A stretch of 34,186 nt of DNA from Tannerella sp. (lineage in GTDB: Bacteria; Bacteroidota; Bacteroidia; Bacteroidales; Tannerellaceae): NCBI GenBank assembly GCA_031285685.1, contig JAITVS010000282.1, forward strand, positions 1 through 34,186, written 5' to 3'. This document shows positions 1 through 34,186 of this stretch, in pieces. The position numbers and the translations under genes were made by a program. The notes beneath the pieces are model-generated. The model had not been told where the DNA came from. It was given only the letters and a program-made list of their open reading frames with translations, and did not search any database. Within the stretch, counting starts at the first letter, position 1. Each line of letters starts with the position of its first letter.

Positions 1-542
1 AACTCGTAACATTCCTGCCGGGTTCCTTTTTTTACGGAGTACATCTCTGCCGGTAGTATGACTTTATCAATAATGACAAATTGTTCGTATCCGATAAACA
101 GATAATAATAAAACAGGACACGTACGAAGGTTAATTCGGCTTTGATCCGATTGTATGCTTCTTCCGACAGTGTCGCATTATCCATTTTACTTAAAAGAAG
201 ATTTGCGCGTGCAATTCCTTCATACATTCCCAGGCTCCATTCTCCTCCCCACCAGTTGGGACAATTGCTCGGGTCATACTGGAACAGGTCCGTACCGTAT
301 CCGCCTTCACCGGGGCCGCCTCCCGAATCTCCTTCGTCCGAAAGGTATATAAAGGTAGAATACAGTCTGTTAACACTATGATTCATGGTGTTCATCGTAC
401 CGTAAAGTCCCATTAGGAGGTCATCTTCCGTCTGGTAGAAGTCACCGTCATTTAACTGCGTTTTCGGATATAGTTCTAAGAAATCATCACAAGATGTGAG
501 AGAAAACGCTATGATTGTCAGATATAAAAATATTTTTTTCAT
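1..542 (-). CDS. SusD/RagB-family outer-membrane lipoprotein, 3' end cut by window edge
   Basis: The first 180 residues are visible; the rest runs off the left edge. The start ATG (540-542) opens MKKIFLYLTIIAF, a hydrophobic signal segment ending in the lipobox LTSC with lipidation Cys18. It is followed by DDFLELYPKTQLNDGDFYQT and a DDLLMGLYG stretch, the usual opening of SusD-like proteins. Family knowledge: SusD is a surface lipoprotein that captures glycans and forms a lid on its SusC transporter. The gene lies 11 bp downstream of susC on the same strand, so the two are surely co-transcribed. The substrate cannot be read from this fragment; the neighbouring beta-helix protein suggests a plant or acidic polysaccharide, which is inference. 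Full SusD proteins are usually about 500-650 residues, so roughly a third is seen here. Confidence 0.93.
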   Translation of the reverse strand, partial: MKKIFLYLTIIAFSLTSCDDFLELYPKTQLNDGDFYQTEDDLLMGLYGTMNTMNHSVNRLYSTFIYLSDEGDSGGGPGEGGYGTDLFQYDPSNCPNWWGGEWSLGMYEGIARANLLLSKMDNATLSEEAYNRIKAELTFVRVLFYYYLFIGYEQFVIIDKVILPAEMYSVKKGTRQECYE

Positions 543-553
543 ATATACATAAT

Positions 554-3500
554 TTAGAAATTAACACTAGCTCCGATGGTAAATACTTTAGCTTGCGGAT
601 AGGTTCCGGAATCAAGTCCGTTACGTGAACCAACTTCCGGATCGTAACCCCTGTATTTTGAGAAGGTCAGTAGGTTGTCACATTGAATATAGAATCTCAG
701 GTTACTGATCAATGCTTTTTTAGTTACACTTGTCGGAAGCGTATATCCTAATTGCAGAAGTTTTAAACGCAGATAATCTCCATCTTCGATGTATAAACTG
801 CTTACACGCGAAGTATTTGAATTAGGAGCATCGTCTTCCACCACACGCGGCCAGAAGTCGGATGTTCCTTCACCGGTCCATCTGTTCAGCCATTTGCGGT
901 GCCAATTTGCATACGGAACATTGGGACGGCGGTCATAGTTGAATATCTGATTACCCGCTACTCCCTGAAAGAATACGGAAATATCAAAATTTTTCCAGTC
1001 GGCGTTCAATGTAAAACCATAGACCCAATCGGGATTCGGATTTCCGATCATCTTAAGGTCTTTATCATCAATCAGATCGTCTCCGTTTAAATTTTTGAAC
1101 CGAACGTCTCCCGGTTGTGCATTCGGTTGTAACAGTTTTCCGCTGGGACCGACATGTGCGTTTACTTCGTCCCAGTTCTGGAAAAGGCCATCATGAACAT
1201 ATCCGCGGAAATAACCGTAAGGCATTCCTGATTCAACGATTGCAACGTCCGGATTGGCCAGACCTGCTCCCAGAGAGGCGATGGATGAGAAGCCAGGGCC
1301 CCGGTCAGTAACGACATTTTCTAAATAGGAGGCATTAGCGTTCATCGAAAAATTGACGGCGCTTACTTTAAAGCGGTAATTGACATCAAACTCAAAGCCC
1401 TTGTTGTTCATGGTCCCCGAGTTGGCATTCATACCCCAGTATCCTAAGTATTTGGGAGTTTGCAGCCATAAAATCATATCTTTGGTTTTTTTGTCAAAAT
1501 AGTCTACAGAGAAAGTCAATCGGCTGTTCAGAAGCCGGAAATCAAGTCCGAAATTTGTCTGTTCGGATGTTTCCCACTGAATCGCGGGGTTAGCGTAACC
1601 GCTGGATACCATACTGACATAAATAGCATCATCCTTTCCTTTACCCAAAGCGACATTGTTTGTTCCCTGATTTAACAAACTGGTATACTGGAATCCTCCG
1701 ATACTTTCATTTCCGTTTCTACCCCAGCTGGCGCGTAGTTTAATGGCGTTCAGCCATTCCGGTTTGGATTCCATAAAACTTTCTTCCGTTATATTCCAGC
1801 CGGCCGAAACCGACGGGAAATTAGCATATTTGTTAGCCGGTCCGAAATTGGAAGAACCGTCGCGGCGGATGACCAGACTTAACATGTATCTCTCGGCATA
1901 GTTATAAGAGAGGCGTCCGAAGAAGGAGGCTAACCTGTGTTGGTTCACATAATCGTCTACCCTTTCTAGTGATCTCTCTGCGGCGGCGCTGTTCAGGTAC
2001 GCATAATCCATTCCGTACCGTAGTAAGTTATAATCGTCTCCCCAAAGGCCTGAACTCTCAGAACTTAAAGCCGATTGGCCGGCTAACAGCGAGAATTGGT
2101 GTTGGCCGATTTGTTTGTTGTAACTCAATACATTTTCTACCTGCCAGGTAAAGCTCTCATTTTTAGAATGACCGACACTTGAATTGGTATTCACATTCGC
2201 TGTGGAAATATAGAAAGGAACGGAGTAACTTCTGGAACCCCAGAAGCCCCATGCGAAGCCGAAGTTAGAACGGAAGTTCAATCCCGGTAATATTTCAATA
2301 TTCAGATTGAGGTTCCCGTTGAAATTATTGGCCTTATGAAGTGAATTGTTGGATACTTCACGAACAGCCAGCGGATTACCTAACTCACGCATGTTGATAA
2401 TGTTATAGGCGCGTCCGTCTTTATTTTTTACATAGTTGGGATATATTTTATCATAAGTAGCTAATACGGAAGGATCATCCTGATAAATCGCTTCGTTCGG
2501 AGGAGTGAGCGCCATAGAGGTCAATACGCCGGAAACATCGCTGTTGTTACCGATTCCCATGGACTCCGTATGGGAATAGCTGATATTCGTTTCAAGAGTC
2601 ACTTTGGGTAGCCAGAAACGCGCTTTATCTTCCATTACCGTATATGTATTATTGAAGCGTGCATTATATCGTTCATAATATGAATTGTCACTGGCTACTA
2701 CTCCCTTCTGGTTCAGGTATCCCAGAGATACATAATACAGGCTTTTTTCATTACCCCCCGAAAGCGAAAGCTTATGATTATAGACCGGTGCGTTCGTATT
2801 TAGCAATTCATCCTGCCAGTCTGTGTTGTATGCCGGATACGTTGTCGGATCGCTAAGATTGAAATTAGGATAAGTGGGCGCTTTGCCTCCATTCAGATTC
2901 ATTTCATTCACCATCATTTGATATTCGGTGGCGTTCATATAATCTAATTTTTTCGTTGGGCTTTGCCATCCGTATGATCCTTCGTATGTTAATGACGCTT
3001 TGGAGACAGACCCCTTTTTGGTTGTAATCAAAACAACGCCGTTCGCACCGCGGGTACCGTAAATAGCAGCGGAAGCAGCATCTTTTAAAACTTCAACCGA
3101 TTCGATATCGGAAGGGTTGATATTATTAATCGCGTCTACCGGCATCCCGTCTACCAAATACAACGGATCCGAATTGTTGATGGTCCCGATACCACGGATC
3201 CTCACTTTTGCTCCGGAACCGGGCGCTCCGGATTCGGAAACGATCTGTACGCCGGATACTTTTCCTTTAAGCGCATTCTGGAAGGTTGTCGGACTTCCTT
3301 TAGCAAGTTCATCTCCTGAAACCTGACTGATGGCTGCCGTAACGACACTTTTCTTCTGTACGCCGTAACCGATTACGACGACTTCCTCCAACAGTTGAAG
3401 ATCTTCAGAAAGTATTATTGCATAATGAGTTTTCCCTGTTTCAATTTTTATCGTTTGCTTTTCGTAGCCGATGTATGATACTTCAATTTCCGAACCGGCA

Positions 3501-3745
3501 GGTACATTCAGGCTGAACCGGCCGTCAATGTCTGTAATTATACCGTTAGAAGTGCCCTTTTGTGTTACATTGGCACCGATAACGGAATATCCGTCAGAAG
3601 CAGAAGTAACAACTCCACTGATCTTTATATTAGTCTGGGCTGCAACCTGTAGCACATAACTCATCCAAATGCAGGTGATTATAAATACTCGTTTTATTGT
3701 TTTGAATGACCAGTGTAAATGAAATTTTTTTAATTTTTCATCCAT
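554..3745 (-). CDS. SusC/RagA-family TonB-linked outer-membrane transporter
   Basis: This 1063-residue protein is the TonB-dependent channel for oligosaccharide import across the outer membrane. In order: an extended N-terminus with a membrane segment at about 17-37 ending AAQ (signal peptide); a carboxypeptidase-D regulatory-like domain at about 40-112; the TonB-box-like segment EEVVVIGYG at 120-128; a plug domain with the SusC hallmark GANGVVLITTKKG at 233-245; then the beta-barrel to a C-terminal Phe, as outer-membrane barrels usually end. The length is typical for SusC (about 1000-1100). It pairs with the SusD lipoprotein 11 bp downstream. No sigma/anti-sigma signalling extension is seen, so transcriptional control probably comes from the XylR-type regulator nearby, through the direct repeats about 370 bp upstream. 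The substrate is not identifiable from sequence alone. Confidence 0.97.
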   Translation of the reverse strand: MDEKLKKFHLHWSFKTIKRVFIITCIWMSYVLQVAAQTNIKISGVVTSASDGYSVIGANVTQKGTSNGIITDIDGRFSLNVPAGSEIEVSYIGYEKQTIKIETGKTHYAIILSEDLQLLEEVVVIGYGVQKKSVVTAAISQVSGDELAKGSPTTFQNALKGKVSGVQIVSESGAPGSGAKVRIRGIGTINNSDPLYLVDGMPVDAINNINPSDIESVEVLKDAASAAIYGTRGANGVVLITTKKGSVSKASLTYEGSYGWQSPTKKLDYMNATEYQMMVNEMNLNGGKAPTYPNFNLSDPTTYPAYNTDWQDELLNTNAPVYNHKLSLSGGNEKSLYYVSLGYLNQKGVVASDNSYYERYNARFNNTYTVMEDKARFWLPKVTLETNISYSHTESMGIGNNSDVSGVLTSMALTPPNEAIYQDDPSVLATYDKIYPNYVKNKDGRAYNIINMRELGNPLAVREVSNNSLHKANNFNGNLNLNIEILPGLNFRSNFGFAWGFWGSRSYSVPFYISTANVNTNSSVGHSKNESFTWQVENVLSYNKQIGQHQFSLLAGQSALSSESSGLWGDDYNLLRYGMDYAYLNSAAAERSLERVDDYVNQHRLASFFGRLSYNYAERYMLSLVIRRDGSSNFGPANKYANFPSVSAGWNITEESFMESKPEWLNAIKLRASWGRNGNESIGGFQYTSLLNQGTNNVALGKGKDDAIYVSMVSSGYANPAIQWETSEQTNFGLDFRLLNSRLTFSVDYFDKKTKDMILWLQTPKYLGYWGMNANSGTMNNKGFEFDVNYRFKVSAVNFSMNANASYLENVVTDRGPGFSSIASLGAGLANPDVAIVESGMPYGYFRGYVHDGLFQNWDEVNAHVGPSGKLLQPNAQPGDVRFKNLNGDDLIDDKDLKMIGNPNPDWVYGFTLNADWKNFDISVFFQGVAGNQIFNYDRRPNVPYANWHRKWLNRWTGEGTSDFWPRVVEDDAPNSNTSRVSSLYIEDGDYLRLKLLQLGYTLPTSVTKKALISNLRFYIQCDNLLTFSKYRGYDPEVGSRNGLDSGTYPQAKVFTIGASVNF

Positions 3746-4185
3746 AATAAGTTATTTTAAATGGTAAGTATTTGTGTCTCATTGTATTCAAATCTGAAAT
3801 AGAGTAGCTTTCGAATAATTAGAGAGCATGAGCAGAATAACTACTTTGTTTTTCAGATTATTATCTCTATTGGCGGGTTGTTGACTTTTATTTTTTCATA
3901 AGCAGACATATTTTTGCGGTTTATATTAAGTATCAAATTATTAGTAAAAATCCAAAAAGAAGTTGATCATAAGCGGCATATTTCTGTTTGATGATTAATA
4001 AGCAATGCTATGCAAAATCAGCAAATCTTAAAATAGGATTAATCACAACCGTTTTTGTGAATATTTTCAATGCAATATTAAATTATGTTTATTTATTCGG
4101 GGTCGGATATTTATCAAAAATCTTCCAAAAACTATCAAAACATCTCCGGATGATAACTATCAAACCATTAAACTTATTTTCAAAC
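3746..4185. other. 440-bp non-coding region upstream of susC
   Basis: This A/T-rich gap separates susC from the upstream beta-helix gene. It holds the putative regulator-binding repeats and -7 box described separately (4073-4164). If that promoter is real, susC has an untranslated leader of roughly 320 nt. Within the leader there is an imperfect direct repeat at 3896-3922 and 3967-3990, sharing TCATAAGC and CATATTT. A plus-strand open frame at 3988-4233 has no recognisable features and is most likely chance. I see no convincing intrinsic terminator for the upstream gene. Confidence 0.6.
4073..4164 (-). promoter_or_regulatory. Putative XylR-type operator and activator-dependent promoter for susC
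   Basis: On the minus strand, TTTTGATA occurs at 4140-4133 and again at 4119-4112, exactly 21 bp apart. A third partial copy, TTTGATA (4164-4158), lies 25 bp further upstream. A degenerate -7 box TAATATTG (4080-4073) follows 32 bp below the last repeat and there is no TTTG -33 element, as expected for an activator-dependent promoter. The same spacing recurs upstream of the 1005-residue gene. Binding by the neighbouring AraC-type regulator is inferred. Confidence 0.5.
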
Positions 4186-7100
4186 TTATTTGATCCGTAC
4201 GCTGAAAAGCGACGAACGCCCGGTGATGAATAATGTGTTATTATCTGTCCCTCCGAACCGGATGGTAGACGGACGTTCAGGAATATCGATCTGTTTTTTC
4301 AGTTTGCCTTCTTTATTGAATACGAGTACCTGTCCGTCTGCAATATAGACGTTTCCTTCGCTGTCGACAGTTGAACCGAACTCTCCCCATTCAACAAAAT
4401 ATTCGGATTCGGATAAAGTACCGTCGGTATCCACCTTCATACGTACGGTTCGCTTGTCGTATTCGTCCGAAGCATAGAATAACTGACCCGGATAGGCTTC
4501 CAATAGTGCGGAACTACGTGCGATATCGTACTGATCAGGTATGATTGTTTTTCCGTCGGGTGCTACGAAACACATTTCCGGAACATAATTAACCGTTTTG
4601 CTAAAATCATGAAAATCTCTCCATCGGTTAGAAGGATACAATGCTTTGGTTACATTTTTCACAGAGCCCATTTTTACTTTGGGTAATATGGTGAAGGTAT
4701 TGTCCGGATCGGAAGGGGTAATGGCGTAAAATCTTGTTTCAAAACCGGAATTTCCCCAGCCGGCAAAAGAGGTCCCGTGTGAATCGGGATAAGAGGCGGC
4801 AACTTCCTTTTCTCCGTTGATAAGCAATCCGGGCTGAGGGCGGTATTTGACTGCGACAAGCAGATTGTCATTCGTATCGCATCCTAAAGAATAAGGTTCC
4901 CACGGGAAATCCGTAAGTAAAGAGATTGTATTGGTTGCTGCAGACCATTTGTAAATGCGCCTCATTCTTTGTTCGCAGAAATAAATATTACCCTTGCTGT
5001 CACTGGTGAGCCCTTCGGCAAATTCAAAGCCGGTGGCTAATTTTTGCACTTCTCCAATCGGGCAGGTTAGGGGTGGAATACGAAGTTCTTTACCGGTAAC
5101 AACCAAACGTTGAAGTTCCCAGGGGCGAACCTCGATGTTTTTGTTTATGTCATATACCGGATTATCTGTTGTGTATTTTATCTGGGAGTAGTTATGCAGG
5201 TTCAGGAATTCGATATTTTCACAGTTATCCCAGATGCGTACGGAGTTGTGATAGGGCTGGTTGATCCGGATGACACGGAACATATAAAGATTTGCAAAAG
5301 TAATGTCTTTGCATCCCTGCATTTCAACCGGTTGGCAATCTGTGCCTTCAACCGATTCTTCTTCCAGTTGAAAACAGTAAATTTTCCAGTCGGATACATT
5401 TCTGAACGTGGCTTCATTCCTTACATGGTGTTCCAACGACATGGCATAGATACGTCCCGGAGTTGAAGTATTGCTTACGTATAAACCGCTGGTTGCATAA
5501 GTTGATGCAGTCCATATATCCTTGAATGTTCCGCCTCCGTTGTTTGTGATCCACAAACTCCAGTATTGATTATCCCATGCCAGGTCTTTTCCCTGTGCAT
5601 AGATGGGGTGGGAGGGAGAGCTTATCCCCGGTTCCTGCCAATGCCAGGTTGGCGTGGGTTGACCGGGTACAGGTCGGTGCAGGCCTCCGTGGCCGCCTAC
5701 AAACTTTACATCGTTAAGATAAGACATTGCTCCGGCCATCCATTTGATTCCGACTGCACGGTAATTGAATCCTCCGGTATTGATGCCAATTCCATTCAGC
5801 ATGTTCGTTCCTCCTTCCGATGACTCGAGCATTGCTTTCGGGCCACCGAATCCGCTGAATGCAGGAGCGCTTTCCGGCAGACGGAATTGTGTGCCGAACG
5901 GGTGGAGTCCGATCAGTTTGGTCTGCGGTTTCATCCGTAATGTCTCTGTTATTTTGTACCATCCCTGGGGTATATAGATATGATCGTATGTATCGATAGC
6001 ATTCTGAATCGCTTTTGTATCATCGATCATATCGTCTCCCACGGCTCCCAGATCACGTATGTTTACCCATGTTTCCATAGGAGGTAATGATGGGATATCG
6101 CGAAGCAGCGCCGGAGGCATTTTTGTAATCGGTTCGATGTCCGCAATGGTCCGGTACTCGGGTTTTGCAGACATGTCATCCATTTGTAAGCCATGGGCAT
6201 AGTTGTTGATTCTGTATATTTTATGACCTGTGCCTGTCGTTGTCTGACTGCGGCGATATTCGGCAATTACAGGCGTATTACGGCAGACGACATTGTGGAA
6301 TGTGATCTGGTTATTGCTGTTATTTTCGTTGCTGATACTGACGATCGTTTTACTTATATTTTCGAAATGACCGTTTTCAACGAATAAACGGTCAGCATAA
6401 TTGTCTTCGATATCAAAAACAACAGGACTGTTTTTTACCTGTATATTGACCATGGCGAGACCGGATTCCTGACAATGGAGTGCTGCCGTTCGTTGTCCTT
6501 CGAAATAAGAATCGACCATCATCACAGGCCATCCGGGAGAAGCCTTGGTTGTATAAATACCATAATCACCACCGAAGAATGCGACGTTTTCCATCTCATT
6601 TCCCGCATCGAAAAGACCGGCTTTACCTTTTCCCGTGTATATAGCTACATGATTGATAAAACTATGTTGCGCATAATGGGTGCGAAGCGCCACGGCATGC
6701 GGGTTTCCGTCTTCAATACGCAGGTTGATATTTGACATAGCGCTGTAAAATGTTCCGGCATTCGCGTCATTTATATTGTCTTCGGAGCGGACAATACTTC
6801 CGGTAAACCAAAACATATAGGAGGCTTTTCCCTTGTCTGCCGGATTTTCTTGCTGAAAGCCGGGGGAATTGCGTGCCAATATAAATTCGGGACGTTTTTT
6901 GCCATAGCCAATTAATCGGATGGCTGAAGGGATATATATTGTCTGGGTTATTTTGTATTTGCCTTCAGGTATAAATAGTATTCCGAAATTTTTCTCTTTT
7001 TTCAATTCATTAATTGCCTGTTGCAACATTTCGGACACGTCTGTTTTCCCGTCATTCGTAATCGGATAACGCTCCGGAGTGAAATAAAAAGCTTCGGGGT

Positions 7101-7203
7101 CTTCCGGACGTTGTGTATATACGGAGGTTAATTCGATAGCCCGGATAGGAACTGATACTACCAGACATAATAGGACCAGTAAATTTTTTGCGTGTTTGTT
7201 CAT
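4186..7203 (-). CDS. Secreted fusion: two pectate-lyase-3-like beta-helix segments plus SMP-30/NHL-like propeller
   Basis: A 1005-residue protein with a signal peptide at about 1-22 (ending IRA). Residues 40-110 carry a beta-helix opening (YPITNDGKTDVSEML, then FIPEGKYKITQTIYIP), typical of pectate_lyase_3/GH28-like folds. A second such opening begins at about 379 (VNIRDLGAVGDDMIDDTKAI, then IYIPQGWYKITETL) and extends to about 700. From about 720 the sequence changes to a propeller style (FEFAEGLTSDSKGNIYFCEQ; later STVDSEGNVYIADG), resembling SMP-30/gluconolactonase or NHL repeats. The catalytic class is uncertain: these folds include lyases and hydrolases of acidic polysaccharides, and I cannot assign catalytic residues. 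It lies 440 bp upstream of susC on the same strand and is divergent from the XylR-type regulator. Its likely role is periplasmic or surface glycan processing for this SusCD system (inference). Confidence 0.85.
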   Translation of the reverse strand: MNKHAKNLLVLLCLVVSVPIRAIELTSVYTQRPEDPEAFYFTPERYPITNDGKTDVSEMLQQAINELKKEKNFGILFIPEGKYKITQTIYIPSAIRLIGYGKKRPEFILARNSPGFQQENPADKGKASYMFWFTGSIVRSEDNINDANAGTFYSAMSNINLRIEDGNPHAVALRTHYAQHSFINHVAIYTGKGKAGLFDAGNEMENVAFFGGDYGIYTTKASPGWPVMMVDSYFEGQRTAALHCQESGLAMVNIQVKNSPVVFDIEDNYADRLFVENGHFENISKTIVSISNENNSNNQITFHNVVCRNTPVIAEYRRSQTTTGTGHKIYRINNYAHGLQMDDMSAKPEYRTIADIEPITKMPPALLRDIPSLPPMETWVNIRDLGAVGDDMIDDTKAIQNAIDTYDHIYIPQGWYKITETLRMKPQTKLIGLHPFGTQFRLPESAPAFSGFGGPKAMLESSEGGTNMLNGIGINTGGFNYRAVGIKWMAGAMSYLNDVKFVGGHGGLHRPVPGQPTPTWHWQEPGISSPSHPIYAQGKDLAWDNQYWSLWITNNGGGTFKDIWTASTYATSGLYVSNTSTPGRIYAMSLEHHVRNEATFRNVSDWKIYCFQLEEESVEGTDCQPVEMQGCKDITFANLYMFRVIRINQPYHNSVRIWDNCENIEFLNLHNYSQIKYTTDNPVYDINKNIEVRPWELQRLVVTGKELRIPPLTCPIGEVQKLATGFEFAEGLTSDSKGNIYFCEQRMRRIYKWSAATNTISLLTDFPWEPYSLGCDTNDNLLVAVKYRPQPGLLINGEKEVAASYPDSHGTSFAGWGNSGFETRFYAITPSDPDNTFTILPKVKMGSVKNVTKALYPSNRWRDFHDFSKTVNYVPEMCFVAPDGKTIIPDQYDIARSSALLEAYPGQLFYASDEYDKRTVRMKVDTDGTLSESEYFVEWGEFGSTVDSEGNVYIADGQVLVFNKEGKLKKQIDIPERPSTIRFGGTDNNTLFITGRSSLFSVRIK

Positions 7204-7238
7204 GGTATGTTTTGTATTTTTATCGTATTTATCGTTGG

Positions 7239-7306
7239 CAATTTTACTGATATTCCATCATGAAGAGGTTTAATTAATATCATAATAGTTTCGATAGCTA
7301 TCATAA
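7239..7306 (-). promoter_or_regulatory. Putative XylR-type operator and promoter for the 1005-residue gene
   Basis: On the minus strand, TTATGATA occurs at 7306-7299 and 7285-7278, a direct repeat with a 21-bp period (two helical turns), the arrangement AraC-family activators commonly bind. A degenerate -7 box TAAAATTG (7246-7239) follows 32 bp below, and no TTTG -33 element is seen. A 10-bp palindrome GATAGCTATC (7293-7302) overlaps the upstream repeat. The architecture matches that upstream of susC. Regulation by the adjacent divergent gene is inferred. Confidence 0.55.
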
Positions 7307-7350
7307 AGACTCTGTAGTGTGATTTTTTATGAAAGAAGCTGTTTTTGTAC

Positions 7351-7381
7351 TTTGTCTGTTTACAGATTTATATTATGTTTG
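7351..7381 (+). promoter_or_regulatory. Bacteroidales-type promoter of the XylR-like regulator gene
   Basis: TTTG (7351-7354), a 19-bp spacer and TATGTTTG (7374-7381) match the Bacteroides consensus TTTG-N19-21-TAnnTTTG exactly. Transcription would start near 7387, about 23 nt before the ATG at 7410. This rules out the in-frame ATGs at 7329 and 7383 as start codons of the main transcript. Confidence 0.75.
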
Positions 7382-7409
7382 TATGGTTAATACTTTTAAA
7401 ATATCTATT

Positions 7410-8570
7410 ATGATTCGAATTATATTACTGACGGATTTTTCGGAGGAGTATGCCAAAAATTTACTGAAAGGCATTGCCCAGTATTCCAAAGGGCGTGGCT
7501 CCTGGGTTTTATGTAAAATGCCTCTTTCATACAGGGATGTATATGAAGTAGAGGGGGTACTGGAATGGGCGTTGAAATGGAAAGCGGATTGTATTATCGC
7601 CCAGTTTTATAATACGGACCGTGTCAGTATCTTCAGGGAAAATGGAATTATCGCTATAGCCCAGGATTTTAAACAGCGATTTACGGAAATTCTAAATATC
7701 ACAGGAGCGCATTATCATGCAGGACAGATGGGGGCCAATTATTTCATAAAGAAAGGGTTTAAAAATTTTGCTTTTTACGGTTTTAAGGGAGTTGTCTGGT
7801 CGGAAGAGCGTTGTGAAGGTTTTCGCGATGAGATCGAAAAGCATGGTTGGAGTAAAAATTTCTCAGAGTATCAGAATATTGAATTCAAAGATTTGTGGTT
7901 TTATGAATCGGCTCCTTTAACGGAATGGTTGCAGATGCTTCCGAAGCCGGTGGCTATTATGGCATGTGATGATAATCAGGGGCATCACATTATTGAAGCC
8001 TGTAATCAGAGCGGAATAAAAATACCGGAAGAAGTTGCCGTATTAGGTGTTGATAACGATGAAGCCGTATGTACTTTGTCGTATCCGCCTTTATCATCGA
8101 TTCATCAGGCGGTTGAAAAAGGAGGATATGAAACAGCGGAATTGATTGAAAAAATGATAAAAGATCCGGATGCGGCGTATGAAGATGTGATTGTTCACCC
8201 GACTCATATTGTTACCCGGCAATCGACGGATATCTATGCTACGGATGATAAAAGTATATCTGTCATACTGAAGTATATTCACCAGAATACGGATAAAAAG
8301 CTGAATGTTAATGATTTGTTGAAGCTTGTCCCATTGTCGCGCCGTTTACTGGAAACCCGTTTCAGGGAAGTAACAGGCTTATCCGTTTATTCATATATAC
8401 TGAACCTCAGAATACAGAAATTTGCCGAAAAATTGATTTACAGCAAAGATACGGTCGTCGAAATCGCCATGAAAATGGGGTTCACGGATTATAAGAATAT
8501 TTCACGTCAGTTCAAAGCGATAAAAGGGTGTACGCCATCCGAATATCGTTTGAAGCGGTCCGTAAAATGA
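7410..8570 (+). CDS. XylR-type AraC-family transcriptional regulator with LacI-like sensor domain
   Basis: A 386-residue regulator. Residues 1 to about 275 resemble the periplasmic-binding-protein-like sensor of LacI/XylR proteins (start MIRIILLTDFSEEYAKNLLK; later VAIMACDDNQGHHIIEACNQ; then EEVAVLGVDNDEAVCTLSYP). Residues about 285-386 form an AraC DNA-binding domain with two helix-turn-helix units, the second containing EIAMKMGFTDYKNISRQFKA. In the family, the N-domain binds a sugar and the AraC domain activates catabolic genes. I chose the ATG at 7410 because a consensus promoter ends at 7381, and because the protein then begins directly with the sensor beta-strand at normal family length. 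An in-frame extension to 7329 exists but would lie upstream of or inside the promoter. The gene is divergent from the beta-helix gene, whose upstream repeats are its likely targets. It is the only plus-strand gene in the window. Confidence 0.93.
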   Translation: MIRIILLTDFSEEYAKNLLKGIAQYSKGRGSWVLCKMPLSYRDVYEVEGVLEWALKWKADCIIAQFYNTDRVSIFRENGIIAIAQDFKQRFTEILNITGAHYHAGQMGANYFIKKGFKNFAFYGFKGVVWSEERCEGFRDEIEKHGWSKNFSEYQNIEFKDLWFYESAPLTEWLQMLPKPVAIMACDDNQGHHIIEACNQSGIKIPEEVAVLGVDNDEAVCTLSYPPLSSIHQAVEKGGYETAELIEKMIKDPDAAYEDVIVHPTHIVTRQSTDIYATDDKSISVILKYIHQNTDKKLNVNDLLKLVPLSRRLLETRFREVTGLSVYSYILNLRIQKFAEKLIYSKDTVVEIAMKMGFTDYKNISRQFKAIKGCTPSEYRLKRSVK

Positions 8571-8635
8571 CAATATTCATTTTTTGCATAGATACCCTTA
8601 TAACGCAAGTATTTGAAAATGTAATTATGATATCA

Positions 8636-9652
8636 CTATTGCTCTAGTTCATACTGAAAGTTACCCCCTTGCGGAATACGAATAATACTTTCATTGCTAA
8701 GCATATTTGTTACTTGAGTGTAAATAAAATGGTACCACCAAATAAAAAATTCTTCAAAAGTTATTTCGTTATGATAGCCCATCTTTTCATAGACTCCTAT
8801 AGAGTAAGCGTTATGCTTGTCGAGTACTTTTAGCAGCTTTGGCAGAAAAATACCAGCTATCGCATTGAATATTTCACTGTCTTCTTTTGAAATAATAGGG
8901 CTTCTATCCAAAAGTTTATATCCAAACCTGTTATTGCCGTAAACACATATTAAACGGTTGTCAATATTCATCATTTGATTTCCATATATTCCAAACGGTT
9001 CAACCTGTTGGGATTGATCATGCTCCCAAATTGTATAGAAATAGTTTTTACCATGTCGGCTGGGACGGCTTGTCATCTTCAAATAGCCATTCTCAACACT
9101 ATCAATTTGCCAACTGTCTAAAAGTACATTACTTAAAATAAAAAAAGACCAATCGTCAAAACTCTGTTTTTTTGCAATATCCATCCGTGTAAATTCTTTT
9201 TTTATTTCTGGTAGACAGTCTTTTATCTCCTTACTAATATCATCTGAAATAGGTTCGGCATAACGATATAGATCTTGTCCGGCATTTAAATCAGCAACAA
9301 AAACAGTAGGTTTATACAATTCATTAACTTTGTGTATCCAGCCCTTGTTTTCAAGAAATGAGGTTAATGTATTAACTTTCTCGTTACTAAAGCCAGTCTT
9401 ATTTGCAAAATCTTGAAGAGGCAGTTCCTCATGTAGCGTAAAAAGAAGAAAGTCAATACTATCGTTTTTAGGGTAAAAGTCCGGAAAATTATTACCCTTA
9501 GAGATCATTCCATATTGTAATTTTTTTTCAAAAATCTTATCAATTTTAGGTGTATTTTGCGCTATAACAACTTGACCTGTTAGTAATAGGATAGCAATTA
9601 GAGTATATATACTCATCTTTTTTTGACACTTAAGAAGACGTGATTGTTTCAT
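8636..9652 (-). CDS. Secreted protein of unknown function with a winged-helix-like segment
   Basis: I do not recognise this protein (338 residues from the ATG at 9652). It opens with a basic stretch (MKQSRLLKCQKKM), then a hydrophobic segment SIYTLIAILLLTGQVVIAQ typical of a signal peptide; an internal ATG at 9616 would also give a signal peptide. The frame stays open to a GTG at 9745, but that extension would put 31 residues ahead of the signal peptide. After the signal comes a helical segment (FANKTGFSNEKVNTLTSFLE, then NKGWIHK) that reads like a winged helix, odd for an exported protein. The rest is alpha/beta with many aromatics and no recognisable catalytic motif. It stands alone: convergent with the XylR-type gene and separated from the NagX-like gene by about 150 bp with its own -7 box. 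Base composition looks slightly more A/T-rich than its neighbours. Confidence 0.75.
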   Translation of the reverse strand: MKQSRLLKCQKKMSIYTLIAILLLTGQVVIAQNTPKIDKIFEKKLQYGMISKGNNFPDFYPKNDSIDFLLFTLHEELPLQDFANKTGFSNEKVNTLTSFLENKGWIHKVNELYKPTVFVADLNAGQDLYRYAEPISDDISKEIKDCLPEIKKEFTRMDIAKKQSFDDWSFFILSNVLLDSWQIDSVENGYLKMTSRPSRHGKNYFYTIWEHDQSQQVEPFGIYGNQMMNIDNRLICVYGNNRFGYKLLDRSPIISKEDSEIFNAIAGIFLPKLLKVLDKHNAYSIGVYEKMGYHNEITFEEFFIWWYHFIYTQVTNMLSNESIIRIPQGGNFQYELEQ

Positions 9653-9769
9653 ATCAATGTGATTTTGTATGTAAATATGTAATGATTCAATACTTTTCCT
9701 TATTAGTAACGATTGGGAAACTGTACCCGTTTCTGCGTTTTGCACAGTATTTCCTCAAATAATTCAGTG

Positions 9770-9777
9770 CAAATATA
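9770..9777 (-). promoter_or_regulatory. Candidate -7 box for the unknown secreted protein gene
   Basis: Minus-strand TATATTTG matches the TAnnTTTG consensus fully. At the expected -33 position (about 9798-9801) only AATG is found, a poor match to TTTG. Transcription would begin near 9763, giving a leader of about 110 nt to the ATG at 9652. Confidence 0.4.
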
Positions 9778-9782
9778 TTGAT

Positions 9783-9810
9783 AAAATATAAATGTATCAT
9801 TTTATATTTT
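9783..9810 (-). terminator. A/T-only hairpin overlapping the stop codon of the NagX-like gene
   Basis: AAAATATAAA (9783-9792) and TTTATATTTT (9801-9810) form a perfect 10-bp inverted repeat with an 8-nt loop. It sits at the end of the amino-sugar operon and overlaps the stop codon at 9802. With no G-C pairs it would be a weak terminator, so its role is uncertain. Confidence 0.35.
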
Positions 9811-11025
9811 GAGTTTTATATGTATTTTTCCCAACAGGTAAGTGATGCCGATTACCAGAAATGAATAAGCCGCACAATTCAATATGCCGGTAAAACCGGT
9901 AGTTAGCCATCCGGGTAATTGGATACCAATCATCGCAGTGATACTATAGGTGACATAAGGTACGAGATAACAGGTGAGGGTTGCGGTTCCGGCCGTTTTT
10001 ATCATATTGAACCAGTGAGCTTTTTCCTTTTCTACCAGTATGGAAATGAGCGCATAGGTTCCGACTGCAATAGCCGTACAGAAGAAGATCCAGGGAGGAG
10101 TATCCTGTATTTTTGATACAATCCAGAATTTGTGGGAAATAAATCCGGCTATCAATAATATTGCAACGGCAGATATTGTGAAAATTATTTTTTTACGATT
10201 ACCTGTATCCGCATATTTTGTAGCGAATAGCGAGAGGATGATTCCACCCATTGTGAAAGCGGGTAATCCGCCTTTTCCTGTGTGTAATATTTGCAGCATT
10301 TCATCGAAGAAGTTTCTACGTGGCAGATCTAAAATTATACCTCCATCCCGCATGCGGCTTTTTACGATGCAGAGAATGGTAAAGACAAGCCAGATCGGTA
10401 TGAGATATTTTAAGCGGTCGCGGGTGAATAGGTATATGAAAGCACATATCAGGTAAGTCCATCCAATCAAGCCTAAAATACCCCACCAGCGTGACCGGAA
10501 AAAACCACCGTCCGAGTCACGGAAAATAATGGCAAGCCAGACCAGGATGACCACTCCCAAGCCTTTGAGTATTGAGTATAACCGGTTTCTTTTCACGTTT
10601 TCCGTTCGTGGATAGACATTCCAGATCAGTAAAAATCCTGCCACCATCAGAATTCTGTAAACAGGCAAGGTAAGGCCGGTTTCCGGAGATAGCCTGGCTT
10701 CGGTGTTTACGATAAAGACTCCCATCAGTAGGAGCGCGAGCGAACGTGTAAGGATATGCCCGACTGTACTGACGCCGGACAATCCTTTGTTAAATCGCCC
10801 CTCTATGGCAAAAGGGATAGACATTCCCACTACAAATAAAAAGCATGGAAAAACAATATCGGCTAATCCCAGCATGTCCTGATCAGCGCTTGCGTGACCA
10901 AGCCATTCGGGATAACCGGATATGGTCCATAAATCATTGACAAATATCATCAAAAGCATAGTTAATGCTCTGAGAATATCAATAGCCACATTTCGTCCGG
11001 AGAAATCAGTTTTCGTTTTTGCCAT
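9802..11025 (-). CDS. NagX-like multi-pass membrane protein (DUF5009 / HGSNAT-like, COG4299)
   Basis: A 407-residue inner-membrane protein with about ten hydrophobic segments. Near the N-terminus it has RNVAIDILRALTMLLMIFVN, then DIVFPCFLFVVGMSIPFAIE, the signature of COG4299 proteins related to heparan-alpha-glucosaminide N-acetyltransferase and often called NagX. Human HGSNAT transfers acetyl groups from cytoplasmic acetyl-CoA to terminal glucosamine on the far side of a membrane. In bacteria NagX is recurrently found in amino-sugar loci, but its activity is less certain. It is the last gene of the operon, 12 bp after the GH20-like gene. A role in acetylating or moving periplasmic glucosamine is inference. 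The family assignment is firm, the reaction is not. Confidence 0.85.
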   Translation of the reverse strand: MAKTKTDFSGRNVAIDILRALTMLLMIFVNDLWTISGYPEWLGHASADQDMLGLADIVFPCFLFVVGMSIPFAIEGRFNKGLSGVSTVGHILTRSLALLLMGVFIVNTEARLSPETGLTLPVYRILMVAGFLLIWNVYPRTENVKRNRLYSILKGLGVVILVWLAIIFRDSDGGFFRSRWWGILGLIGWTYLICAFIYLFTRDRLKYLIPIWLVFTILCIVKSRMRDGGIILDLPRRNFFDEMLQILHTGKGGLPAFTMGGIILSLFATKYADTGNRKKIIFTISAVAILLIAGFISHKFWIVSKIQDTPPWIFFCTAIAVGTYALISILVEKEKAHWFNMIKTAGTATLTCYLVPYVTYSITAMIGIQLPGWLTTGFTGILNCAAYSFLVIGITYLLGKIHIKLKI

Positions 11026-11037
11026 GAGGGAAGTTTA

Positions 11038-12144
11038 TTAATTTATTGCTTTGTATGATTCAATCAGCTTTTTTAAGGTCAGGGCGTCCGATTCTGTTTT
11101 TGCCAGGGTTTCAGGATCATAGTAATTTTTAAGGAATCCTTCAGCCCCGGACCAGACGGTTGCTATTATTCCCCGGAAATGCTGTGTCATTTGAGGTGTT
11201 GAATTTTTTCTGTAACGGATCATATCGCTTAGTTGTTCCACAGCTATTTCCGGTTTGCGCCACGGACATGTGGCCACATCGAATCCTTTCATGGCAAAAT
11301 AAACGGCTGTTTGTTCGGGACGTTCATAATGCCAGTCGCAAATAAAAACATTTTCCGGTATCAGGTCGATTGCGCGATGTGTATTATTCATGCTGGCTTC
11401 CCACGCTCCAAGGCCTGTTGTTTTCCCGTCGATCAGACGGTCACCCCATATCATCAACCGTTTTCCCTGTATTGCCAGGTGATTGTGTATTTTTGTCACT
11501 TCGCCGGCAAATAATTCAGCTTTATCATAACCGGAACAACGCGGACATTTATCATCTCCGATGTAGAAGACTTCATCCATCCCCGCATGAAATAAATCCG
11601 CTTCAAATGCCTCCGTCAATTCGTCAACTAAAGCAAATACGATTTTATGAACATCAGGGTGCAGCGGGCAATAACTTTTACAGTATAAGCCATCGGGATT
11701 AGGCCAACCGGTATAGTCTTCTGTTTTTACATGGGGTGTTTCATCAAATTCCGGATATTCGCGAAGTAATGCGTAGGTTGTCTTTGCCCACGACTGATGT
11801 CCCAGCAAATTGATCTGGGGTGCCAGTTTTATTCCGTGTTCCTGACAGGCAGTCACTATTTTTTTTACATCGGCTTCCGTTAACGGATCCGGGTCTCTCA
11901 GCTCAGGGTGACATTTATAGTCATAATTCCAGTCGACCCGCAAAATCAACAGGTTGAAGTGAGCCGGGGCTAACTCTTCTTCAATGAACCGGAGGAATAG
12001 ATCCATTCCGGCTTTTTTAGGAGCTTCAATGGCAAGCCCACGTACAGGCAGGACAGAGTCGATCTGCCTGCTTTGATTTTGTGCATGTAGGTAATCGGCA
12101 CAGAGGATGCAAAACAATAAGATGAAAAATAAGACCTGTTTCAT
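11038..12144 (-). CDS. GH20-like beta-N-acetylhexosaminidase
   Basis: A 368-residue secreted protein: signal peptide about 1-21 (LHAQ), then a TIM-barrel domain of the GH20 type. The key motif is HAGMDEVFYIG at 186-196, where Asp190-Glu191 correspond to the family's stabilising Asp and acid/base Glu. Other barrel signatures are LLILRVDWNY (65-74), GIKLAPQINLLGH (104-116) and MIWGDRLIDG. GH20 enzymes release terminal beta-linked GlcNAc or GalNAc by substrate-assisted catalysis. At under 370 residues it has only the barrel and lacks the N-terminal GH20b domain of classical hexosaminidases. A CPRC pair follows the catalytic motif (199-202) and could bind metal. The position between ThuA and NagX-like genes, downstream of GH18, supports action on amino-sugar oligosaccharides. 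Exact linkage specificity is unknown. Confidence 0.82.
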   Translation of the reverse strand: MKQVLFFILLFCILCADYLHAQNQSRQIDSVLPVRGLAIEAPKKAGMDLFLRFIEEELAPAHFNLLILRVDWNYDYKCHPELRDPDPLTEADVKKIVTACQEHGIKLAPQINLLGHQSWAKTTYALLREYPEFDETPHVKTEDYTGWPNPDGLYCKSYCPLHPDVHKIVFALVDELTEAFEADLFHAGMDEVFYIGDDKCPRCSGYDKAELFAGEVTKIHNHLAIQGKRLMIWGDRLIDGKTTGLGAWEASMNNTHRAIDLIPENVFICDWHYERPEQTAVYFAMKGFDVATCPWRKPEIAVEQLSDMIRYRKNSTPQMTQHFRGIIATVWSGAEGFLKNYYDPETLAKTESDALTLKKLIESYKAIN

Positions 12145-12181
12145 ATTTGCAAAAATTAAATTTTAACACTAAGATTTTGAG

Positions 12182-12237
12182 TTCAAAGTTTCAAGTTTCA
12201 AGTTCAAAGTTTGAAACCTGGAACTTTGAATCTGGAA
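12182..12237. repeat. Heptad repeat array, copy A
   Basis: Eight contiguous 7-nt units. Four are direct (TTCAAAG, TTTCAAG, TTTCAAG, TTCAAAG) and four read as their inverse (TTTGAAA, CCTGGAA, CTTTGAA, TCTGGAA). The two halves can pair; the best stem is TTCAAAGTT (12203-12211) with AACTTTGAA (12222-12230). It fills the gap between the first ThuA-like gene and the GH20-like gene. Confidence 0.8.
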
Positions 12238-12238
12238 T

Positions 12239-13060
12239 TTATTTTTTGAACGGATCTCCATTCGGGCTTTTGCTCAGTACCCAGCGGAAAGCATTCACGA
12301 ATAAGAGTTTTTGTGTGGCATCTGTAAATTCATCATCGCCATGTCCCATGTTCAGGTATATCATACGGTAGTTTTTATTCGTCCAGACGAGCGGAAAGTC
12401 ACCGAAGTTTACGACGTCTTTGATTCCTAAAGGATAGTTTTTCGGGGAGAGCGAAAGCAACACCTCAATGTCTTTGTTCTCACGCGGACTTGGATTCCAT
12501 TGATACCATTCACTTTCGGGGACGACAAAAGATGCGGGTAAGTTTTTTGTTACCGGATGCGACGGATTGTCAACCTCGACCAGAACAGGCTGAGGAGGCC
12601 AGTTATTGCAATAAAAAACACCACCGCCAAGAAATTGTAAAAGCCATGGCCAGTTCGTGTTTTTATCATTGTAAGCGGATACATGAAAACCCATCCATCC
12701 GCCGCCGTTTTCCATGTATTGTTCGAAAGCTTTACGTTCGTCCGGAGTGTTCGGATAACCATCCAGCATGACAACAATATCATATTCTTTCAATTTTTCA
12801 TACGGATATTGAGAGAAATCGGTTGTTATATCTAAAATAAAACCATCCACGTAATTCAGGCGTTTAAAGAATTCAACTCCTTGTAGCGAGAAATCTATGT
12901 GAGCTTCTTCCGCATGATGGGTATAATAAACCAACGCCTTGAAACGGGGGGCGTTTGCATAATTCGCAGGGTAATTATCAGGTACCTGGGCGTTTATTCC
13001 CGAAAAAGAAAAACTTAAAACAAAAAATGTGATAATGGTTTTCAATAAAAATGTTTTCAT
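12239..13060 (-). CDS. Secreted ThuA-like protein (glutamine-amidotransferase-like fold)
   Basis: A 273-residue protein with a signal peptide ending near residue 24 (FSGINAQ) and a single ThuA domain (trehalose-utilisation, class-I glutamine-amidotransferase-like fold). Visible features include KALVYYTHHAEEAH, YDIVVMLDGYP, GGGWMGFHVSAYNDKN and NPSHPVTKNLPASFVVPESE, then EWYQW. ThuA proteins have no firmly established general reaction; they recur in sugar-catabolic clusters and are thought to act on carbohydrates. It is the downstream member of a tandem pair: a second ThuA-like gene lies 88 bp upstream, and the two share the same layout. Copies of a heptad array lie in the gaps on both sides. 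The leader before the ATG shares a long A/T-rich block with the GH20-like gene. Confidence 0.88.
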   Translation of the reverse strand: MKTFLLKTIITFFVLSFSFSGINAQVPDNYPANYANAPRFKALVYYTHHAEEAHIDFSLQGVEFFKRLNYVDGFILDITTDFSQYPYEKLKEYDIVVMLDGYPNTPDERKAFEQYMENGGGWMGFHVSAYNDKNTNWPWLLQFLGGGVFYCNNWPPQPVLVEVDNPSHPVTKNLPASFVVPESEWYQWNPSPRENKDIEVLLSLSPKNYPLGIKDVVNFGDFPLVWTNKNYRMIYLNMGHGDDEFTDATQKLLFVNAFRWVLSKSPNGDPFKK

Positions 13061-13105
13061 CTGTACAAAAATTTAAATTTAACACTAAGGTTATATGATT
13101 TCGGG

Positions 13106-13161
13106 TTCAAAGTTCAAAGTTTAAAGTTCAAAATTTGGAACCTGAAATTCAGGATTTTGAA
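13106..13161. repeat. Heptad repeat array, copy B
   Basis: Eight contiguous 7-nt units: TTCAAAG, TTCAAAG, TTTAAAG, TTCAAAA, TTTGGAA, CCTGAAA, TTCAGGA, TTTTGAA. The same four-direct, then mostly inverted order as copy A is visible, with more drift. Its right end runs into the 3' end of the second ThuA-like gene and supplies that gene's stop codon (13149-13151) and last codons. Confidence 0.75.
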
Positions 13162-13955
13162 TTAATTATTTTTTTACCGGCAGCCCAATTGATTGCATTG
13201 GCAAACATGGTGGTAAATTCTATCGTATCGTATAGTTTGCTGCTGTGTCCGATCAGGAAATAAACATTTCGGGCTTTTTTTGCCGGATTGATCCAGACAA
13301 CGGGATGATCGCCCATTTTTATGTCCGAAGCCGGTTGATAAGTGGATTCGTCGACAGATGCCAGTACTTGTACGTTCGGACGCGGATTTTTATCAAATGT
13401 ATACCACTCGTCATCAGGTATGGTAAATGATTCCGGTACTCCTTTCATGATGGGATGCGTTTTATCTTCTATATGGACTGTTCCGTCGGCTAAGGGAGCA
13501 ATATAATTTTGAAAGCGGATTCCTCCCATGAAATCGGAAAACCATTGCCATAGCGGATATCCGTCAAATTCCCCGAGTAATGTAGCATGATGAAATCCTA
13601 TCCAGCCGCCTGATCCCTCATCTATATATTTTATAAAGGCGGTTTCCGCTTCTTTTGTCCATGTATACGGAGGGTAATCGAGTTGTATGATAACCGTGAA
13701 TTGCGATAGAAATTCATCATTGATCTGCTTCGTGTTATTGACCTCCGTCATTTCAAAATTCATCGTTTCCGCTTGTTGACTGAGCCACTGGATACCTGCG
13801 TCTGTAAATCCTCCGTGCTGACCACCTCTTTTCGTCAATACCAGTATTTTAAATGGTTTTGATTCTTCCGGTTGGTTCGTTTCGTTTTTTGTTTTGGCAT
13901 TGCAACTGATAAAAAACGTAAGTGCAAGTAATAAAAGAAAAGGAGTCCGTTTCAT
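13149..13955 (-). CDS. ThuA-like lipoprotein
   Basis: A 268-residue protein with a lipoprotein signal (MKRTPFLLLLALTFFISC, lipidation Cys18), then a ThuA domain. It contains KILVLTKRGGQHGGFTDAGI, FTVIIQLDYPPYTW, GSGGWIGFHHATLLGEFDGY and THPIMKGVPESFTIPDDEWY, each with a clear counterpart in the neighbouring ThuA-like protein. The pair therefore looks like an old duplication, one member anchored as a lipoprotein and the other freely exported. Function is as uncertain as for its neighbour; carbohydrate modification in the periplasm or at the cell surface is inference. The last few residues (NSKS) and the stop codon are encoded by the heptad array. It follows the GH9 gene after 95 bp. Confidence 0.86.
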   Translation of the reverse strand: MKRTPFLLLLALTFFISCNAKTKNETNQPEESKPFKILVLTKRGGQHGGFTDAGIQWLSQQAETMNFEMTEVNNTKQINDEFLSQFTVIIQLDYPPYTWTKEAETAFIKYIDEGSGGWIGFHHATLLGEFDGYPLWQWFSDFMGGIRFQNYIAPLADGTVHIEDKTHPIMKGVPESFTIPDDEWYTFDKNPRPNVQVLASVDESTYQPASDIKMGDHPVVWINPAKKARNVYFLIGHSSKLYDTIEFTTMFANAINWAAGKKIINSKS

Positions 13956-14050
13956 AATGCGTTGTATTTTGAATTTATAATAATCGTAAATAAATCACTC
14001 ATTAAAGATAATAATATTCTGTTAAATCTGATATGTCCGTATTTTGTGAG

Positions 14051-16501
14051 TTAATACTCAATAGCTAATGAAATCCATTTGCCGGCCGATGTGACCCATA
14101 CTTCTTTATAGCAGGCATTGTTCGTCTGTGGCCAGTAAGGAATGTCTTCGTTATCTAAACTTCGGATCCCTACCGGCATTTCTCCGACCATCTCTCCGGA
14201 TGAGAAGCTGTCCATTTGCGGATAATTATGACCTTCACCATAGATCAGGGATTGTCCGAACGGGTTTTTACCCACCGTCCAGTACATTTGTTCCCGTCCG
14301 ATATTCAAAAGCGTTTCGTCGTTCAGGAATTTACCACAGAGCGCGGCGGCTTTTCCGGTGGAAAGATGAACGGCCGTATTCCCGTTGAAAATGCCGAACC
14401 ATACAGGAAAACGTTTGATGTAGTGCTCTTTATCTAATCGGGTACCTTTTGTCACCTGTTCGATATATAGTTCTTTTGCATTTTCCGGCGGGAATAAATG
14501 TAAGCGGTAAAAACCAAGTGAATCACGATGTTCGTCTATATGATAGATACCGCTTGGCAGCATACCGTAAGGTTCCGTATATATCATCAGTCCTTTCAGA
14601 TACTCTCCGTATAGCCGGATAGATTCGGCCCATTCCATATAGTCAGGGTGTTCAGGTTGTGTCTCGCATAATAATGTCATTGCCTGCATGAATACCTGTT
14701 CACGTGACTGATGGATATAGTGTACGATTGACTGGCGGGATTTATCGCGGTAAAAAAAGCCTTTCGTTTTATCCTTGTCTTTCAATGGATTTTTACGCTG
14801 ACAATCCAATGTAAACCGGATATAACCGGTCGCTGCTTCCGCATATTTTTTATCTTTAGTAAGTTTAAACAGCATACTGGCCGCCCAGGATATGGTTGCC
14901 ATATACTGACTTTCGGAAGTATTATATCCATGTTCATACATGTAAAGAAATTCACCGTATCCTTTTTCCTGATGGCGCTGTATCGCGAAATCGAAGTCTT
15001 CTTTTGCAACACGTACCAGATATTCCTGTAGCATCGGATCACGATCAATTGTCATCGCGGCATAAGCTTCGTATCCTGCATAAAGAAAATTATTGAATGC
15101 GAGGTTTTGTTTACGTACGGTCGAGATATCATCTAATGTGTTGAACATGCCATCCAGCCAGATTAACAACCCGACACTACTCGCTCTGTATCCGTCACCG
15201 AAACGTGTTCGCAGAATGAATTCCAACCCCCATTCGGCTTCTTCCAGCAAACGGGCGGCTAATAACGGATTTTTACCTTTGAGTTTGTTATATGCTTCTA
15301 AGAGCGAATAGGTGACATCCCCCGTTTGAAGTGTTTGCTGGGATAAATCGCCGGCATCATGCCAGCCTCCTCCGTATGATATTTTTATCCCGTTGTGAAC
15401 AGCGCAAAGATCCGTATGGCAAGTTCCGTGTTTGCCCGGAACGGGATAACCACAACGCTGACAGAAAATAAAATTCAATACTTTCCACAGGGAATTTTCC
15501 CATATGTTTTCTCCGATCTGAAATGCTTGTGTTTCAATGCCTCCAGCCTTTAGTTTGTATAGTCCCGGTTGGTTATAAGATGTGAAGTCAAGAACTTCAA
15601 AATTACCCGTCGTTGTTTTCTGCTGATTAATTTTTCCGTTAAAAACGGGCATGCCGCTGTTTACATCAATCAGTTCAAAATGATTGTGATGCTGATTGGC
15701 GAAATTGGCGATAGCCGTTTTCGTATCATTGAGCATGTAGCCTGTGGATGAGTATACGATCCGGTTGTTTCCCGGCATCCACCCACTTACCATTTCCGGG
15801 TCTTCGATTTGCTGTAATTCTATTTTGTCGATATAGTAGATCGATGTGTCTCCCGTAGTACGGTCTTTGCCTTTTACGCTGCAACTGAACCCGATGTTTT
15901 TTACCCGGTCACGGTTAAATTCTCCTAACTCGAAGAAACAACGGTTCCACTGGCGGTTAACCAGATTGATGAGATGGGATGCATGGTTACGCCCCTCTTC
16001 TCCGGACATGTTTTCGTTTTCAAAGGAAAAATTCAGGTTTACGACACGGGCTCCTTCACAATCAGGATAGATATAAAACTCAATCCGGTTGTATTTTTCC
16101 CAGTTTTCACCATTCACGGAGTAGTTTACATGAATATTACCGTATGTGGCATAATCAGGGTCGGAAGGAGAACCTTTTGCTCTGGTACCCGTAAATGCAG
16201 GAAATTCCAACCTAAGTGTTTGATCTCCGGTCATCGTTTTTTCTGTTGAAGAAGTTATTTTTCCTAATCCCTTGTGTTGCCATCCGGATATGTTTTTTTC
16301 CGGATTCAAAGATGTACTGTATAAAATCGTTTTTTTCCAATTATTCGCTTCATAGGAGCGGGATACGTCGAGAGGCAACGGGCTGTGAATCAGTCCGGTT
16401 TGAATTAATGCCCGGTTTAGTGCCGAGTCCCGACAGATCTGTACCTGGGCAGATATCGAACCGGTCAATAGAGATAGAATAAGTAACGTTAGATATCGCA
16501 T
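14051..16501 (-). CDS. GH9-family glycoside hydrolase with N-terminal beta-sandwich and CelD-N Ig-like domain
   Basis: An 816-residue secreted enzyme. Signal peptide about 1-18 (SISA); a CBM-like beta-sandwich at about 55-235; an Ig-like CelD-N domain at about 245-330; then the GH9 (alpha/alpha)6 barrel. Catalytic-side features are GGGWHDAGD (378 on; Asp382 and Asp385 are the usual base pair), a metal-binding-like set CQRC...CH (Cys347, Cys350, Cys361, His362), VGKNPFGQSLIYGEGHNYPQ, and the C-terminal KEVW with Glu800 as likely acid. GH9 is mostly endoglucanases, but some members in chitin-catabolic clusters are exo-beta-glucosaminidases. Here it sits between GH18 and ThuA genes in an amino-sugar operon, so glucosaminidase or chitosan-type activity is more likely than cellulase (inference from context). 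Confidence 0.9.
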   Translation of the reverse strand: MRYLTLLILSLLTGSISAQVQICRDSALNRALIQTGLIHSPLPLDVSRSYEANNWKKTILYSTSLNPEKNISGWQHKGLGKITSSTEKTMTGDQTLRLEFPAFTGTRAKGSPSDPDYATYGNIHVNYSVNGENWEKYNRIEFYIYPDCEGARVVNLNFSFENENMSGEEGRNHASHLINLVNRQWNRCFFELGEFNRDRVKNIGFSCSVKGKDRTTGDTSIYYIDKIELQQIEDPEMVSGWMPGNNRIVYSSTGYMLNDTKTAIANFANQHHNHFELIDVNSGMPVFNGKINQQKTTTGNFEVLDFTSYNQPGLYKLKAGGIETQAFQIGENIWENSLWKVLNFIFCQRCGYPVPGKHGTCHTDLCAVHNGIKISYGGGWHDAGDLSQQTLQTGDVTYSLLEAYNKLKGKNPLLAARLLEEAEWGLEFILRTRFGDGYRASSVGLLIWLDGMFNTLDDISTVRKQNLAFNNFLYAGYEAYAAMTIDRDPMLQEYLVRVAKEDFDFAIQRHQEKGYGEFLYMYEHGYNTSESQYMATISWAASMLFKLTKDKKYAEAATGYIRFTLDCQRKNPLKDKDKTKGFFYRDKSRQSIVHYIHQSREQVFMQAMTLLCETQPEHPDYMEWAESIRLYGEYLKGLMIYTEPYGMLPSGIYHIDEHRDSLGFYRLHLFPPENAKELYIEQVTKGTRLDKEHYIKRFPVWFGIFNGNTAVHLSTGKAAALCGKFLNDETLLNIGREQMYWTVGKNPFGQSLIYGEGHNYPQMDSFSSGEMVGEMPVGIRSLDNEDIPYWPQTNNACYKEVWVTSAGKWISLAIEY

Positions 16502-16516
16502 GTGTATAAAATAAAG

Positions 16517-16565
16517 TTCAAAGTTTCAGGCTCAAAGTTTAAAGTTCCAGGTTCCGAATTTAGAA
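16517..16565. repeat. Heptad repeat array, copy C
   Basis: Seven contiguous 7-nt units: TTCAAAG, TTTCAGG, CTCAAAG, TTTAAAG, TTCCAGG, TTCCGAA, TTTAGAA. It belongs to the same family as copies A and B but is more degenerate. It occupies the gap between the GH18 gene (stop at 16601) and the GH9 gene (start at 16501). Confidence 0.7.
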
Positions 16566-16600
16566 CTGATGGTTGCTTTATGAAGGGAAGCAATCTTGAA

Positions 16601-17668
16601 TTAATAAATAATCGTTTCATAAACCGCTTTTCGTAAATCGCCCGTTTCATTATCTCCGTCGTAATCCCAGTACATCGCTCCCAATAATCCTTTTTCAATG
16701 ATGTAGTTACATTTAACAGCCAGAGAGCGGGGTGTATCGTAGCCGCAAACGAAAATGCCTGTCGAATCGGCCAGGTAGGGCGCCTGTGCTTTTTCATCCC
16801 ATTTCGGTATATATCCGGATAGTTTTTCAATGTCTTTGTAATCAATGAAATCCGGGATTCCTCCCATTCCTCCGCGTCCGTAAAACGGCATACCCAGTAC
16901 TAATTTATTTAACGGCACACCAGCCTCGTGGTGTTTCCGTACGGCATCGTCGGATGTATTCCCGCCACATTTGTCGGATGCGTATAAAGGTGAGTGATGG
17001 AGTGGGGCGGAGGCCATATCATAAGCCATGATATTGACAAAATCGATGAAAGGATTGATTGCCTTGAAATTGATGTATCCTGCACTGGAAGCGGATGCTA
17101 ATGTTAACAGTTTGTCCTTTCCAATGGATTCCCGGATATCTTTCATCAAAAGTGTGAAATGATCCGTATCATCCGGCGAAGAAGAAATTTTCGCCATGGA
17201 ACTGGTCGGATATTCCCAGTCGATATCAATGCCATCCAGATCGAACGCTTTTATAATCCGCAGGCAATCCCCGGCAAATTTTTTCCGGTTTACGGGATCT
17301 GCCGCCATTTCACTGAATCGTCCGCTTCCCCATCCTCCGATGGAAAGAAGTATTTTTAACGATGGGCGATCCTTTTTCAATTCGACGATCTGCTTTAACC
17401 GTTCTTCATTGTCGATGCGTATTCCGTCGAATGTTTCTTTTACATGTCCGAATGCGTAATTGATATGTGTCATATAGTTCGCATCCGGAATCGTTTGACT
17501 CCATGAGGTTACATAAACAATGATTACCTTCTCATTCGCTTTTATTTCCGCTTGCTGTTGTTTCGTTCCATTATCCTGCTTTGATGTATTTCCGCTGCAG
17601 GACATACATAAGACAAAAGAAAAAAGGAGGATACTATATATCTTGATTCTGTTCATTTTTTTGATCAT
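16601..17668 (-). CDS. GH18-family chitinase/endo-N-acetylglucosaminidase-like lipoprotein
   Basis: A 355-residue lipoprotein: hydrophobic signal then LCMSC, with lipidation Cys24. An in-frame ATG at 17656 (residue 5) would give a slightly shorter signal and is equally possible. The GH18 barrel shows LSIGGWGSGRF (108-118) and the catalytic motif LDGIDIDWEYP (144-154), with Glu152 as proton donor and Asp148/Asp150 supporting it. Later come MAYDM and LVLGMPFYGRG, standard GH18 substrate-site motifs. GH18 enzymes cleave chitin or the chitobiose core of glycans. It starts 12 bp after the MFS transporter stop and precedes GH9, so it likely makes short oligosaccharides for the exo-acting enzymes downstream. 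Lipidation suggests anchoring on the outer membrane. Confidence 0.94.
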   Translation of the reverse strand: MIKKMNRIKIYSILLFSFVLCMSCSGNTSKQDNGTKQQQAEIKANEKVIIVYVTSWSQTIPDANYMTHINYAFGHVKETFDGIRIDNEERLKQIVELKKDRPSLKILLSIGGWGSGRFSEMAADPVNRKKFAGDCLRIIKAFDLDGIDIDWEYPTSSMAKISSSPDDTDHFTLLMKDIRESIGKDKLLTLASASSAGYINFKAINPFIDFVNIMAYDMASAPLHHSPLYASDKCGGNTSDDAVRKHHEAGVPLNKLVLGMPFYGRGGMGGIPDFIDYKDIEKLSGYIPKWDEKAQAPYLADSTGIFVCGYDTPRSLAVKCNYIIEKGLLGAMYWDYDGDNETGDLRKAVYETIIY

Positions 17669-17680
17669 TTGTTATTATTT

Positions 17681-19000
17681 TTATTCTGCCGACTGTTTCA
17701 CTCTGGAGCCTATCAATGCATAGTATAGCATAAATAATTCTCCGAAAATCACGATAAACCAGGACCACCTCCAACCATGAATGGCGTCAGCAATTATTCC
17801 CTGCAGCAGTGGCAGTATAGCGCCGCCGACAACACCAATCATGAAGACACCGGAAGCAACGGATGTATATTTACCAAGTTTAGAAACGGACAATGTAAAA
17901 ATAGCGCCCCACATAATGGAGTGGAATAGTCCGACTGCTGTTAGTAGCCATGGATTATTGAAAGCGATAGCTAATGCTGCCAGGATTGTTGCGGAGACGG
18001 TAGTTACAACGAGTTGTACCCGGGGAGGTACGGTACTCAAAGAACTTCCCACCAGGCGACCGATCAGCATACCACCCCAATACAATGTGGCCATTAGCGC
18101 GGGTATGGCAAAATTTATCCCGAATAGTGTGAGCGAATCATTTCCGAAAAAAGAAAAGGGACCGTTTGCGGATTCCTGTTCGATCGCGTATAAATTGATG
18201 TTAGCTCCGATGCATACCTCGACGCCTACATAAAAAAAGATAGCAATGACGCCCAAAGTCAGGTGACTGAATGACCAGACGCTTTTATCCAATTTTTCTC
18301 CGGCTTCGGCTTTTGTTCCCTTGATGTCAGGTAAAGATAATCTGACTAATATCAATATGACAATACCGATAATTGATATTAATGAGAGGAATGGCATCAT
18401 TAACTGGCTGATCTGTACGTCTTCCATGGCGAGTCCCCCGAATACGACTCCTGTTACGAAGAAGGGTGCGATCGTCGTACCGATGGAATTGGCGGAACCG
18501 CCGATCGCCATTCGCTGAATCGGTTGGGTGCCTTTTACGTAACAAGCGGTCAGGTACGGATTAATGACAACCTGTAAAATAGTGGCGGAAGCTCCGACAA
18601 TGAATGATCCTAACAGGAAAATAAAAAAGCCTGCAGGAACAAGGTTGGCTCCTAATCTCAGGTTGGCTTCCGGAAATTGCACGGTAAACCAGGAAGAGAG
18701 AAAAAAACATCCTAAACCTGAAATCATGATGAATAATGAACGGATGAGCGTTCCTTTGTATCCGTATCTGGTTGTCCACCGTGAACCGACTCCTCCGCAA
18801 AGCGGATATGCCAGGAACCAGGAGAATGTAATCAGTGTGGCAAACGTGTTTTTTAAATTGCCTACTCCTGACAAAAATGTTTCTTTAAGTGGTCCCTGGA
18901 ATTGCGTGTTGGCGGTTGTCAGAAAACCAACGATAAAGAACAGGAAGACCATTGTAAGAAAAGGTCCGACGTAGCCTACTTGTTTTTCTTGTTGTGTCAT
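17681..19000 (-). CDS. FHS-type MFS sugar permease, likely GlcNAc/GlcN transporter (NagP-like)
   Basis: A 439-residue inner-membrane transporter with about twelve hydrophobic helices, of the fucose-hexose-proton symporter type (FucP/GluP/NagP). Family features include VFLFFIVGFLTTANTQFQGPL in the first helix region, ILQVVINPYLTACY in helix 5, and the GVEVCIGANINLYA segment. It lies 54 bp after nagB and 12 bp before the GH18 lipoprotein. In related Bacteroidota and gammaproteobacteria, such permeases next to nagB and a ROK kinase take up N-acetylglucosamine. Uptake of unphosphorylated GlcNAc or glucosamine followed by kinase action fits, because no PTS component is present. Substrate choice between the acetylated and free amino sugar cannot be read from sequence. 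Confidence 0.88.
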   Translation of the reverse strand: MTQQEKQVGYVGPFLTMVFLFFIVGFLTTANTQFQGPLKETFLSGVGNLKNTFATLITFSWFLAYPLCGGVGSRWTTRYGYKGTLIRSLFIMISGLGCFFLSSWFTVQFPEANLRLGANLVPAGFFIFLLGSFIVGASATILQVVINPYLTACYVKGTQPIQRMAIGGSANSIGTTIAPFFVTGVVFGGLAMEDVQISQLMMPFLSLISIIGIVILILVRLSLPDIKGTKAEAGEKLDKSVWSFSHLTLGVIAIFFYVGVEVCIGANINLYAIEQESANGPFSFFGNDSLTLFGINFAIPALMATLYWGGMLIGRLVGSSLSTVPPRVQLVVTTVSATILAALAIAFNNPWLLTAVGLFHSIMWGAIFTLSVSKLGKYTSVASGVFMIGVVGGAILPLLQGIIADAIHGWRWSWFIVIFGELFMLYYALIGSRVKQSAE

Positions 19001-19054
19001 GGTATGTGATGATGAGTTGTTGATTTTTTATTTTTTAGTTCATCCTGTTGTCTA

Positions 19055-19780
19055 TTAAAGAAGTCTGGCAGCGTCCGTATCCAGTATGAATTCACAATCC
19101 GGGTGAAGTTGTAAAACAGATGCGGGTATATCCGTCGTTACGGGTCCATGTAGCATTTTCTTGACAATTTCAGCTTTACTTTCTCCTTTGGCAACTAATA
19201 TGATCTTCCGGGCATGCATGATGTTTTTAATGCCTAATGTCAATCCGCCTAAAGGAATTTCCTGCGCAGTTCCGGTTTCTTTCCGTATCCGGCTTTCCAG
19301 TTCCTTATCCATAAAGGAGTGCCAGGCTTCACTTTCGAAGGGGGTACCCGGCTGATTAAATCCCAGATGGCCGTTTGTTCCTAATCCCAGTATCTGCAGA
19401 TCGATGCCTCCTCTTGCTTCCAGTGCCCGCTGAAATAATAAAGCTTCTTTATTGAAATCATCCGAATAAGTAGGAGGCATAATAAAATGATGTTCAGGTA
19501 TCCCTAACGGATCTATGATTTCGGTTTTTAGCATAGTAAAGCATGCACCGGCATATTCGCGGGGTACATTGGTTACCTCATCCAGACCGAATAAAGTGAT
19601 TCCGGATATATCAAACGGATCCTGCTTGTGTATTCTGCTGACATTCAGATGAATATTTTTAGTGGTTTTCCCTGTCGATAGCCCGATTACGGCTTTCGGA
19701 TTAATAAGCATTTCCCGTATGATACGCCATGCAGAGATACAATCAAATTCAGTCTCGTTTTTTACAATCGTTATTTTCAT
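19055..19780 (-). CDS. nagB: Glucosamine-6-phosphate deaminase
   Basis: A 241-residue cytoplasmic enzyme converting glucosamine-6-phosphate to fructose-6-phosphate and ammonia. Visible motifs: the phosphate-binding loop GLSTGKTTKNIH (33-44), GLDEVTNVP with Asp67-Glu68, the active-site LGLGTNGHLGFNQPG (131-145) with His138, and the C-terminal GPVTTDIPASVLQLHPD. It is shorter than E. coli NagB (266 residues) and appears to lack part of the allosteric C-terminus, as in other compact family members. It is 18 bp downstream of the ROK kinase and its leader overlaps that gene's stop codon, indicating one transcript. Together they give a complete route from cytoplasmic glucosamine to glycolysis. The nagA deacetylase needed for GlcNAc-6-phosphate is not in the window. 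Confidence 0.95.
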   Translation of the reverse strand: MKITIVKNETEFDCISAWRIIREMLINPKAVIGLSTGKTTKNIHLNVSRIHKQDPFDISGITLFGLDEVTNVPREYAGACFTMLKTEIIDPLGIPEHHFIMPPTYSDDFNKEALLFQRALEARGGIDLQILGLGTNGHLGFNQPGTPFESEAWHSFMDKELESRIRKETGTAQEIPLGGLTLGIKNIMHARKIILVAKGESKAEIVKKMLHGPVTTDIPASVLQLHPDCEFILDTDAARLL

Positions 19781-19798
19781 CTTTACAAAAATTAAATT

Positions 19799-20740
19799 TT
19801 AGACGTTCATTGCGACGGCTGCAGCTCCAAGCAGACCTATAAAATCAGGGTTTAGTTTGGTTATTACGACTCCGTTTTTTACAAAACGAATGGTGTTGGC
19901 ATTCAGTTTCTCCAGCACTTTGGTATGTATATATCCATCTGATACGATACCACCGCCTAAAACAACCGTATCAGGGTCACTGACCCTTACTAAATTCATG
20001 ATCAGGTTTGCTAATGCCTGGGACGCGTTTTCAACTAATTCCAGACATAAAGGATCTCCTTTTTTACTCAATTCGAATACTTCCGGTATACTGACCCGTT
20101 CGCCTGGCTCGTCGGATATGTGAAGATTCGTTTTAAATGTAGGTTTTAATAAACGGGCGCAACGGTCAAAACCAATACCGGATGCAATTTGTTCTACGCA
20201 GTCTTTTCTGCCGCAACCACATGGAATGCCGATGTTTACCCCAACTTGCGTGTGGCCGACTTCTCCCGCATTATAATGGCTTCCACGGATTTGCCTGCCG
20301 TTGACAACGAAGCCGGCGGCGATACCTGTGCCTACATTGACATAGATGAAATTTTTTGATAGTTGGCCGAACCCGAAATGCCGTTCTGCACGTGTCGCGC
20401 TTTTTACATCATTATCGATGTGGCACGGGATTCCATACAGGTCAAACAATTCTCTGGCTAATGGAATCGGTTGGGTGCGCGACGGATCAATCTGTAACCA
20501 GATGCCTTGTTCCGGATCGACACGACCAATCAGCCCAACTCCCATCCCGACCGGTTTACTGTTTGTCCAACCGACCGTTTTTATATAGTCGTCTAATGAG
20601 TATTTGATTATTTCCAGTGCCGATTGTTGACTGAAATAACCGGAATCGTATTTTTTGTATTTTAAAATATTTCCCCTACAGTCGGATTCTCCGATCAGCA
20701 ATTTTGTTCCTCCCAGGTCGAGACCTAAATATGTTTCCAT
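19799..20740 (-). CDS. ROK-family sugar kinase (probable amino-sugar or glucose kinase)
   Basis: A 313-residue kinase. ROK features: the phosphate-binding LGLDLGGTKLLIGE at 5-18; the catalytic Asp in HIDNDVKSA (Asp111); the glycine-rich VNVGTGIAAGFVVNG; and the ROK zinc site formed by His163 (GEVGH) and CGCGRKDC (Cys174, Cys176, Cys181). The second ATP-side motif is VVLGGGIVSDG. There is no N-terminal helix-turn-helix, so it is an enzyme rather than a NagC-type repressor. As the first gene of the operon, followed by nagB and a NagP-like permease, it most likely phosphorylates imported glucosamine or N-acetylglucosamine at C6 (inference). Glucokinase or fructokinase activity remains possible because ROK kinases overlap in substrate range. 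Confidence 0.9.
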   Translation of the reverse strand: METYLGLDLGGTKLLIGESDCRGNILKYKKYDSGYFSQQSALEIIKYSLDDYIKTVGWTNSKPVGMGVGLIGRVDPEQGIWLQIDPSRTQPIPLARELFDLYGIPCHIDNDVKSATRAERHFGFGQLSKNFIYVNVGTGIAAGFVVNGRQIRGSHYNAGEVGHTQVGVNIGIPCGCGRKDCVEQIASGIGFDRCARLLKPTFKTNLHISDEPGERVSIPEVFELSKKGDPLCLELVENASQALANLIMNLVRVSDPDTVVLGGGIVSDGYIHTKVLEKLNANTIRFVKNGVVITKLNPDFIGLLGAAAVAMNV

Positions 20741-20767
20741 GTCTAATTATAATTTTATAGTGTTTTG

Positions 20768-20797
20768 CCGGCTAAAGATTTTGACAAATCTTTCCGG
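20768..20797 (-). promoter_or_regulatory. Inverted repeat in the leader upstream of the ROK kinase gene
   Basis: AAAGATTT (20774-20781), TGAC, AAATCTTT (20786-20793) is a perfect 8-bp inverted repeat flanked by CCGG on both sides. It lies 28 bp upstream of the first gene of the amino-sugar operon. It could be an operator or a leader hairpin. No T-run follows on the minus strand, so a terminator of the upstream sensor gene is less likely. I found no perfect TAnnTTTG box in this gap. Confidence 0.4.
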
Positions 20798-20920
20798 ATA
20801 CAATATTATTTACAAACTTCAGAAATGAGGTTTGATAATTGACAAAAAAGGTCGAAAGACTGTTATATTTGATATTTCCGGCAAAAAAGCTTCCTGCAGC
20901 TATTCGTGATTATGCCGGTT

Positions 20921-23900
20921 TTAGTCAGATTTACTCGGACTGACACCAAATTGTTTCTTAAAACTTGTACTGAAATATTTGGGGTCGGAAAATCCTACCA
21001 TATATGCGATTTCGGAGACGGGATATTTTTTTGTTTTGAGTAATTCTTTTGCTTTGTTTAAACGAATAATCCGAATAAAATCGTTGGGAGATTGGTTGGT
21101 CAACGTTTTTATTTTGTTGTATACTGATGTCCGGCTCATCCCTAATATTTTACAGAATTCGTTGATGGAGAAATCCGGATTGGCCAATTCTTCTTCAATG
21201 ATTTTGATGGCTTTCTCTAAAAATTCTTTATCGAGTTGATTCGTATAGTTTAATTCATCTAATCCGGTTTCAGCGGATAGTACTTTCTTTCTTAGAATCT
21301 CCCTGTTATTCAGAATGTTCAGGATTCTTGCTTTCAGGATGTTGAAATCGAAGGGTTTGATGATGTAATCATTTGCGCCTGCTTCCAGACCGAGGATGAC
21401 ATGCTCTTTCTCACTTAAGGCTGATAGTAAAATAAAGGGTATATGGCTCGTTTCAATGGACGATTTGAGTATCCTGCAAGCTTCATCTCCTCTTAGTTTC
21501 GGCATCAATACATCCGATATGATAATGGCCGGGTTCAGTTCTTTTGCCAACCCCAGCATCTGTTCACCATCCGGTACGTCTATAACATTGAAATCTGTCG
21601 ACAGGCTGGTTTTCAGATATTCGCGCATTTCTTTATTGTCCTCAGCCAGCAGAAGTATTTCTTTTTCGGAGGGTTCTGTCTTTTCATCTTTTTCATTCGG
21701 CGGTGTTTCTGTTTTCTTATTGCTGTTTTTTGTCTGTATATTATTGATTTTGAAGGGAAAATTGACAATGAATGAAGAACCTTCCTTTTCCTTACTTGAA
21801 AATGTAATGTTTCCCTGCATTAACCGTACAAGTTTGTGTACCAGTACCAACCCTATCCCGGAACCGCTTTCATTTGAGTTGATTGCATTTTCCGCCCGGT
21901 AAAACTCCTTGAATAAATGTTTCTGTTCATTTGCCGGTATGCCTATTCCCGAATCTTCTATTTTTACGGACCAGCTATTACCGGAGTGATTTACGTGTAC
22001 GGTGACCGTTCCCTTTTCCGTGTATTTGATGGCATTCGATAACAGATTATCCATAATTTTATCCATTTTGCCTTTATCAAACCAGATTTCCGGGAAATGT
22101 TCCTCCATGATCAGGTGGAGGTCAATGTTTTTCTGTACGGCTGCCATGCGAAAAGAAGTTATTTTTTCATGCATATAGCCGTTCATATCCTGTTGTACGA
22201 TGTTTAATTTCTCTTCTGTCAGATCTGTTTTCTGAAGATCAAGCAGTTGGGAAACCATTGTGAACAATTTGTCCGCATTTTTCATGGCAACATCCAATAA
22301 CTCCTTTCCGTGCCCGGTCAGGTCTTCTTTTGTCTCCATTTCGCTTAAAGGCGCTTTTATCAGGGAAATCGGGGTCCGTATGTCGTGGGCGACGTCGATG
22401 AAAAAACGTATCCTTTCTTTCGCGTCATGCTTGGCAATGCGGTTACGTACATATTGGATAAGCAGGTAAATGAGAATCCCCAATAAGGCAAGATAACAGG
22501 CTATAGCCCACCAAGAAGCCCAGAATGGCCTGTCTATATGTATGAGAATCGTTCTTTTTCCAATCGTTTTTTTTGTATATTTATTAATCGCTTTCAGGCG
22601 GAATGTATAATTTCCGGGATTTAGGTTCATATATTCCGCGCGACGGGTAGAGGGAGCAACTCTCCATTCCGGATCAAAATTGTCTAATTGATACAGGTAT
22701 TCCGTTTGGTGAGGGTGAATGAAATTGATTGCAGAAAAAGAAATGGAAAAGGAATTTTGTTCATATTTAAGCGAAAGAGACTGTATTTCATTAATTGCCT
22801 GTTTGATCGGAGAGTCTGCAGAACCGACTTTTACGGATTCATAAAGCAATTTGAAATCTGTAAATAATACAGAAAGGGAATCTTTTAATTCCATGTCGAA
22901 ATAGGGTGAGAATTCGATTACACCTTTAGCCGTACCAAAAGCCAGATGGCTGTTTTTCATGGATAAACAGGCGTTGGGATTAAAATATCCCCATTCAACA
23001 CCTAAAAATTCGTTCATGCAGATTACTTCATTTCCGGAAGGCTCAATTACGTACAGTTCTTTTTCGGTCGTAAACCATATCCTTCCTAAAGCATCCTCTA
23101 CAATACCATTTATTGCATTTGATTTAATGATATCACCGGAAGTATAAAGGTTGGAGACATTTTTCTCCGGATTGTAACAAATTAACCCTTGTCCGTCGGT
23201 TGCCATCCATATGTCTCCTGATGATGCCTGTAGCAGACAACGGATCGGGTATTTAAGGTTCAGATCCTTGAAAGATGAGATGATTTGTATTGATGCAGTT
23301 TTCTTGTCTAATGATCCGAGTCCGTTACAGGTAGCCAGTAACAGCTTGTTCATATTGCCGGATTTGATATCTCCGACGCACGTTTCCGGAAAATAAGTAT
23401 ATGTTTTATTTTTGATGTTGTAACAGGTCAGTTCGCCTTCTATTCCGCCGATCCAGATTGATTCGTTATCCGCATAAAGAGAAAAAATATAATCGGTTGT
23501 TATTCCTTTTTGGGAAGTCTCGTCGGATTTTTCGGTTTTCCGGATGGTCCCGTTGGATTTATTAATACAAAAAAGGCCACAACCATATCCTCCTGCCCAG
23601 ATTTGTTTCAGGCTATCTTCGCACAAGGCCAGAATGACGGCCGGGTTTTTTGCATCACTTGTATTATTATTCAGGAAATGATACCATCTCATTTGTTTTT
23701 TCCGGTACAAACTGACACCGTTATTTGTTCCGTACCATAAATCGCCTTCCGAATCTTCCAGAATGATGTTTACATGATTGGAATGTAGTGAATTTTGGTT
23801 TTTTGGTTCGTGCCTGATCCACTTAATATCATTGTATTTCGGATCAAAAATACTGATACCGTTTGTGCTGGTGCTTATCCAGACACAATCGTTTTCATCC

Positions 23901-24823
23901 GCCAGTATATCGGATATCGTATTCCCGCTGAGATGATTGGCTTCGTCTTCATCTGCCGTCAATTTTTCTTTCAGCCGGTGATTTTCCGCATCTAATATAT
24001 ATAATCCGCTGCCGTCTGTCCCAAACCATATTTCATTCTCTTTCGCAGTTATGATAGAACGGATGGGTACCCGGGGTATAAGTCCCGTGAGCGGAGTCAT
24101 ATTTCCGGATTTGAGTTCTAAAACGAATGCTCCGTTGGAGAATGTACCTACATATAGGTGATTCTTATTAAAATGCAGCGATTCGACAAGTCCGGTTTCC
24201 GTTGAAATTTTCTCAGGAGTAGAGAATGTGTTCTGAGTTCTGTTTTCACACAAACGAAACAAATGTATTTCCGTGCCTACATAAAAAATATCCTTGTACT
24301 GGAGGATTTTAGTAGTATTGATAGCTGAAAAACCGGCTATTTCCTGTATATCCTTTAGTTCCGGATCAAATAAAAACAATCCTCTGGAGAGGCATATCCA
24401 CAAGCGGTTGTCGGAATCGAAAAAAATATAGTTCAGAGAGACTGTCTCCGGAAAATAACCGGACAGATTAATTTTTAGTATGAATTCGTCTTTTGTATGA
24501 TCGTAAGAATAGATCTCCCCGTTCTTTAGAGATACCCACAGATGTCCGTGGTTATCGCATGTCATAACGGAAGAGGAGAGGATGTGGTCTTTTGATTCTA
24601 TTTTTTCATTTAACTTGTAATGCCTGAACTCCGTACCGTCATACCGGTCTATTCCCATGGAGGTAAATAGCCATAAAAAACCGGTCGTATCTTTTTTTAT
24701 CTGGAAAACCTGTCTGCTGCTTAACCCGTCTTTTACATCCAGATGACGGAATGTGACGGCCCGAATCTGAAGTACGTTGAAAAGACACAGATAAATGAGA
24801 AATGCGAGACAATGATTTTTCAT
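20921..24823 (-). CDS. Hybrid two-component system sensor kinase/response regulator (HTCS)
   Basis: A 1300-residue one-protein signalling system. Signal peptide about 1-22; periplasmic two-component-regulator propeller repeats about 25-650 (recurrent LWxxxxxGL-type blades, e.g. DLWYGTNNGVSLY); Y_Y_Y domain about 690-762; one transmembrane helix about 769-791; HisKA with His813 in FFIDVAHDIRTPISL; HATPase about 900-1025 (N-box DNLLSNAIKY, G-boxes EDSGIGIP and GSGIGL); receiver domain about 1055-1165 with phosphoacceptor Asp1104 and Lys1156; AraC-type helix-turn-helix about 1200-1300. In the family, a periplasmic oligosaccharide triggers activation of a local utilisation locus. It lies between the arabinose operon and the amino-sugar operon, both on the same strand, so the ligand is ambiguous. 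All catalytic residues are present. Confidence 0.97.
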   Translation of the reverse strand: MKNHCLAFLIYLCLFNVLQIRAVTFRHLDVKDGLSSRQVFQIKKDTTGFLWLFTSMGIDRYDGTEFRHYKLNEKIESKDHILSSSVMTCDNHGHLWVSLKNGEIYSYDHTKDEFILKINLSGYFPETVSLNYIFFDSDNRLWICLSRGLFLFDPELKDIQEIAGFSAINTTKILQYKDIFYVGTEIHLFRLCENRTQNTFSTPEKISTETGLVESLHFNKNHLYVGTFSNGAFVLELKSGNMTPLTGLIPRVPIRSIITAKENEIWFGTDGSGLYILDAENHRLKEKLTADEDEANHLSGNTISDILADENDCVWISTSTNGISIFDPKYNDIKWIRHEPKNQNSLHSNHVNIILEDSEGDLWYGTNNGVSLYRKKQMRWYHFLNNNTSDAKNPAVILALCEDSLKQIWAGGYGCGLFCINKSNGTIRKTEKSDETSQKGITTDYIFSLYADNESIWIGGIEGELTCYNIKNKTYTYFPETCVGDIKSGNMNKLLLATCNGLGSLDKKTASIQIISSFKDLNLKYPIRCLLQASSGDIWMATDGQGLICYNPEKNVSNLYTSGDIIKSNAINGIVEDALGRIWFTTEKELYVIEPSGNEVICMNEFLGVEWGYFNPNACLSMKNSHLAFGTAKGVIEFSPYFDMELKDSLSVLFTDFKLLYESVKVGSADSPIKQAINEIQSLSLKYEQNSFSISFSAINFIHPHQTEYLYQLDNFDPEWRVAPSTRRAEYMNLNPGNYTFRLKAINKYTKKTIGKRTILIHIDRPFWASWWAIACYLALLGILIYLLIQYVRNRIAKHDAKERIRFFIDVAHDIRTPISLIKAPLSEMETKEDLTGHGKELLDVAMKNADKLFTMVSQLLDLQKTDLTEEKLNIVQQDMNGYMHEKITSFRMAAVQKNIDLHLIMEEHFPEIWFDKGKMDKIMDNLLSNAIKYTEKGTVTVHVNHSGNSWSVKIEDSGIGIPANEQKHLFKEFYRAENAINSNESGSGIGLVLVHKLVRLMQGNITFSSKEKEGSSFIVNFPFKINNIQTKNSNKKTETPPNEKDEKTEPSEKEILLLAEDNKEMREYLKTSLSTDFNVIDVPDGEQMLGLAKELNPAIIISDVLMPKLRGDEACRILKSSIETSHIPFILLSALSEKEHVILGLEAGANDYIIKPFDFNILKARILNILNNREILRKKVLSAETGLDELNYTNQLDKEFLEKAIKIIEEELANPDFSINEFCKILGMSRTSVYNKIKTLTNQSPNDFIRIIRLNKAKELLKTKKYPVSEIAYMVGFSDPKYFSTSFKKQFGVSPSKSD

Positions 24824-24844
24824 GAAACAGATACTTTATGAATA

Positions 24845-24852
24845 CAAAAATA
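24845..24852 (-). promoter_or_regulatory. Candidate -7 box for the HTCS gene
   Basis: Minus-strand TATTTTTG matches TAnnTTTG fully, 21 bp upstream of the ATG at 24823. The -33 position (about 24872-24875) reads CCTG, a weak match to TTTG. Transcription would start near 24838, leaving a leader of about 15 nt. Confidence 0.45.
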
Positions 24853-24864
24853 TTCATAAAAACC

Positions 24865-24899
24865 GGAAGTACAGGTTTGAATTCTGTTAAAAGACTTCC
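24865..24899 (-). terminator. Possible intrinsic terminator of the pentose operon after rpiB
   Basis: On the minus strand, GGAAGT pairs with ACTTCC and an inner ACAG with CTGT, with a one-sided 6-nt bulge. The hairpin is followed by GGTTTTTATG. It lies about 100 bp past the rpiB stop and just before the HTCS promoter candidate. The bulge makes this a moderate candidate only. Confidence 0.35.
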
Positions 24900-24997
24900 A
24901 TTCTCTGTTTTAAATATGGCTATAGCAGCCTGCTACCGGCAAATTGGTTATTTCGCGTTAAACTTACTAACTTTTACGGGAGAATAGAAAGCGATTT

Positions 24998-25444
24998 TTA
25001 CAGACCGCATATTTTGTCTATACGTTCCTGATGGCGTCCACCTTCGAAAGGTGTATCCAGATAGGCATCGACCATTTTTTCCACTTCTTCCTGTGTAATA
25101 AATCGTGCAGGCATCACAAGTACATTGGCCTTGTTATGTGCGCTTACCAGTCCGGCCACTTCCTCATTCCAGGCAAGTCCCGCACGAATGGACGGAAATT
25201 TATTCAGAGTGAAAGCCATACCGTTTCCTGTACCGCATAAGGCGATACCCATATCCAGTTCTTTGTTTTCAATCGCTTTACCTAATTTGTGTGCAAAGTC
25301 CGGATAATCACTTCTCTCCGGGGAAGTCGCTCCAAAATCTACATAGCGAAGTCCTCTTTTTTCAAGATGCTTTTTTATGAGTTCTTTATATTCAAAACCG
25401 GTATGGTCGCTCGCTAATCCTATTGTTGTATTTGTGAAGTTCAT
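24998..25444 (-). CDS. rpiB: Ribose-5-phosphate isomerase B / RpiB-LacAB family sugar-phosphate isomerase
   Basis: A 148-residue cytoplasmic isomerase interconverting ribose-5-phosphate and ribulose-5-phosphate. Family features: the opening TIGLASDHTGFEYKE, the base-supporting DYPDFAHKLG segment, and the anion-hole motif ALCGTGNGMAFTLNKFP, where the Cys is the usual catalytic base; then AGLAWNEEVAGLVSAHNKAN. I chose the ATG at 25444; an in-frame TTG at 25462 would add six residues, and the shorter form has the normal family length. It is the last gene of the pentose cluster, following transketolase with an 88-bp gap that holds a strong hairpin. With transketolase it rebalances pentose phosphates made from arabinose. 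Confidence 0.95.
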   Translation of the reverse strand: MNFTNTTIGLASDHTGFEYKELIKKHLEKRGLRYVDFGATSPERSDYPDFAHKLGKAIENKELDMGIALCGTGNGMAFTLNKFPSIRAGLAWNEEVAGLVSAHNKANVLVMPARFITQEEVEKMVDAYLDTPFEGGRHQERIDKICGL

Positions 25445-25480
25445 TGTATTTGTTTTAAACAATATCAGTCGTTGAAAATT

Positions 25481-25519
25481 AAATATTTAAGTCTGCGTCA
25501 ATCACAGACTTAAATATTT
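25481..25519 (-). terminator. Strong 15-bp hairpin between transketolase and rpiB
   Basis: AAATATTTAAGTCTG (25481-25495) and CAGACTTAAATATTT (25505-25519) pair perfectly with a 9-nt loop. It begins 13 nt past the transketolase stop codon. The stem is followed on the minus strand by AATTTTC, a poor U-tract. It may be a partial terminator, or an mRNA-processing or stability element that sets rpiB level below transketolase. The hairpin is certain, its role is not. Confidence 0.55.
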
Positions 25520-25532
25520 TAACTTGTTTGTG

Positions 25533-27566
25533 TCAACCTTTAATCATTTTCTTTACAAGCTTGTAGACATTGTCTCCGGTGAAACCCAGCTTTTGATCCA
25601 ACACTTTATAAGGTGCCGAATAACCGAAACTTGGCATTCCGTGAATCGATCCGTTGTCTCCTACGAGGCCCTGCAAAGTGACAGGTAAGCCGGATGTGAG
25701 CCCGAAGCGTTTAATGCCCTTCGGTAACACGCTTTCCTGATAGTCTGCCTTTTGATCACGGAAGAGACCTTCGGAAGGAACCGATACGATACGAACTTTT
25801 ATTCCGTCCTTTTCAAGTTTTTCAGCACCTTCGACAAGCGTAGCCACTTCGGATCCGCTGGCCAGCATCACTACATTTGGTTTGCCTTTGCAATCACTGA
25901 CAATATATCCGCCTTTCGTAATCTGCTGCGCTTCTTTCCGGCGGTTACCGCTTGCTGCCGGCAGATTGTTTATATTCTGGCGGGACAGGATCAGTGCTGT
26001 CGGACGGTTACCTTCTACAGCCGCCTTCCAGGCATATATAGTTTCTTCCGCATCAGCCGGCCGAAGTACTACCATCGAACGTTTATCCTTATGGTTTTTC
26101 AGATGTTCCAACAGGCGTATCTGCGCTTCATGTTCGACCGGTTGATGAGTCGGGCCGTCTTCACCTACCCGGAACGAATCGTGTGTCCATACATAGATGA
26201 CATGTAAATGCATCAATGCAGCAAGGCGTACAGCCGGTTTCATGTAATCAGAGAATACAAAGAACGTTCCGCATACCGGAATAACACCTCCGTGCAATGC
26301 CATACCATTCATGATACATGCCATTGTAAGTTCACTGACGCCGATCTGGAGGAATTGTCCGGAGAAATCGCCTTTTTTGAATGCGGTTGTATATTTGAGG
26401 AATCCGTCTGTCTTGTCGGAATTGCTAAGGTCGGCTGATGCAACGATCATGTTTTCGACCTGCTTTGCATACATGCCTAACATTGTTGCAGATGCGGCAC
26501 GTGTTGCAATATTTTCCTTCATTTCGATGGATGAATAGTTGATTTTAGGCATTTTACCGCTTAAGAATAAGTCCAATTTGGCTGCCAGCTCTGCATTTCC
26601 TTTACGGAATTTTTCTTCATCTTTGGCTACGCCCTGCGCCCATTTTTTCAGATCCTTCTGGCGGTCACTATACATCTTCTTTACATCCGTAAAGATCGTG
26701 AACGGTTTTTTCGGATCTCCGCCGAGATTCTTGATGGTAGCGTCAAAATCCGCTCCGGCGGCGGATAATGGTTGTCCATGAGTGGAAACCGTATGTTCGT
26801 AGCTCTTGCCTTTAGCATCGACAGCGCCTTTAGCCATCGTTGTTTTACCTATGATGATTGTAGGACGTTTCTTTTCTGCATTAGCCGCAGTCAGGGCTTT
26901 GCGTATTTCTTCCACAGAACATCCGTCTACGGAGATTACATTCCAGTTCCATGCTTTGTATTTCGCCGCGACATCTTCTGAATCTACTTCTTCTACTTTT
27001 GTTGAAAGCTGGATGTTATTTGAGTCGTAATACATGATCAGATTGTTCAGACCCAGGTGCCCTGCTATACGACCTACACCTTGTGAAATTTCTTCCTGAA
27101 CACCTCCGTCGGAGATATATACGTAAGTTTTGTGTGACATCCACTCTCCAAAACGTGCAACCATAAAGCGCTCTGCGATAGCAGCTCCTAAAGCCATGGC
27201 ATGGCCCTGACCGAGCGGTCCGGATGTGTTTTCTATACCATGCATTATGTCGACTTCGGGATGTCCCGGTGTCAGACTTCCCCATTGACGGAAGTTCTCC
27301 AGTTCTTTCAGCGGCATCATATCGGCTAATGCAAGGATGGAATACAACATCGGAGACATGTGCCCCGGATCGAGGAAGAAACGATCACGGTAAGGATAAT
27401 CAGGCTTTTCCGGATTATAGTTAATAAATTCAGAGTAAAGCACATTAATGAAATCCGCTCCCCCCATTGAGCCTCCCGGATGACCGGAATTAGCTTTTTC
27501 TACCATCGAAGCAGCAAGAATACGAATGTTGTCCGCTGCCATGTTCATAGTTTTCGTGTTGTTCAT
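25533..27566 (-). CDS. tkt: Transketolase
   Basis: A full-length 677-residue thiamine-diphosphate enzyme. Features: an N-terminal substrate loop with KANSGHPGGSMGGADF; the TPP/metal segment DGGVQEEISQGVGRIAGHLG with YYDSNNIQLS, the Bacteroidales style of the usual GDG...EG...EA motif; the pyrimidine-domain EDGPTHQPVEHEAQIRLLEH in the C-half; and a C-terminal domain with ASGSEVATLVEGAEKL. It moves two-carbon units between pentose and triose/hexose phosphates. Within this cluster it would process xylulose-5-phosphate derived from arabinose through AraA, AraB and an epimerase not in view. It sits 48 bp after the TPR protein gene. Whether it is the sole housekeeping transketolase or an inducible paralogue cannot be told from the window. 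Confidence 0.96.
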   Translation of the reverse strand: MNNTKTMNMAADNIRILAASMVEKANSGHPGGSMGGADFINVLYSEFINYNPEKPDYPYRDRFFLDPGHMSPMLYSILALADMMPLKELENFRQWGSLTPGHPEVDIMHGIENTSGPLGQGHAMALGAAIAERFMVARFGEWMSHKTYVYISDGGVQEEISQGVGRIAGHLGLNNLIMYYDSNNIQLSTKVEEVDSEDVAAKYKAWNWNVISVDGCSVEEIRKALTAANAEKKRPTIIIGKTTMAKGAVDAKGKSYEHTVSTHGQPLSAAGADFDATIKNLGGDPKKPFTIFTDVKKMYSDRQKDLKKWAQGVAKDEEKFRKGNAELAAKLDLFLSGKMPKINYSSIEMKENIATRAASATMLGMYAKQVENMIVASADLSNSDKTDGFLKYTTAFKKGDFSGQFLQIGVSELTMACIMNGMALHGGVIPVCGTFFVFSDYMKPAVRLAALMHLHVIYVWTHDSFRVGEDGPTHQPVEHEAQIRLLEHLKNHKDKRSMVVLRPADAEETIYAWKAAVEGNRPTALILSRQNINNLPAASGNRRKEAQQITKGGYIVSDCKGKPNVVMLASGSEVATLVEGAEKLEKDGIKVRIVSVPSEGLFRDQKADYQESVLPKGIKRFGLTSGLPVTLQGLVGDNGSIHGMPSFGYSAPYKVLDQKLGFTGDNVYKLVKKMIKG

Positions 27567-27614
27567 TTTTTTTATTGTTAATAATTAGTTTTTATAGCTT
27601 TATTTTTTCGCGTT

Positions 27615-29321
27615 TTAATTACAGTTTTCTTTTATCAGTTTTTCAACGACGGGATCTCCTAATTCTTTTGCTTTATTGAAATGCGTACATGCTTCCGTTT
27701 TTTTATCCTGTCTGACAAGACTAACACCTAATATCCGGTATGCCGAGGCAAAATCGGGTGCAATCTCAATGGCTTTTTCAGCACATTCCTGAGCCTTGGG
27801 TAAGTCTTTCAGGCGTAAATATACAGATGCCTTTTCCGCATAGAATATAGCATTTGTTCCGTTAATTGAAATTGCTTTATTGATGTCTTCTAATGCGCCT
27901 TCAAAGTTTCCGGACCGGAATTTGGCTTGTTCGCGGTAGTAATAAAATTCGTCGGACACGTTACCACCCGCCATCAGATAATACATATCATAATCTTTTA
28001 CCACCTGGTCGTAGAGTCCGGCCTGCATCTTCAGGTCTACATTTTCCAAGAGGTATACAGCGGCTTCATTAACAGGACTTTTTGCTGTGGCGCTGTCCAT
28101 GAGTGAAATGATTTCCATTATGTTGGAGCCTCCGATCTGTTGTTTGCTTTTTGCCGCGAGATAATACGAAGAACCGGATGCCGCAGGAGAATTATTAACA
28201 GTGGAATATGAATTGTAAGCTTTCTCGAAGTCTTTTTCATAAAATGCGATATCTCCCTCTAACTGACGGTAAACGGGGAGGTCTTCTTCTGCGATGGCTT
28301 TTTGTATATTCGCCTTTGCTGTTTCCATATTCCAATCCTTGTATTGAAGCATGCTGTCACTGGCCACCGTTCCGAAAATCAGCTTCGCTTTATTGTAATA
28401 GATGTCTCCTTTGTTTTTTGTGTATTTTGCTGCGCTTTCCAGGTCGTTCCATGCCATATCCAACATTTGCAATTGTTCGTTTTCAGCAGATGCAAGTTCT
28501 TTACGATGGAAAGCATAATGTGATGCGCGGCTATTATAACCGTCGGGGCTGTTGGGGAATGTTGCAATGAAATCGCTTAATGTTTCGAGATATGTTTTAG
28601 CATCCTGCTGTGAGGAATACAGTAATAATGAGATTTGCGCTTCCTCTATATTTGAAGCCCAGGCTTTGCGTATACCTATTTCCGAATAAGTTCTTTTCAG
28701 CATGTCCGTGGCAGTCGCATGCAGGCTTTGTATATATGCGACCGATATACCGAATGTTTTTCCCTTCCCGGATGCGTCTACTTGTGTCAACGCAAATACT
28801 TCTCCGGCTTCGTTGAGAAGAGGGTAGCCTTCCTGGGATTTGGGTAAAGGCATGTCTATTTTATAGTAATCGTAGGCGCCATTGATTTTTGTTATCTCCG
28901 AGATCGCTCCCTGGGTAAGATTTTTTTCTTCTTTGGAAGGAGGTAAATAGGCCACAGAATTCATCGCCGGTAAAACTTTAGCAACGGGGAGGAATATTGT
29001 TTTTTTAGGTACGGAAACTTTGAAGCGTATGACACTATACATATCGTCGGCACCTAATATCTGTGTTACCTGTAGTCTTTCGCCGCCGGATGTGATCACA
29101 ATGGCTTTTTCCGCTTTTCTGAATAAATCATAAGAAGATACGGCTTCTCCGTTTTCCTGGATGAAAAATCCGGGTCCGCTTTTTGTGGTTCCTTCTTTGG
29201 TAGTTGTTTCTATTGTAAATATAGCTTTATCGGCTTTATCTACCCATTTCGGATTTTTTTTCTGTGCGGCTATTGTAATAGCCTGACATACGGTTAGTAT
29301 TAAAATCAATACTTTTTTCAT
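27615..29321 (-). CDS. Secreted TPR protein with a degenerate trypsin-like (pseudo-protease) N-domain
   Basis: A 568-residue exported protein from the ATG at 29321; an upstream in-frame GTG (29372) lies inside a terminator hairpin and is unlikely. Signal peptide about 1-19 (ITIAA). Residues about 32-200 follow the trypsin/HtrA pattern: SGPGFFIQENGEAVSSYDLF where a protease has the His motif, and SQEGYPLLNEAGEVFALTQ (162-180) where it has GNSGGPL. The catalytic Ser position is Glu164 and no His is present at the His motif, so proteolysis is not expected. Residues about 240-568 hold tetratricopeptide-like helical repeats, clearest at the C-terminus (FEGALEDINKAISINGTNAI, then LPKAQECAEKAIEIAP). 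It lies between GH51 and transketolase, though behind a terminator. Function unknown; a periplasmic scaffold is inference. Confidence 0.85.
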   Translation of the reverse strand: MKKVLILILTVCQAITIAAQKKNPKWVDKADKAIFTIETTTKEGTTKSGPGFFIQENGEAVSSYDLFRKAEKAIVITSGGERLQVTQILGADDMYSVIRFKVSVPKKTIFLPVAKVLPAMNSVAYLPPSKEEKNLTQGAISEITKINGAYDYYKIDMPLPKSQEGYPLLNEAGEVFALTQVDASGKGKTFGISVAYIQSLHATATDMLKRTYSEIGIRKAWASNIEEAQISLLLYSSQQDAKTYLETLSDFIATFPNSPDGYNSRASHYAFHRKELASAENEQLQMLDMAWNDLESAAKYTKNKGDIYYNKAKLIFGTVASDSMLQYKDWNMETAKANIQKAIAEEDLPVYRQLEGDIAFYEKDFEKAYNSYSTVNNSPAASGSSYYLAAKSKQQIGGSNIMEIISLMDSATAKSPVNEAAVYLLENVDLKMQAGLYDQVVKDYDMYYLMAGGNVSDEFYYYREQAKFRSGNFEGALEDINKAISINGTNAIFYAEKASVYLRLKDLPKAQECAEKAIEIAPDFASAYRILGVSLVRQDKKTEACTHFNKAKELGDPVVEKLIKENCN

Positions 29322-29347
29322 GATCAGGGGCTTTGAGATACAGCGGA

Positions 29348-29355
29348 CAAAAATA
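29348..29355 (-). promoter_or_regulatory. Candidate -7 box for the TPR-transketolase-rpiB transcript
   Basis: Minus-strand TATTTTTG matches TAnnTTTG fully and lies 26 bp before the ATG at 29321. It sits within the T-rich tail of the terminator just upstream. No good TTTG is found at the -33 position, which falls within the hairpin. Confidence 0.4.
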
Positions 29356-29360
29356 ATAAA

Positions 29361-29392
29361 AAATCCCGACACAGGAACTTGTTTCGGGATTT
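29361..29392 (-). terminator. Intrinsic terminator after the GH51 gene
   Basis: AAATCCCGA (29361-29369) and TCGGGATTT (29384-29392) form a perfect 9-bp stem; ACA (29371-29373) and TGT (29380-29382) add pairs inside. On the minus strand the stem is followed by TTTTATTATTTTTG, a good U-tract. It lies 35 bp past the GH51 stop and ends the araA-araB-GH51 transcript, at least partly. Confidence 0.8.
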
Positions 29393-29426
29393 CTTTGTAT
29401 CCATATTTTACAAATAAAGTATTTTG

Positions 29427-30998
29427 TTATTTCAATTCGATGGTAACAATTGATTTAGCCGGCATTTTTACCTGCATTATTCCATTGTTGATCTTTGCGT
29501 CTTTGAATTCCTGAGGAGCCACAGATTGCGGTTTTTCGAACGAATTATGATCGGTGAGATTTGTTGCGGTAAGAATACTTCCGTTTACAACTTTTCCGAT
29601 TTTTAAACCTGACAAATCAACAGATACGGTTTGTGTATGATCGGCATCTATATTAGATAAAGACAGGTGAATTGCTCCGTTTTTATCTTTTGACGCAGTC
29701 GCGCTTAACATCGGAATCGAACGGTTGTCCCGAACATTCATCTTGTCGGATGTTATGGAGAGCGGAATATTTAATGCATCCTGGTGAACTTTGTACATAT
29801 TGAATACATGATACGTTGGTGTCAGCGCCATTTCACCTTTGTCATTTGTAAGAACCATTGATTGTAAAACATTAGCGATCTGTGCGATGTTTGCCATTTT
29901 TACACGTGATACGTATTTGTGAAATACATCAAATGTCAGACTTGCCACAAATGCGTCACGAAGCGTATTTTGCTGAAACAGGTGACCGCGTATCGTTCCC
30001 GGTTCTTCGTCCCACCAGGTGCCCCATTCGTCGACTAACAGGCCGATATGTTTGTTTTTGTCGTATTTGTCCATGATGTCACAATGCTTTTCAATGACAT
30101 CTTCAATTTCAAGACATTTTCCGATCGTCCAGTAGTAATCATCTTTATCGAAAATAGTTGCCGCTCCCTTGCTGCCGCTCCAGCCTTTAACTGTGTAGTA
30201 GTGAAGAGATATTCCATGCATGCGGTGTCCGATATTCTCCATCAAGACTTCCGTCCAGTTATAATCGTAATCGGAAGCTCCACTTGCGATTTTATATAAT
30301 CTGTTATTATCATAATTACGGCAATAAACCGCATAACGACGATAAAGATCGGCATAATATTCGGGTCTCATGTCACCGCCGCAACCCCAGCTTTCGTTTC
30401 CTACTCCGAAATATTTCACCTGCCAGGCTTTGTCGCGTCCGTTTTGACGGCGCAAATTTGCCATGGGGCTGTCTCCGTCGGATGTCATATACTCAACCCA
30501 TTTTGCCATCTCTTCTACAGTACCGCTTCCGACATTACCGCTGATGTAAGGTTCACAATCCAGCATTTCACAAAGGTTAAGGAACTCATGTGTTCCGAAG
30601 CTGTTGTCTTCGATTGTCCCTCCCCAGTTATTATTTACCATCTTGGGGCGGTTGTCTTTTGGTCCGATGCCGTCCATCCAGTGGTATTCGTCGGCAAAAC
30701 ATCCTCCCGGCCAGCGTAATACGGGTATTTTCAGTTCTTTGAGCGCATTGAGTACATCCGTGCGATATCCTGATGTATTTGGTATAGTTGAATTTTCACC
30801 TACCCACAACCCTCCGTAAATACAGGTTCCGAGATGTTCCGCAAAATGACCGTAGATCTCTTTGGGTATGGTGTCTTTTGCCAATTCCGGATGAATTTTT
30901 ATCGTTGCGCTTTTTTGTGCGGACAACATCCCCGGCAGCATAATCGTTGCTGCCAGGATAAATGTTGCCGGTATTGATTTTAGTTTAAAGATATTCAT
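29427..30998 (-). CDS. Secreted GH51 alpha-L-arabinofuranosidase
   Basis: A 523-residue enzyme that removes terminal alpha-L-arabinofuranose from arabinan, arabinoxylan or their oligosaccharides. Signal peptide about 1-27 (MLSAQ). The GH51 barrel shows [18 protein letters not shown] (48-65), [14 protein letters not shown] (94-107), the acid/base motif [12 protein letters not shown] with Glu202, and the nucleophile motif [15 protein letters not shown] with Glu324. The C-terminal beta-sandwich follows from about 400. It starts 11 bp after araB, so arabinose release and catabolism are co-expressed. The signal peptide places it outside the cytoplasm, unlike many intracellular GH51 enzymes of Gram-positive bacteria. 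A strong terminator lies just downstream. Confidence 0.96.
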
Positions 30999-31009
30999 GG
31001 TATTTTACT

Positions 31010-32680
31010 TTATTCTTCACACGTTGATTTTTCTGTAAATTCGCCAAGTTTTACATATTTCCTGTAAATATCGCGGTATAGTCTCGCATTTTCTTTATTA
31101 GGTATGTATTCTTTGGCAAAACCGGAATTCATCGCTTTCTGTGCGTCTTCGACCTTATTGTATACTCCGGCTGCTGTAGCGGCAAACATAGCTGCTCCCA
31201 GGGCACACGCCTGATCTGTTTTGCAGACCTTAATCGGCATGTTTAATACATCACTCAGTGTTTGCATCACAAACGGGGATTTCAGCGCTATGCCGCCGAT
31301 GCCGATTACATTATCAATGCGAACTCCTTCACTGATGAAGCGTTCGACGATAGCAAGCGAACCGAATGCCGTAGCTTCAACGAGTGCGCGGAATATACGC
31401 GGCGCTGTACTTCCTAATGTTAATCCGTCAATAGTACCTGTCAATAATTGATTGGCATCCGGCGTACGTCGGCCGTTCATCCAGTCGGTAGCAATAATCG
31501 TGCTTTCACTGACAGGTATTTTTTCGGCTTCTTCTGTGAGCATCGGAATGATCCTGTCGCATGCTTCGTCAATCAGTTTAGCCTTTGTTGCGACATCAAT
31601 AATGGTTGTTTTGGATAAAATCTTTTTAAGAGGAAATTCGAGTACGCGTTTAAACCATGCGTAGATATCTCCAAAGCCGGATTGTCCGGCCTCAAGTCCT
31701 ATCATGCCCGGTATAACAGAGCCGTCAACCTGTCCGCATATGCCTTTGATCAGCTTATGTCCGATTTCTTCATAGCTTGCAACCATCACATCGCAGGTGG
31801 ATGTTCCGATCACACGGACAAATGTATTGGGGGTAATGCCCGCGCCGACAGCTCCCATATGGCAGTCAAACGCTCCTCCCGCTACGATTACATCGACGGA
31901 GAGTCCGAGCCGTGATGCCCATTCGGGAGAAAGTGTCCCAACCGGTTTGTCTGCAGTTTCTGTTTGGTCAAATAGTCTGCTACGGAAACCCTTCAGCAGC
32001 GGATCTAGTTCGGTAAGGAACTCTTCGCTTGGCAGTCCTCCCCAGCTTTCGTGCCACATCGCCTTGTGTCCGTTGGCGCAACGGCTGCGAACAATGTCTT
32101 TTGATGACTTTACTCCTGTAATTAATGCAGGCAACCACTCGCAATATTCAACAATCGAATAGGCTTTTTCCTGAACCGCCTTGTCTTTCCGTAAAACATG
32201 CAATGCCTTTGCCCAGAACCATTCCGAGGAGTATATACCCCCTTCATACGCAGCGTAGTCGATATCCCATGCTTTACAGAGTTTGTTTATTTCGGTAGCT
32301 TCCTGAACAGCCGTATGATCTTTCCACAGAATGAACATTGCATTCGGATTTTCTGCAAACTCGGGTAACATGGCTAACGGAGTACCTGTTGCATCCGTAA
32401 ATGCCGGAGTACTGCCCGTTGTATCAAATGCGATGCCTACCACTTGTTCCGCCGTTCCGCCGGGACATTTGGATAAAGCGTCTTTTACTGTGGTCTCAAG
32501 TACATCGATATAGTCCTGCGGGTGTTGCCGGTATTGATTTATTGCAGGATTACAATACTTCCCTTCCGACCAGCGCGGGTAGCTTGCTACCGATGATGCG
32601 ATAATTTCCCCGTTTTCCGCATTAACAATCAATGCGCGGGCGGAATCACTTCCATAATCAAGTCCGATTACAAATTTCAT
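31010..32680 (-). CDS. araB: L-ribulokinase
   Basis: A 556-residue FGGY-family carbohydrate kinase phosphorylating L-ribulose to L-ribulose-5-phosphate. It opens with VIGLDYGSDSARALIV, the phosphate-binding loop of ribulokinases (SDSARA is characteristic of AraB rather than xylulokinase). It also has the mid-protein GAFDCHMGAVGAGI segment with the catalytic-base Asp of FGGY kinases, ATDWMNGRRTPDANQLLTG, and the ATP-side GIGGIALKSPFVMQTLSDVL. The length is typical for AraB. It lies 2 bp after the araA stop and 11 bp before the GH51 gene, a tight operon. AraD, the next enzyme in the pathway, is not in the window and may lie further right, upstream of araA. Confidence 0.97.
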   Translation of the reverse strand: MKFVIGLDYGSDSARALIVNAENGEIIASSVASYPRWSEGKYCNPAINQYRQHPQDYIDVLETTVKDALSKCPGGTAEQVVGIAFDTTGSTPAFTDATGTPLAMLPEFAENPNAMFILWKDHTAVQEATEINKLCKAWDIDYAAYEGGIYSSEWFWAKALHVLRKDKAVQEKAYSIVEYCEWLPALITGVKSSKDIVRSRCANGHKAMWHESWGGLPSEEFLTELDPLLKGFRSRLFDQTETADKPVGTLSPEWASRLGLSVDVIVAGGAFDCHMGAVGAGITPNTFVRVIGTSTCDVMVASYEEIGHKLIKGICGQVDGSVIPGMIGLEAGQSGFGDIYAWFKRVLEFPLKKILSKTTIIDVATKAKLIDEACDRIIPMLTEEAEKIPVSESTIIATDWMNGRRTPDANQLLTGTIDGLTLGSTAPRIFRALVEATAFGSLAIVERFISEGVRIDNVIGIGGIALKSPFVMQTLSDVLNMPIKVCKTDQACALGAAMFAATAAGVYNKVEDAQKAMNSGFAKEYIPNKENARLYRDIYRKYVKLGEFTEKSTCEE

Positions 32681-32682
32681 AA

Positions 32683-34186
32683 TTATTGTAATGCTTTGTT
32701 TAACATATAATAAACATCATTCATCCGCATTTCTTTTTTAAATTCGGATATCGTGGTATTCTCATCAATAACTAATAATTCAATACCAGCTATTTCTGCA
32801 TAATCTTCAAGGTATTCAACTGTCAGGTCGTAGGAGAAGCTGGTATGATGCGTACCTCCTGCAAGAATCCATGCTCCTGCTCCCACCTCGAAGTTCGGGC
32901 GTGGAATCCACAATGCCGATGCTACCGGAAGTTTAGGCAGCGGTTTCGGTTTGATGCAATCCACCTTATTTACAATCATGCGGAAACGATTACCCATATC
33001 GACGATCGTTGCTGCTACACCGGGACCGGTTTTACTTGTAAAAATAAGGCGTGCAGGATCGTTTTTTCCACCTATGCCGAGGGCGAATACATCCATTTTG
33101 ACTTTTTTCTCTGCAGCAATCAAAGGACAAACTTCTAACATATGAGCTTGCAGGATAGAACTTTTTTCTTCCGCAAAATTCAAGGTGTAATCTTCAAGGA
33201 AAGAACAACCTTTCGGCATTCCCTGCCCCATGAACCACATCGAACGGTATAATGCAGCCGTTTTCCAGTCGCCTTCGGCACCGAAACCGTATCCTTCGGC
33301 CATTAATCGTTGTGAAGCGAGTCCCGGAATCTGATCTACGTCTTCCAGGTCGTCAAAATTGGTAGTGAATGCTTTAGCGCCTTTCGCTTTCAGTAATTTG
33401 CGCAGTGCGATTTCTATACGTGCCGCTTTTTCTACTTGTCCGCGTTTTTCGCCGCCTTCTTTACATGCCGGAGCAAATACATACTGGCTTTCGTATTCTT
33501 TCATCATTTTAGTGATCTCTGCCTTTGTCACTTTCTCCTGCAGGGCAACCAGTTCTGCTATCGGACAGTAGTCCACATGATAACCTAAACGCATTTCCGC
33601 TTCGACTTTATCGCCGTCGGTTACTGCGACGTTATTCATCTGGTCGCCAAAGCGAATGATAAGCATGTCCTGGGAGTCAGCCCATGCTGCGGCCACGCGC
33701 ATCCATACGGCTATTTTTTCTTGTGTCCCTTTATCGCTCCAATGACCGACTACCACCTTGCGGGGTTTACGCATGCGTGCGGTAATATGTCCAAATTCGC
33801 GGTCTCCGTGAGCTGATTGGTTCAAATTCATGAAATCCATGTCCATTGTATCCCATGGAATTTCTTTATTAAACTGTGTATGCAGATGCATTAACGGTTT
33901 ACGGAATTCCTGTAGTCCGTGAATCCACATCTTTGCGGGAGAGAATGTGTGCATCCATGTGATAACACCAATACATTTTTCGTCATTATTCGCCTTTTTG
34001 AATGCATCCGTAACTTCTTTGGACGAGTTTACGGTTCCTTTATAAACAACTTTTACAGGGAGATTTCCTGATTTGTTCAAACCTTTAACCATTTCGTTCG
34101 AGTGACTGTCTACTGCTTTTACTGCGTCACCCCCATACAGAAGCTGTGCTCCCGTAATAAACCATACTTCAAAATTTTCAAATGCT
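32683..34186 (-). CDS. araA: L-arabinose isomerase, 5' end cut by window edge
   Basis: This isomerase converts L-arabinose to L-ribulose with a divalent metal. The frame continues from the stop at 32683 to the right edge, giving 500 residues; an internal ATG at 34092 is not the start, because upstream in-frame codons read AFENFEVWFITGAQLLYGG, the conserved AraA N-terminus. Probably only two to four residues are missing. Family features: ITWMHTFSPAKMWI, LHTQFNKEIPWDTMDMDFMN, the metal-site Glu in EGYGFGAEGDWKTAALYRSM, and near the C-terminus GGTHHTSFSYDL. It is the first visible gene of the arabinose operon. Its promoter and any regulator, such as a NrtR/AraR-type protein, would lie outside the window. 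Confidence 0.97.
   Translation of the reverse strand, partial: AFENFEVWFITGAQLLYGGDAVKAVDSHSNEMVKGLNKSGNLPVKVVYKGTVNSSKEVTDAFKKANNDEKCIGVITWMHTFSPAKMWIHGLQEFRKPLMHLHTQFNKEIPWDTMDMDFMNLNQSAHGDREFGHITARMRKPRKVVVGHWSDKGTQEKIAVWMRVAAAWADSQDMLIIRFGDQMNNVAVTDGDKVEAEMRLGYHVDYCPIAELVALQEKVTKAEITKMMKEYESQYVFAPACKEGGEKRGQVEKAARIEIALRKLLKAKGAKAFTTNFDDLEDVDQIPGLASQRLMAEGYGFGAEGDWKTAALYRSMWFMGQGMPKGCSFLEDYTLNFAEEKSSILQAHMLEVCPLIAAEKKVKMDVFALGIGGKNDPARLIFTSKTGPGVAATIVDMGNRFRMIVNKVDCIKPKPLPKLPVASALWIPRPNFEVGAGAWILAGGTHHTSFSYDLTVEYLEDYAEIAGIELLVIDENTTISEFKKEMRMNDVYYMLNKALQ

Follow-up and report, generated by a model that had tools for sequence, protein, structure and literature searches.

The stretch of DNA analysed here (the window, 34,186 nucleotides) carries on its minus strand the genes for a SusC/RagA-family outer-membrane transporter (554..3745), a 1005-aa protein that matches Pect-lyase_RHGA_epim in two stretches as well as an SGL propeller and is called the lyase below (4186..7203), a ROK-family sugar kinase (19799..20740), and a hybrid two-component system (HTCS; 20921..24823), behind which the ROK gene is the first of an operon. 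The HTCS unites a sensor propeller, Y_Y_Y, HisKA, and HATPase domains, a receiver, and an AraC-type DNA-binding domain in one protein (Pfam matches: Reg_prop, Y_Y_Y, HisKA, HATPase_c, Response_reg, and HTH_18), with a SHIP motif at residue 1126. It shares one locus with the susC-type gene, the two being 17 kb apart in the window and on one contig also in genome G023. In a PDB search, residues 277-459 of the 1005-aa protein weakly resembled a beta-1,3-glucanase (E 2.6e-7).

A regulator of the XylR type, consisting of a LacI-like sensor (Peripla_BP_3) and an AraC-type domain (HTH_18), is encoded on the plus strand (7410..8570). Because its homologues begin there, its start is probably 7410 rather than 7329, and the divergent intergenic region would therefore be about 206 bp long. 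The XylR-type gene has a promoter with both boxes, TTTG-N19-TATGTTTG (7351..7381, plus strand), which is conserved in genome G034.

Direct repeats upstream of the lyase and susC genes

As an earlier note on this DNA had claimed, the direct repeat TTATGATA-N13-TTATGATA precedes the lyase gene (7306-7278, minus strand) and TTTTGATA-N13-TTTTGATA precedes susC (4140-4112, minus strand), and they are followed by the −7-like boxes TAAAATTG (7246-7239) and TAATATTG (4080-4073), respectively. The low end of the latter box is located 328 nt from the susC start, and the susC leader belongs to no known RNA family, an Rfam search of the window having given no match at the gathering score. The gap between the second TTWTGATA and the −7 box is indeed equal at both sites, although it measures 31 bp and not 32 bp, as judged from the 47-bp matches 7285-7239 and 4119-4073. 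The absence of a −33 TTTG was borne out, in that the interval 17-24 bp ahead of each −7 box contains no TTTG, and the third susC half-site, GTTTGATAGTTATC (4152..4165, minus strand), was read directly, 25 bp upstream of the first.

The half-sites are longer than had been described, each 8-bp word being the head of a 21-bp half-site. The predicted HTCS operator of the lyase gene comprises the half-sites TTATGATAGCTATCGAAACTA and TTATGATATTAATTAAACCTC (7265..7306, minus strand), and that of susC comprises TTTTGATAGTTTTTGGAAGAT and TTTTGATAAATATCCGACCCC (4099..4140, minus strand). The proximal half-site contains an AAAC box (CGAC at susC) that starts 25 bp before the −7 box.

The exact pattern TTWTGATA-N13-TTWTGATA is present in two copies in the 5.58-Mb genome, both of which are in the window, and the reversed pattern is absent. 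With one mismatch, 13 further places scattered in the genome were found, compared with five for the reversed pattern. When up to two mismatches were allowed, the window itself contained two matches, compared with 0.34 +/- 0.55 in shuffled windows, 4 of 100 of which likewise reached two. Conservation was compared for the lyase-side site, the susC-side site having no close orthologous locus. In G034, which has the only close orthologous locus, 39 of the 42 bases of the double half-site are kept (hand count on the alignment) amid a more diverged intergenic region. Exact TTTTGATA repeats also occur in genomes G008 and G028, where they lie upstream of a reading frame and their letters are identical in both genomes.

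A promoter model derived from HTCS orthologues

We trained a 73-bp model on six promoter sites of HTCS orthologues from five other genomes, with the window excluded. The training sites were picked after their likeness to the ROK promoter had been noticed, and the lyase and susC sites were left unused; among all positions of the window, the model ranked the ROK-operon promoter (61.3 bits), the lyase promoter (33.7 bits), and the susC promoter (24.5 bits) highest, the next score being 8.9 bits. Besides those of the lyase and susC, the promoter of the ROK operon is the third in the set, and its predicted HTCS operator, with the half-sites ATATAACAGTCTTTCGACCTT and TTTTGTCAATTATCAAACCTC (20827..20868, minus strand), precedes a −7-like box TAATATTG (20801..20808, minus strand). 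The 21-bp period is common to the three repeats; their half-site words are unlike, with GATA at the lyase and susC versus GTCA at ROK.

The maximum score in 200 dinucleotide shuffles was 16.9 bits, and none of 1,371,772 control bases gave a match above 16. When G034 was removed from the model, the ROK, lyase, and susC promoters scored 39.3, 33.1, and 17.6 bits, respectively, versus a shuffle maximum of 12.3, which places the susC site just 5.3 bits above that maximum. Leave-one-out scores ranged from 29.8 to 62.6. The susC site is the weakest; its repeat part alone (14.1) ranks fourth, behind that of a weak candidate, a putative HTCS site ahead of the HTCS gene itself (24844..24916, minus strand; 15.8 for the repeat part, 8.9 bits for the full model). 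Sites on which the model had not been trained were also recovered, namely those at the ROK and HTCS genes of G137 (37.6 and 17.3), the HTCS and susC genes of G023 (47.9 and 27.0), and the lyase and HTCS genes of G034 (28.1 and 16.2), the last of which is the counterpart of the weak candidate at the window HTCS gene, whose scores are within reach of the shuffle maximum.

The repeats, their positions, and their co-occurrence with orthologues of the window HTCS were observed directly. The motif is conserved at the same place at the ROK promoters of six other genomes with an HTCS orthologue (five in training, and G137 held out), and the recognition-helix cores are identical across the seven HTCS. 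Both the HTCS and the repeat are present in G023, G089, G137, G143, and G145, in which a homologue of the XylR-type regulator is absent at E <= 1e-20; the same holds, at this threshold, for four of the five training genomes.

Several matches were not counted as sites: those above 10 bits at 17239 of G023 (11.2 bits, at the susC start) and at 14263 of G145 (11.9 bits, plus strand), and an opposite-strand match beside the G023 susC site (26.8, repeat part only). The contig G034:C291 (L144) gave no model match above 10. By eye, the repeat was not seen upstream of distant homologues of the 1005-aa protein (42-55% identity; G009, G061, G002, and G018), nor was anything comparable seen upstream of susC homologues (44-47%) at six loci less L123, where the strand was coding.

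Candidate readers of the repeat

Which regulator might read these repeats? The comparison of promoters makes it very probable that the HTCS, whose gene lies in the same window 13-21 kb from the paired repeats, activates the ROK, lyase, and susC promoters through the 21-bp direct repeat at a fixed distance from the −7 box. The earlier note had recognised two promoters with a common 21-bp direct-repeat operator, placed as for an AraC-type activator, and this small regulon stands; the note had assigned it to the adjacent XylR-type regulator.

If that regulator bound the repeat and activated the lyase and susC genes, its operator would have drifted from a CGCAAA form, which we regard as quite improbable. 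Its gene is adjacent and divergent and lies closer to both sites than that of any other regulator, and its orthologue in G034 (91%) retains the site alongside (locus L033). Furthermore, the operator of the XylR-type family has an equal 21-bp period and lies at a nearly equal distance from the −7 box. However, the TTWTGATA repeat was found in 0 of 79 other loci of homologous regulators (L034-L112). The loci of the homologues share a different conserved 21-bp repeat, of the CGCAAA type, which also occurs far from the window in this genome, at the locus G000:C281. At the window promoters, the CGCAAA-type pattern had no match and the family operator model was blank, its best score in the window (12.6) lying inside the 1005-aa gene. 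In addition, the recognition helices of the XylR-type protein agree with those of L034, and the repeat at the L034 locus is of the CGCAAA form. The idea that the TTWTGATA repeat is a drifted CGCAAA operator was suggested by a common GATATTAAT and is unsupported by the family model. The TTWTGATA repeat, in contrast, tracks the HTCS orthologues. Because it matches their promoters, including those in the genomes that have no XylR-type homologue, we favour the HTCS, and the XylR-type regulator was probably wrongly named as the reader. The reader of the sites is thereby corrected: adjacency pointed to one AraC-type protein, and the comparison of promoters points to another.

It is very unlikely that the repeat is read not by the HTCS of the window but by some other regulator of this genome, whether an HTCS or of the AraC type. 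At E <= 1e-15, a further 25 HTCS-like DNA-binding domains are encoded in the genome, and motifs can resemble one another among paralogous HTCS (PMC3878776); however, the nearest of these domains is just 54% identical, and the repeat follows the orthologues of the window HTCS in six other genomes. It is extremely improbable that the repeats are functionless A/T-rich words that arose by chance, despite the 13 one-mismatch places and the shuffled windows with two loose matches, given that the sole two exact copies both precede genes of one locus, that the lyase site is conserved in G034, and that the independent model scores exceed those of the 200 shuffles and the 1.37 Mb of control DNA.

Proposed mechanism and relation to known systems

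With the HTCS as the reader, the repeat would be the operator of the protein encoded at 20921-24823, within the same polysaccharide utilisation locus. By analogy with published HTCS, the sensor would meet a glycan, the HTCS would phosphorylate its own receiver domain, and the AraC-type domain would be freed. Two such domains might then bind as a dimer, occupying the two 21-bp half-sites (TTWTGWYA, an A/T-rich stretch, and RACC) on one helix face, and the promoter-proximal half-site, with its AAAC box 25 bp before the −7 box, may stand in for the missing −33 box. The bound HTCS would recruit RNA polymerase, and the ROK-led operon, the 1005-aa gene, and susC would be switched on together.

The published HTCS motifs take the form of direct repeats spaced 21 bp apart on average (Ravcheev et al. 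2013, PMC3878776). The suggestion that the motif was new in kind was therefore not borne out, and this predicted operator is a further example of the published type. As with the Bacteroides HTCS operators (PMC3878776), a direct repeat of about 21 bp precedes operons of a PUL, the regulator gene is in the locus and encodes an AraC-type domain, and the motif was predicted by comparative genomics; in contrast, the sequence word of the half-sites and the exact spacing of 25 bp to the −7 box were derived here. For one group of HTCS, they define an operator that can be put to the test, with half-sites of the form TTWTGWYA...RACC, a period of 21, and the AAAC box 25 bp ahead of −7. In one report, the S/CHIP-DK motif of HTCS is linked to phosphorylation-dependent DNA binding (PMC11253607), and the window HTCS has the SHIP part of this motif, as in the receiver/DNA-binding switch described there. 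XylRA of a marine bacterium is reported to bind two A/T-rich direct repeats (PMC12125979). The adjacent gene resembles it as described there in encoding a LacI-like sensor joined to an AraC-type domain, whereas the loci of its Bacteroidota homologues share the CGCAAA-type repeat and not TTWTGATA.

We also considered a two-tier relay, which is rather doubtful. The HTCS would sense a GlcNAc-type polymer, activate the ROK, lyase, and susC genes through the three repeats, and affect the XylR-type gene through the shared 206-bp region; the XylR-type protein would in turn drive the exo-glucosaminidase-type locus G000:C281 in trans through its CGCAAA repeat, its gene having moved from an ancestral ROK-GH2-regulator operon, such as that of L034, into the HTCS locus. 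If this were true, two amino-sugar pathways would be coupled. We found no description of the CGCAAA operator-promoter module in the literature searched, most subscription papers being outside its coverage; this conserved module of a large XylR-type family of Bacteroidota is a by-product of the analysis.

The repeat and its promoters

Two copies of TTWTGATA-N13-TTWTGATA, reported in the earlier note, were confirmed on the minus strand with no mismatches, one (7306-7278) upstream of the gene for a 1005-residue protein (4186-7203; hereafter lyase) and the other (4140-4112) upstream of susC (554-3745), which encodes a SusC/RagA-family transporter. The spacing from the second TTWTGATA to a -7-like box is indeed equal at both, but it measures 31 bp rather than the 32 bp claimed (47-bp matches, 7285-7239 and 4119-4073). 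When the genome (5.58 Mb in 423 contigs; completeness 91.9%, contamination 5.0%) was scanned with the pattern, as had been proposed, these were the only exact copies, and the reversed pattern gave none; at one mismatch, 13 additional places were matched versus 5 for the reversed pattern.

The -7 box is degenerate at both promoters and TTTG is absent 17-24 bp before it, in agreement with the original description. The promoter of the ROK kinase gene (19799-20740, minus strand) likewise has a degenerate -7 box and no TTTG 17-24 bp upstream of it, and carries TTTTGTCAATTATCAAACCTC, 18 bp and TAATATTG, much like the lyase half-site. These features would be expected of activator-dependent promoters; the consensus elements are TAnnTTTG and TTTG in the available text of PMC7366714. 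The promoter of the XylR-type regulator gene beside lyase carries both boxes (TTTG-N19-TATGTTTG, 7351-7381), in a stretch conserved in a second family genome, G034. At the ROK, lyase and susC promoters, an AAAC box (CGAC at susC) lies 25 bp before the -7 box; so placed, the proximal half-site would stand in for the -33 element, an arrangement that would fit activation via RNA polymerase contact.

A half-site plus -7 pattern, at up to two mismatches, had three matches in this genome, none of them outside the window; in G034 it matched the promoters of ROK and lyase, and its reverse matched nothing in either genome. Because the pattern was derived from the three window sites, its matches there arise by construction, but the lack of others and the G034 matches do not. 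Judged from sequence, the predicted 21-bp direct-repeat operator is real and partly conserved.

The susC promoters differ in detail: in two other genomes, G145 (L154, 14262/14263) and G023 (L141, 17117/17118), a second, opposite-facing repeat directly adjoins the first, whereas the window has a single additional half-site 25 bp upstream. Between the susC -7 box and the gene start lies a 328-nt stretch (3746-4072; about 340 nt in G145), in which Rfam gave no match; a cis-antisense RNA or a leader element is possible.

The adjacent XylR-type regulator

Does the adjacent XylR-type protein read the repeat, as the earlier note had proposed? We fetched the best 80 of 98 scan-confirmed homologue loci (44-91% identity), one of which (L033) represents the G034 contig's own regulator and site. 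None of the other 79 (L034-L112) contained the exact repeat. Instead, these loci share CGYAA-N16-CGYAA, also of period 21, with 78 occurrences across 51 of them, versus 1 to 23 matches at each of 25 other gap lengths (6-15 and 17-31). An iterated model from these loci reads TTTGCGCAAATTG......AAATACGCAAA and, counting both strands, gave 188 matches of more than 14 bits, distributed over 74 of the 79 loci, versus 3 in reversed DNA. The same loci served for training and for counting; the spacing and -7 counts are independent of this training. After merging of strands, 82 of 107 sites have a TAnnTTTG that begins 59 or 60 bp from the start of the site, with no comparable peak on their opposite strand; without any model, the distance to it from the first C is 55 or 56 bp for 53 of the 78 CGYAA matches (44 loci). 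At the window promoters, the CGYAA pattern had no match and the model none either, its best score across the window being 12.6, inside lyase. The adjacent protein is probably not the reader of the repeat, and this role was reassigned to a hybrid two-component system (HTCS) as the likelier candidate.

The conserved pair TTTGCGCAAATTG...ATACGCAAA, a 21-bp direct repeat followed at constant spacing by TAnnTTTG (e.g., L042 at 11173, L043 at 11172, L035 at 6323 and 11170), is a predicted module combining operator and promoter in a large family of Bacteroidota regulators. A variant site, TTGACGCTTTTTGAAGATAATATTTCGCAATTT, at L024 1365 (minus strand), with TAnnTTTG at 60, lies beside a 41-45% identical paralogous regulator and is perhaps a sister operator type.

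The HTCS as candidate reader

The HTCS gene (20921-24823), which has an AraC-type DNA-binding domain, is first in transcription order on the minus strand, followed by ROK and by genes for NagB-like (19055-19780), MFS (17681-19000), GH18 (16601-17668), GH9 (14051-16501), two ThuA-domain, GH20-like (11038-12144) and DUF5009 (9802-11025) proteins and a frame without a Pfam match. After the XylR-type gene on the plus strand, which probably starts at 7410 because its homologues start at about residue 28 of the frame as listed, lyase, susC and a frame truncated at the end of the window return to the minus strand. A polymer containing GlcNAc may be the signal, to judge from the GH18, GH20-like, NagB-like and ROK genes. 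The 1005-residue protein combines stretches of pectate-lyase-like beta-helix with an SGL propeller, and its residues 277-459 weakly resemble beta-1,3-glucanase.

Of 123 family genomes searched, seven, counting the window's own, have an HTCS orthologue; the proteins of the other six are 48-79% identical. All six have a ROK-like gene downstream, recognized by N-terminal sequence or place and not by Pfam (in G023 after two intervening genes; in G145 cut by the stretch end). A 73-bp promoter model was trained on six promoter sites from five genomes, two from G145 and one each from G034, G023, G089 and G143, aligned by their second AAAC box. These sites were picked after the likeness had been noticed and so not blindly; the window's lyase and susC sites were unused. 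The window, excluded from training, was then scanned at all positions on both strands: the top three were ROK (61.3 bits), lyase (33.7) and susC (24.5), and the fourth scored 8.9. The maximum in 200 dinucleotide shuffles was 16.9 (mean 4.6), and no match exceeded 16 bits in the 1,371,772 bases of L034-L112. With G034 dropped from training, the scores were 39.3, 33.1 and 17.6, respectively, and shuffles reached at most 12.3. Scores in leave-one-out tests ranged from 29.8 to 62.6. When only the 44-bp repeat part was scored, susC (14.1) came fourth, below 24916 (15.8), so that its higher rank depends in part on the spacer and -7 box. Untrained sites in the HTCS loci scored 37.6 (G137 ROK), 47.9 (G023 HTCS), 27.0 (G023 susC) and 28.1 (G034 lyase), with lower values at the HTCS genes of G137 (17.3) and G034 (16.2). 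Two weaker matches in these loci, at 11.2 and 11.9 bits, were not counted as sites.

The two regulators can be separated: in G023, G089, G137, G143 and G145, the HTCS and the repeat occur without a XylR-type homologue (E <= 1e-20), and G034 has both proteins. All seven HTCS share the same recognition-helix cores, MSRTSVYNKIK and KYFSTSFKKQFG. The genome encodes 25 other HTCS-type DNA-binding domains (E <= 1e-15), the nearest 54% identical. In the text available of PMC3878776, predicted Bacteroides HTCS motifs are direct repeats at an average distance of 21 bp, interpreted as a dimer on one helix side; the predicted operator is thus a further case of an already described motif kind. According to the accessible part of PMC11253607, a contact between receiver and DNA-binding domain, of which an S/CHIP-DK motif is the mark, keeps an HTCS inactive until phosphorylation releases it; the window's HTCS has the SHIP part of this motif, at residue 1126.

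A probable target of the XylR-type protein

One place in this genome resembles the family operator, C281:18416-18445 (L130, L133), with two mismatches, a match not significant alone because the reversed pattern also yields two. The XylR-family model scores it at 17.7 bits, with TAnnTTTG at 60; the G034 counterpart (C74:17172-17201; L129, L134) has no mismatch and 25.2 bits, also with TAnnTTTG at 60. Each precedes a susC-susD-ROK-GH2 locus, its GH2 protein bearing an Ig_GlcNase domain, with no regulator in the stretch examined. Two fragments, C168:47873-48595 and C330:5-403, 43% and 49% identical to complementary parts of the XylR-type protein, are perhaps one paralogue split across contigs, and this second regulator, instead of the window's, could read C281. 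The window's XylR-type gene has probably moved and acts in trans on C281, since the orthologous L034 locus (susC 77%, susD 80%, ROK 70% and GH2 66% identity) holds both the regulator, after ROK and GH2, and the operator, before ROK. The recognition helices of the window protein match those of the L034 protein, to which it is 79% identical and which has the CGCAAA form of the operator at its locus.
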